Positions 1-64,000 of a stretch of 64,000 nucleotides of DNA are shown piece after piece; the first letter of the stretch is position 1, and each line of letters begins with the position of its first letter. Made by a program: the position numbers and the translations under genes. The notes beneath the pieces are model-generated. The model ran no database searches. It was given only the letters and a program-made list of their open reading frames with translations, and was not told the origin of the DNA. Origin of the DNA: Adineta ricciae (lineage: Eukaryota > Rotifera > Eurotatoria > Adinetida > Adinetidae); assembly GCA_905250025.1 (NCBI GenBank), contig CAJNOJ010000278.1, positions 59,491 through 123,490 on the forward strand, in the 5' to 3' direction.

Positions 1-868
1 GTCATGTGCTTTTTCGCATTATTGCGATGACGAAAAAGATTATCTTGTTGTTGTTGTCATCTTTACAAGACATGATTTATAACATTAATCATACAAATCT
101 CACAGGATAATAATAGTGACATAGAGATAAACAAGTAACAGAGTAAAGTCTCGACAACACGAATACGAAGATATTTTTATGAACTGATAATTTTTTATTT
201 ATTTCCATCGGAAACTGTAATGAGAGAGAAAAGGAAGAAGATGAACGCTATTTACTTATTCACACTCATATTTTACATCTATTCTCAAGGTTCATATCAG
301 TAATAAAGAATTGTAGACATAAAGAAGAAGCAAATGTATATCTTAACAGCAGGCTATGCAATTACTGTAGCTCGACTTGAGTGAGAATCCTAGCTACTGC
401 TTTACTTAGACGTAAATAAAATAGAGTGATTTAGAATTAAAATTTATTTCTTCAATGTGAAGAAATGGAACGATCGTTGTCGATTGTGTTTCAAATATTC
501 TCAATTATTCGCATCGCAATTGCTCTTTCAAATGTACATATAATGGCGACACCTGATAAACACATTGGTGTGCTGTATATCGAAGAGGTTTTCCTTGCAC
601 ATTCTGATTGGCGTTTTGATTATTTAATCTTAATGTATTTATTTGTTCGAATCTGAACTCTCTTCCCTTCATAAAAAACAACGAATGATTCAATCAACCA
701 CGTAATATCTCTCCAATGAATACAAATTGGTACATGAATGTACTTTTCTTTTACATTACTCATATTATACACCTACAGTTTATAATGACATGCTCACTAC
801 ATACTCCCGATGCACTTTTTCAATATTTTTCTAGAAATAAAACACCCATGAATCAAGCAGTGTGCACC
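1..868. other. No gene recognised
   Basis: AT-rich leader before the oxidoreductase gene. Short open frames here have no recognisable domain and no second copy to test them against. An in-frame open stretch continues upstream of the chosen start at 869 (ATGs near 716 and 848), so a longer N-terminus or an untranslated exon is possible. Confidence 0.5.
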
Positions 869-2014
869 ATGGCTGAAAAACTGAATATAATTATCGTAGG
901 CGCGTCCTATCTTGGTAGTAAAGTTGCTCGAGCTCTCGCAAAGTCAATGCCTCAAGATTTAGCTGTAAATCATCGTATTTTATTAATCGAGCGAAACTCC
1001 CACTTTTCACATTTATTCACTTTCCCAAGGTTTGTCGTCGTACCGAACCACGAACACAAAGCATTTATTCCAATGAGTAAACTATTCAATGAAGCACAAT
1101 GCAACGCTCAAATCATCACTGCCTCGGTAGAAACTGTCAATGAGAGCGAAATAGTTCTCGACAGAGATACGCCATTTGGTCGTCGACTACCTTGGCATAT
1201 CTTAGTCATGGCAACTGGTTCGCGATTATCACCACCTGCAAATATGCCAACAAGCACAAAAGTTGACTCAGTGCAATATTTAAAAAATCTACAAGAACGA
1301 ATACGAACTGCGAAAAGTATCGCTTTAGTCGGTGGAGGTGCTGTTGGTGTACAGATCTCAACGGATATCAAAAGTTATTATTCTGATAAAGAAGTCCATT
1401 TGATTCACTCGAGAGATCGATTGATGTCGAGATTTGATGCAAGTCTTGGCGATATTGTTCTTCAAACGTGCAAAGAACTCGGGATTCATGTTCATTTAGG
1501 AACGAGAGCAAAACTGCCCGATACCGACGGACCATGTACAATAGAACTTCAATCTGGCGAAATAATATCGGTTGATCTTTATTTGAAATGCACAGGACAA
1601 GTTATTAATTCTGAACCGATTCGTGAATTAGCGAAGGAAAGTATTAATTCTGATGGAACTATTCATGTATTACGAACTTTACAAGTTGAAAAGCATCCTC
1701 GCATCTTCGCGGTTGGTGATGTGAATGATTTATTACATATCAAATCAGTTAGACCTGCAATTGGTCAAGTGGAGGTTGCTCAGAAAAATATAATTTCTCT
1801 TCTGCGAGGTCAAACTCCAGAAGCAACATTTGAAAACAATGCAGCAGGAATTCATCTTACTCTTGGACTTAAACGTGACGTTTATTGCAAACAGACTCAA
1901 GACGGTTCATCTCCAGCGGATATCGAAGTCGAGGATGATGAAGGACTCGAAGATATGGGTGTTGAATTTATGTGGAACGATCTGGGCGCGGATAAAAACG
2001 ATTTCTGGGCTTAA
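869..2014 (+). CDS. AIF/FSP1-like FAD- and NAD(P)-dependent oxidoreductase
   Basis: Single-exon gene of about 381 residues that looks like a pyridine nucleotide-disulfide oxidoreductase of the AIFM2/FSP1 (AMID-like) type. This family moves electrons from NAD(P)H to quinone-like acceptors, often at membranes. Visible motifs: an N-terminal FAD-binding start (IIIVGASYLGSKVARAL), a central NAD(P)-binding GxGxxG segment (ALVGGGAVGVQ), and the C-terminal FAD motif IFAVGDV. I chose the ATG at 869 because it has a strong context (ACCATGG) and sits just before the first Rossmann strand; ATGs at 716 and 848 are in frame. The protein ends in an acidic tail rich in D and E with a terminal DFWA. Fungal AMID-like proteins have a similar layout, so fungal origin by transfer is possible but unproven. 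The C-terminal third is repeated at 4238-4638. Confidence 0.82.
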   Translation: MAEKLNIIIVGASYLGSKVARALAKSMPQDLAVNHRILLIERNSHFSHLFTFPRFVVVPNHEHKAFIPMSKLFNEAQCNAQIITASVETVNESEIVLDRDTPFGRRLPWHILVMATGSRLSPPANMPTSTKVDSVQYLKNLQERIRTAKSIALVGGGAVGVQISTDIKSYYSDKEVHLIHSRDRLMSRFDASLGDIVLQTCKELGIHVHLGTRAKLPDTDGPCTIELQSGEIISVDLYLKCTGQVINSEPIRELAKESINSDGTIHVLRTLQVEKHPRIFAVGDVNDLLHIKSVRPAIGQVEVAQKNIISLLRGQTPEATFENNAAGIHLTLGLKRDVYCKQTQDGSSPADIEVEDDEGLEDMGVEFMWNDLGADKNDFWA

Positions 2015-3265
2015 CTTTGTCAAACAGAAACATTTGGATGAAAATTATTAAAAATAAGTTTTAGCCCACCATTCAAGTCATATATCTTGACATTATCCAT
2101 AATATATATTTTCAACGTTTTTTCTCTCTTAACGATGCAAATAAAAGAGAGAAAAAAAGTATTGCTAGGAGAATACTAACCCCAAGTATATCGAGATACG
2201 TTAGATGTTTGCTTGATCATTTACAAAAGCATTTAGACGATGAAAATTTCTAACGTGCGCATGTATGAATACGTCATTTAACTTGTTCCCATTTGAGGTA
2301 ATAGTAACTTAAAAATCAAGTATTTTCTATAAGAAAAAAAGCGTGGACTGATACGTACATCATTCATTTGATATCGACAGTGGGAAAATTAACTCACAAT
2401 CAGTCGATTGTCTAGTGTTCATCAATATCTATCAAAATAGAATCTATTCGAGATAGATATCCGTGACGAACATACAAAAATAGTTGAAATTCTTTCGACT
2501 AGAATTTACATATTCAATTTTCTTACCATATTATCATCTAATTACAACAGCGACGGTTACCATTTCATAACCAACTCAAGAACATAATATAAACAATTGT
2601 ACAATGGAAATATTTGAATAGCTAAAAACTTCTGTAAAAACAATTTACTAATGTCAACATAGAATATAATGAAATTTGTTCATCTGATTTCGTCATACAA
2701 CAACGGATTGGTTATCTCTTTGATGAAAGTGTTGGTTTTTATCATCCACTTGGCTTTCGTTGTAATCCAACGTTTAAAAAAAGGTCCAAAGTCAACTTTA
2801 AAAGTACGAATATTTTTATGTGCACTTACAGTATTTGTACTTGTTCGGATTATATATATCTATAGTAAGATCTGCAATAACTAACGTGGTTAAATGATGA
2901 AATTACCATAATAAACGTCATTCTCCATAGTCATACTTATTATTCTTTCGGTTTTTATTACGCAGATAGATTAGTTACGCATGAATGAGTAGTTCATACA
3001 ATACGAAGGTTTACCTATATATGTCTACGGCTGGATTTTCGTTCGTAGAGATTAAATCTTTTGTACTTATAACCATTTGTCCGTATCGTGCATTTACGTC
3101 GATCATTATTCAGGTATACATACATATCGATAGATGATTTGGAATAAAATAGCGAAAGTTTTCGAATATTTTTTTAATTTAATTAATAATTTTTTTTTTT
3201 ATAGATCATTGCAATAAAATCATACATGACTGTTGTTCTCTTTCCAAATCGGTAGAAACAACAAG
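2015..3265. other. Intergenic region, no gene
   Basis: The region aligns along its length with 4639-5872. An open frame at 2669-2884 is disrupted in that second copy, so I do not call a gene. No tRNA or repeat array was seen. Confidence 0.6.
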
Positions 3266-4236
3266 ATGTCAGTCATTCGGGTTAATGAATTCCAAGGACA
3301 AATCAGTTTTATTGTTGATACTAATGATGACGCAATAGACGTAAAAACAGTTGAAAATGTAGAAAGTAAACCAAATGAAAATATTCGATATTCAATATAT
3401 AAAAATCTGCTCGTCATATCAATATCATTTCTTCTACAATACATTTCTTATGATTCAATCAAAAATCTTCAAAGTTCAATCAATAGTGATGCAAACGTTG
3501 GTGTTCATTCTCTATCAATTATTCATGGATGTTTTCTATTCTCATCATTGTTTTTATCACATCCAATTATATCGATCTTCGGTTTGAAATGGACACTTTT
3601 CATAGGTCAAATACCGTACGTATAACAACAACAACAAAACTTCAAAATTCTCATCTATTTTTCAATAGATTTCTTTTGATTATATCCGCAAATTATCATC
3701 CGGAAGAGTATTTAATGTATCCAGGTAAACAATTTACTAATCATTAGTTTATAATACATTTTACGTTCAATTTTAGCTGCTGTTTTTGTTGGTTTATCAT
3801 CACCATTGTTGTGGACATCAGCATATAGCTACATAACAGATTTAGCAACTAAATATGCGGAGAAGACGAATGCTAAGAAAGAAGTGATCATTGGTCGATT
3901 CATCGGCATTTTCTATATGTTTGATCAATCAGGTATTCTCGAAGGCAATGAATGTATTTCTCATAAGTTTAAATATTTTTTAGCACAAATTTGGGGAAAT
4001 CTTTTGTCATTTTTAATACTCTCACCTGAAGATGATTCTAATACGAATGAAACAATATGGGAAAGTAATTTCTCCATTTACGGAAAATGTGGTGCTGATT
4101 TCAGCGAAAGAGAATACAATGATACATTAAGTATTCATTCAATCGAGCGAAAAACCGTAAATATATACCGTCAGATTTGACTTCAACATGAAAATCGTTC
4201 GATTTATTTTCAATAGTTCAATACACTTTGTATTAT
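3266..4236 (+). CDS. UNC-93A-like MFS-fold membrane protein, copy A, 5' part (cut by join)
   Basis: 5' part of an UNC-93 family gene; the complete copy lies at 5873-7620. Exons by GT-AG: 3266-3615, 3669-3724, 3777-3932, 3984-4156 and 4217-4236, the last cut by the single N at 4237. Exon lengths 350, 56, 156 and 173 are identical to those of the full copy. Recognisable segments include NLQSSIN, IIHGCFLFSSLFLSHP, GLKWTLFIGQ and QIWGNLLSFLILS, the pattern of UNC-93A N-terminal membrane helices. The start ATG follows an in-frame TTG upstream that I do not consider a start. The 3' end of this haplotype probably resumes at 13056 after a gap of roughly 440 bp as judged from the other copy. Confidence 0.78.
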
Positions 4237-4237
4237 N
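4237..4237. other. Single-N assembly join 1
   Basis: One N separates sequence matching 6847 of the next piece from sequence matching 1616 of the previous piece, so the order steps backwards in the locus. Any open frame read across it is artificial. Confidence 0.9.
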
Positions 4238-4638
4238 AACCGATTCGTGAATTAGCGAAGGAAAGTATTAATTCTGATGGAACTATTCATGTATTACGAA
4301 CTTTACAAGTTGAAAAGCATCCTCGCATCTTCGCGGTTGGTGATGTGAATGATTTATTGCATATTAAATCAGTTAGGCCTGCAATTGGTCAAGTGGAAGT
4401 TGCTCAGAAAAATATCATTTCTCTTCTGCGAGGTGAAACTCCAGAAGCAACATTTGAAAACAACGCAGCAGGAATTCATCTTACTCTTGGACTTAAACGC
4501 GACGTTTATTGCAAACAGACTCAAGACGGGTCATCTCCAGCGGATATCGAAGTCGAAGATGACGAAGGACTCGAAGATATGGGTGTTGAATTTATGTGGA
4601 ACGATCTCGGCGCGGATAAGAACGATTTCTGGGCTTAA
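4238..4638 (+). CDS. AIF/FSP1-like oxidoreductase, copy B, C-terminal fragment
   Basis: This is the C-terminal 133 codons of the same gene as 869-2014, from the second homologous copy. It retains the IFAVGDV flavin motif and the acidic tail ending DFWA. The 5' part is missing only because the contig begins at the N join. Substitutions against copy A are few and mostly silent; the one clear amino-acid change is Q to E in the LLRG(Q/E)TPEA segment. It is not a separate gene. Confidence 0.85.
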
Positions 4639-5872
4639 ATTTGTCAAACAGAAACATTTGGATGAAAATTATTCAAAATAAGTTTTAGCCCACCATTCAC
4701 GTCATATACTTTGGCATTACTCATAATATATATTTTCAACGTTTTTTTCTCTTGACGATGCAAATAAAAGAGAGAAAAAAGTATTGGTAGCGGAATATTA
4801 ACCCCAAGTATATCGAGATACGTCAGATGTTTGCTTGATCATTTACGGAAGCATTTCGAAGATGAAAAATTCTAACGTGCGCATGTATGAATACGTCATT
4901 TAGCTTATTCCCATTTTAGGTAATATTAAAATCAAGTATTTTTGTATAAGAAAAAAAGCCGTGGGCTGATACGTACATCATTCATTTTATATCGACAGGA
5001 TGAGAGAACTAATTCAAAACCAGTCGATTGTCTAGTGTTCATCAATATCTATCAAAATGGAATCTATTCGAGATAGATATTCGTAATGAACATACAAAAA
5101 TAGTTGAAATTCTTTCGACTAGAATTCACATATTCAATTTTCTTACCATATGATCATCTACAACAACAACGGTTACCATTTCCTAATCAACTCAAGAACT
5201 TAATATAAACAATTGTACAATTGAAATATTTCAATAACTAAAAACAATTTACTAGTGTCAACATAGAATATAATGAAATTTGTTCATCCGATTTTGTCAC
5301 ACAACAACGGATTGATTATCTCTCTGATGAAAATGTTATGGCTTTTATCATCCATTTGACTTTCGTTGTAATCTAATATTTAAAAAAGATCCAAGGCCAA
5401 CTGTAAAAGTACGAATATTTTTATGTGCACTTACAATATTTGCACTTATTCGGATTATATATATATATATCTATAGTAAGATCTGCAATAACTAGCGTGG
5501 TTAAATGATGAAATGACCATAATAAACGTCATTCTCTATAGTCATACTTGTTATTCTTTCGGTTTTTATTACGCAGATAGATTAGATACGCATGAATGAG
5601 TAGTTCATACAATACGAAGATTTACCTATATATGTCTACGGATGGATTTTCGTTCGAAGAGAGTAAATCTTTTGTACTTATAGCCATTTGTCCGTATCGT
5701 GCATTTACGTCGATTATTATTCAGGTATGCATACGTATCGATAGATAATTTGGAATAAAATAGCGAAAGTTTTCGAATATTTTTTTCTCTAATTTAAAAT
5801 TTTTCTTCTAGATCATTGCAATAACATCATACATGACTGTTGTTCTCTTTCCAAATCGGTAGAAATAACAAG
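4639..5872. other. Intergenic region, copy B
   Basis: Counterpart of 2015-3265, with small indels and a TA-repeat expansion near 5459. No gene is supported. Confidence 0.6.
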
Positions 5873-7620
5873 ATGTCAGTCATTCGGGTTAATGAATTTC
5901 AAGGGCAAATCAGTTTTATTGTTGATACTAATGATGACGCAGTAGACGTAATAGCAGTTGAAAATGTTGAAAGTAAACCAAATGAAAATATTCGATATTC
6001 AACATATAAAAATCTGCTCGTCATATCGATATCATTTCTTCTACAATACATTTCTTATGATTCAATTAAAAATCTTCAAAGTTCAATCAATAGTGATGCA
6101 AACGTTGGTGTTCATTCTCTATCAATTATTCATGGATGTTTTCTATTCTCATCATTATTTTTATCACATCCAATTATATCGATATTCGGTTTGAAATGGA
6201 CACTTTTCATAGGTCAAATACCGTACGTATAACAACAACAAAGCAAACTTCAAAATTCTCATATAATTTCTCAATAGATTTCTCTTGATCATATCCGCAA
6301 ATTTTCATCCGGAAGAGTATTTAATGTATCCAGGTAAACAATTTATTACTCATTAGTTTAGAATACATTTTGCGTTCAATTTTAGCTGCTGTTTTTGTTG
6401 GTTTGTCATCACCGTTGTTGTGGACATCAGCATATAGTTACATAACAGATTTAGCAAGCAAATATGCGGAGAAGACGAATGCTAAGAAAGAAGTGATCAT
6501 TGGTCGATTCATCGGTATTTTCTATATGTTTGATCAATCAGGTATTCTCGAAGGCAATGAGTGTATTTCTCGTATAAGTTTAAGTATTTTTTAGCACAAA
6601 TTTGGGGAAATCTTTTGTCATTTTTGATACTCTCACCTGAAGATGATTCTAATACGAATGAAACAATATGGGAAAGTAATTTCTCCATTTACGGAAAATG
6701 TGGTGCTGATTTCAGCGAAAGAGAATACAATGATACATTAAGTATTCATTCAATCGAGCGAAAAACCGTAAATATATACCGTCAGATTTGACTTCAACAT
6801 GAAAATCGTTCGATTTATTTTCAATAGTTCAATACACTTTGTATTATTTACATTTGTATCTGTGCGTGTTCTATTCTTCTAACGTTATTTTTTCTTGATC
6901 GGCGAGATGTGAAATCTCAAGGTAATATCAATGAGATTGTTCGCTAATTTCATTCAAATTCTCATTTAATTTCTTGTAGAAAAACTTTCAGTAATAATTC
7001 GCAAATCAACAAAATTGTTTATCTCAACAATCAAACAAATTGGCAATCGAATTCAAATATTTCTCATACCAATAACAATCTTAATCGGTCTTGAACAAGC
7101 ATTTATATCAGCTATGTTTTCCAAAGCTTTTGTCAGCTGTACAAACAATCCGAAATACGTTGGATTAGTTTTTATCGTTTATGGTGTTTGTAATTCACTT
7201 GGGTGTTTCAGTTTCGGTCATTTAATTAAGTTTATTGGACGTTGTCCAATATTTTTATGTGCGTTTTTAATTGATTGCATTTTGATAATAGTTATGCTAA
7301 TTTGGAAACCAGCAGAGAATACGTTGATCATTCTATGTGTTATTATTGCTTTTTGGGGTATAACAGATGGAATATGGTTAACGCAAATCACTGTTTTATA
7401 TGGAATTTTATTTCCGGATAAAAATGAAATTGGATTTTTGAATTTTTGTCTTTGGGAATCGGTGGGTTATCTTGTATTTTATTTATTAATGCCATTTATT
7501 CGCATCAGAATTGCTCTAATCATTCTTTTGATTGATCTTGTCTTGAGTATAGTTGGATATGGAATAATTAAATATCGATGGATAACCAAACAAGATGAAA
7601 ATACGGAAAATAGACCATAA
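5873..7620 (+). CDS. UNC-93A-like MFS-fold membrane protein, complete copy
   Basis: Complete gene for an UNC-93-like polytopic membrane protein, a major-facilitator-fold family known for regulating channels or trafficking. Six exons by GT-AG: 5873-6222, 6278-6333, 6386-6541, 6595-6767, 6828-6921 and 6980-7620. They sum to 1470 bp, an exact 490 codons with the stop, and the human family member is of similar length. Conserved features are the LQSS segment after TM1, PLLWTSAYSYITDLA in place of the usual PLW..CTYLT, a Cys-containing extracellular loop with potential N-glycosylation sites (NETI, NFSI), an RRDV turn after mid-protein TM6, and a later SCTNNPKYVG segment. The last exon is repeated at 13056-13387. 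The substrate or partner cannot be read from sequence. Confidence 0.85.
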
Positions 7621-8361
7621 ATTGTTCTTTTATTTATTTATAATCCCGCAGTTTCGTCTTTTTCAATAGACAGAACGAGCATTCTTTTTCTTTTTCTTCT
7701 ATTCACATATTCATAGTATTTTTGCATAAATAAATATGATTTCTGAATTATCTACAGCAAGGTCTTAATACAAAAATGTCTTGGAATGTTTTCATTGTTC
7801 GATCTTACGTAAGACTGTTTCATATCTTCTGATATCCTGATCAGACTGCATTCTCATCTACAATGACGTTCTCATCCTTATGAATGAAATTGGCAGTATC
7901 AAAATCGTTGTTTTATGAGTAGAAGTGTTGATTTATTTTGATATTAATTTATAATAAGGAATAAAGTAAGACAAAATCATTATTTCTTTGTTGATAAATA
8001 TAATTAAAGATAAGATAAAACCTCTGGTTAGAATACAAATGTCTAGAAAAGGATTTATCATAGTGTATATAAGCGAAAATCAGACGATATCAGCACACAA
8101 AGATCTGTAGTAGTACGATGTTGAATGGACATTTCGAAAGGAAAAACTGATGCTAGGCGAAAAAGTAGTTTTATTTATTTGTACCCATAATTTATATTCA
8201 GACATAGGTTAAGTTATACAGTTGAGTAAAATCAAAGCAAATTTATTTCTCTTTTCACTTTCACAGGACAACATATAATAAATACATGAAATCATAACTT
8301 TACGCCGTCTTACTATATATAAAAACTTCCTTTTATTAGTCCTCCTAATGTATGCTCGAAT
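7621..8361. other. Intergenic region, convergent gene ends
   Basis: Lies between the 3' ends of the UNC-93-like gene (+) and GPCR 1 (-). AT-rich, with no gene seen. The copy A counterpart is 13388-14035, somewhat shorter through indels. Confidence 0.6.
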
Positions 8362-9359
8362 CTAAAATTGAGTTTGTAACTGACGTTCAATTCGTCTCTG
8401 TTCCATTGGTATTACTCGATTATTTCGGTAGTAAATCGTATCAAAAATGAGAACCTTAAATTGTGGTGTTAGAAATACTAATGCAATGCTAAATATGAAT
8501 ATACCGATAGCTGGAAACATCCATTGAATGCGATACATATTATACAAGCCCGATTTACTTCGATCGATATTTACCATAATAGTGTGAATAATATTGGGCA
8601 TACCAGGCAAAGTCAGTGTATTGACAATAAACAAGATACGACGTATAACAGCAGAATCACGCTGCACTGTTCGCATTCGTCCGGTTTGATGTAAATTTGA
8701 TGTTTGACGACGAATAAAACGCATCAAACTCATATAGATTAAACTTATAAAAATCACCGGAAAAATATAAATAACTATTCCTGTGCACCACATAGCAGCA
8801 GCCTGTTCATAGAGTATACCACAGTAATAGTCAAGTGTATACAATGTATAAATTATACCAGGCCATAGATATTGTGGCAAGACAAGAAGAAAGTCCATCA
8901 TCCATTGAAATAGTATACATACAATATAAAATGTAAATGACTGTAACAAGAAAAAGAACTATTTTGATTCAATATACCTATATTACATACCTGAAAAATC
9001 CTTTTCTTGCTGTAAACTATCCTTGTATACCGATAGAATGCTTGAAGAACAAAACTATTACAACAGCAACCAAAAGTCGTGTAAATAAGAAAACCTTGAA
9101 AACGACATGTATTTAATTCATCTGTATTATTGAAACCAACCAAGCCGTATAGGTCTGCTCCAAGCACATGAATATGAACGAAAAATATGATAAAAGAAAA
9201 CGCAAACATTGCTACATAGGTATTTAACATTAGAAGAAAACCAATATCTCGAGTGTTTCGAATGTGAATGAATATAATTAGAGACAAAGTAAATGTAACT
9301 AAAAGTGCTGAGGCACTGCTAATCAGTGTGATTAGAGTAAAAGAAACGTTCGGTAGCAT
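8362..9359 (-). CDS. Rhodopsin-like 7-TM receptor (GPCR 1), copy B
   Basis: Two exons, 8991-9359 and 8362-8940, joined by a 50-bp GT-AG intron (8941-8990), give a 315-residue seven-helix protein. It starts at the ATG reading MLPNVSFTLITL; the longer open frame upstream begins with TTG, and its M is a leucine in the other copy. Features: an extracellular NVS site, TM1 to TM3, a CRFQGFL segment with the usual TM3 Cys, an FYRYTRIV segment in place of DRY, IYMSLMRFIRRQ and RDSAVIRRI before TM6, and a basic C-terminal tail. This resembles the large peptide/FMRFamide-receptor-like families of bdelloids. The ligand is unknown. The homologous copy is 14036-15033 with identical exon lengths. Confidence 0.8.
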
Positions 9360-11170
9360 AATCTTGTTCAGATCACAAGCAAACAAAAATGAGTTTAAAC
9401 GAACGGTTCCAGTGTTTGGCAATAGCCTAGAAAAAAAATGACAAACATAAGAAAATACCGTTTACACCAAAAGTGTCTGACTAGTTTAGAATTTTGAGTT
9501 GAATCAACGATCAAAGAGAGAGAGGAATATGTTCACTCATTTTAACACTTCTTCTATTGATATTAAACTTCTGAATTCAAGAACCTTAATCGCATTGTTG
9601 ATATTAATATCCACAAAACGATAGTTTTCTAATTATACACATAATATGTCAACTAATGTATTCTTGTTGTTTTAATCTAAATTTTGATAGTCATTATCTA
9701 GTCAAAACGATGTCAATGAAGAAACATGTTCTCCATCTCATAGAAAAATGGCATGCGTAAAAGACTTTTATGGGTGAAATATGTAAAAGAGCCATCCATG
9801 TGAACAAATAATCTTACAAAGTAATGTCGAGTTCTTTTTTCTCAGATAAAAGCCACTTTTTGTAGTGAATAACAGTGGATTTTCCGCATTTTCCTAATCT
9901 AAATGATGACGTTACATATTCATTTAAGCACAAAAATATGTGATTGCTAAGTGATCTATACAAAAAAATCTAGTTCAATAGAAATATTTCAAACATGTAC
10001 TATTCGCGTTCTTAAAGATTGCCGTTTAATAATGACCTCTCTCAGATAGACAAGCGTCAGAAAAAAGACGTGAATATGACAAGATTTTAACGGAAATCAA
10101 ATCGAGAAAAGCGCACAATATCAAGAGTTAATACTTGTTAAAATGCGTTAATCTCTGCAACTTTACAAACAGTATCCCGTTACACTTCACAGAATGAGGA
10201 TAGATAGAGAGAGAGAGAATTGGACGTTTTGATGAAATGCTTAAAAAATCGAATTTAAAAAAATAGCTACACAAAGGCGCCCGTTTCTATAAAAGAAGCA
10301 TGCAGCAAGTAAATAGGTATCGACCAGAAGAACGTTTTCGACGAATTATATTATGAAACGAAGTAGATGAACGTTTCATAGCGTCGGAAACCACTGCATT
10401 ACCTATTCATTGAATAAAGGTTTTTAGAAGAAGAAAAAACAGACTATTTGATAAATGAAATGAAATTTATATTGGATTGTAGTACATTCAATGGAAACGG
10501 CATCTAAAGGTCAATGATAACCAATCATTGCATAATTCACAATGAAAAATACGTTGACGATAAAATGAAAAGTTCCTCTAATAAAACAATACTCGTCTGT
10601 CGATTCTACCGTGCAAAGGTCAAAAAGAGAACTGCTGAAAACGAGAAATGGCAGAGTAGAAAATAGAATGAGTAGGGAAACATCCAGCAGAGCATGAACA
10701 AAAAGTTACTTTTAAATTGATAACTTCATTAAATACAAACGATGTGCAATGCAATGAAAGTCGGTATTTCCGGAGAAAAACTAATCAGTTATGAAGCATA
10801 AAACTTAGATCTAGTATCACATAAAATCCAACTTCCCGCCAGTGAAGCGGTCAAGTCAAAAGAAAAACCATCTTGAGGTTGAGCGATAGTACTGATGAAT
10901 TAAGGACACCGTTGAGTGTACAGTATTTTTCAACGCTCATACTTCAACTGACGCCTTTCATATACATCATCTAAATAGTTTTATATGTATCATAATGACA
11001 TCAATTGAAAATGTAAGCTTTCAAAAGATGCTGGTTTTCGTTTAAGAAATATTTTTGCTTATTTGTATTAATTCAATACTGGAGACATTTTGCATGTATC
11101 GTAGTAAAATAATTATTTTTAATGTTGTCCTACGGTATGCTTCATATGAATCAACGTTTCACGTTTAATA
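9360..11170. other. Long intergenic region
   Basis: 1.8 kb without a gene I can support. It aligns with 15034-16850, but with several haplotype-specific insertions and deletions. A short GA-rich run occurs near 10206. Confidence 0.55.
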
Positions 11171-11890
11171 GTGAGAATAGTTCTCGGTGTTGCTATCGTT
11201 ATTCTAAAACAAAGAATCGCGGTTATAATAATAATTTTTGTTTCGATAAAGACAACTGAGACAATGAAAGAAACAACGACAAGATCTATGTGTATAAGTG
11301 AATTTGTACTTTTTTTGGGTCGCGATAAAATTAATATCGAAGTTGAGTACTTTTTTGACTTATAAATATTTTCGTTCAAATTTAGATCAAATTAGTCCTA
11401 AATGGGTGCAGAAGGCAATGACTATTGCGGATGGAAACGAATTTGGGAGACAATTAAATTAATTGTATTATCCTAGTGGTATATGTGTTGATGATGATCT
11501 TCAAATTATTTATGTTGCTTAGAAAAATGGCGAAACTGAAGGCAAAATTGTTGCAGGTGGAAACAGAGAAGGAGATCGACCTGATCAATTGGATGAGAGC
11601 CAACAGATGTAATGTGTTGCTAAAAGGATTGATTAACTCATTATCTGTGATCAAGGAAATAGACGTGTCGTCCGATAGTCACGTCAACATCGAACTGATC
11701 GACAAATACTCATTTCAGATAAAGACAGGAATGAAGTAAGACGATGGAAGTTACGCGATAGAAATGGAACAGTAGTAGCTGGTGGAAATAGTTTGAGAAA
11801 TCAATTCATTTCGCCTTCTTACATGATTGTCGACTAAAATTCGACATTGTATATATCTGATTATTGCGATCCTCTGATCTTTAATGAACA
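11171..11890 (+). pseudogene. Decayed NHL-repeat membrane protein, copy B
   Basis: Remnant of a bdelloid-type protein with an N-terminal TM segment, a Thr-rich linker and NHL beta-propeller repeats. Visible in order: a hydrophobic stretch (IAVIIIIFVS), TTETMKETTTRS, then KWVQKAMTIADGN with GRQLN, a YYPSGICVDDD-like repeat, KIVAGGNREGDRPDQLD and a later TVVAGGNS repeat. The frame is broken by in-frame stops (for example after the YVA segment and at YMIVD), and about 50 bp present in copy A (the DLTIDNDGNLYVL region) are missing. Both copies are broken in different ways, so it is unlikely to make a full protein. Confidence 0.65.
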
Positions 11891-11982
11891 GTTATTTATA
11901 TTGAGATACATTTTATTATACAGAAAAAGGACATGAATTTCGAGTCTGTTTCAACAATGTTGATACAGATAACTTAGTCACT

Positions 11983-13054
11983 TCAAGGTAGGAATAAGAG
12001 TATAATAAAGAGCATGAAAATATTGCGATTTGCATAGTTTTGTCCACTGAGATTTTCCAAATTCCCAAACATAAGCAGAATATTTTCCTGTTCAAACTGA
12101 TCGATCAGAAAACAGTCTCGAGTGGATAGCGCTGGTGAAAAGTCATGATAAGGTGTAATTCGAAAATATTTCGGCAACTCTGGACTATAATTTGGCCATG
12201 TTTTCAATGGTTCACCTACTGTAGCCATATTAATCCAATGTGAAATGATTCGATTGGAATATACTTTCGATTCATTATCCCATGTACAGTTATGTAAATT
12301 TGCTGAATACATTTCACTCATAGTTCCAAATACATATGGCAGCTCTGCTGTATGAATGCATAAGCCCTTACCTTCCTCTGTTGTCTTAGGAGGACATATT
12401 CCAGGATTACAATCCAATTGGTACCAAAATAGATTTTGTTGTTCATATGTCCGATATAAATTGTTGTATATACGACGAGTACTACAATCATAAACTAGAT
12501 CCGTGTATAACAGTTGAATCATATTACAGCATCGATTTGAAGCGTTTCGATTCGATGAACATGTATTCATTCGAGAACTATTAACAAATGCATCTGTCCA
12601 TTTTTGTCCGACACTCTGAGTAATAACTCCTATGGCAGTAGTAGAATTCATATCAGGATCAGAAGAACATGTTGCTGTTTCGTATTCATTACGGCCGATT
12701 ATCATATTTATATTTTGATTGTATTTCCTTCTAGCAATTGCCAATGGGGGATATAATGGAAAAAAGTATCCATCAATTACTGGCTTTGCTTGACGGATGC
12801 CATATGCTGCAATTAAATCAAAGATCGAAGAATTACGCAAACATGTCAAAGTATCTCGATTTTTTATATTGGTACAATTCATCTGCTGAACAATTTTACT
12901 TGATTCTTTTAGAGCATCGCTAATATTTGAATAATATTGATGAAATCCAGCTGCACTTGATTGTGAGATAATATGTTGATACAGATCAGAGGATCCTCTC
13001 AATGCACCTATGTCAATCACAGCATTCGCACCAAGACTTTCTCCGAAAAGTAAA
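11983..13054 (-). CDS. Carboxylesterase type B, copy B, 3' part (cut by join)
   Basis: C-terminal 357 codons of the carboxylesterase complete at 17704-19476. It includes the nucleophile elbow FGESLGANAV near the contig end, the acidic residue in GRNEYET and the His in CIHTAELPYVFG. It ends in the same hydrophobic tail. The remaining 5' part of this copy is at 31058-31762: the two fragments overlap by exactly four bases (taaa) when placed on the complete copy, so they are very probably adjacent in the real haplotype. Confidence 0.85.
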
Positions 13055-13055
13055 N
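13055..13055. other. Single-N assembly join 2
   Basis: Joins the interior of the minus-strand esterase to the last exon of the plus-strand UNC-93-like gene. Open frames spanning it on either strand are artefacts. Confidence 0.9.
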
Positions 13056-13387
13056 TAGTTATGCTAATTTGGAAACCAGCAGAGAATACGTTGATCATTC
13101 TATGTGTTATTATTGCTTTTTGGGGTATAACAGATGGAATATGGTTAACGCAAATCACTGTTTTATATGGAATTTTATTTCCGGATAAAAATGAAATTGG
13201 ATTTTTGAATTTTTGTCTTTGGGAATCGGTGGGTTATCTTGCATTTTATTTATTAATGCCATTTATTCGCATCAGAATTGCTCTGATTATTCTTTTGATT
13301 GATCTTGTCTTGAGTATAGTTGGATATGGAATAATTAAATATCGATGGATAACCAAACAAGATGAAAATACGGAAAATAAACCATAA
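13056..13387 (+). CDS. UNC-93A-like protein, copy A, 3' exon fragment
   Basis: Matches 7290-7620, the end of the last exon of the complete UNC-93-like gene, differing mainly by silent changes and a final ENKP instead of ENRP. It supplies the 3' end of the copy begun at 3266-4236. The last four or five membrane helices are present, and it ends at the same stop. Confidence 0.85.
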
Positions 13388-14035
13388 ATTGTTCTTTTAT
13401 TCATTTCTAATCCCACAGTTTCGTCTTTTTCTTTTTCTTCTATCTGCATATTCATATTATTTTTGTATAAATAAATATGATTTCTGCATTATCTACAGCA
13501 AGTTCTTAATAAGAAGTGTCTTGGAATGTTTTCATTGTTCGATCTGACGTAAGAGAACTGTTTCATATCTTCTAATGTCCTGATAAGACTACATTCTCAT
13601 CCTTATGAATGAAATTTGCAGTATCAAAATCGTTGTTTTATGAGTAGAAGTGTTGATTTATTTTCATATCACTTTCTAACAAGGAACAGAGTACCAAAAA
13701 AAGACATTATTCCGTTTTTGATAAATACAACTATAGATAAGACAAAACCTCTTCTTACAATACAAATGTCTAGAAAAGGATTTATCATAATGTATATAAG
13801 CGAAAATCAGACGACATCAAGATCTTTTTCTCTAATAAGCACTATTATCTTGGTGACATTTTCCACCCACACAAAGATCTGTAGTAATACGATGTTAGTT
13901 GAGCAAAATCAAAGCAAATTTATTTCTGTTTCCACTTTCACAGGACAATATATAATAAATGCATGAAATCATAACTTTACGCTGTCTTACTATATATAAA
14001 AGCTTCCTTTTAGCCCTCTTAATATACGCTCGCGT
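13388..14035. other. Intergenic region, copy A
   Basis: Counterpart of 7621-8361 with indels. Short open frames here are not conserved in the other copy. Confidence 0.6.
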
Positions 14036-15033
14036 CTAAAATTGAGTTTGTAGCTGACGTTCAGTTCGTCTCTGTTCCATCGGTATTACTCGATTATTTT
14101 GGTAGTGAATCGTATCAAAAATGAGAACCTTAAATTGTGGTGTTAGAAATACTAATGCAATGCTAAAGATGAATATACCGATAGCTGGAAACATCCATTG
14201 AATGCGATACATATTATACAAGCCCGATTTACTTGGATCGATATTTACCATAATAGTGAAAATAACATTGGGCATAGCAGGCAAAGTCAGTGTATTGACA
14301 ATAAACAAGATACGACGTATAACAGCAGAATCACGCTGCACTGTTCGCATTCGTCCGGTTTGATGTAAATTTGACGTTTGACGACGAATAAAACGCATCA
14401 ATCTCATATAGATTATACTTATCAAAATCACCGAAAAATTATGAATAAGTATTCCTGTGTACCACATAGCAGCAGCCTGTTCGTAGAGTATACCACAGTA
14501 ATAGTCGAGTGTATACAATGTATAAATTATACCAGGCCATAGATATGGTGGCAAAAGAAAAAGAAAGCCCATCATCCATTGAAATAATATACATACAATA
14601 TAAAAAGTAAATGACTGTAATAAGAAAAAGAACTATTTTGATTCGATACACCTATCTTACATACCTGAAAAATCCTTTTCTTGCTGTAAACTATCCTTGT
14701 ATACCGATAGAATGCTTGAAGAACAAAACTATTACAACAGCAACCAAAAGTCGTGTAAATAAGAAAGCCTTGAAAACGGCATGTATTTAATTCATCTGTA
14801 TTATTGAAGCCAACGAAGCCGTATAGGTCTGCTCCAAGCACATGAATATGAACGAAAAATATGATAAAAGAAAACGCAAACATTGCTACATAGGTATTTA
14901 ACATTAGAAGAAAACCAATATCTCGACTGTTTCGAATGTAAATGAATATAATTAGAGACAGAGTAAACGTGACTAAAAGTGTTGAGGCACTGCTAATCAG
15001 TGTGATTAGAGTAAAAGAAACGTTCGGTAGCAT
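14036..15033 (-). CDS. Rhodopsin-like 7-TM receptor (GPCR 1), copy A
   Basis: Homologous copy of 8362-9359. Exons are 14665-15033 and 14036-14614, with a 50-bp intron at 14615-14664; both exon lengths (369 and 579 bp) equal those of copy B, giving 315 residues. Amino-acid differences are scattered and conservative, for example MMGFLFLLPPYL against MMDFLLVLPQYL. An open frame continues upstream of the ATG at 15033 but starts without supported homology, because copy B has only a TTG there. The copy is intact and probably functional. Confidence 0.8.
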
Positions 15034-17079
15034 AATCTTGTTCAGATCACAAGCAAACAAAAGCGAGTTTAAACGAACGGTTCCGGTGTTTGGCAATAAC
15101 CTAGAAAAAAAAGACAAACAAAAGAAAATACCGTTTACACCAAAAGTGTCTGACCGGTTTAGAATTTTGAGTTGAATAAACGATGAAAGAAAGAATAACA
15201 TGTTCACTCATTTTAACACTTCTTCTATTGGTATTAAACTTCTGAATTCAAGAGCCTTAATCGCATTGTTGATATTAATACTCATAAAACGATCGTTTTC
15301 TAATTATAAACATACTATGTCAACTAATGTATTTTTGTTGTTCTAATCTAAATTTTGATAGTCATTATCTAGTCAAAACGATGTCAATGAAGAAACATGT
15401 TCTACACCTCATAGAAAAATGACATGCGTAAAAGAGGCATCCAAGTGAACAAATAATCTTACAAAGTCATGTTGAGTTATTTTTTCTCAGATAAAAGACA
15501 CTTTTTGTAGTGAATAACAGAGGATTTTTCTAATTTAAATAATGACGTTACATATTTATGCACAAAATATGTGATTGCTAAATGATCTGCACAAAAAATC
15601 TAGTTCAATAGAAATATTTTAACGGAAATCAAATGGAGAAAAGCGCACAATATCAAGAGTTAATACTCGTTAAAATGCGTTAATCTCTGCAACTTTACAA
15701 ACAGTATCACGTTACACTTCACAGAATGAGGTGCTTTTCCAGGTTTTGTTTGTGTGGACTTTATAAAAAGCGCTTTTTGTTGAACCACTCAAAATTATGA
15801 ATGATCATACATATAGAGAGAGAATTGGACGTTTTGATGAAATGCTTAAAAAGTCGAATTTAATAAAATAGCTACACAAGAGCGCTCGTTTCTATAAAAG
15901 AAGCATGCAGCAAGTAAATAGGTATCGACCAGAAAAACGTTTCATAGCGTCGGAAGCCGCTGCGTTGTCTATTCATTAGATAAAGGAGGTTTTTAGAAGG
16001 AAAAAAAAACAGACTATTTGATAAATGAAATGATATTTATATTTGCTTGTAGTACATTCAATGGAAACGGCATCTAAAGGTCAATGATAGCCAATCACTG
16101 CATGATTCACAATGAAAAATACGTTGACGATTCTGCCGTGCAAACATCAAAACGAGAAATGGCAGAGCAGAAAATAGAACAAGTAGGAAAACATCCAACA
16201 GAGCATGAAGAAAAAGTTATTTCTAAATTGATAACTTCATTAAATGCAAAAGATGTGCAATGCAATGAAAGCCAGTATTTCCGGAGAGAAACTAATCAGT
16301 TATGAAGCATAAAACTTAGATTCAGTATCACATAAAATCCGACTTCCGCCCATTCAAGCGATCAAGTCAAAAGAAAAACAGTTTAATCATTTCCATTGTG
16401 AATCTATATCATATAAATAACTTCGTAGATTTTTGTTCTTGTTAGAATGATGAGATACGAATGCATGCGAAAGAAATCTTATAACTCTATAAAAAATTTT
16501 GAAAAAGCACAGAATATAATCCTTCTTCATTCGAATCGTTTCGACTAGGCAATGACTATCTTGAGGATGAGCGATAGTACTGATGAATTAAGGACACTGT
16601 TGAGCGTACAGAATTTTTCAATTCTCATACTTTAGCTCACGCCTTTCATATACATCGCATCTAGATAGTTTTATACGTATCACAATGGCATAAATTGAAA
16701 ATGTAAGCTTTCAAAGATGCTGGTTTTCGTTCAAGGAATACCTTTGATTATTTGTATGAATTCACTACTGGAGGTATTTTTAATGTTGTCCTGCGATATG
16801 CTTCATATATATCGACGTTTTACATTTAATAGTATCAATATTTAGGTTTCGTTGAGTTAAAATGTTATTTCATACAAGATAAATGTTGCTACAATAAAAA
16901 AACTGATCTACTGTTGAATGAAAGCTTTTTCTTCTTTTCACTTGCACTGATGTAATCAAATCTGTTGTTTTAATCTTCATTTACAATGTTTCGAAAGTAA
17001 ATATATAACACAGAATTGTCTATGTGATGTTTGAGTAAAATCGATCTACTCAATAAATGCAAGATTGGATTTTATAGGA
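15034..17079. other. Long intergenic region, copy A
   Basis: No gene supported. Relative to copy B it carries extra blocks near 15732-15815 (about 80 bp), 16382-16555 (about 175 bp) and 16840-17090 (about 230 bp, replacing the TM-coding part of the NHL relic). A frame at 16084-16305 has no recognisable domain and is disrupted in copy B. Confidence 0.5.
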
Positions 17080-17662
17080 ATAACTGTTGTTTCGATAAAG
17101 ACAACTGAGTCAATGAAATAAATAACAACAAGATCTATGTATATAATTGAGTTTGTACTTTTTCGATCGCGATAAAATGAATATCGAAGTTGAGCACTTT
17201 TTTGTCTCATAAATATTTTCGTTAAAATTTAGATCAAACTAGTCTTAAATAGGTGCAGAATGCAATGACTATTGCGGATGGAAACAAATTTGGGAGACAA
17301 TTAAATCAATTGTATTATCCCAGCGGTATGTGTTGGATAAAAGGATTGATTAACCCATTGTCTGTGATCAAGGAAATAGACGTGTCACGTCAAAATCGAA
17401 CTGATCGACAAATACTCATTTCTGATATCTATTGCCGCGGGATTTAACAATTGATAATGATGGAAATCTTTACGTTTTAGATGAAGACAAGAATGAGGTA
17501 AGACGATGGAAGTTAAGCGATAGAAATGGAACAGTAGTAGCTGGTGGAAATAGTTTCAGAAATCAATTCAATTCGCCTTATTACATGTTTGTCGATCAAA
17601 ACTCGACATTGTATATATCTGATTATTGCAATTATCGAGTACAAAAACTTGAGAGCCTCTGA
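17080..17662 (+). pseudogene. Decayed NHL-repeat protein, copy A
   Basis: Counterpart of 11171-11890. It keeps MTIADGNKFGRQLN and a clean pair of NHL repeats (DLTIDNDGNLYVLDEDKNEV, then TVVAGGNSF, NSPYYMFVDQ and LYISDYCNYRVQKL). It lacks about 130 bp of the middle repeat, and the membrane-segment region is replaced by unrelated sequence. A short protein from the last 76 codons is conceivable, but nothing suggests it is functional. Confidence 0.65.
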
Positions 17663-17703
17663 TCTTTAATGAATAGTTATTTATGTTGATACACATAGTT
17701 ACT

Positions 17704-19476
17704 TCAAGGGAGGAATAAGAGTATAATGAAAAGCATGAACATATTGCGATTTGCATAGTTTTGTGCACTGAGATTTTCCGAATTCCCAAACATGAGCAGA
17801 ATATTTTCCTGTTCAAACTGATCGATTAAAAAACAGTCTCGAGTGGATAGCGCTGCTGAAAAGTCATGATAAGGTGTAATTCGAAAATATTTTGGTAACT
17901 CTGGACTATAATTTGGCCACGTTTTCAATGGTTCACCTACTGTAGCCATATTAATCCAATGTAAAATGATTCGATTGGAATATACTTTCGATTCATTATC
18001 CCATGTACAGTTGTGTAAATTTGTTGAATACATTTCACTCATAGTTCCAAATACATATGGCAGTTCTGCTGTATGAATGCATAAGCCCTTACCTTCCTCT
18101 GTTGTCTTAGGAGGACATATTCCAGGATTACAATCCAATTGGTACCAAAATAAATTTCGTTGTTCATATGTCCGATATAAATTGTTGTATATACGACGAG
18201 TACTACAATCATAAACTAGATCCGTGTATAACAGTTGAATCATATTACCGCACCGATTTGACGCGTTTCTATTCGATGAACATGTATTCATGCGAGAACT
18301 ATTAACAAATGCATCTGTCCATTTTTGTCCGACACTCTGAGTAATAACTGCTATGGCACTAGTAGAATTCATATCAGGATCAGAAGAACATGTTGTTGTT
18401 TCATATTCATTACGGCCGATTATCATATTTATATTCTGATTGTATTTCCCTCTCGCAATTGCCAATGGGGGATAGAATGGAAAAAAGTATCCATCAATTA
18501 TTGGTTTTGCTTGACGGATGCTATATGCAGCAATTAAATCAGAGATCGAAGAATTACGCAAACATGTCAAAGTATCTCGATTTTTTATATTGGTACAATT
18601 CATCTGCTGAACAATTTTGCTTGATTCTTTTAGAGCATCGCTAATATTTGAATAATATTGATGAAATCCAGCTGCACTTGATTGTGAGATAATATGTTGA
18701 TACAGATCAGAGGATCCTCTCAATGCACCTATGTCAATCACAGCATTCGCACCAAGACTTTCTCCGAAAAGTAAAACATTGTTCGGATTGCCACCATAAT
18801 CACGAATATTCATATTTATCCAACGTAGTGCTGACAACATGTCTAAATAATAGTAATTCCCAGCTGTTGGCCATGTTGTCGGATTTTCTTGTGCTAATTC
18901 AGTCAAATACATATCACCCAATACACTTAATCTATAGTTAATTGTCACAACAATAACTGATTGCTGTGAAGGTGAATTAGCAATTATATTTGTACCATTA
19001 TATAAAACAGGAATACTTTGAGATGAACAACCGATTTGAAGACCACCTCCATGAATCCAAATGAGGACAGGTAACGAAGACTGATTTGTTGTTTTCAATG
19101 GCGTATAGATATTCAGATATAAACATTGTTCATCTTGCTGTGGTATAATACCTGCAAAGTCAATTTGAGGACAACATGGACCGAATGATGTTGCTTGCAA
19201 TGATCCACGTGGAAATACTTCCGATGCAAGATCAACTGGTGGTTTCCATCGTTCTACTTTTGCGTATTGAATTCTAGAAAATATGATATTAGCGCGATAT
19301 ATTTCAATCATTTCTCTCTACCCTAAATACTCATTGGAATATCGAGTTTGTCGACCATATACAACTCCTTTCCGTGTTTGGAGACTAACATCTGCTGCAA
19401 TAGTAAGACTATTAATACACAATAAACTGAAATATATTAACCAACATTTGAATACACGAAGATTTTGATATGCCAT
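17704..19476 (-). CDS. Secreted, probably GPI-anchored carboxylesterase/cholinesterase-family protein, complete
   Basis: Alpha/beta-hydrolase of the type B carboxylesterase family that hydrolyses carboxylic esters outside the cell. Exons 19322-19476 and 17704-19273 with a 48-bp intron make 574 residues. The start gives a signal peptide (MAYQNLRVFKCWLIYFSLLC...). Active-site parts are all visible: oxyanion loop WIHGGGLQIG, signature EQCLYLNIYTP, nucleophile elbow FGESLGA (Ser), acid in GRNEYET (Glu), and His in CIHTAELPYVFG. Many Cys and N-glycosylation sites fit a secreted protein. The C-terminus ends in a bare hydrophobic run (MFMLFIILLFLP), as in GPI-anchored cholinesterases. It lies 448 bp from the 3' end of the NRPS, on the same strand. 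Whether it acts on the NRPS product is unknown, as this family is common in animals. Confidence 0.88.
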
Positions 19477-19924
19477 CTAAAAGAGAGAAGTTGCGTCCTC
19501 TTTGTCTTCATGCACTTTAAAGTTTCTATTTAAGTAAAACTTTGACATCTGTTATATAGTGACACAAACCCATCATAATCTATCGAGAATAATTTGCAGC
19601 TCTCGTTATAAATTTTGTATAGTAATCGAAATTTCGTTGTCATTTGTCGTTTTGTTTTGTAGTATATTTGCATAGGTAAGAAAAAGAAGATAAATTTTGC
19701 TCTACTTTTTTTGTATATGATCCTTTTATAAATATCGGTTTCTTAATGTTATCACAAGATATCGATATGATTACTTAGTATTTTATTTTTCTTTAAGATT
19801 AAGACAATGTAGAATTTATCGGCATCTAAACCAAGATAAATTCATCACTTAGATGTGATTAAACTTTATTGAAAATTCTTTTTCGATGACTTTCATATTA
19901 CATCTCTTTGGATGAGGGTGAGCA
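19477..19924. other. Spacer between esterase start and NRPS stop
   Basis: 448 bp, AT-rich, conserved in copy B (31763-32212). It presumably holds the NRPS 3' end and the esterase promoter. I recognise no specific motif. Confidence 0.6.
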
Positions 19925-22900
19925 TTAGCTAAGAAGATCATTTAGATGTTTGTCCATGTCATAAACATTGATTTCATCAATGGTTAATTTATTCGTCGTA
20001 TTTTGTTGATTTCTTTGTGAGCTCCAGCCAATTCGTTCATTGAGGTTCTCTCGTGCACGCGCACTTGCCGCTTGAACTCGAGTTGCTCTAGATTTTCTTA
20101 AGAGTTCATACATTTTCAAACCATGTTCGACGGTATGTATTCGGTTTCCCCAATACTTAGGTGAGAATATGATTCCCAATGCAGCTGCATCTTCAATTGC
20201 CATACACGCGCCCTGACTTTGATCAGGCATCATTGGATGAGCAGCATCTCCGAGTAATGCTGCACAGCCCTTCACCCAATATGGATATGGCTCGTGAATA
20301 ACCAATTTCCATAACTTGATGTCTTCGCAATGCTCGAAAATGGCCAGTAAATCTGGATCGAGATCGGGAAAACGCTCGATTAGCATTGATGGTGTTGCGC
20401 TGAAATTCCAGCCTTCTTCACTTTGATCATTGAGTGAAGCTGGATAAAAGCAATAGAAGGACACTATCTCACCTGCACAGCAAGGAGCTAAAACAATCTT
20501 ATTAATTCCAAAACCACCCCAGAATTCAATTGCATTGTTGGGTGCAAAATCTTTCAAACCTAATTGTTTTACGCGCGACGTCGGAATGATGCAACGATAA
20601 CACGCACTTGTCGACGGCGTTGTTTCAGCGACAATTCCCATCAGGCGACGCAGTGTTGAACGGACACCATCCGCACCAATGATCAAATCAACGGATATTG
20701 TTCTGCCTGTATCAAATGTGACAGTACGATGAAGAAAATCAATATCAACTGCTTTATGATCTACAATAATCGTTACTCCCAGAGCTTTCGCTCTAACCTG
20801 CAATTGTTCATGAAGATCAATTCGATGAAACATATTGTAGACATAACCCCATTTCTCTTTATAATCACTCAAATCATAAACATCATTGGGTGTGCCGTCT
20901 TTCCAATTGCGCATAATTAATTTCTTTAGAATAACAGACCTAAAGACAAAATGTAAATAAATAACAAATTCGTTGAATAACATATCAACTAACCTTCCAG
21001 CAACCGTGTCAACACCCCACTCTTCGAGAAATTTTGTTCCATTCGCAGCAACAGAAATCGATGCACCTACTTCGCTAGCAAAGTGAGCTCGTTCATAAAC
21101 AGTGACTTCGTGACCATATCTGCTTAGAGCGATAGCAGCAGATAAACCGCCAATACCACAACCAATAATCGCCACTTTCAAAGGTACAAACAGAGTTGAT
21201 TCTAGTACAACTGAAAATGATTTGATCGCTTGTGCCAGTTGTTGAATCGAAGGATTGGAAAATAAGTGAGATGTATTGATTGTAGGGCAAATATCTTTTC
21301 GAATGAGAGAGACTATTCGTAAAACATCTAGTGATGTTCCACCCATCTCGCTGAATGATTGAGTCACATCCACAGATTCACAATTGAGCACTCGACTGAA
21401 GATTTGACGTAAATGTTCTTCTGTACCAATGCCAGAGAAATGATGAATTGCTACTTGTTGTATTTGTTCAAGTTCATCCGGTAGAATAAGAGAGAGTTTA
21501 CCAATCTGATTAGGTCGTAGAGTTGTTGCGAATATCTGAGAAAATGCAAGTTGAAGTCGTCGACCTATCTTCTCAATCGTGCTTTCATCGAAAATATCTC
21601 GCGATCCGTAAATACTACACAACATTTTTTCAGTTTCACTTGTTGGATTGTAAACAAACGCAACATCGAAATCAAACGCAGTCGCTTCGTGTAATCGTTC
21701 AACAGATACTCGTTCTAAATGTGTTTCATCCAACGAAAGTTTCTGCATGTCAGGAGATACAGTAAGAAGTTCAAATAGAACGTCGAGAAACGAAGCATTC
21801 GAATAGTTCACTCGAAAATCCGCAAGAATTTGCTGTAAGGGATAATGCGTATGTTGAAAAATTGCTGAGCAATTCTCTTGTACGTGCTCAATCAGTTCCT
21901 CAAATGACCAATGAGGATGAATTCGCATTCGAAATGGTAACGTAGCAACAAACATTCCAATTAAGCTTTGTAGTTCATTCCGATGTCGATTCGAATGTAA
22001 GCAGCTGAAGCACAAATCATCGTGACCATTATTTAATTTCCACAGAAATGCATAAAACACACTCATTGCTAATTGGAATGGTGTTACGTGGTATAGAGTT
22101 ACGAATTGCAGAAATTCTCTGGAAATCTCATCGTCGAAATAGATTTGAGTGGCAGATTGAGAACCAGATCGATAGTCCGTGGACAAACAATGTCGATCGA
22201 CAGGTAATGATAATGAGCGGGTGAAGTTATAATCTTTCAATTGAGAATACCAAAAATGACGCGATTGAGTCATATCGATTAAACGTTCGTAGACGGAAGT
22301 ATCGATGCATTGAAGAAGATTTTCACCCATAGATAATGAAGGATCATCGTTTGCACAAGCAAAAGAAAGATCGTTGAGAAACACTGACACTGATATTCCA
22401 TCGAATACTAAATGGTGAATTGTGAAGATGATCAAATCGTCCATCTTTAGTGTATCTTCGTTATGACGACGAATAACATGACAGCACAAAACACGTCCTT
22501 TGGATAAATCAAACAAATCACAACGATTTATGATCTCTTTCATAATTCCATCTGTTTCAAGATCGTTGTTTACATTAACTACTGAAAAACCATATGTTTC
22601 TTGATCATTGATATTGAAGCAATGTTGAATGATCATGCCATGCAAATCCAGGTGAAATCCTGTGCATAGAACTCGATGTTTTGCGATCACGGCATGCAAT
22701 GCTCGATGTAATCGATCGATTGATAGATTCTGATCAGTCGATGAAATTCGATAAACTAATGGAATGACATTCATAACATTGTGATGTTTAGATGGAAAAC
22801 GGATCTGTTCGTCGAGAAAAACTCGTTCTTGGGCGAATGTCGCTTTAGCTGAAATAGAAGTAATCAGCTTCAAACTTTTCTTACATTTTAATCTATACCT

Positions 22901-25900
22901 TCAGTGAGATGCAAAGCAAACCAGGATTGTTCATCGTTGTTTTTCGTGAAAATCGCTTGAGAAATCAAGCGAGAATGATCGACAATTGTTGAATGTGCAA
23001 AGAAGCTAGTAATCGAAAGTGAATTTATCTCTAATTTGAACGTTGTCTGATATCGATAGAAGAGTCTCATGAGAAGGAGAGAATGTCCGCCGATAGAGAA
23101 GATGTTTGAGTCAATTGGGATCTCATCACGATGGAAAATGTCGCACCAGAGTTGATGAACAATTGTTTCGATTCTGGTATTCGGTCTTTTCAGTTCGAGA
23201 TTGATCGTGTTGCGAAATTCAGCAGGAGGTAAGCTTTTCCTATCGATTTTTCCATTGTCATTCCATGGGAATCGTTCAAGAATAACAAACACTGATGGAA
23301 TCATATGAACCGGCAAATGAGATCGACAATGTTCATATAACTCATTTTCTGTCATATCCGAACTTTCGACATACGCAACTAAATAATCATTTTCTTTCGT
23401 GACAATACATGATGAGATTGTTGTGTTGAGTAAACATTGTTGAATTTCACCGGGTTCGATTCGTTGTCCGTGAAACTTAATCTGATCATCTTTTCGATTT
23501 TGATAATGAAGAAAACCATTTTGATCCATTCGAACAATATCACCAGTTTTATAAAAGATCTCATCGTCAATTTCGATAAAAGCATCTTTGGTTAAATCAT
23601 CGCGTTGAAAATATCCAGTGAATACGCCAACACCTGTGACAATTAATTCGCCGATACGACCAACGATACACGGCTGAAAGTACTCATCCAAAATCAAACA
23701 TCGATAATTAGGAATAGGTAAACCAATTGGAACTGTTTCTTGATCTTTTCGGACATCCACGAGATGGTATGTGCAATCAATGGTTGTTTCACTTGGGCCG
23801 TATGTATTCCAAACATGAGCATTTTTAAATAGATGACTAAATAACCTTTTAATTAGGCTCATTCGACTAACGTCACCTAGAATAATCAGATGCGAAAGAC
23901 TTTATCCGATGCTGGAGATATCTTACCGCCGATATCGAGATTTCGTAGTGTGGATATGTGAGATTCTAATGGAAATTCACTCAGGTTGTTGAGATATGAC
24001 GGAACGCTTTGCAAATATGAAATTTGTTTTTCGCTCAGAGTTCGAAGAAGGTAATCAACGTGAAGATTTCCTTGAGGATGAAGCATAATTAAACTCGCTC
24101 CGATCAGCAATGTGCCAAGGATTTCTTGCAGATGAACATCGTATGAGCACTGAGCCATTTGCACAACTGTATCTTTGTTATTTATCAAATCAATCGAAGA
24201 AAGTGAATGAATACATCCAATCAGATTGTCGTGTCGAACTTGAACTGATTTTGGAATTCCCGTCGAACCACTCGTAAAAATAATGTACGCGATACTCTCA
24301 CGTGCAATTCTTATACATGATAAACAATCAATATCATCATTATCACTATACAACACCGATTCGAGATTGATCAATAGAAATTCTGCGTCGGAAAATTTCG
24401 ACATTGTCAACCAATCGGTTAGAATAACACGACTTTTTGTCTGTCGAATGAGTGTGTTTAAACGATATTCCGGATCACCAGGTGACAGTGGACAATAAAC
24501 ACATCCGATCATTTCAATTGCCATAATACCGATTACCTAAACATAGGAATATTTTGAGAACATTGCCCTTCGACTAGAAACGTACCATGAATAAACTTCG
24601 TTCGACGCATTGACAGATGATATCACCCGGAGTGGTAAAGCTCAAGAGATTTAAAGATAAACTTTGTGTATAATATAGAAGTTCAGCGTAGGTGAGAGAT
24701 TGCTTATCGAGTTCAATGGCGAGCTTTTGAGAGTATTTTGTAATTTGATCAGTGAATTTATGACGAATGGATGAAAAGGAAGGAGATGATATTTGAGTGT
24801 TATTCAAGGTTTTCATTAGTAACTGTTCATCGGGTAGTAATAAAGAATATTCACTTATTCCATTACCAGGAAAAAGGAATAATCGGTTCAGTAACCAATG
24901 AAATCGTTGCGACATCGTGGAAATTGTTGTCTGATCATACATATCCAATGAAGCATTGAATGTCACGGAGATCGTTTCGTTTCGACGATGTTCAAAAATT
25001 GAACACACCAAATCGAATTTGGCGATGTTTCCAGTGAAGATTCGTCGATCGATGAAGTGAAGTGAATTCTCTGGATCAATTTCGATATTTTGTTCAGTAT
25101 TGTCGATCTTTGTGTCGATGAGAAAAAGCGTTTGAAGAAATGAAGATCGTAAATGTGGATTTAATTTCACCATTTCCTGATAAGGAAAATTTGAATGAGG
25201 AAAGATTTCCAACCAATTTTGTTGAATTCGTTGGCAAAATTCACGAAACGATTCAAAAGGATGAATTTCGACGAAAAATGGAATGGTATTTACAAAGAAT
25301 CCGAGAAGATGTTCAAGTTCGTATTGGGATCGATTAGCAGCGACAATCCCTGTGCAGAATTCTAATTGATCATTGTTCGAGAGTTTGAAAAGGAAAACAA
25401 AAAATGCAGCGAGACCAACTTGAAAAAGCGTCAAATTTGATTGCGTTATAAATTGATTCAAAGATTTAACAATCATTCGATCTAAATCAAATGTGATTGT
25501 GTAACCTCTGCCTGTTTTCACCGAATAATTTTCTTGCTGAATTGAAGGATGAACTGATGTTAAAATTTCCTTCCAATACTGTCGAGCAATCGACCAATCC
25601 TCTAATCTTTCGTACTGGGAATAGTCAAGATAAGTAAGACGCTCATTTTCATCGTTAGACAACTTTCCGGTGAGGAGAACTTGACGAAGATTGTTGATGA
25701 ACACTTGAATGGAATTTCCATCAACTGCGATATGATGAAAATTGAAAATGATCATGTCGTCACGTCTTAAATCCTTTGCGGATGATTGAAGAAGTAAATG
25801 ACAGCGAAAAACTTTCCCTTGTTCGAGTTTAAACAACGATCGATTGGTTTCTTCATTGTAAAATATCGTTTCTATCTCAATGTTAGTTGTTACACGTGTC

Positions 25901-28184
25901 ACTTGAATTGGATAATGTTCGGAGGACAATGGAAGAATCTTTTGGGTTAATCGATCTTGATCAAATGCCACGGCTGTACGAAGAATAGGGTTTTTATCAA
26001 CAACAAGTCGAAGACCTTGACGAAGTCGTTCAATCGAAAATGAACTAAGAGATTTTAATTGGTAGATCAATAATTCATTGAAAACGGACACTTCTTCATG
26101 GAAACGAACTTGTTCGTCCATCCAAAGACGCGTTTGAGCAAATGAAGCGGTACCTATTTACAAAGGGCAAGATGAAAAACAATATAAATATTAGCTTTAC
26201 CTTGTATTAAATGGAGTGGAGTCCAAATCGTTTTTAGTTTTGGTCTGCTATTTTGTAAGAGTTGAACATGATCGGCGATGGTTGGAGTGAGAAAGAAGTC
26301 GAGAACGTTGAGTTGCATATCGAGACCGAAATGAAACTGATAATAATTGAAAAACTGGATTAATGTTAAAGATGAGCCGCCCAATGCGAAACAATTCGCA
26401 TAACGTGGAACAGAATTTAATTGTAAGACATTGCACCATAGTTTGTGGATTTGATCTTCTAATTCTGAGATTGGTTTGTCAACGATTTGAACGTTGTTGA
26501 GTAGTGATGGGGTTGGAAGCTGTTTTCGATCGATTTTTCCATTGGAATTCAATGGAAATTTATGAAGAATGATGATATGAGATGGAACCATATACTGACG
26601 CAGGTGCTGACGACAATGATTTCGAATTTCTTCAATATTGAGATCGGGACTGTGTGAAACGATATAAGCAACTAATGAATCTTTGTTTTGTGGAGATTTT
26701 ATCACAAGACAACCGGAGATTTGATCCCGAGACCAATTCATAATTGTATCTTCAATCTCCGTTGTTTCAACTCGTTGACCATGAATTTTGATTTGAAAAT
26801 CCGCACGTCCAGCGTGAACAAGTTCGCCTCGTTCGTTGTATCGAGCTAAATCCCCTGTTTTTAAATAAATCTGATTATCAATAGTAATAAGAATATCATT
26901 CGTTCGTTCTGGATCATTAAGATAGCCATCAAACAGAGTGGGTCCTACAAAGGAATGAAAATGAATTGATATACACATGATCGAACTATACTAGCGTTCA
27001 CCTCCTATGAGAAGTTGACCTATCTGATTTGAATTATTCGTTTTATCGATAATGTCATCTTGTTCACTGACGAGTAAACAACGAACATTAACGAATGGAC
27101 AACCAATAGGTATCGTTGTATTGTAAACATCGAACAGTTGACAACCAAGAACTCCATTACATTCTGACATACCGTACTGAGAATTGATTCGAGTAGTTGG
27201 CAGATTCAAATAACTCAGGAATTTTATCCATTGCGGAGGATTGATTGCTTCGGCTATAACATAATCCTTACATCATCGATAAATCTATTTTATTCACTAC
27301 GTACCCGTTACGCATATATTGAGAACATATTTGAATGTATCAATTTGTTGACTGATCTCTAAAAAATCGATCAAAGCTCGAATAATTGCTGGACCAATGA
27401 TCATCGTTGTGACTTGCTGATTGATTAGAGTCTTTGATAAATATGACATGTCCAAATGTCCACCAGGCCGTAAGAGTACAACAGATCCGCCCACAACCAA
27501 TGGTAACGAAATTTCTGATAACTGTAAAATCCATGTACAGGTAGCAAGTTGAAGAACTTGGTCTCGAACTGTATACATAGTCGCGTTCCATTGGATATAA
27601 GCTGCATTACTTGCTGCAAAACTTCGATGGGTATGAAGGATTGCTTTGGGTCGGCCAGTTGTTCCTGATGTACAAACAATAAATGCAGGACCATCTTCTA
27701 CACAATATGGAAGTTCATTCCTGTCTTCAGTTTGTGATGATGGGAAAAGAATTTTTTCTAGGAAAATGACATGCTTTACCATATCTGCTGGAAACTGTTT
27801 GAATGTTAATTGATGAACGAAAACATATTGACTTTGGATTTGTTCCAAGATGGAAAGAAGACGCGATGGAGAATCTGTTGGATTTAATGGACAATACACA
27901 CCACCAGAACAAATGATACCTAAGAATCCACAGACCATTTCTAAACTACGTTCAACAAATTGATATATGATTTGACCTCGGATGATCTTTAAATTCTGCA
28001 AGTAGTCAGTAATACGTTCAACTTGTTCGATCAATTCACCGTATGTCCACATTTGAGAATCAAGAATCAGGGCGATTTTTTGGGGACGAACTTCAGCCAT
28101 ATGAAATAGCTGATGTAAAACATAGTATGATGACGACATGAGTAACTGTTTTACAGCAAAAATGATCGACTCATATATTGACAT
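19925..28184 (-). CDS. Nonribosomal peptide synthetase fused to FAD monooxygenase (A-T-C-A-T-C-T-FMO)
   Basis: Eight exons (27305-28184, 27002-27253, 26201-26944, 24586-26153, 23927-24536, 22899-23876, 20994-22848, 19925-20939) with 47-57 bp introns total 7902 bp, or 2633 residues. Domains by approximate residue: A1 15-540 (CTSGTTGRPK, YLKTGDLARY, NGKIDRK near 513); T1 with LGGSS, Ser near 568; C1 626-1065 with HHIAVDG near 765; A2 1085-1570 (TSGSTGIPK, NTYGPSE, YKTGDI, NGKIDRK); T2 with GGHS, Ser near 1617; C2 1678-2120 with HHLVFDG near 1822; T3 with MGGTS, Ser near 2183; then a class A flavin monooxygenase from about 2235 (GCGIGG, IIGADGVRS, LLGDAAHP). C2 runs straight into T3 with no A domain, and there is no thioesterase. 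The start is the first ATG after an in-frame stop. The 54-bp intron at 20940-20993 is in frame, so a naive reading retains it. It probably makes a short, oxidised peptide-like product. Microbial origin by transfer is inferred. Confidence 0.9.
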
Positions 28185-30550
28185 TCTGTTTGACGTAGTT
28201 TCAACACACGCCCTTTTCGAACTATCAAGAACACAAATTTCTCACCAGAGTAACATATGTGAATGTTAGTGAAGAAAAAGTACGTTACAGATATGTTTAT
28301 GACGAAGCAAAATAGTTGTCGGCCTTCTATGTATATTACTCATCAATACTCACGTCTCCGTAAGTATCGTGAAAAAACAAATTTCAAAACGAAATGAATG
28401 TAAGTGTAAGTCTTGCATTGCAAGGTTACAGGAATGAATCTTTCTATTTCGATGTTTACACAGCAATTGAATTGGGTATGCTCTTGAATTTTTAAAGATG
28501 AGTTTTTCCCCCGTTGAAAAAGAGTTTCAATGGAAAACTAAAGGACGACTTTTCATTTTGAGAGTTAAAAATATTTAGTACAATCCTAAAGTAGTGAAAG
28601 AGGTACATTAGTGCACGGAGCAGAGGTCTAGCGTGGAATGTGTCGGTATTATTATCTTCTTCCATGCCTTATCCTCTCTTCTTACTTCAAATGACTACTA
28701 AAGATTTTTACCTGTTCACAAAAGTTCGAGCTGCACTCAGTATTCCAGCAAGAACTATCCATGATTAAGCTCGTGATCTGAGCACAATAGAACAGTGGTC
28801 AAAATTGTTTCGTGATGGCCGAGAAGAAACTCAAGATAGAGCACGAACTGATAGACTTATCACTAGAATAACAACTCAAAACATTGGCTGTGCAAGAAAC
28901 GTGCCGTTTATGTGACATCGCTACTGCGGTGGCGAGTCCTAGTTCTGTCACAAACAGATCGATTCCATGAATTCTTCAAATCGAGATGAGCACAAGAAAA
29001 TCGTCCAGAAATGGGTTTAAAGAATACAGCTGTGAGTAAATAATCACGTGGTAAGAAATGATGTATGGACGGTAATATCAGCTTGTGCTACCAGTGAGTT
29101 GTATACAAAAATGCTTTCTCGAAATTTTCCTAACTTATTACAAGGTGATGACCTATCCAATAGCGCAGAAAAGCATACTGAAATACGCTCTATCTAATGA
29201 TAAAAAGAAGAACATTTTCTGGATCTATGTTTAATGAAATAATGTACCTCCCTAGAACAGTGAAAGAAAAAAAAATGTCTGTATTAGTTGTGTGACAGCT
29301 CTGAACTGTAGAACTGGTTACCACCGATTCATGTGAACTGACACAACCAGTTCATCAAAAGAAACTGGTGAAGATGAGACTGAACAAGTCTTTCTTTATC
29401 CAACTGATCACTCAGTTCAGTTCCTATTATCTGAAATAGGTCACATGAGTTCCGCTATTTAAACTGAACCGGAACTGTCACACACGTATTTATTACTTCA
29501 TTGTCTCATTTATATATTTGATGATGAAATAAACGTTCGATATAATAATGTCATTACAATTAGATGTCTAATTAGAAATATAGTGTAGAAAGAATTTTAA
29601 ATTTATTCTTTCGATCATTATCAATAATAAAAGAGCAATTTGTAAACAGATATTATGAACTATACATACAACAAATCTCTATAAGATAAAAGTTTGATTT
29701 CTTCTCATCATAATCGAATAACTTATTTTGATCTTTCATTATTTTCATTTCATTAACTTTAAAACATAAACAATAGATTTTATTTCGAAATACAATATTT
29801 TCCTTCGATATTGATGATACTCATGCAACGTAATTACAATTAAACTAAGATTTTTAACAATATATAGTTCACCATATTACTTTCAAAGTTGCTTCGTTAC
29901 TGTTGACAAAGATCGAAGAAAGGATAAGTTTAAAGTTCGTTCTACATTATATTTCGAATTAAATATTCATTTATCCTGTCCTTGACAAATAGTTTCATCT
30001 TCAATTATAAAACCAACTTCTAAACAAAATCAAAGTTTTTATAACTTAATCTATAAATTAGATTTTTCACAACAAACACACATGAATAATAAATATTTTG
30101 TCATAATATCCTTTTACTTTCTTTCTGAAATAAAACACACATTGCTTGACACTTCTTGTATTTATTTCTTCCATGTTCATATTCGCTTTTCTAATTTTTC
30201 ACAGTAAAGTGATCTACTGGTTAATTCTATGCTAGAGATGGTGGAATATACCCGTTAATTTGCAATTAATTAATTCAATAAGTGTTCAATATAAAAGGTT
30301 TGATTATCGATATAATTCGTAAAATAGAAGTAACAGAGCTCTAAAGCCTAGTGATCAATCCGTTAACAGTTAATTAACGTGTGTTAAATTAAATGATCCA
30401 GCGCTATAGTTCTAGCTGTGTCAGGAATTGTAGATTTGCACATCCGCTTGTTAATTTTTTTAATCTTCAAGTTTCAGTACGATACAAAAAATACAACATC
30501 GATGGAAAAAGATATTCTGTTTCAGAAACTGTATAATAAATTTTATATAA
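28185..30550. other. Intergenic region upstream of the NRPS
   Basis: Contains the mariner relic at about 28720-28920, and an inverted-repeat stretch at about 29289-29484 (tgtgtgacag at one end, ctgtcacaca at the other) that looks like a small non-coding insertion absent in that form from copy B. Otherwise AT-rich with no gene. The NRPS promoter should lie just upstream of 28184, but I recognise no motif. Confidence 0.5.
28720..28920 (+). pseudogene. Relic of mariner-type transposase N-terminus, copy A
   Basis: Translation in broken frames gives pieces such as ARDLSTIEQWSKLF and DGREE followed by a T-rich ITR stretch. This matches the helix-turn-helix start of mariner transposases (the pattern STIEQWxKxFRxGRE). 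The frame is interrupted and no catalytic domain remains. The other copy at 39351-39551 has one longer open stretch. Confidence 0.5.
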
Positions 30551-31056
30551 TTATTTAATCTCTGCTGGATTTTCTATATTAATTGGAATAATTCGATTTG
30601 GTCGACATTTATTCCTAAACACATCATAGAAAACATATTTTGTTTGTCGACGAAATCTTTTCGAGGCAAAATTATAAGTATAAAATGAATTCTAAACAAT
30701 TGAAAAGTTCAGTTTTATGGAAAAGAAATATAATTAAATCTTACTCCATTGCTTAGAAAACTAATTGTTAATGCAATTGCATTGATCAAACTCAATTGAG
30801 CAAGATACACTGGTTCACGATTGGTATTTAACGCTGAAATTGCATTTATTATTGAATATGGTGTATAAGTACAAGCATAAACACCAATTTCTAGAAGAAC
30901 CATTGATGTTAATTGTTTATCTAATTCACGTCGAATAATTGGATTCGTTCGTGTTAATAAACTTCGTGCATTTCGATATGCTAAGAAACCAAAAATTACA
31001 GCAATTAATGGGAAAAGGTTTCCATATACTATGGAAAGTCCATAAACATGATATTG
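30551..31056 (-). CDS. Rhodopsin-like 7-TM receptor (GPCR 2), copy A, C-terminal part (cut by join)
   Basis: Exons 30745-31056 (truncated at the N) and 30551-30691, joined by a 53-bp intron, encode TM5 to TM7 and the tail. Visible are RRELDKQLTSMVLLEIGVY before TM6 and FYTYNFASKRFRRQ after TM7. The tail ends NPAEIK, three bases longer than copy B. The N-terminal half is missing at the join. See 40961-41997 for the complete copy. Confidence 0.8.
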
Positions 31057-31057
31057 N
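31057..31057. other. Single-N assembly join 3
   Basis: Fuses the GPCR 2 interior to the esterase interior on the minus strand, creating chimeric open frames at 30715-31089 and 30926-31504 that are not genes. Confidence 0.9.
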
Positions 31058-31762
31058 TAAAACATTGTTCGGATTGCCACCATAATCACGAATATTCATA
31101 TTTATCCAACGTAGTGCTGACAACATGTCTAAATAATAGTAATTCCCAGCTGTTGGCCATGTTGTCGGATTTTCTTGTACTAATTCAGTCAAATACATAT
31201 CACCCAATACACTTAATCTATAGTTAATTGTCACAACAATAACTGGTTGCTGTGAAGGCGAATTAGCAATTATATTTGTACCATTATATAAAACAGGAAT
31301 ACTTTGAGATGAACAACCGATTTGAAGACCACCTCCATGAATCCAAATGAGGACAGGTAATGAAGATTGATTTGTTGTTCTCAATGGCGTATAGATATTC
31401 AGATATAAACATTGTTCATCTTGCATTGGTATAATACCTGCAAAGTCAATTTGAGGACAACATGGACCGAATGATGTTGCTTGCAATGATCCACGTGGAA
31501 ACACTTCCGATGCAAGATCAACTGGTGGTTTCCATCGTTCTACTTTTGCGTATTGAATTCTAAAAAATATGATATTAGCGCGATATATTTCAATCGTTTC
31601 TCTCTACCCTAAATACTCATTGGAATATCGAGTTTGTCGACCATATACAACTCCTTTTCGTGTTTGGAGACTAACATCGGCTGCAATAGTACCACTATTA
31701 ATACACAATAAACTGAAATATATTAACCAGCATTTGAATATATGAAGATTTTGATATATCAT
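31058..31762 (-). CDS. Carboxylesterase type B, copy B, 5' part
   Basis: Exon 1 31608-31762 (155 bp, same as copy A) and exon 2 from 31559 to the join, separated by a 48-bp intron. It encodes the signal peptide, the EQCLYLNIYTP signature and the WIHGGGLQIG oxyanion loop. Together with 11983-13054 it rebuilds a whole second esterase with no internal stop. The signal-peptide start reads MIYQ instead of MAYQ. Confidence 0.85.
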
Positions 31763-32212
31763 CTAAAATAGAGAAGTTGCGTCCTCTTCGTCTTCATGCA
31801 CTTTAAAGTTTGTATTTAAGTAAAACTTTGAAATCCGTCATATAGCGACACAAACCCATCATAATCTACGGCGAATAATTTGCAGCTCTCGTTATAAATC
31901 TTGTATAGTAATCGAAATTTCGTTGTCATTTGTCGTCTTGTTTTGTAGTATATTTGCATAGGTAAGAAAAAGAAGATAAATTTTGCTCTACTTTTTTTTT
32001 GTATATGATCCTTTTATAAATATCGGTGTCTTGATGTTGTCAGAAGATATCGATATGATTACTTAGTATTTTATTTTTTTTTAAGATTAAGGCAATGTAG
32101 AATTTATCGACATCTAAAGCAAGATAAATTCATCACTGAGATGTGATTAAACTTTATTGAAAATTCTTATTCGATGACTTTCATATTACATATCTTTGGA
32201 TGAGGGTGAGCA
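31763..32212. other. Spacer between esterase and NRPS, copy B
   Basis: Counterpart of 19477-19924; no gene. Confidence 0.6.
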
Positions 32213-34556
32213 TTAGCTAAGAAGATCATTTAGATGTTTGTCCATGTCGTAAACATTGATTTCATCAATAGTTAATTTATTCGTCGTATTTTGTTGATTT
32301 CTTTGTGAGCTCCAGCCAATTCGTTCATTGAGGTTCTCTCGTGCACGCGCACTTGCCGCTTGAACTCGAGTTGCTCTAGATTTTCTTAACAGTTCATACA
32401 TTTTCAAACCATGTTCGACCGTATGTATTCGGTTTCCCCAATACTTAGGTGAGCATATGATTCCCAATGCAGCTGCATCTTCAATTGCCATACACGCGCC
32501 CTGACTTTGATCAGGCATCATTGGATGAGCAGCATCCCCGAGTAATGCTGTACAGCCCTTCACCCAATATGGATATGGCTCATGAATAACCAATTTCCAT
32601 AACTTGATGTCTTCGCAATGTTCGAAAATGGCCAATAAATCTGGATCGAGATCGGGAAAACGCTCGATTAGCATTGATGGCGTTGCGCTGAAATTCCAGC
32701 CCTCTTCACTTTGATCATTGAGTGAAGCTGGATAAAAGCAATAGAAGGACACTATCTCACCTGCACAACAAGGAGCTAAAACAATCTTATTAATTCCAAA
32801 ACCACCCCAGAATTCAATTGCACTGTTGGGTGCAAAATCTTTCAAGCCAAATTTCTTTACGCGCGACGTCGGGATGATGCAACGGTAACACGCACTTGTT
32901 GACGGCGTTGTTTTAGCAACAATTCCTATCAAGCGACGCACTGTTGAACGGACACCATCCGCACCAATGATCAAATCAGCGGATATTGTTTTGCCTGTAT
33001 CAAATGTGACAGTACGATGAAGAAAATCAATATCAACTGCTTTATGATCTACAACAATTGTTACTCCCAGAGCTTTCGCTCTGATCTGCAATTGTTCATG
33101 AAGGTCAATTCGATGAAACATATTGTAGACATAACCCCATTTTTCTTTATAATCACTCAAATCATAAACATCATTGGGTGTACCATCTTTCCAATTGCGC
33201 ATAATTAATTTCTTTAGAATAACAGATCTAAAGACAAAATTTAAATAACAAATTCGTTGAATAACATTAACAACTAACCTTCCAGCAACCGTGTCAACAC
33301 CCCACTCTTCGAGAAATTTTGTTCCATTCGCAGCAACAGAAATCGATGCACCTACTTCGCTAGCGAAGTGAGCTCGTTCATAAACAGTGACTTCGTGGCC
33401 ATATCTGCGTAGAGCGATAGCAGCGGATAAACCGCCAATACCACAGCCAATAATCGCCACTTTCAAAGGTACAAACAGAGTTGATTCTACTACAGCTGAA
33501 AATGATTTGATCACTTGTGCCAGTTGTCGAATCGAAGGATTGGCAAATAAGTGAGATGTATTGATTGTAGGACAAATATATTTTCGAATGAGAGAGACCA
33601 TTCGTAAAACATCCAATGATGTTCCACCCATCTCGCTGAATGATTGAGTCACATCCACAGATTCACAATTGAATACTCGACTGAAGATTTGATGTAAACG
33701 TTCTCCTATAGCAATGTCAGAGAAATTATGAATTGCTACTTTTTGTATTTGTTCAAGTTCATCCGGTAGAACAAGAGAGAGTTTACTAATCTGACTAGGT
33801 CGTAGAGTTGTTGTGAATATCTGAGAAAATGCAAGTTGAAGTCGTCGACCTATCTTCTCAATCGTGCTTTCATCGAAAATATCTCGCGATCCATAAATAT
33901 TACATAATAACTTTTCAGTTTCACTTGTTGGGTTGTAAACAAACGCAACATCGAAATCAAATGCAGTCGCTTCGTGTAACCGTTCAATAGATACGCGTTC
34001 TAAATGTGTTCCATCCAATGAAAGTTTCTGCATGTCAGAAGATACAGTAAGAAGTTCAAATAGAACCTCGAGAAACGAAACATTCGAATAATTCACTCGA
34101 AAATCCGCAAGAATTTGCTGTAAGGGATAATGCGTATGTTGAAAAATTGCTGAGCAATTCTCCTGTACATGCTCAATCAGTTTCTCAAATGACCAATGAG
34201 GATGAATTCGCATTCGAAATGGTAACGTAGCAACAAACATTCCAATTAAACTTTGTAGTTCATTCCGATATCGATTCGAATGTAAACAGCTGAAGCACAA
34301 ATCACTGTGACCATTAGATAATTTCCACAGAAATACATAAAACACACTCATTGCTAATTGGAATGGTGTTACGTGGTATAGAGTTACGAATTGCAGAAAT
34401 TCTCTGGAAATCTCATCGTCGAAATAGATTTGAGTGGCAGATTGAGAACCAGATCGATAGTCCATGGATAAACAATGTCGATCAACAGGTAATGATAATG
34501 ATCGAGTGAAGTTATAATCTTTCAATTGAGAATACCAAAAATGACGCGATCGAGTC
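32213..34556 (-). CDS. NRPS-FMO, copy B, C-terminal part (C2, T3, monooxygenase)
   Basis: Exons 33279-34556 (cut at the join) and 32213-33227, with a 51-bp intron at 33228-33278. The last exon is 1015 bp, exactly as in copy A. It contains the C2 C-terminal lobe (GMFVATLPFRM), T3 with MGGTS, and the whole monooxygenase (GCGIGG, IIGADGVRS, LLGDAAHP). The HHxxxDG motif of C2 falls in the sequence missing at the join. The A-less C2-to-T3 junction is the same as in copy A, so that architecture is not an assembly error. No stops or frameshifts. Confidence 0.87.
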
Positions 34557-34557
34557 N
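34557..34557. other. Single-N assembly join 4, about 1.6 kb of NRPS missing
   Basis: Sequence on either side maps to 22270 and 23890 of copy A, so the C-terminal part of A2, all of T2 and the start of C2 are absent. By chance the open frame continues through the N, giving a false 993-codon protein at 32213-35194. Confidence 0.88.
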
Positions 34558-37500
34558 CGATGCGAAAGACTTTAATCGATGGAAGGGATATCTTACCGCC
34601 GATATCGAGATTTCGTAGTGTGGATATGTGAGATTCGAAGGAAAATTCATTGAGGTTATTGAGATATGACGGAACGCTTTGTAAATATGAAATTTGTTTT
34701 TCATTCAGAGTTCGAAGAAGGTAGTCAATATGAAGATTTCCTTGAGGATGAAGCATAATTAAACTCGCTCCGATCATCAATGTGCCAAGAATTTCTTGCA
34801 GATGAACATCGTATGAGCATTGAGCCATTTGTACAACTGTATCTTTGCTATTTATCAAATCAATTGAAGAAAGTGAATGAATACATCCAATCAGGTTTCC
34901 GTGTCGAACTTGAACTGATTTTGGAATTCCCGTCGAACCGCTCGTAAAAATAATGTACGCGATACTCTCATGTGCGATTCTTATATGTGATAAACAATCA
35001 ATATCATTATTGTCACTATACAACATTGACTCAACATTGATCAATAGAAAGTCTGCGTCGGAAAATTTCGATATTGTTAACCAATCGGTTAGGATAACAC
35101 GACTTTTTGTCTGTCGAATGAGTGTATTTAAACGATATTTCGGATCACCGGGTGACAGTGGACAATAAACGCATCCGATCATTTCAATTGCCATAATACC
35201 GATTACCTAAACATAGGAATATTTTGAGAACATTGTCTTTTAACTAGAAACGTACCATGAATAAACTTCGTTCAACGCATTGACAGATGATATCACCTGG
35301 AGTGGTAAAATTCAAGAGATTTAAGGATAAACTTTGCGTATAATATAGGAGTTCAGCGTAAGTGAGAGATTGCTTATCGAGTTCAATGGAGAGCTTTTGA
35401 GAGTATTTTGTAATTTGATCAGTGAATTTATGACGAATGGAAGAAAAGGAAGGAGATGATATTTGAGTGTTATTCAAGGTTTTCATTAGTAACTGTTCAT
35501 CGGGTAGTAATAAAGAATAATCACTTATTTCATTACCAGGAAAAAGGAATAATCGGTTTAGTAACCAATGAAATCGTTGCGACATCGTGGAAATTGTTGT
35601 CTGATCATACAAATCCAATGAAGCATTTAATGTCACTGAGATCGTTTCGTTTCGACGATGTTCAAAAAGTGAACACACCAAATCGAATTTGGCGATGTTT
35701 CCAGTGAAGATCCGTCGATCGATGAAGTGGAGTGAATTCTCTGGATCAATTTCGATAGTTTGTTCAGTATTGTCGATCTTTGTGTCGATGAGAAAAAGTG
35801 TTTGAAGAAATGAAGATCGTAAATGTGGATTTAATTTCACCATTTCCTGATAAGGAAAATTGGAATGCGGAAAGATTTCCAACCAGTTTTGTTGAATTCG
35901 TTGGCAAAATTCAGGAAACGATTCAAAAGGATGAATTTCGATGAAAAATGGAATGGTATTTACGAAGAATCCGAGAAGATGTTCAAGTTCGTATTGGGAT
36001 CGATTCGCAGCGGCAATCCCTGTGCAGAATTCTAATTGATCATTGTTCGAGAGTTTGAAAAGGAAAACAAAAAATGCAGCGAGACCAACTTGAAAAAGCG
36101 TCAAATTTGATTGCGTTATAAATTGATTCAAAGATTTAACAATCATTCGATCTAAATCAAATGTGATTGTGTAACCTCTGCCCGTTTTCACCGAATAGTT
36201 TTGTTGCTGAATTGAAGGATGGACTGATGTTAAAATTTCCTTCCAATACTGTCGAGCAATCGACCAATCCTCTAATCTTTCGTACTGGGAATAGTCAAGG
36301 TAAGTAAGATGCTCATTTTCGTCGTTAGACAACTTTCCTGTGAGAAGAACTTGACGAAGATTGTTGATAAACACTTGAATGGAATTGCCATCAACTGCGA
36401 TATGATGAAAATTAAAAATGATCATGTCGTCACGTGTTAACTCTTTTGCGGATGATTGAAGAAGTAAATGGCAGCGAAAAACCTTCCCTTGTTCGAGTAT
36501 GAACAAGGATCGATTGGTTTCTTCATTGTAAAATATCATTTCTATCTCAATGTTAGTTTTTACGCATGTCACTTGAATTGGATAATGTTCGGAGGACAAT
36601 GGAAGAATCTTTTGGATTAATCGTTCTTGATCAAATGTCACGGCTGTACGAAGAATAGGATTTTTATCAACAACAAGTCGAAGACCTTGACGCAGTCGTT
36701 CAATTGGCAATGAACTAGACGATTTTAACTGGTAGATCAATAATTCATTGAAAACGGACACTTCTTCGTGGAAACGAACTTGTTCGTCCATCCAAAGACG
36801 AGTTTGAGCAAACGAAGCAGCACCTATTTACAAAGGACAAGGTGAAAAACAATATGAACATTAGCTTTACCTTGTATTAAATGGAGTGGAGTCCAAATGG
36901 TTTTTAGCTTTGGTCTGCTATTTTGTAAGAGTTGAACATGATCGGCAATGGTTGGAGTGAGAAAAAAGTCGAGGACGTTGAGTTGCATATCGAGACCGAA
37001 ATGAAACTGATAATAATTGAAAAATTGGATTAATGTTAAAGATGAGCCGCCCAATGCGAAACAATTCGCATAACGAGGAACAGAAGTCAATTGTAAGACA
37101 TTACACCATAGTTTGTGGATCTGATCTTCCAATTCTGAGATTGGTTTGTCAACGATTGGAACGTTGTTGAGTAGTGATGGGATTGGAAGCTGTTTTCGAT
37201 CGATTTTTCCATTGGAATTCAATGGAAATTTATGAAGAATGATGATATGAGATGGAACCATATACTGACGCAGGTGCTGACGACAATGATTTCGAATTTC
37301 TTCAATATTGAGATCGGGACTGTGTGAAACGATATAAGCAACTAATGAATCTTTGTTTTGCGGAGATTTTATCACGAGACAACCGGAAATTTGATCTCGA
37401 GACCAATTCATAATTGTATCTTCAATCTCCGTTGTTTCAACTCGTTGGCCATGAATTTTGATTTGAAAATCCGCACGTCCAGAGTGAACAAGTTCGCCTC

Positions 37501-38856
37501 GTTCGTTGTATCGAGCTAAATCCCCTGTTTTTAAATAAATCTGATTATCAATAGTAATAAGAATGTCATTCGTTCGTTGTGGATCATTAAGATAGCCAGC
37601 AAACAGAGTGGGTCCTACAAAGGAATGAAAAATAAATTGATATTCACATGATCGAACTAAACTAGCGTTCACCTCCTATGAGAAGTTGACCTATCTGACT
37701 TGTACTATTGGTTTTATCGATAATATCATCTTGTTCACCGACGAGTAAACAACGAACATTAACGAATGGACAACCAATAGGTATCGTTGTATTGTAAACA
37801 TCGAATAGTTGACAACCAAGAACTCCATTACATTCTGACATGCCGTACTGAGAATTGATTCGAGTAGTTGACAAATTTAAATAACTCAGAAATTTTATCC
37901 ATTGCGGAGGATTGATTGCTTCGGCTATAACATAATCCTTACATCATCGATAAATCTGTTTTTATTCAGTACGTACCCGTTATGCATATATTGAGAACAT
38001 ATTTGAACGTATCAACTTGTTGGCTGATCTCTAAAAAATCGATCAAAGCTCGAATAATTGCTGGACCAATGATCATCGTTGTGACTTGCTGATTGATCAG
38101 AGTCTTTGATAAATACGACATGTCTAAATGTCCACCAGGTCGTAAGAGTACAACAGATCCACCCACAACCAATGGTAACGAAATTTCCGATAACTGTAAA
38201 ATCCATGTACAGGTAGCAAGTTGAAGAACTTGGTCTCGGACTGTATACATAGTCGCGTTCCATTGAATGTAAGCTGCATTACTTGCTGCAAAACTTCGAT
38301 GGGTATGAAGGATTGCTTTGGGTCGGCCAGTTGTTCCTGATGTACAAACAATAAATGCAGGGCCATCTTCTACACAATATGGAAGTTTACTCCTGTCTTC
38401 AATTTGTGATGATGGGAAAAGAATTTCTTCTAGGAAAATGACGTGCTTAACTATATCCGCTGGAAACTGTTTAAATGTTAATTGATGAACGAAAACATAT
38501 TGACTTTGGATTTGTTCCAAGATGGAAAGAAGACGCGATGGAGAATCTGTTGGATTCAATGGGCAATACACACCACCGAAACACATGATACCTAAGAATC
38601 CACAGACCATTTCTAAACTACGTTCAACAAATTGATAAATAATTTGACCTCTGATGATCTTTAAATTCTGCAAGTAGTCAGTAATACGTTCGACTTGTTC
38701 GATCAATTCACCGTATGTCCACATTTGAGAATCAAGAATCAGGGCGATTTTTTGGGGATGAACTTCAGCTATATGAAATAGCCGATGTAGAACATAGTAT
38801 GATGACGACATGAGTAACTGTTTTACAGCAAAAATGGTCGACTCATATATTGTCAT
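34558..38856 (-). CDS. NRPS-FMO, copy B, N-terminal part (A1, T1, C1, start of A2)
   Basis: Exons 37977-38856, 37673-37924, 36871-37614, 35256-36823 and 34597-35206 have lengths 880, 252, 744, 1568 and 610 bp, all equal to copy A; the piece ends inside the next intron. All core motifs seen in copy A recur: CTSGTTGRPK, YLKTGDLARY, NGKIDRK, LGGSS, HHIAVDG and TSGSTGIPK. The start at 38856 is the homologous ATG. In this copy the frame stays open upstream, with another ATG near 38922 that copy A does not support. Changes are scattered substitutions of a few percent, with no inactivating lesion seen. Confidence 0.88.
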
Positions 38857-40960
38857 TCTGTTTGACGTAATTTCGACACACGCCCTTTTCGAACTATCAA
38901 GAACACAAGTTTCAAATAACATGGGTTTCTTTCTCACCAGAGTGACATGTATGAATGTTAGTGAAGAAAAAGTACGTTACAGATACGTTTATGAGAAAGC
39001 AAAATAGTTTTCTGCCCTCTATGTATATTACTCATCAATATCCACGTCTTCTTAAGTACCGTGAAAAACAAATTTCGATGTTTACACAGCAATTGAATTG
39101 GGTATGCTCTTGAATTTTTAAAGTTGTTTGTTTATTTTGCTTCAGAAATGATTAAAGATGAGTTTTTCCTCCTTTGAAAAAGAGTGCCGATGGAAAACTA
39201 AAGGACGACTTTTCATTTTGGGAGTTAAAAATATTTAGTACACTACCGCACGGAGCAGAGGTCTAGGATGGAATACGCCGGTATTATTATCCTCTTCCAT
39301 GCTTTATCCTCTCTTCTTACTTCAAATAACTACTAAAAACTTTTACCTGTATGCAAGAGTACGAGCTGCACTCAGTATTTCAACAAAAATTATCCATGAT
39401 TGAAGCTCGTGATCTGAGCACAATAGAACAGTGGCCAAAATTGTTTCATGATGGCCGAGAGGAAATTGAAGATAAAGCACGAACCAGTAAACCTATCACT
39501 CGAATGTCAACTGAAAATATTGACTGTACAAGAAACTTGCCGTTTATGTAACATCGCTACTGCGGCGGCGATGTCCTAGTTCTGTCAGAAACAGATCGAT
39601 TCCATGAATTCTTTAAATCAAGATGAGCACAAGAAAATCGCCTAGAAATGGGTTTAAAGAATACAGCTGTGAGTAAATAATCGCGTGGTAAGAAATGATG
39701 TATGGATGGAAATATCAGCTTGTGTTACCAGTGAGTCATATACGAAAATACTTTCTCGAAATTCTCCTAACTTATTAGAAGGTGATGACCTATCCAATAG
39801 CGTAGAAAAGCACATTGAAACACGCTCTATCTGGTGATAAAAAGAAGAACATTTTCTGGATCTATGTTTAATGAAGGATTGTTCTCAGTATAATTGAAAG
39901 CAATGAATCTCTATATGAACCTATAATAATTCTTCGAATAAATGCTATTTAGGAAAAAACACATTTCCTGTGATCTGAAATAGGTCACATGAGTTCCGCT
40001 ATTTAAACTGAACTGGAATTGTCTCATTTGTATATTTGATGATGAAATAAACGTTCGATATAATGATGCCATTACAAGTAGATGTCTAATTAGAAATAAA
40101 GTGTAGAAAGAATTTTAAATTTATTCTTTCTATCATTATCAATAATAAAAGAGCAACTTGTAAACAGATATTATGAACTATACATACACAAATCTCTATA
40201 AGATAAAAGTTTTATTTCTTTTCATCATAATTTGATCTTTCATTATTTTCATTTCATTAACTTTAAAACATAAACATTAGATTTTATTTCGAAATACAAT
40301 ATTTTCCTTCGATATTGATGATACTCATGCAACGTAATTACAATTAAACTAAGATTTTTTTAAATATATAGTTCACGATGTTACCTTCCAAGTTGCTTCG
40401 TTACTGTTGACAATGATCGAAGAAAGGATAAGTTTCACACTAAAGTGATCTACTGGTTAATTCTATGCTAGGGATGGAATATACCCGTTAATTTGCAGTT
40501 AATTAATTCAATGACGCATTTGTCACATTTGTGTGTTATCTAATATTTTCATCATTTTTACTTGGATAAAGTGACATTCATGCAATAAAACTTAGATTTA
40601 CATAAGAAAATAAAAGAATAGAGTGAAATTTATGAAAGCAAAAGCAGTAACTATTTTCCCAAGTAACATAACATAGTGTGTTTAGTGTTCAATATAAAAG
40701 GTTTGATTATCGATATAATTCGTAAAATAGAAGTAACAGAGCTCTAAAGCCTAGTGATCAATCCGTTAACAGTTAATTGACGTGCGTTAAATTAAATGAT
40801 CCAGCGCTATAGTTCTAGCTGTGTCAGGAATTGTAGATGTTGCACATCCGCTTGTTAATTCTTTTTTTAATCTTCAAGTTTCAGTACGATACAAAAAATA
40901 CAACATTGATGAAAAAAGAGATCCTTTTTCAGAAACTGTATAATAAACTTTGTATAATTA
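38857..40960. other. Intergenic region upstream of NRPS, copy B
   Basis: Counterpart of 28185-30550. It lacks about 400 bp found in copy A, and has about 170 bp extra near 40518-40690. It holds the mariner relic listed separately. Confidence 0.5.
39351..39551 (+). pseudogene. Relic of mariner-type transposase N-terminus, copy B
   Basis: One open stretch reads IEARDLSTIEQWPKLFHDG, then REEIEDKARTSKPITRMS, the helix-turn-helix region and linker of mariner transposases. It ends at a stop well before any DDE catalytic residue. It is present at the same place in copy A, so the insertion predates the divergence of the two copies. Confidence 0.55.
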
Positions 40961-41997
40961 TTAAATCTCTACTGGATTTTCTATATTAATTGGAATAATT
41001 CGATTCCGTCGACATTTATTCATAAACACATCATAGAAAACATATTTTGTTTGTCGACGAAATCTTTTCGAGGCAAAATTATAAGTATAAAATGAATTCT
41101 AAACAATTGAAAAGTTCAGTTTTATAGAAAAGAAATATAATTAAATCTTACTCCATTGCTTAGAAAACTAATTGATAATGCAATTGCATTGATCAAGCTC
41201 AATTGAGCAAGATATACTGGTTCACGATTGGTATTTAACGCTGAAATTGCATTTATTATTGAATATGGTGTATAAGTACAAGCATAAATACCAATTTCTA
41301 GAAGAACCATTGATGTTAATTGTTTATCTAATTCACGCCGAATAATTGGATTCGTTCGTGTTAATAAACTTCGCGCATTTCGATATGCTAAGAAACCAAA
41401 AATTACAGCAATTAATGGGAAAAGGTTTCCATATACTATGGAAAGTCCATAAACATGATATTGATAGAATATTGAATTTGTTGCCATACAAACTGACGGG
41501 TTTATTGATGATAATTGATTGAAATAAATAAAATAAAGTAATCCATGACATACTGAAACTAATGTGATTATTATTATTGCACGACGAGCAACTCGTATAT
41601 TTGAATATTGTCGCCACTGTGGACGAAAACATGTGGCTAAATATTGATCAATTACTGCTAAAGATAAACATAATAAAGCTGATATATTACATGTCGCAAC
41701 AAGAAAGCCTCTTATTCGACAATAGAGAAATGAAATCGATGTAAAATTCATTGAAAAAGCCATAGATATACAGATAAATGATGTGGCAAATAATAATCGA
41801 ATCAGATTGAATAATGTCGTAAACATTAAATAAGCTGAAGCAGAATTTTGTCGAAATGTCTTTAAACTGAGAAAAACAGACAGACTAAAACATTCACTTA
41901 AAATACAAACAAAACAAATTGGAATTGAAAAATAAAGAGCAAATTTCGATCGTGCAGAAGCAAGCGAAGCAATATAATCCATAGGTACGTTTGACAT
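40961..41997 (-). CDS. Rhodopsin-like 7-TM receptor (GPCR 2), complete
   Basis: Exons 41152-41997 and 40961-41098 with a 53-bp intron give 327 residues. The ATG at 41997 (MSNVPMDYIASL) is the first true start, since the frame upstream begins with TTG. Seven hydrophobic segments are evident. Motifs: LSLAVIDQYLATCF (a DRY-like DQY at the end of TM3), TM4 and TM5, RRELDKQLTSMVLLEIGIYA, YTPYSIINA in TM6, and SFYTYNFASKRFRRQ after TM7. It belongs to the bdelloid-expanded peptide-receptor-like GPCRs. The ligand cannot be inferred. Confidence 0.82.
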
Positions 41998-43689
41998 TTC
42001 GCCAGAGAAAGAGATAAATGACACGATTCTTTCCTTGTTTATTTCGTATTTCAAATGACATCAATTCTTTTTTCTTGGAAAATGCGTAAAGCTAATATTA
42101 TCTCTTATCTTTGTAATCAGTAGAGAACAATTTCTAGCGTAAACTATACAGTACAAAAAAGTCCATTTATTTGTTATTTCCTTATGAGCGATCATTCTAC
42201 GAACTGAATTGGAATATTAGCGTAAAAAGGGAGAGGTTAATGTTCTTAAAACTAAGCAAACAAAGATGATTCGTGTGTATTAATGAATTAATAGGATCGC
42301 GTGATAAACAACAAATTTTATGTTTTGTATAGAAAGATCGATGAATTCATGCATATTGTGTCAAATGTAATTATAGAACAACAAAAATGAAAGGTACCAA
42401 TTGTTGTATGATGGTGAAAACTATTTTGCTATGCATGTGTGACGGTTGAACTGTGTTCGTTCTGCATCGCAACTGCATTATATTCTAATTGTAATGAAAT
42501 GTATCGAACTTACGCTCCAGATGAGCACGAAGAAAGACCATTGCCCTTTTGAATATACGATTACGCTTCTATTTGATCGCTAGTTTTTTTTTTTATTGTC
42601 AAGCAGAATTATGAATAAGTGGATGAAAAAACAAAGCAGAAAACGTAAAACATTGAAAAAGAAATACTAATTCCGTTTTCTCTTGCTAATTGACTTTCAG
42701 TTACTAACTTAGATAAGGCGTTAGGATAATCTAATGTGTCAAACAATCACATGTATGTAATAGTACGTGTATCATACTTGGGCCAGGAATGACAGTTTTT
42801 CCTTTAGTCGCAACACCCTCACCCACCCTCGATATTATTCGCAAACGTAGGAGTCAACAGATAAAGAAAAACGTTTTTGCGTTACGATGACTCATAATTT
42901 GTGCATCATATTTTATCTACGTTGGAGAAAAGTAATTGAGTTACACCGAAAGTTTGTTTTATATCAAAATGAAAACGATGTAGACTGTTGATTTAGTAAA
43001 ACTAATCCACTTCAAATATTGAATATCACAAAGTTGCAACTGGATTGGCTAATGTAGCACTATATTACAACGATTATGTTAGAAGAATTTATTTAAAAGC
43101 AACTGGTCCTTAATAAGCAGTCGACCAGATGGAAAGAAGCAAAACTTCTTATAAGATTACAAGCCAGAAAAAAAGTTAACTAATTTAATATATCAATCAA
43201 ATAATATTTTTTCTGACTTGTGGGAAAAAAATTACAAGCAACATCATTTCTCAGAGGTCTATTTAGATTTCAACATTTGAAGTAGTAGACTTTTTTTTCT
43301 GATAGAAATTTCTAGATAAAATCCCATCAGAATTTTCAATCGAAAAATGGCTTTTCTAAAGCAAATTCAATTTCCAATGAATAAAATTGTTGCCTGTTAA
43401 TTCTTTTTAAATGCTTCCGAAAGTTCACGTTCAGCTTAAAACTTAAATAAGAGATCTTTTCATTTACGTTACTTCTCTCCATCCCCTTCCTCCGAATAAT
43501 TACTACAACTGCTGAAAGCTTTAACAGGCACACAGACAATTCGTCGCACAATGCATACTGTAATTGATTTACACTGAAAAATTATCTGTTATTGGTTGAT
43601 GTAGCTGCATTACATATCTATGTTGTATACAATTTTTTTGTCCTGTATACCGATATTGTTTTTCGGCTCGAAATAATTAGAGGAGTTTT
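41998..43689. other. Intergenic region
   Basis: No gene supported. Most of it matches 56812-58640, which carries extra blocks of about 250 bp (near 57446-57696) and about 170 bp (near 58361-58530). Confidence 0.5.
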
Positions 43690-43850
43690 CACAAAATATA
43701 AATCACATAAACATCTCAATCAAAACGACTTCAAAGAAAATGCGCCAATTTATACGAACCGTAGTTTTCGACGTGATAGATGATATTTCTGCTCTGATTG
43801 CGATGTTCCAGTATGCAACGCCAATAGTTTTGAAGACAATCATACAAAGA
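43690..43850 (+). pseudogene. Possible piggyBac transposase C-terminal Cys-rich relic, copy B
   Basis: After a stop codon the frame reads YFCSDCDVPVCNANSF, then EDNHTKIHY. The spacing C-x2-C-x4-C with a following F and H resembles the C-terminal zinc-binding domain of piggyBac-type transposases (C..C....C...CF..YHT), although the last Cys is missing. A repeated copy lies at 58620-58790. The upstream frame (HLNQNDFKENAP) is open but unrecognised. The assignment is tentative. Confidence 0.35.
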
Positions 43851-44039
43851 TACACTACTAATAGACTTTTGACATAAACATAGTATCCCCCCATGAAAAA
43901 GCAAAGATTACACCACAAGATTTCTTAGAACGAATTTCGAGTTTTGCAAAAAAATGCCAAGAATCAAACTGTTAATCTTGATAGCATCCATATCAGTTTA
44001 TGTCATTCATATTACCCATATTGAGGGTGCGGATGTGTA

Positions 44040-44640
44040 AAGGTGATTTATTTATACATCGAGCTTACCCACACACTCTCATTGACTTAAATTCTGTATT
44101 CATTTATCTATAAAAATGACCACAGATAGCTCAGATTTTCGAAATAATGTAAATGCAGGACAATCTCGATCAAAAATCTCCTTTGCAATGATAGAAACAG
44201 ATTTATCGTGTTTCACATTTTGAATCCCTGAACGGATTACACTGAAAGCTTTTTTTTATAATGACGAGCATAAAGTGATCAAACTATCGCTTCGTAGTAG
44301 TTCAGGTACTTTAAGAATTGTTACAGGTAATGGAAACTATGGATTAGGTGTAAATTCATATTTACTTGAGAGTTTAAATGGAATTTCCGTCGCTATGACG
44401 TTTGATTTAAATGTAGCTGATTTTTAGAACAACATAATTCAACGGTTTCAACTGTAACGTGCCATTGAATCAGGGTCAACGTTTTCGATGTATGATTGGA
44501 TGCACAGGAACGAGTGGTTTAGCACTTAATCAACTAAAAATTTCACATAGTTTTAGATTCGACAGTTACGGAAATATTTTTGTTACTGTAAGTAACAATT
44601 CTCAAGTACAAAAATTTCTCATAGCTATAAAACTCGTGTA
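44040..44640 (+). pseudogene. Decayed NHL-repeat gene 2, copy B
   Basis: Pieces of NHL repeats in broken frames: GTLRIVTGNGNYGLGVN, then GCTGTSGLALNQLK and SFRFDSYGNIFVTVSNNSQV. It contains about 70 bp absent from copy A (60360-60859) and extra stops. It is distinct from the relic at 11171. Confidence 0.55.
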
Positions 44641-45326
44641 GGAAGTCATTATCAGAGTTATTATAAAGTCTACAGACGCTATAACTTTCTAAAGTCAAGC
44701 CAACATTAGCACGCATTCTTATGGTACTTTCTTGGTACTGATAATACGGTTTTTGTTGTGTTTAATTTTGGACAGAAGAAACATATCTTCTAATTTGGTT
44801 TTTTGGCACAATATCTTTGTTACAATTAATAATAATATTTATATTAGTGGTAAGTACGTGTCTCACTGAGCAAACTACGTTTCTATTGAGATGGCCATTT
44901 CTATTTTAGGAAATTTAATAAATAAGAGGTATATTGATAATTTCTTTTATTCGCTTGTGTAAGGGTGATAAGGTGATGAGGAAATTTCCGAGAAGCTATT
45001 TCTGGATGCACGCTTCTATCTTCTTCGTGAAAACATGCATAAAGATTATTTTATTGTATTAGTAATTTAGTCGAGGGTAGAACGAGTCAACCTCGACGAG
45101 CACTACCTCGCACATTCTTTTTGGTTCGTTGATAGATAAAATATGATAATATGTGCATACATGTAAATGACCTAGTTCATCCTACGCATTTTAACAGTAA
45201 AAGTAACTTAATATCCTTTCCTCCACGTCACTATCTTTGAGAATATTAATCCTTCGAGCTGAGAAAAAAAAACTATTATAATAATGAAAGAGGCATATGA
45301 AGAAAAATTAGGTGGATCATTTGGTA
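44641..45326. other. Intergenic region upstream of GPCR 3
   Basis: AT-rich, matched by 60860-61593; no gene recognised. Confidence 0.6.
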
Positions 45327-46382
45327 ATGTCGCTGGCAATTTTAAACTTTAGTATACAATATACTCTCTACTCTGGCTATTTTACATTCATTTTTGGAAT
45401 GATTGGCAATATATTGAATATTCTTGTTTTTACTCAATTAAAATTATTTCGCGATAATCGATCTGCTTTCTATCTAGTTGTTGAATCGCTATCAGATTTA
45501 TTATATCATTTTATTTCAATTGTTGCAACGATTTTAACAGCATTGTATGGAGATGATAGAATCGGAAAAAATCTTATTTGGTGTCGATTACGATTTCTTT
45601 TAACACAAACAGCTACGCTAATGATGTGTTACATAATCTGTATTGTTGCTTGTGAACAATTCATGTCAACAAATTATCGTTTGAAAGAATTGTGTACAAT
45701 TCGATTAGCTCGTTATCTCGTTTCTATATTTACATGCTTGTCGTTCATTCATAGTATGATTTTTTGTTTATTTCTTGAAATTCAACCAAATGTTGGCTGT
45801 ATTATATTAAATTCTGTTTGGCTTAGATATGCAACATATTTTTTTTACCCAATTTTGATTGGTTTTTTACCTATTATAATCGCTTCATTATTCAATATTT
45901 TAGCGTTTCGAAATGTTCATCATATAGTTCGCCGTCAAATACCAATTGCTCGACGTCGATTAGATCAACAAATGACGACAATGGTACTTGTACGCGTTAT
46001 AATATATGTTTGTTTTTTATTACCATATGTTATCTATCGCATTTATGCTATAAATGTTCCTGTTACGCAAAATGATCTTCTGAACTATTCAATACGACAA
46101 TTAATTCAAACTTTATTTCAATCTTTATCTGCTGTGAACTTTACAGTAAATTTTTTATCGTTTTTTTTTCTTCAGATTTTACTGATAAACATTTTTCTTA
46201 ACCGTTTGTTTTAGATTAGTTTCTATATTTTTATACTAGTATCACCACGATATCGTCATCAAATAAAATTTCTTTTGATAAGAAAATATTGGCGAAAATG
46301 TAAATCTTATTGCTGTGGAAATAGAAATCAAATTGGACCGATGGCAATAGATCCAATCGATGAAAATATAGAACTCGAATAA
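45327..46382 (+). CDS. Rhodopsin-like 7-TM receptor (GPCR 3), complete
   Basis: Exons 45327-46145 and 46215-46382 (intron 69 bp) give 328 residues. I start at the ATG reading MSLAILNFS; the frame upstream begins with GTG. Motifs: GMIGNILNILVF in TM1 (the conserved Asn), the LVVESLSDLLYH segment in TM2, a WCRLRFLL segment with the TM3 Cys, RRLDQQMTTMVLVRVIIY before TM6, and across the splice NFTISFYIFILVSPRYRHQ in TM7 followed by a basic tail and ending IELE. Reading through the intron gives a false end at 46214. The closest type is the bdelloid FMRFamide-receptor-like family. Confidence 0.84.
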
Positions 46383-46943
46383 ATCTTATCGCATATTATA
46401 TGTTTTCTTATTTATATTTAAATAATGTTTCAAAAATTTTGATGTAACTTTCCAAATTAGTTATTTTCTCATTTATTCAAACTGAATCTATTTTAAACTT
46501 ATATAGATTACTAAGAATTCTTAGTATTAGATACTAACAAAGTTTCAAATCCACATTTAATCTTGCTGATGAGATTCAATAAAAACACAGTAGTGTAATT
46601 TTTGAAAAAATTTCCAAAGGTTAAATTTGATATTAGAGTTATCCCTAGAGCATTTAATTATATATGTAAGGCAATGACGAGCTTTTCTTCACCTATACTT
46701 TTATTTCTCAATATGCTGATAATTAACATACATAAAGAAAAACATTACCCAGGCAGACAAGGGCTTGAAAAAAACGCGTATATACACGTATATAATCTAT
46801 AAAAACGCCGTTTTCGCGTAACAACAACACAAAAACACCGTTTCAACGCTTTTCCATCAATTTTTCATCGTGCATTTATCGACGATTTTTTTCACCAATG
46901 CATTATCTTCGTTAGTTTGCGTCTTTTTCATCTATCAAATGTA
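46383..46943. other. Intergenic region up to the transposon
   Basis: AT-rich; no gene supported. Confidence 0.6.
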
Positions 46944-48954
46944 CACGGTTGCCAAAAATGTTTTTCCAGGGGGGTACAGCCCTAACGACTAGCGATAGAA
47001 ACAATGAATTTTATACCAAGAGAAGGCCCGTCAAAAACGGGATCTAGAGGTATATTTTAATGCTTTATAAAAGAGGGCTGACTATAGAACTAAGGACAGT
47101 TGCAGAATTTTGAGAGTTACGATTGTACCGACTCTACAATAGAAAGTAATACAACCGTAAAGAAAATGTATATTATCGTAAAATTGATAGGGAATTTACC
47201 AGACAACTTCAAAACACATTGCTTGCATGTCTAAGGCAATGATTCTTCCATTCCTTTATCATTTATTTTGGTTCTCTCTCGCGAGCACGTGCTACCAGTC
47301 TTTTTACCACAAAAGAAACGAAGAAATAGTCGTCAGTCATGTTCGTATCGAGTCAAACTATTTTTGTGATCTTTGTTTCATTTGCTTTACTCTCATACGG
47401 CATCGTAGCTATAAGCAAACCGTGATCTCTTTCTGGGCGAAGTGATTTTGCTTGGAAGGTGAGTAAACTTCGTGTCTTTCAATCGTACCCTTTGGTGATG
47501 ATCATGATAGATTTGTGATTTAGCTGGGACTGATTGAATATATCTAATCTGTGTAATGGCTGGGACTTACGACAATGAACAACAGAGAATTGCCGACCGA
47601 ATTAAGTGCATCGCTTTCCGTGAAGCACGTGATGCTGGTGCAGCATTCATCACTCGACAATGGATCGCAGATAAAATCCATCGTTTGACTCGGTTTGCTA
47701 CTCAATGGTGGGAGAAAGCATACGACAAATGCTTTGCTGATTATTCTGAATGTGGTCGTAATCTCAAATTATCGCAGGATAGTCAAAATATCATTCTCAA
47801 TGCGAGTGGCAAGCAGAAAAAAGTTCTTCCGTTGTGGCAAGGGAAATTGCAGCGAGACAAAAAGAGTATGTTACACGAAGCACGATCGATAATTACCGAC
47901 ACCGGATGGGACTGAAGGCTTATCACGTTATTCAGAAACCATTGAAAACAGAAACCAATATTTCCGATCGTTTGTGGTTATGCGACTGGTTGAAGAACTG
48001 GACTCAGGAAGACTTCTTACACCTCGCACCAGCGGATGAATTTTATGTTTGGAGTGTTCGGAAGCCAAATTACCAGAATGACAGGATCTGGGCAAAATCT
48101 ATCAAGGATATTGAAGAGCATGAAAGATATCGTGAAATGGTGAAAAACCAAGCATGCATTGGTATTTTCATTCTTTTTACCGCAAAAAAATTGCTTTCGG
48201 TAATAAAAGATAAAGGAGTACCCTGGACAGATCAATACTTTCGTGATACAATTTTAGTCCAGCACGTCTTTCCTTTTCTCAAAAATGAAGAAAACGTCAT
48301 TGATGTGGATGAAGTGACGTTTGTTCACGATAAAGCCCCATGCATGACAGCAAATATGACTCAGCAGTTGATCCAAGACAACAATATCAATTTTTGGGGT
48401 AATAATAGGTGGCCAGGAAATTCACCTGATCTCAATGCAGCTGAGCGCATCGGATCGATACTGAAGGATGAAGTCGAGACAAGAATGTTATCTGAAGACA
48501 AACATGATCGTTATCGTGAAGAAACATTGAAAAACCACATATGCGATGTCTTAGAAAGTATGGAAACAGATACCGAGCTTTTTGAAAATCTGCTATGTTC
48601 GTATCCATCTCGATTAGAAGCTATCAAAAAAGCTAATGGTTGGCATACAGATTATTGATTATTTTTATTCGTTATTGTACCAGGTTCATAAAAAATAAAA
48701 ATTGGTTCGATACATCCACCATTCTTTAATCATTTTTACTCAGGAATTTATCTTCGAAAACAACGTCTTATCAGTCGTAAATTCTTCAAGTTGTCTGAAG
48801 TTCCACAGTTCTATAGCTTGCCCCTCTCTCATAGGACATTGAAATATACCCCTACATCCCGTGTTTGACGAGCTTTCTTTTGGTATAAAATTTATTGTTT
48901 CGATCACTAGTCGTTAGGGTTGTACCCCCTGGAAAAACATTTTTGGCACCCGTG
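46944..48954 (+). mobile_element. Tc1/mariner-superfamily DNA transposon with long inverted repeats
   Basis: A 2011-bp element bounded by TA dinucleotides (46942-46943 and 48955-48956), the expected target duplication. Terminal inverted repeats start CACGG(T/G)TGCCAAAAATG and can be followed for well over 100 bp (about 46944-47065 and about 48835-48954) with scattered mismatches. It carries one transposase gene between 47556 and 48658 in plus orientation. It sits downstream of GPCR 3, beyond the end of the matching copy A piece, so presence in the other haplotype cannot be judged. Confidence 0.85.
47556..48658 (+). pseudogene. DD37E-like Tc1/mariner transposase, one frameshift
   Basis: The first frame (from MAGTYDNEQQ) gives the N-terminal DNA-binding part; the second, from about 47834, gives the catalytic part to the stop at 48658. 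The switch falls at a run of six A at 47817-47822, where the frames are offset as expected from a small indel. Catalytic residues: first Asp in APADEFYVWS, second in FVHDKAPCM, and Glu in NSPDLNAAERI. I count 37 residues between the second Asp and the Glu, as in the DD37E (ITmD37E-like) group rather than Tc1's 34. Otherwise nearly intact, so recently active; a sequencing error at the homopolymer is possible. Confidence 0.75.
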
Positions 48955-51900
48955 TAGTAGCATATTAATGAGCATAATTGTATTGTGAACAGTAAGTATG
49001 CTCACAAGTTTATGAATTCCATTGCGAACTTTTTCATTGATCACAGCTGTTATCTGTTCAAGCAATTTAGCCGCATCACACAAACTGTATGTAATAATTT
49101 GCGTATCATAGTTTGAGACTTTCGAAACATATGGACCCGTACGAAATCAAAACGAAAAAGAAATCAATGAGAAAAACATGGTACATTCTATCTAAACCTC
49201 GAATTCATCTCCACTAATTTCGTCAATCGCATAATTTCTTAACTTTGAAAACTTACACTACGATGAATGGAATTTATCCAAAATAGTATTACACTTTTTA
49301 ATTTCAGAGAGGACGATTCAACACGAATGCCGAGCGACTTCCGACAGAGAGACGAGCAACCAGCTTCACCAAACCGAAATAGTAAATGAATGAAACCAGT
49401 TTCAACACGTGCAACTGAAAGCACATATGCTCGCATAATCTCTTACACAATCGTGATAACAAACTATGATACGTGCACAGTTCATTTGCTTCCATCCCAT
49501 ACCGTCAAGATCAGACCGACCATTATTATATGTTGCATGTTCACCTTCACAAGTATATTCATTCCAACTAATCATCCACCCCCATCTAACTCACGCTCCA
49601 AAACCAAATAATCACACAAAAGTGTATCTACATATCGAACCACATGAAAAATACATAAAATGTAGCGAATATCAACGATGAAATTTTCTCTTATCCTATC
49701 CATTACTATATCTTAAAATTTTCCGTCCAAAATGATTTGATGACAAAGAGCAATTAATTCTCAATCGCATTCGGCATTTTCACCTATACACAGATACCCG
49801 CACATACAATGCAAATGTGTATGGCTGCAGAGGAAACGAAATTTTCGATTTCGGATCCGAAGTTCGTGATCATCCGAGATATCGATTCGGGTCTTTTCCC
49901 GTCAGATAGAGCTTCTGATTCCGAGTCAGAATCTGTATTTCGACGGTTGAAATGCACATTGCGAGAGGGAGAAACGCTCTCCCTCATGTTCGTAGATATG
50001 GGCAGTTGAATATGTATCGACTGTTGTTGAGAATCTTAACTGGGAAGTCGATTTTATGATCGATTGTAGGTATCGTTTCGCAATTTTTTTTTGAAATAGA
50101 AATTGTGTTTCGCACTGACAAAGGAGATGTGATGCTCAGAAATGATGTTGTCAGACACAGAAAGGCTCACGGGTATGCGTACAGGGGAGGTGAGAATTTG
50201 ATGATAAAGTCGAATTTTGTTTTTCTGTACTCAAAAAGTGAGTACACTATAGAATCGGTCAGTATGTCCGACCGGCCGGCCAGTCGTTAATCCGATAACT
50301 TCTGAAAAAATAATCCAATTGTCATGTAATTTGGTACATAGCATTATCTTATCAATGCCTCAGTCGAGTTCGAAGATGAGCCCAGTCGGCTGTACCCTTG
50401 CTGATTTTTTATAAAGTTTTCTCTAATTCCTATATGAAAAGTTAAATATTTGCGTGTTTATCCGCTTGTTTTCGTTTTGCATTTACTTTCTGTATCAGCT
50501 ATGGTCACGAAACCTTCTGTACTGTTTCTTTGGATCCAGAAAAATGCTAATTGGCCAGTGAAGGGGTAGGCCTGGGCATGAGATGCCTAATTATAACTAT
50601 AATATAAATTCGCAGTTGAATGAAAAACTTTACTTATAAAGTAAACCGTATTCATATTCCATTATTTACACGTTTCTAATTTATAAATGCATACACGGCT
50701 TGTCTGACTTTCACTACTGTGGCCAGAATACGGAGAATAGACAGCTGGCAGAGAATCCTCGTAACTGGAAACATTGTAACATGCTGTTTCTCGTTTTCGC
50801 ACGCCGATTACTGCTCGAGATTGTAACATCTGTAATCCCCAACAAAAAATCCATGCACATTCAGCATGACGTAGATTGAGACTCTATCAGGTGCAAAACA
50901 GTCCATCAGGTCAAAGAAAATGCTTCAAAATCAGAGTTACGTTCTCTTCTCATTCGGAATCCGGCCTACCTGAATTCATTTCGTTCCTTTTACCGCTCTT
51001 GCTTATCGGTGACCATGACACGCTGTGAGTGTGGCTAGATCGAGCGGACGAGATGTTTCCTTTTATTTTCCGACTTCCTTCCTCGTCTCCCACGATTACT
51101 GCCAGCTGATGCCTAGATCCCCTCGATGAGGCCTTTTCTTTTTTCGACGCCGTTCTGTTTCATTGAACTTGTGAAAGTTATGGTGATTTTATCAAACACC
51201 ACTGAAGATATTCTACCTTATATTTTTTGGGAGACTAACAATATTCTTTTTATGTTGCAGTCATTTTGCATCTGGTGAAATGATTTCCATGCTATTGCAA
51301 CAAGGGCATTTTATTGGGTTGGATAAAGTGTTAAAGAACTGTATGAAAATAACTTAAAAACAAGACTTGGATCACGTTCTCATGTAAAAAACTCACAGCA
51401 AAAGAGACAGAGAAATACAGTTGTGAACATCATGCACGCGTAAGAGAATCTTCGACCTTCTATAACCTTGCTGACGTCAGTTTTTTATATATAAATTGAT
51501 TTGTTCAGATGCATTGTCGGATACTGCATTTAAGAAAAATTTCTCTCAGTTTCCATAACAAAGAGAAGACTCCATGAAGTACTATTGAGAGAAACTGAGC
51601 ATCGTTTCTGCATTAAACCCCAGCAAAATCTTCATAGGCTTTTTATTTCGTTCAATTTTCCAACAGCAGTGACATTATATGGCTTTTGAATCATGATATC
51701 CTTGCCGTCCTTTTTAAACTCTAACGAATTATGTGAAACATCTTGCGACCACACTGCATCTCAAATGATACAAGAGTATATTCCGTCATCCAAAAATATA
51801 CCCTAGGAAAAGCTCAGAATTGAAGTGTTTGGCGGAAAAATTATATCTTTCGACAGGCGTGCTCGAACATGGATAATCATTTTTTCGATGACAGATCTAT

Positions 51901-52299
51901 CAATGTCTAGAAAATGATACACCTCCACTAATACTTTCTCAATCTATTTCATCAGCAAACCATAAAATAATCAAGAGACTTGGACGCGTTCTGATCATCC
52001 TTTAACATTCATCACCTACGACCACATCCGGGAATCTTAAACAACACCTGCATCCAATTAAAACCTCACCATCCCTCAAACAACCTACTCCTAGGTCTTT
52101 GAGAAACAGTAACAGAAGGTGCTGGCCCATTTATAAATTTATAATTTATAAAAAAAACTTTTTCTTTTTCCTTGTACAAAGTTTAGAATTGATTTGTAAA
52201 CATAGACAGTTAGGTTTTTTCCATTTATATTATAAATCGAATTAGACAGCTACTCTCTCATGGAAATTCTACATGTACATTATCGATCAAAGGTACAAT
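48955..52299. other. Long stretch without recognisable genes
   Basis: 3.3 kb of mixed composition. A GC-richer patch at about 49800-50010 and a CCGGCCGG patch near 50270 stand out, but no frame has a recognisable domain. It may be old transposon debris. Confidence 0.45.
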
Positions 52300-53983
52300 C
52301 AGTGGAAGAATTAATAAAAAAAGCAAAAAAAAAACAAAGAGATTCGTCGTTGATACCGAATCTCAATATAAACGATTTCGAAAAGGTGAACCACGAACAA
52401 ACATCAGTGTGAAGCTAGCACGAAGGAGCTAGCACAAAGAAACTGTGTGTAAGCTAAAAACTTTTTTCCAGAGTTTGTCCGGTCCACAAAACCTAGTCCA
52501 TTCGATTCAGAATTTAATTCTGCATCGAATGGTAGTAGTTTTATTCACCGGACAAACTTCGGAAAAAAATTATCGGAAACATAAATAGACATATATGAGG
52601 CAAACAAAGATGTGGTTAAACTTTTTTCCGAAGTTTGTCCGGTGAATAAAACTACTACCATTCGATGCAGAATTAAATTCTGAATCGAATGGACTAGGTT
52701 TTATGGGCCGGACAAACTCTGGAAAAAAGTTTTTAGTTTACACACAGTTTCTTCGTGCTAGCTCCTTCGTGCTAGCTTCACACTGATCGAACAAACGTAG
52801 CAGTAGTACAGATTCAAATGATCCAATCAACAATTAATTCAGTGGTCGTACTTATTGAAACATGTTATTTACCTGATCCACGAATTATGCAACACCATCT
52901 TCAACAACAACAACAACAACAACGAAATAATAACATGGGGACCAGTCGAGCAAGAATTTGCCACTTTTAAATATTTTAATCTTTTCCATTCAGGTAACGT
53001 TCGTGAATGTGACTTACAATTTTACTTTAGTAATCCAAGTCAACTTTACGACAAGCATCCAGCAATGGAAAGACGGGTGGGTGACCAGTGAATCGATGAA
53101 AATCGATACATCCGGTGATGAACTTATTGTTGACGTCGACGATGATGCTCAACAAAAACCAAAACTGAATCCACCTTTAGGTTTACACACAGCGGTAGCA
53201 GAAACTTTCAACAAATTCTTGGACAAGTCTTACACGAAAAACGATTGGAATTGTGGACTTGATCGGGATCTTGGTACATGGCGAAGAAAGCGGTTCAGCA
53301 CATATGAATACAACGAATGCGAAGAAAAACAACAACGGGAAGATATGAAACGATATGCAATTTATGATTGTGTAGTTGTAGCTGAAGTTTACTTCGAAAA
53401 ATATCCGGAAACAGCAAACGATTACGCAGCAACACTTCAAACTCCGACAACACCAGAAATTCCAATCACAACCACAACAAATTCATTAACTCGACAGCCT
53501 GATGAAGTTCTGATATCAAATGAACCAGAAACAAGTGTCGAAATCGATAGTGGAACATCGACAAAACGAGAAATAATGTTAAATCGGCCCGAATTATTGA
53601 ACAAGATGAATGAAAATGAACTTTTGGATTTCTTACGGCCGACATTAAATCACCAATCACAAAAGCCTCAACGAACACCGGAAGAAGAACTCCAAAAGAA
53701 GAAAGAAAGACAAAAAAAATAAGAATGGAAAATTCAAAGAGAAGAAAAGAAATCGTCTCGATTTCATAAATCGTTCAACAAGGTCCATTTATCACAAATA
53801 CACATATAAAAAAATTAGGGCACAAATGATGGACAATGGAATTTGTCATTCACGTCAAATTAAAATCAGTGAAGAAAAAAAAGATGTGACAATCAACTTC
53901 AAATCACCAGCATTACTTGAAGAAGCGAGAATGAAAATGCGTGTGAATTATTTCTCGGAAAAACAATATCATAAAAGATGGTG
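52300..53983 (+). pseudogene. DEDD 3'-5' exonuclease-like gene, interrupted by a MITE
   Basis: Reads as an RNase D-like DEDD exonuclease. Before the insertion: RFVVDTESQYKRF (motif I Asp and Glu), ending RTN. After the insertion and one target duplication: VAVVQIQMI and VVVLIETCYLPDPRIM in the same frame, then a (CAA)n tract, ITWGPVEQEFATF in a shifted frame, a candidate 37-bp intron (52994-53030), VIQVNFTTSIQQWKDG, LDKSYTKNDWN, and motif III YAIYDCVVVAEVY. A frame change after 53722 leads to a conserved-looking tail ending QYHKRW. DEDD exonucleases occur in giant telomeric bdelloid retroelements, so this may be transposon-derived. It is broken by the MITE, a frameshift in the CAA repeat, and others. 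Confidence 0.6.
52403..52787. mobile_element. 385-bp foldback MITE with 9-bp target duplication
   Basis: Nearly perfect inverted repeat: arms of about 165 bp and a spacer of about 50 bp. Both ends read ATCAGTGTGAAGCTAGCACG, with a second AGCTAGCACGAA copy just inside. It is flanked by the exact 9-bp duplication cgaacaaac (52394-52402 and 52788-52796). No coding capacity. Nine-bp duplications are typical of Mutator-like transposons, so it may depend on such an enzyme. Its termini match the element at 58919-60093. Confidence 0.85.
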
Positions 53984-54880
53984 AAAAGTAAAAAAAATTC
54001 TTTTCTTTTCACCATCGCGACGGGAGCAAACAATGGACCAATACAACGAAGACAACAGCCCATCGAACTCCATTTACCACCTCACCGACACTATCAGCTC
54101 CACCAGATCGACATTCACATTCGATAATTAAACGACAAATCGAAGCGATGAACACGAACATAAAACTGTTCAACACACGAAATTTTCTTTTTTTCTTTAT
54201 GTCACATCGTTCGTTTTTTACTCTCTCCTTTTTTTGTAACTTTCAGATTCGTGTCTTTCGGTTTGTGTGCGGACACACGTTATTTTAGGAGAGGGACGCA
54301 TGTTAGCGTCCAGTTGCCTTATTCTCGTCTCTCTCTCTCTCTCTCTCTCTCGTGTTTTCTCTCTATATAGCCAGGTGCATGTGTGTTTCATAGAGAGAAA
54401 TAAAGTCACTCTCACGAGGAGAGTTGCACTAACAGTGCTATATAGTCTGACCTGCTTTTCGATCGAAATGAATATCTCGACAAGATTTAGTGAAGAAGGA
54501 AATAGTAGAAGAATCATTGAGACAGAAGTTTAAAACGAAAAACTGACCTTAGTCAACAGTTTTAATTGAAATAAATGCGAATACGTCGGGTTGTATCCGA
54601 AAATAAAGTATACTGCAAAACGTTTATGAGAATGGGCACAGGAAATTTATCAACGAAAAGTGAAAACTTTTACAACAACTCGGGAATAGTTGCGCCGATG
54701 GGGTACGATCGGGCAGACACACAGACTGATTATAGCAGTACATCCGCTTTTTGAGTACATTGAAAAAATTTTTTCGTTTTATTACTCAATACGTAAGGAA
54801 ACAGACAAGCTATACTTGTAAGACTTCTTTTTCTAAGAAAGACTGTAATATATAATTAAATAATCGAACATATTCTTTCA
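53984..54880. other. No gene recognised
   Basis: Includes the CT microsatellite listed separately. Antisense open frames over the microsatellite are composition artefacts. Confidence 0.55.
54329..54351. repeat. (CT)n microsatellite
   Basis: About eleven uninterrupted CT units. Confidence 0.9.
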
Positions 54881-56130
54881 TTATGGCGATAAATCTGGTT
54901 CAATAGTCATTTGAATTCTTCCACAATACATTCGAAAACTAATATTAATAATTAAAGGAATTAAAAATGTTAATAATATTGTTAAACATCCATATAGACT
55001 AATAATCGTTGTTAATATGTGTAATACATTAAACTTTTGGATAGATGAATGAGTACACTCAGTTGAATGACATTTCTCAGTATAATTAAAATAAGAATAA
55101 TTGAAACTCCATTCATTAACAAATAATCGATCAAGAATATGTTGAACTGTTTCATTTATTGAATATTTTGCTTCTAATCGTAAAACGTCCACTGAAAAAC
55201 CTGGTGAATCTTGTTGAACACTTGATGAAATTAAATCTAAACATGGTTTTTTATATAGACATTCCAATGAAGAATATAGCATAGCTTCAATTGGATAACA
55301 GCCAAAAAATAATCCATCAATAGATATATTATTAAACATAGCTGATTCTACGCAGTGTAACGAAGTTGCACATGTACATTGCCCTTTTTGATATGTTTCT
55401 GATACTGGATAAGCAATTGATTGATGATATATTTTGAATAAGTCATATTTCCAACTTTTATTATCAGCTGATAAAAAAGTATTTCCATGAACAAATTCAC
55501 GAGTTACTTGAAATATTTCTCCGAATTTTTCTCGTGTTGATTTTTTAAATGAATTAATAAGTTCATTGATTCTTGTTTTAAAAATATTTCTGTCAATTAA
55601 ATAATTATTTATTAATGTTGTCGAATAAAATTGTCTTAAACTTGAATTTATTGTTTCTTCCATTAATTGACATAAGGATTTAAGTACTTGAAATTGACCT
55701 GAGATTATTTTATAAAAAATTGAATGATATTTTTGAGCTCTTACAAATAAGTAATCAATCCATTTCTGACTAACAAAATTTGACGAGCAAATTTCATGAT
55801 AAATTGGTTGAAGTTTAATAAATTCGAAATATTTTATTGAAATTTCATTACATGAACAAATTAAAGTCGTGGGATATTTTATATTGAGTTGTTCATATTG
55901 TTTAAAATCTCTTAAAGAAAATTGATGAGTTAATAATTGACTTTTCAATGAGATGTATAAAACACAAATAATCAAACTAATAAGAAAGGTAATTAAATAT
56001 AAACGTGTACTTAAAATTTGTTTTCGTATTAAATAATCATCAGTCGATTGAGTTCGAAAGAAATTCAATTGAATTAATTTTCTTTGACATAATTGAAAAA
56101 GAATACGTAACCGATTGAATATTGTTAAAA
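54881..56130 (-). CDS. Two-TM Cys-rich bdelloid family protein (member 1), 5' exon unresolved
   Basis: Main exon of an uncharacterised family that I recognise from bdelloid genomes only as a recurring type. An N-terminal basic segment (STDDYLIRKQI) precedes one membrane helix (LITFLISLIICVLYISL). A large extracellular region with conserved Cys follows (TLICSCNEISIKY, HEICSS, CTCATSLHC, FFGCYPIEAML, ECLYKKPC, KCHSTECTHS). A second helix sits near the end (TTIISLYGCLTILLTFL), with a short basic tail. The two-TM, Cys-rich ectodomain layout recalls DEG/ENaC-type topology, but I see no channel motifs. No ATG lies in frame after the last upstream stop; a splice acceptor at 56131-56132 suggests a short upstream exon I cannot place. 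Paralogue at 62639-63903. Confidence 0.72.
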
Positions 56131-56353
56131 CTGAAACAATTAAATAACATTGAAAAATTCAATTAACCCTTTTCAGCTAACTATTAGAAGACCTGTAGCA
56201 AAAACCTTTTCGTGTAATTCTGGTACTTCTTGACAACGGACGTATAAAGACTTTATTTTTCGACGTCAACAAAAGTAGTTTGACATCCGATGTCTCGCTA
56301 GATCCAAATACAAAAAATCAGGTCACCAGGCGACGAAAACTTTGACAAATTCG
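56131..56353. other. Upstream region of member 1
   Basis: Should contain the missing first exon of the gene at 54881-56130. Nothing specific was identified. Confidence 0.4.
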
Positions 56354-56810
56354 CCTGCTTTTGTCTTATTGAAAATCAATCTGATGTAACTTTTTACATC
56401 CACATTCATAGAAGTAACCAAAGATTTTGTATTCATCCATGTTGTCCAGCGTAACGCTTAGATTTTTATGGAATGTTCCTAAGTTTTTTGATATACTGCG
56501 ACATCAGCTGAGTTTCATTGGAAAATCTCGAGGAATCTACGGTCACTTGAAATATTTTCAGTGCATATAAAGTGTTCAGGTACAGACTCATACAAAATGT
56601 CTACAAAACATCCAATATGGCCTTTAATTTCCTCGAGATTTTCCAATGAAACACAGCTGATGTCGCAGTATATCAAAAAACTTAGGAACATTCCATAAAA
56701 ATCTAAGCGTTACGCTGGACAACATGGATGAATACAAAATCTTTGGTTACTTCTATGAATGTGGATGTAAAAAGTTACATCAGATTGATTTTCAATAAGA
56801 CAAAAGCAGG
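56354..56810. repeat. Large palindrome, 182-bp arms, at a contig end
   Basis: Left arm 56354-56535 and right arm 56629-56810 are reverse complements with only about one mismatch, around a 93-bp spacer. The right arm stops exactly at the N, so the real arms may be longer. It could be a foldback element or a read-through artefact of a hairpin at a contig end. Confidence 0.85.
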
Positions 56811-56811
56811 N
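56811..56811. other. Single-N assembly join 5
   Basis: Sequence after it re-enters the locus at the equivalent of 42266, about 14.5 kb back. Confidence 0.9.
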
Positions 56812-58619
56812 ATGATTCGTGTGTATTAATGAATTAATAGGATCGCGTGATAAACAACAAATTTTATGTTTTGTATAGAAAGATCGATGAATTCATGCAT
56901 ATTGTGTCAAATGTAATTATAGAACAACAAAAGTGAAAGGTACCAATTGTTGTATGATGATGGTGAAATCACAAGATGTCAGGTGAGCTTGTGGATGTCA
57001 TTATTAAGTTTAATTATATTCATATTTGCCATCGTTTCTATGTTTCTATGCATGTGTTACGGTTGAACAGTGTTCGTTCTGCATCGTAACTGCATTATAT
57101 TCTAATTGTAATGAAATCTATCGATCTTGCCTTCCAGATGAGCACGAAGAAAGTTCATTGCCCTTTTGAATATACGATTATGCTTCTATTTGATCGCTAG
57201 TTTTTTTTATCGTGAAGCAGAATTATGAATAAGTGGATGAAAAAGCAAATCAGAAAACGTAAAATATTGAAAAAGAAATACCAATTCCGTTTTCTCTTGC
57301 TAATTTGCTTTCAGTTATTAACTCAGATAAGGCGTTAGGATAATCTAATGTATCAAACAATCACATGTATGTAATAGTATGTGTGTCGTACTTGGATTCA
57401 GGAATGACAGTTTTTCCTTTAGTCGCAACGCCCTCACCCACCCTCAAGATCATTTTCATTGTGATTAACAAAATTTAATTTGAAATCATTGAGAATCGAA
57501 TCACTTTGTTTGTTAAGGCCTTTAAAAGCTTGAAGGTCCTTCGCATCAATATACTGAAATATTTCAATGAATAATTCGTTGAAAATGATTTCTAATTGAA
57601 CTTGATTTGATGATCATCTATCATTTATGATACTCATTGCTGATTGCGACAATAGTTTTACCATAGTAAAAGAAATCTCTTTTTTTATGATTTCACGATA
57701 TTATTCGCAAACGTAGGAGTTAACATATAAAGAAAAACGTTTTTGCGTTACGATGACTCATCATTTGTGCATCATATTTTGTCTGCGTTGGAGAAAAGTA
57801 ATTGAGTTACACCGAAAGTTTGTTTTATATCACAATGAAAACGATGTAAAATGTTGATTTAGTAAAAATAATTCACTTTAAATATTTGAATATCACAAAG
57901 TTGCAACTGGATTGGCTAATGTAGCACTATATTACAACGATTATTATAAGAAGAATTTATTTAAAAGCAACATCATTTCTTCGTGGTCTATTTAGATTTA
58001 AACATTTGAACTAGTATACTTTTTTTCTTAATAGAAATTTCTAGATAAAATCCTATCGAAGTTTTCGAACTGTGTTGAACATGTTTAATTTATTCGATTA
58101 AAATTCTCGATCGAAAAATGGCATTTCGAAAGCAAATTCAATTTCCAATGAATAAAATTGTTACCTGTTAATTCTTTTTGAATGCTCCCGAAAGTTCACG
58201 TTCAACTTAAATAAGAGCTATTTTCATTTCAGTTACTTCTCCCCCTCTCTCCCTACAACTGCTGAAAACTTTAACGGGCACACAGACAATTTGTCGCACA
58301 ATGCATACTGTAATTGATTTACGCTGAAAAACTATCTGTTATTGGTTGATGTAGCTGCATATAATTTAACCTTTTGGCTTCCGGTGGCATATATATATAC
58401 GTCCAAATGTGGTTCTCAAACAGTGGTGCTTTTTGTAGATTCTTCAGCTGCCTATAAAATCTGTTTGCCTTTTATCAGATGATGCTAGACAAATATCATC
58501 CTTATTTCTCGCCTTTGGACTCGTTACTATTATATATCTATGTTGTATACATTTTTTTTGTCCTGTGTACCGATATTGTTTTTCGGCTCGAAGTAATTAG
58601 AGGTGTTTTGACAAAATAT
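56812..58619. other. Intergenic region, copy A of 42266-43680
   Basis: No gene supported. It carries about 250 bp (57446-57696) and about 170 bp (58361-58530) absent from copy B. Confidence 0.5.
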
Positions 58620-58790
58620 AAATCACACAAACATCTCTATCAAAACGACTTCAAAGAAAATGCGCCAATTTATACGAACCATAGTTTTCAACGTGATACA
58701 TGATATTTCTGCTCTGATTGTGATGTTCCAGTATGCAATGCCAATTACTTTGAAGACAATCATACAAAGATGCATTACTATAATAGACTT
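58620..58790 (+). pseudogene. Possible piggyBac Cys-rich relic, copy A
   Basis: After a stop the frame reads YFCSDCDVPVCNANYF, then EDNHTKMHYYNRLL. Same tentative reading as 43690-43850. Present in both copies, hence an old insertion. Confidence 0.33.
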
Positions 58791-58918
58791 TTGACATAAA
58801 TATAGTATCCCTCCCTAAAAAAGCAAAGATTACATCACAAGATTTCTTAGAAAGAATTTCGAGTTTTGCAAAGAACGCCGAGAATCAAACTGTTAATCTT
58901 GATAGCATCCATATCAGT

Positions 58919-60093
58919 ATCGCTGTGAAGCTAGCACGAACACGACCAGCTAGCACGAACAACCAACGAAATTCATTGGTTCACCATTCGACCACTCAGA
59001 AACTAAAAAAACAAACAACACCAATATAGAGGACCAGCCCATGGACATGGCTGCGCATAGAAACCGATAATACCGAAAAGCTACGTCCGAAATCCTTTCG
59101 CATCTCCACCCCCTATACACCATTCAAATCTCAACGAAACACCAACACCATCGTTTGCGCGCTTCGCCGACCACAACCACACCACTAATTACTCAAAAGG
59201 TCCCCATCCTACGCTCTGCAGTACCGCAACTACTAAGACATCCCCCAATCACAAACCTTACNGCATTCAATTCTGCACTAGAAGACACTCTCATAGGTCA
59301 CCGGACTCGTTTTCAAGTGGTGAGAATCGGCGGCGGAAAGATCAATGGCGGCCGTGTGTGGACCAATGATTCGAGGTCTCATATATCCGCTCATGAGTTA
59401 CTCCGGCGGATTACGCAATGTGAAACAGATTCAGCATTCAATTCTGCACTAGAAGACACTTTTGTTAATGACCGAAGGTATCTCTGAGTGGCGTAAACTA
59501 ACGGTGCGAAGAAGTAGGACTTAGCGGACTATGTGCATAGAGGGATGTTTCTTGTTATGGTTTGTTAGTAGTTCAGCGGGATTGTGGATTGTTGAGTAAA
59601 TTGAGCGTGTAATTGTGGATTAAAGGATAGAGAGGTATATTATGGAAGGAATTCCGGTGCTGTAGTAGAAAGTGGTATGGATAAAATGTGGTTCGTGCAA
59701 TTGGTCATTTATGATTGGTGAGAAGGATGTTGCCGTTGCGGGAAGGATAGCTGGCAGTTGGTTTAGCTGGACTCGGTGCAGGGTGTAATTCGGGGCCTCA
59801 AGGGTTTTCTGGTTTTGGGAACAAGACATTCTAAATTATGATTCGTGTGTGAAGTGTGAAATGGTTATGTCCTTGTGTGCTAGGGTACAGTGTAAAACAG
59901 CGCATATAGGTGGCTATGTGTTTGTCTGGGTTTCAGACGCGGTTTGGCACTCCGGGAATTGTTTTATTTGGTGCGTTGCTAAGGCTTCGCTCTGTGGTAT
60001 TTTATGGATCTGGATGGTAAAATATGGAACGGTTTTCGATTGGTTAAAATCATGCTCGTTTTTGATTGGTGTTCGTGCTAGCTTCACATCAAT
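58919..60093. mobile_element. 1.2-kb insertion with 9-bp target duplication, copy A only
   Basis: Flanked by exact duplications of catatcagt (58910-58918 and 60094-60102); copy B has a single catatcagt at the matching site near 43980. The ends read ATCGCTGTGAAGCTAGCACG and, inverted, ATTGATGTGAAGCTAGCACG, each followed by related bases. The left end repeats AGCTAGCACGAAC, as in the 385-bp MITE. The interior is GC-richer, holds a 27-bp direct repeat (starting GCATTCAATTCTGC, near 59263 and 59435) and no transposase. The assembly join at 59262 lies at the first repeat copy, so the internal length is uncertain. Confidence 0.85.
59262..59262. other. Single-N assembly join 6, inside the mobile element
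   Basis: The join falls immediately before the first copy of the internal direct repeat, which probably caused it. Confidence 0.85.
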
Positions 60094-60359
60094 CATATCA
60101 GTTTATGTCATTCATATCACCCATATTGTGTCATCACTGTTTTTGTTTCCTTGAAGCAGGTAATCCATTTAGAGAGAAAGCATTTCAATTGTAATCTATA
60201 ACTGAGTCTAAATAAGATGAATGTGACAATGAAAATATCATAATCTTACTGATTTCATATGCTGATCTCTCAGGAAGCCATGCAGCACTATAATTACTTA
60301 TATTGAAAGCAGTTATGTAACCTAAACAAACTGTTTTTACGTTATAGACAGACACACCG

Positions 60360-60859
60360 ATCCCATATTGAGAGTGCGGATATGTAAAGGTGATTTATTT
60401 ATACATCGAGCTTACCCACATCCTCAAGATTTTCGAAATAATGTAAATGCGAAACAATTCCCGATCAAAAATCTCCGTTGCAATGATAGAAACAGATTTA
60501 TCGTGTTTCACATTTTGAATCCCTCAACAGATTACACTGAAAGCTTTTTTTATAATGACGAGCATAAAGTGATCAAACTATTACTTCGTAGTAGTTCAGG
60601 TACTTTACAAATTGTTACAGGTAATGGAAACTATGGATTAGGTGTAAATTTATATTTACTTCAGAGTTTAAATGAAATTTCCGTCGTTATGAAGTTTAAT
60701 TTAAATGTAGCGATTGGATGCACAGGAACGAGTGGTTTAGCACTTAATCAACTAAAAAGTTCACATAGTTTTAGATTCGACAGTTACGGAAATATTTTTG
60801 TTACTGTAAGTAACAATTCTCAAGTACAAAAATTTCTCATAGCCATAAAACTCTTGTAG
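60360..60859 (+). pseudogene. Decayed NHL-repeat gene 2, copy A
   Basis: One 163-codon open stretch contains GTLQIVTGNGNYGLGVN, AIGCTGTSGLALNQLK and SFRFDSYGNIFVTVSNNSQV, degenerate NHL repeats ending at a stop after FLIAIKLL. It has about 70 bp deleted relative to 44040-44640, which fuses two repeats. It is too short for a beta-propeller. Confidence 0.5.
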
Positions 60860-61593
60860 CAAGTCATTATCAGAGTTATTATAAAGTCTACAGACGCTAT
60901 AACTTTCTAAAGTCAAGCCAACATTAGCACGCATTCTTATGATACTTTCTTGGTACTGACAATACGGTTTTTGTTGTGTTTAATTTTGGACAGAAGAAAT
61001 ATGACTCTAATTAGAAATATATCTTCTAATTTCACTTTTTCATACAATATGTTTGTTACAATTAATAATAATATTTATATTAGTGGTAATCCGTACGTGT
61101 CTTACTGAGCAAACTACGTTTCTATTGAGATAGCCATTTCTATTTTAGGAAATTTAATAAATAAGAAGTATATTGATAATTTCTTATATTCATTTGTGTA
61201 AGAGTGATAAGGTGATGAGGAAATTTCCGAGAAGGTATTTCTGGATGCATGTTTCTATCTTCTTCGTGAAAATATGCATAAAGATTATTTTATTGTATTA
61301 GTAATTTAGTCGAGGGTAGAACGAGTCAACCTCGGCGAACACTACCTCTTATTTATTTGAGTTTTATAAGAAGCTTCGCACATTCTTTTTATTGATCCGT
61401 TGATAGATAAAATATGATAATATGTGCATACATGTAAATGATCTATTTCATCCTACGCACCCTCACCCAAAGTAACTTAATACCCTTTTCTCCACGTCAC
61501 TACCTTTGAGAATATTAATCCTTCGAGTTGAGAAAAAAACTATTATAATAATGAAAGTAGCATAAAAAGAAAAATTGAGTGAATCATTTGGTA
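60860..61593. other. Intergenic region, copy A
   Basis: Counterpart of 44641-45326; no gene. Confidence 0.6.
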
Positions 61594-62051
61594 ATGTCGC
61601 TGGCAATTATAAACTTTAGTTTACAATATACTCTCTATTCTGGTTATTTTACATTCATTTTTGGAACGATTGGCAATATTTTGAATATCCTTGTTTTTAC
61701 TCAATTAAAATTATTTCGCGATAATCGATCTGCTTTCTATTTAGTTGTTGAATCACTATCAGATTTATTATATCATTTTATTTCAGTTGTCGCAACGACT
61801 TTAACAGCATTGTACGGAGATGATAGAATTGGAAAAAATCTTATTTGGTGTCGATTACGATTTCTTTTAACACAAACAGCTACGCTAATGATGTGTTACA
61901 TAATCTGTATTGTTGCTTGTGAACAATTCATGTCAACAAATTATCGTTTGAAAGAATTGTGTACAATTCGATTAGCTCGTTATCTCGTTTCTATATTTAT
62001 ATGCTTGTCGTTCATTCATAGTATAATTTTTTGTTTATTTCTTGAAATTCA
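61594..62051 (+). CDS. GPCR 3, copy A, N-terminal part (cut by join)
   Basis: First 152 codons of the GPCR complete at 45327-46382: TM1 to TM4, starting MSLAIINFS and ending in FCLFLEI at the join. Differences from copy B are few (for example VVATTLTAL against IVATILTAL). Sequence after the N is unrelated, so the frame continuing beyond it is not part of the protein. Confidence 0.85.
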
Positions 62052-62052
62052 N
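62052..62052. other. Single-N assembly join 7
   Basis: Joins the GPCR 3 interior to a piece with no counterpart elsewhere in this window. Confidence 0.88.
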
Positions 62053-62638
62053 AATGTCGAAATGCGGTGCAGAATGCGTACCCCAAAGGTACAGATTTTC
62101 TTGGGGTGAAAAGTAGTGAAATGGGGTGCTGTACCCCCAAATAGGGTACAGTTGGTAACCCTGGTCTCAGTCCTAAAAGAAGAGGCGACACGTGTTATGT
62201 GCATAAAAAGTGAGAAATGAAGGATGGTAGTACAAAGACCGGATAAGCACGAAAAATACAAAGAAAATCTTTATATATAATTTGTTAAATGAAACAATAA
62301 TTAATATAAATTATGAAATACTAGCTGTGAATGAATCACAGATAACTCATATGATGTCTGTTGAAATATATCAAATTTCAACGTATGAATGTAATCCTTG
62401 AGTGACACTAAAATTCATTTCCATTTTTAAAGAAGCAAAATAGTCTTGACAAAGACAATGTCAGTCATAGAAATTTTTTATAGAAACTTTTTAAGGAAAC
62501 AAAGCATTATTATATAATTAAATACTCTTAAAAAGAAGAAAAAAAGCATAGAATAAATGGGGAAAAAACATGTGAAAACGAAATTAATTATTATCAAAAT
62601 GAATATTCATATGAAACATAAATATTTAATCATAAAAG
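62053..62638. other. No gene recognised
   Basis: Begins with a GC-richer stretch holding several GGGGTG/TACCCC inverted motifs (62080-62160), then AT-rich sequence. Nature unknown. Confidence 0.45.
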
Positions 62639-63903
62639 TTAAATCTTTGTTGTTACATTTGGCACAATAACCATTTGTCTTCTTCTGTAATACATTCGAA
62701 AACTAATATTAATAATAAGTGGAATTAAAAGACGTAATAACATAGTTAACCATCCATGTAAATTAATAATACTTGTTACTACATATAACATATGAAATTG
62801 TTGTATAATTGAATTAGTACATTCAGTTGAATGACATTTATTGGAATAATTTAAATAAGAATAATTTACATTCCACTTATCAACAAATAATCGATCAATC
62901 ATGTTTTGTATAGTTTCATTAATATTATATCGAGTTTTTAATTGTAAAAGTTCAATTGGAAAATTCGATGAATTTTGTTCATAATTTGATGAAATTAAGT
63001 TTAAACATGATTTTTTATATAAACATTCAAGTGTAGAACGTAGCATAGCTTCAATTGGGTAACAACCAATAAAAAAACCATGAGTAGGTACACCCTTCAT
63101 CATGGCTTGTCCTGAACAATTTAATGAAGTTGCACATGAACACGTTTCATCACTATATATTGATGGTAATCTCATATAGACAATATTATCATTTATGGGT
63201 TTTTTTTCTTCTTTCCAACTTCTTTTGTCATCAATTGTTATTAAAGCATTTCCATGAAAAATTTCACGAGTCAATTCAAATATCTGTTTAAATGTTTGTC
63301 GTGTTGAATTTTGAAATAAATAAATAGTATTATTAATTCGATTTTCACATATATATTTCGATATTAACTGATTACTGATGAATGTTCGTGAGTGAAATTG
63401 AATTAAATTTGAATTAACTGTTTCTTCTACTAATTGACATAGTGATCGAAGTATTTGAGGTTGAAATGATGGTGATAAATTTGAATAATCAAAACTAAAA
63501 CCATTTAAATAAGTAAAATCTAAATAATTAATCCATTTCAAACTAATAAAAGCTGATGAACAAATTTCATGATAAACAGGCGTTAATTTAATAAATTCTG
63601 CATATTTTATTGATATTTCATTACATGAACAAATTAAAGTATCTGGATATTTAATATATAACTGTTCAAATTGTTTTAAATGTATTAATGGAAATTTCAT
63701 ATGAATTAACTTATTATTTAATGATATATATACAATATAAATAGATAAAATTATTGTAAAACTAATTAAATATAAACGCGTACTTAAAATTTGTTTTCGT
63801 ATTAAATAATCATCAGTTGATTTATTTCGAAATAAATTTAATTTAATTAATTTTTCTTTACATAATTTAAAATAATATTTTATTCGATGAAATATTGAAC
63901 GAA
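62639..63903 (-). CDS. Two-TM Cys-rich bdelloid family protein (member 2), 5' exon unresolved
   Basis: Paralogue of 54881-56130, roughly 55-60% identical by eye and sharing TLICSCNEISIKY, HEICSS, LCQLVEETVNS, FIGCYPIEAML, ECLYKKSC and KCHSTECTNS. The main exon continues upstream of the ATG near 63700 through the first membrane helix (STDDYLIRKQILSTRLYLIS) to a splice acceptor at 63904-63905. The second helix (TSIINLHGWLTMLLRLLIP) is near the C-terminus. Its divergence from member 1 is far greater than between the haplotype copies, so it is a separate gene. Function unknown. Confidence 0.72.
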
Positions 63904-64000
63904 CTAAAAAGAAAATAAAGATATTTTACATAAAATTTTAATCAAGACCTTTTTTACTGAAGTAATATTATATGTTTCGTACATCAAGGATATTAGATAT

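What the first reader, a model, noticed from the sequence alone, without database searches (positions are those of the whole stretch)
19925..28184. Animal-type intron-bearing NRPS fused to a flavin monooxygenase
The sequence shows seven NRPS domains (A-T-C-A-T-C-T) and a C-terminal class A FAD monooxygenase in one spliced frame whose exon phases sum exactly to 2633 codons. Few animal loci encode multimodular NRPSs, and a monooxygenase in the releasing position is unusual. Short introns show it is a resident gene of a eukaryote, so it is not contamination. Flanking GPCR and esterase genes agree. Microbial origin is inferred. The product is unknown.
Basis: partly seen in the sequence, partly recalled or inferred. 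Interest (0 to 1): 0.9.

Follow-up and report, generated by a model that had tools for sequence, protein, structure and literature searches.

The report
Animal peptide synthetase ending in flavoenzyme
A tiny-animal genome, probably a bdelloid rotifer's, carries an intact microbe-style assembly-line enzyme for small peptides with an oxygen-inserting flavin enzyme fused to its end, which is a new variant of a gene family already known in these animals.

Summary
On the minus strand, 28184-19925, eight exons and seven GT-AG introns splice to exactly 2633 residues, ordered A1-T1-C1-A2-T2-C2-T3-FMO with the expected motifs. A second copy (38856-32213, probably the other allele, about 1.6 kb unassembled) repeats the T3-FMO join, keeps frame, and gives dN/dS 0.19, FMO 0.12. 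This is a resident, constrained eukaryotic gene. Intron-bearing bdelloid NRPSs are already known (PMC3846280, PMC10531068, PMC11258130). The terminal class A monooxygenase is the new part: none of my paper or prokaryote searches showed such a fusion. A1 lacks the Asp that anchors alpha-amino acids, A2 keeps it, module 3 has no A domain, and no releasing domain was found. Best reading: a non-amino acyl starter is joined to an A2-chosen amino acid, passed to T3, and oxidised in cis by the FMO. Substrates, product and release are inferred. The FMO's nearest solved relatives are fungal 4-hydroxybenzoate/vanillate 1-hydroxylases, but its origin is unsettled (AU p 0.37). Species and transcript were not shown.

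The parts
27305..28184 (-). exon 1 (ATG at 28184-28182)
   Evidence: counterpart 38856-37977
27002..27253 (-). exon 2
   Evidence: counterpart 37924-37673
26201..26944 (-). exon 3
   Evidence: counterpart 37614-36871
24586..26153 (-). exon 4
   Evidence: counterpart 36823-35256
23927..24536 (-). exon 5
   Evidence: counterpart 35206-34597
22899..23876 (-). exon 6
   Evidence: not assembled in copy 2
20994..22848 (-). exon 7
   Evidence: counterpart of its 3' part ends at 33279
19925..20939 (-). exon 8, stop codon 19927-19925
   Evidence: counterpart 33227-32213
26535..28103 (-). A1 adenylation domain (aa 28-514), Ile at the GrsA Asp235 position
   Evidence: Pfam; coordinates
26259..26456 (-). 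T1 carrier domain (aa 541-606), GGSSL
   Evidence: Pfam (0.3 bits over cut-off)
24823..26148 (-). C1 condensation domain (aa 628-1069), HHIAVDG
   Evidence: Pfam
23248..24756 (-). A2 adenylation domain (aa 1092-1561), pocket D V Q Q D G T I D
   Evidence: Pfam (AMP-binding_C part below its cut-off)
22972..23160 (-). T2 carrier domain (aa 1591-1653), GGHSL
   Evidence: Pfam
21482..22902 (-). C2 condensation domain (aa 1677-2133), HHLVFDG
   Evidence: Pfam
21224..21415 (-). T3 carrier domain (aa 2156-2219), GGTSL; no A domain belongs to it
   Evidence: Pfam
20072..21178 (-). class A flavin monooxygenase domain (aa 2235-2585), interrupted by intron 7
   Evidence: Pfam; solved relatives; model and fold
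19865..19870 (-). AATAAA 54 nt after the stop codon, possible polyadenylation signal
   Evidence: sequence, counted by hand
34558..38856 (-). second copy (probably the other allele), 5' part: A1 to the first half of A2, with introns
32213..34556 (-). second copy, 3' part on another contig: end of C2, T3, FMO; about 1.6 kb between the two parts is not assembled

Best explanation
A domesticated, horizontally derived NRPS of a bdelloid-like animal, extended at its C-terminus by a group A flavoprotein monooxygenase. Shown: gene structure, domain order, motifs, purifying selection between two copies. Inferred: A1 charges T1 with a carboxylic acid that is not an ordinary alpha-amino acid; C1 joins it to an alpha-amino acid chosen by A2 on T2; C2 hands the chain to T3, which is either empty or loaded by A2 across modules, as SidC does; the FMO, held next to T3, hydroxylates the bound intermediate, most likely an aromatic ring; release is by hydrolysis, cyclisation or an enzyme in trans. 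A host phosphopantetheinyl transferase would arm the three T domains. The product would be a small oxidised acyl-peptide, plausibly a defence compound.
For: Eight domains in one frame with core motifs. Of 14 motifs looked for in copy 2, 13 were found; the 14th (C2 HHLVFDG) lies in its gap, as do T2's Ser motif and A2's A10 motif, which were not tested there. dN/dS: A1 0.145, C1 0.17, A2 0.16, C2 0.30, FMO 0.12 (A2 and C2 covered in part, T2 not at all). A1 has Ile at GrsA Asp235, A2 has Asp (GrsA segment checked against 1amu); the A1 motif is the same in copy 2. FMO: GxGxxG, GADG and GDAAH motifs; best sequence and fold matches are FAD aromatic hydroxylases. Copy 1 has one Met, 2179 inside T3, between residue 2100 and the FMO's GxGxxG at 2240, so a separately translated FMO would carry part of T3 or lose its FAD motif. 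Inter-modular loading by an A domain is reported for SidC (PMC10192304, abstract and section headings). In bdelloids 11 of 36 NRP/PKS genes of A. ricciae and 2 of 60 of A. vaga rose after 24 h with a fungal pathogen (PMC11258130).
Against: No transcript, protein or product was seen. T3 has 4 synonymous and 11 non-synonymous changes between copies (dN/dS 0.84; Fisher p 0.014 against the rest, not corrected for the seven domains tested), so T3 may be less constrained; 6 of the 11 amino-acid changes lie at 2152-2165 and 5 at 2189-2218, the Ser motif is unchanged. Copy 2 has a further Met at 2189 in T3. No releasing domain and no A3. A1's pocket beyond 278 could not be aligned reliably. The closest solved FMOs are described as acting on free aromatic acids, not on carrier-bound chains. 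Most bdelloid NRP/PKS genes were not induced in PMC11258130.
Confidence: 0.5

Rival explanations
1. The FMO is the releasing catalyst: ipso-hydroxylation of a 4-hydroxybenzoyl-type end group cleaves the chain from T3, an oxidative off-loading in place of a thioesterase.
For: Pfam shows no TE, reductase or third C domain. The three nearest solved FMOs are 8x38 (decarboxylative vanillate 1-hydroxylase, Phanerochaete chrysosporium), 8gsm (named 4-hydroxybenzoate decarboxylase, VibMO1) and 8r2t (4-hydroxybenzoate 1-hydroxylase, Gelatoporia subvermispora).
Against: Only 33-35% identity to those enzymes. That a thioester carbonyl is a poor substitute for the free carboxylate in this chemistry is my judgement, not tested. 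TrlE and 3-hydroxybenzoate 6-hydroxylase match nearly as well in fold.
Confidence: 0.12
2. C2-T3 is a decaying module, and the FMO works on free host or microbial metabolites while merely attached to the NRPS.
For: T3 dN/dS 0.84 and C2 0.30 are the highest of the seven domains measured; C2 plus T3 against the rest, Fisher p 0.007, chosen after seeing the values. No A domain in module 3.
Against: T3 is the best PP-binding match of the three (48.4 bits); its Ser motif and the frame through the linker are kept in both copies.
Confidence: 0.15
3. Two genes: an NRPS ending at T3 and a separate FMO gene.
For: None of the 80 best bacterial FMO loci has an NRPS-like or T3-like match adjoining the FMO frame, so these relatives look stand-alone. 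Met 2179, and in copy 2 also Met 2189, could in principle start a separate FMO with part of T3 in front.
Against: No stop between T3 and FMO in either copy; T3 and the FMO's FAD motif lie in one exon; a separate FMO would have to begin inside T3.
Confidence: 0.04
4. A silent relic or assembly artefact.
For: The scaffold is a mosaic: seven single-N joins, apparently two haplotypes interleaved; copy 2 lacks about 1.6 kb.
Against: Copy 1 lies wholly inside one N-free block, 13056-31056, with the carboxylesterase gene; open frame and dN/dS 0.19; codon use matches four other genes of the window, r 0.96 for the NRPS part and 0.92 for the FMO.
Confidence: 0.06

Closest known systems
Bdelloid horizontally acquired NRPS/PKS genes (Adineta, Rotaria)
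   Same: multimodular NRPS genes, at least one family intron-bearing with about 50 copies in A. vaga (PMC3846280); 12-79 NRPS clusters per species (PMC10531068)
   Different: the word monooxygenase does not occur in the three main texts, nor does flavin; FAD occurs only inside an author name; supplements could not be read
Group A FMOs of fungi: vanillate 1-hydroxylase 8x38, GsMNX1 8r2t, VibMO1 8gsm
   Same: FAD aromatic hydroxylase fold and motifs, 33-35% identity, best fold matches
   Different: the solved chains are 465-496 residues, stand-alone; the window enzyme has PDQSQGA where they have PYRAQGA or PYLAQGA
Fungal ferrichrome synthetase SidC
   Same: loading of amino acids across modules is shown for SidC (abstract and section headings of PMC10192304); T domains without their own A domain (recalled)
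   Different: no FMO (recalled); SidC makes a cyclic hexapeptide siderophore
Linear gramicidin synthetase LgrA and other bacterial NRPSs
   Same: best solved matches for A1-T1 and A2-T2
   Different: low identity; A1 lacks Asp235; no FMO

Membership tests
NRPS | A domain with core motifs and Lys of A10 | tested here: met
   Two AMP-binding domains, TSGTTGRPK / TSGSTGIPK, NGKIDRK twice
NRPS | carrier domain with phosphopantetheine Ser | tested here: met
   GGSSL, GGHSL, GGTSL; PP-binding over cut-off in 3 of 3 pieces, T1 only by 0.3 bits
NRPS | condensation domain with HHxxxDG | tested here: met
   2 of 2
NRPS | complete C-A-T module for each extension | tested here: not met
   module 3 is C-T without A; a known variation, so it does not remove membership
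NRPS | makes a peptide product | not testable with these tools
   no biochemistry possible
Bdelloid NRPS family | spliceosomal introns in a foreign-type gene | tested here: met
   seven GT-AG introns; GT-AG kept in the 5 of 7 that copy 2 covers; no transcript seen
Bdelloid NRPS family | host is a bdelloid rotifer | tested here: inconclusive
   eukaryotic neighbours and two colinear series fit; no genome held for the window, species not shown
Bdelloid NRPS family | C domain falls in the bdelloid clade of PMC11258130 | not tested
   no bdelloid sequence was at hand
Group A flavoprotein monooxygenase | GxGxxG, DG and GD motifs and FAD_binding_3 fold | tested here: met
   (model pLDDT 85.5; 8x38 E 1.3e-36)
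Decarboxylating 1-hydroxylase (MNX1 type) | monophyly with those enzymes | tested here: inconclusive
   grouped with 3 solved fungal enzymes at 98/99 and 87/99, but the AU test does not reject a place with bacteria, p 0.37
Decarboxylating 1-hydroxylase (MNX1 type) | decarboxylative hydroxylation | not testable with these tools
   needs assay
NRPS with oxidase or monooxygenase inserted in an A domain (recalled kind) | flavoenzyme lies inside the A domain | tested here: not met
   FMO follows T3 at the C-terminus

The most novel reading that the evidence does not exclude
The animal itself built a chimeric assembly line: a bacterial-type NRPS joined to a fungal-type aromatic hydroxylase, which oxidises and frees the carrier-bound product. 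That would be a termination chemistry that I know of in no NRPS, evolved in a metazoan.
Probability: 0.1. Interest if true: 0.8.

Novelty: new variant of a known kind. Interest (0 to 1): 0.42.

Why it matters
Bdelloid NRPS/PKS genes are proposed to make antibiotics in an animal (PMC11258130), yet the parts of the papers that I read name only a predicted product, no isolated one. This gene is compact (2633 residues), complete in one frame, constrained, and ends in an enzyme whose action would be easy to see by mass (+16, or a loss of CO2). That makes it a practical target for finding a first bdelloid nonribosomal metabolite.

Tried and rejected
A first placing of intron 1 (acceptor at 27267) broke the frame; the acceptor at 27254 restored it. 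Search for prokaryotic T-FMO fusions: of 80 loci, 0 have an NRPS-like or T3-like tblastn match adjoining the FMO frame; L079 has a separate AMP-binding-like match elsewhere, and L027 has a 295-residue stop-to-stop extension before its FMO that gave no match and was not followed. In 8 genomes no match spans T3 and FMO. 3 of 292 genomes of the phylum of G001 and 1 of 296 of the phylum of G002 gave matches at the strict limits used (1e-30, 1e-44), all starting after T3 (at most 5 candidates scored per genome, so far from exhaustive). 790 of 72,556 plasmid records match C2-T3-FMO and 0 cover 80% of it in one place. In 60 genomes of the order of G003, 46 with a FAD_binding_3 match at 1e-25, the longest open frame listed is 831 residues (at most 28 candidates scored per genome). 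Fungal and animal proteins could not be searched. A fungal origin of the FMO looked good in one tree, but with an end branch of 4.05, only 3 fungal rows, and bacterial rows picked by words shared with them; it did not survive the AU test with 39 of the 80 bacterial rows. Bdelloid telomere motif TGTGGG: 7 on both strands, no excess over a hand estimate of about 11. Rfam and tRNA scans: nothing. C2 had no solved match at 1e-15, C1 had 10. Of the papers listed as holding the words for a monooxygenase domain and NRPS, three were opened for passages (PMC4109984, PMC7692728, PMC5756342) and none showed an NRPS-FMO fusion; the other four were seen only as listings.
Full report
What is there. The gene runs on the minus strand from 28184 to 19925. 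Seven introns of 47-57 nt, all GT-AG, leave 2633 codons and a stop. Pfam on the whole protein and on pieces gives A1, T1, C1, A2, T2, C2, T3 and a C-terminal FAD_binding_3 domain. Motifs expected for working enzymes are present: TSGTTGRPK and TSGSTGIPK, two NGKIDRK, three GGxSL carrier motifs, two HHxxxDG, and in the FMO GCGIGG, GADG and GDAAHP. The meaning of the motifs is established knowledge of these families, recalled.

A second copy and what it tells. The window has seven single-N joins. Aligning the blocks between them shows two colinear series: B1, B3, B6, B7 against B2, B4, B5. At the limits used (plus strand, over 140 bases, E 1e-30) blocks of one series match only blocks of the other, in order; B8 has a weaker match (73.6%) to B5 that looks like a paralogue. 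The simplest reading is that contigs of two haplotypes were interleaved in one scaffold; a real tandem duplication is not excluded. The second NRPS-FMO copy is split over B5 (A1 to half of A2) and B4 (end of C2, T3, FMO), with about 1.6 kb missing between. Over the 2114 of 2634 codons that align there is no net indel and no early stop; introns 1, 2 and 7 differ in length by 1, 1 and 3 nt, introns 3 and 4 do not; GT-AG is kept in the five introns covered; dN/dS is 0.19. Per domain: A1 0.145, T1 0.025 (9 synonymous, 1 not), C1 0.17, A2 0.16 (266 codons), C2 0.30 (260 codons), T3 0.84 (4 and 11 changes), FMO 0.12. T2 is not covered. So the gene model, and selection on its protein, are supported by comparison, without transcripts.

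The FMO is joined to the NRPS. T3 and the FMO's FAD-binding start lie in one exon in both copies, with no stop between. In copy 1 the only Met between residue 2100 and GxGxxG at 2240 is 2179, just before the T3 Ser motif; copy 2 has one more, at 2189. A separate FMO would therefore start inside T3 or lack GxGxxG. An AlphaFold model of the FMO, made with 39 of the 80 bacterial relatives and reading through intron 7, has mean pLDDT 85.5; its two stretches under 50 are 65-79, which falls in the intron-encoded insert, and 387-401, in the C-terminal tail.

Not contamination. Copy 1 lies inside one N-free block (13056-31056) with a carboxylesterase gene (17707-19317). The end of that block matches the 7tm_1 gene at 41125-42060 of the other series. 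Other receptor-like frames (8901-9461 was scanned, its likeness lies at about 14600-15200) have no Pfam match. Codon usage of the NRPS part correlates 0.96 with four other genes of the window, the FMO part 0.92; third-position GC is 0.30 and 0.32 against 0.17-0.29 in five. No whole genome is held for the window, so the species was not shown; bdelloid is an inference.

How it may work. A2 keeps the Asp that binds the substrate's amino group; its letters at the GrsA positions 235, 236, 239, 278, 299, 301, 322, 330, 331 are D V Q Q D G T I D. I know of no exact match to this code (recall, no search); two further acids in the pocket would suit a polar or basic amino acid. A1 has Ile, Leu and Ser at 235, 236 and 239. 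Loss of Asp235 is a sign, recalled from known aryl-, hydroxy- and keto-acid domains, that the substrate is not an alpha-amino acid. A1 opens the line without a C domain, so it would load the starter. C1 joins it to the A2 amino acid. C2-T3 has no A domain; SidC shows that one A domain can load across modules (PMC10192304, abstract and section headings). The FMO then sits beside T3. Its nearest solved relatives by sequence and by fold are vanillate 1-hydroxylase of Phanerochaete chrysosporium (8x38), VibMO1 (8gsm) and GsMNX1 of Gelatoporia subvermispora (8r2t); that VibMO1 is fungal is recalled. PMC12915361 (passages only) describes MNX1 of Trametes versicolor, an orthologue of GsMNX1, as a decarboxylating 4-hydroxybenzoate 1-hydroxylase. 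Hydroxylation of an aromatic part of the chain is therefore the likeliest act; oxidative release is possible but unproved.

Origin. A1-T1 and A2-T2 match bacterial LgrA best among solved chains, though solved NRPSs are mostly bacterial. The best bacterial FMO relatives are 27-34% identical over the best segment (80 loci), and 37% for one actinobacterial gene by another measure. A tree of 84 rows put the window FMO with the three solved fungal enzymes (98/99), on a very long branch. A second tree of 43 rows gave 87/99, and the AU test did not reject placing it with the bacteria (p 0.37). The origin stays open.

What is known. PMC3846280 (passages) describes an intron-bearing bdelloid NRPS gene of bacterial origin, a family of about 50 copies per genome, one of them moved by Penelope elements. 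PMC10531068 (abstract, results, figures and tables, passages; [quoted passage not shown] PMC11258130 (abstract, two results sections, passages) reports NRP/PKS genes, 11 of 36 in A. ricciae and 2 of 60 in A. vaga, induced by a fungal pathogen. The word monooxygenase is in none of these three main texts. Six searches of the paper library for NRPSs with a flavin or FAD monooxygenase domain, or for bdelloid NRPSs, showed no such enzyme in what I saw of their listings and in three papers opened for passages; most subscription papers, all preprints and all supplements are outside that search. Among prokaryotic sequences sampled I found no such fusion, with the limits given under Tried and rejected; fungal and animal proteins could not be searched.

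Verdict. The gene is most likely a member of a known animal gene family with a new ending. The function of that ending is the open and testable question.

Noticed in passing
1-64000; N at 4237, 13055, 31057, 34557, 56811, 59262, 62052: The scaffold interleaves two colinear series of contigs (pieces about 78-99% identical), apparently two haplotypes, joined by single Ns; gene counts from it would be inflated.
   Followed up: yes
46942-48956: Probable Tc/mariner-type transposon: inverted ends of about 150 bp (85% alike) around a frame with weak DDE_3 and Tc3 helix-turn-helix matches, both below Pfam's cut-off.
   Followed up: partly
21215-21430: T3 shows an excess of amino-acid changes between the two copies (4 synonymous, 11 non-synonymous).
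   Followed up: partly
54884-56158 and 62642-63925: Two long open frames on the minus strand, 73.6% alike in DNA; the one scanned, 54884-56158, has no Pfam match.
   Followed up: no
52934-53719: Open frame in a stretch of strong AT skew (0.211 in 52001-54000) without a Pfam match.
   Followed up: no
about 20212-20253 (aa 2526-2539): The FMO has PDQSQGA where three solved relatives have PYRAQGA or PYLAQGA next to the flavin motif; it may alter the substrate or flavin site.
   Followed up: no
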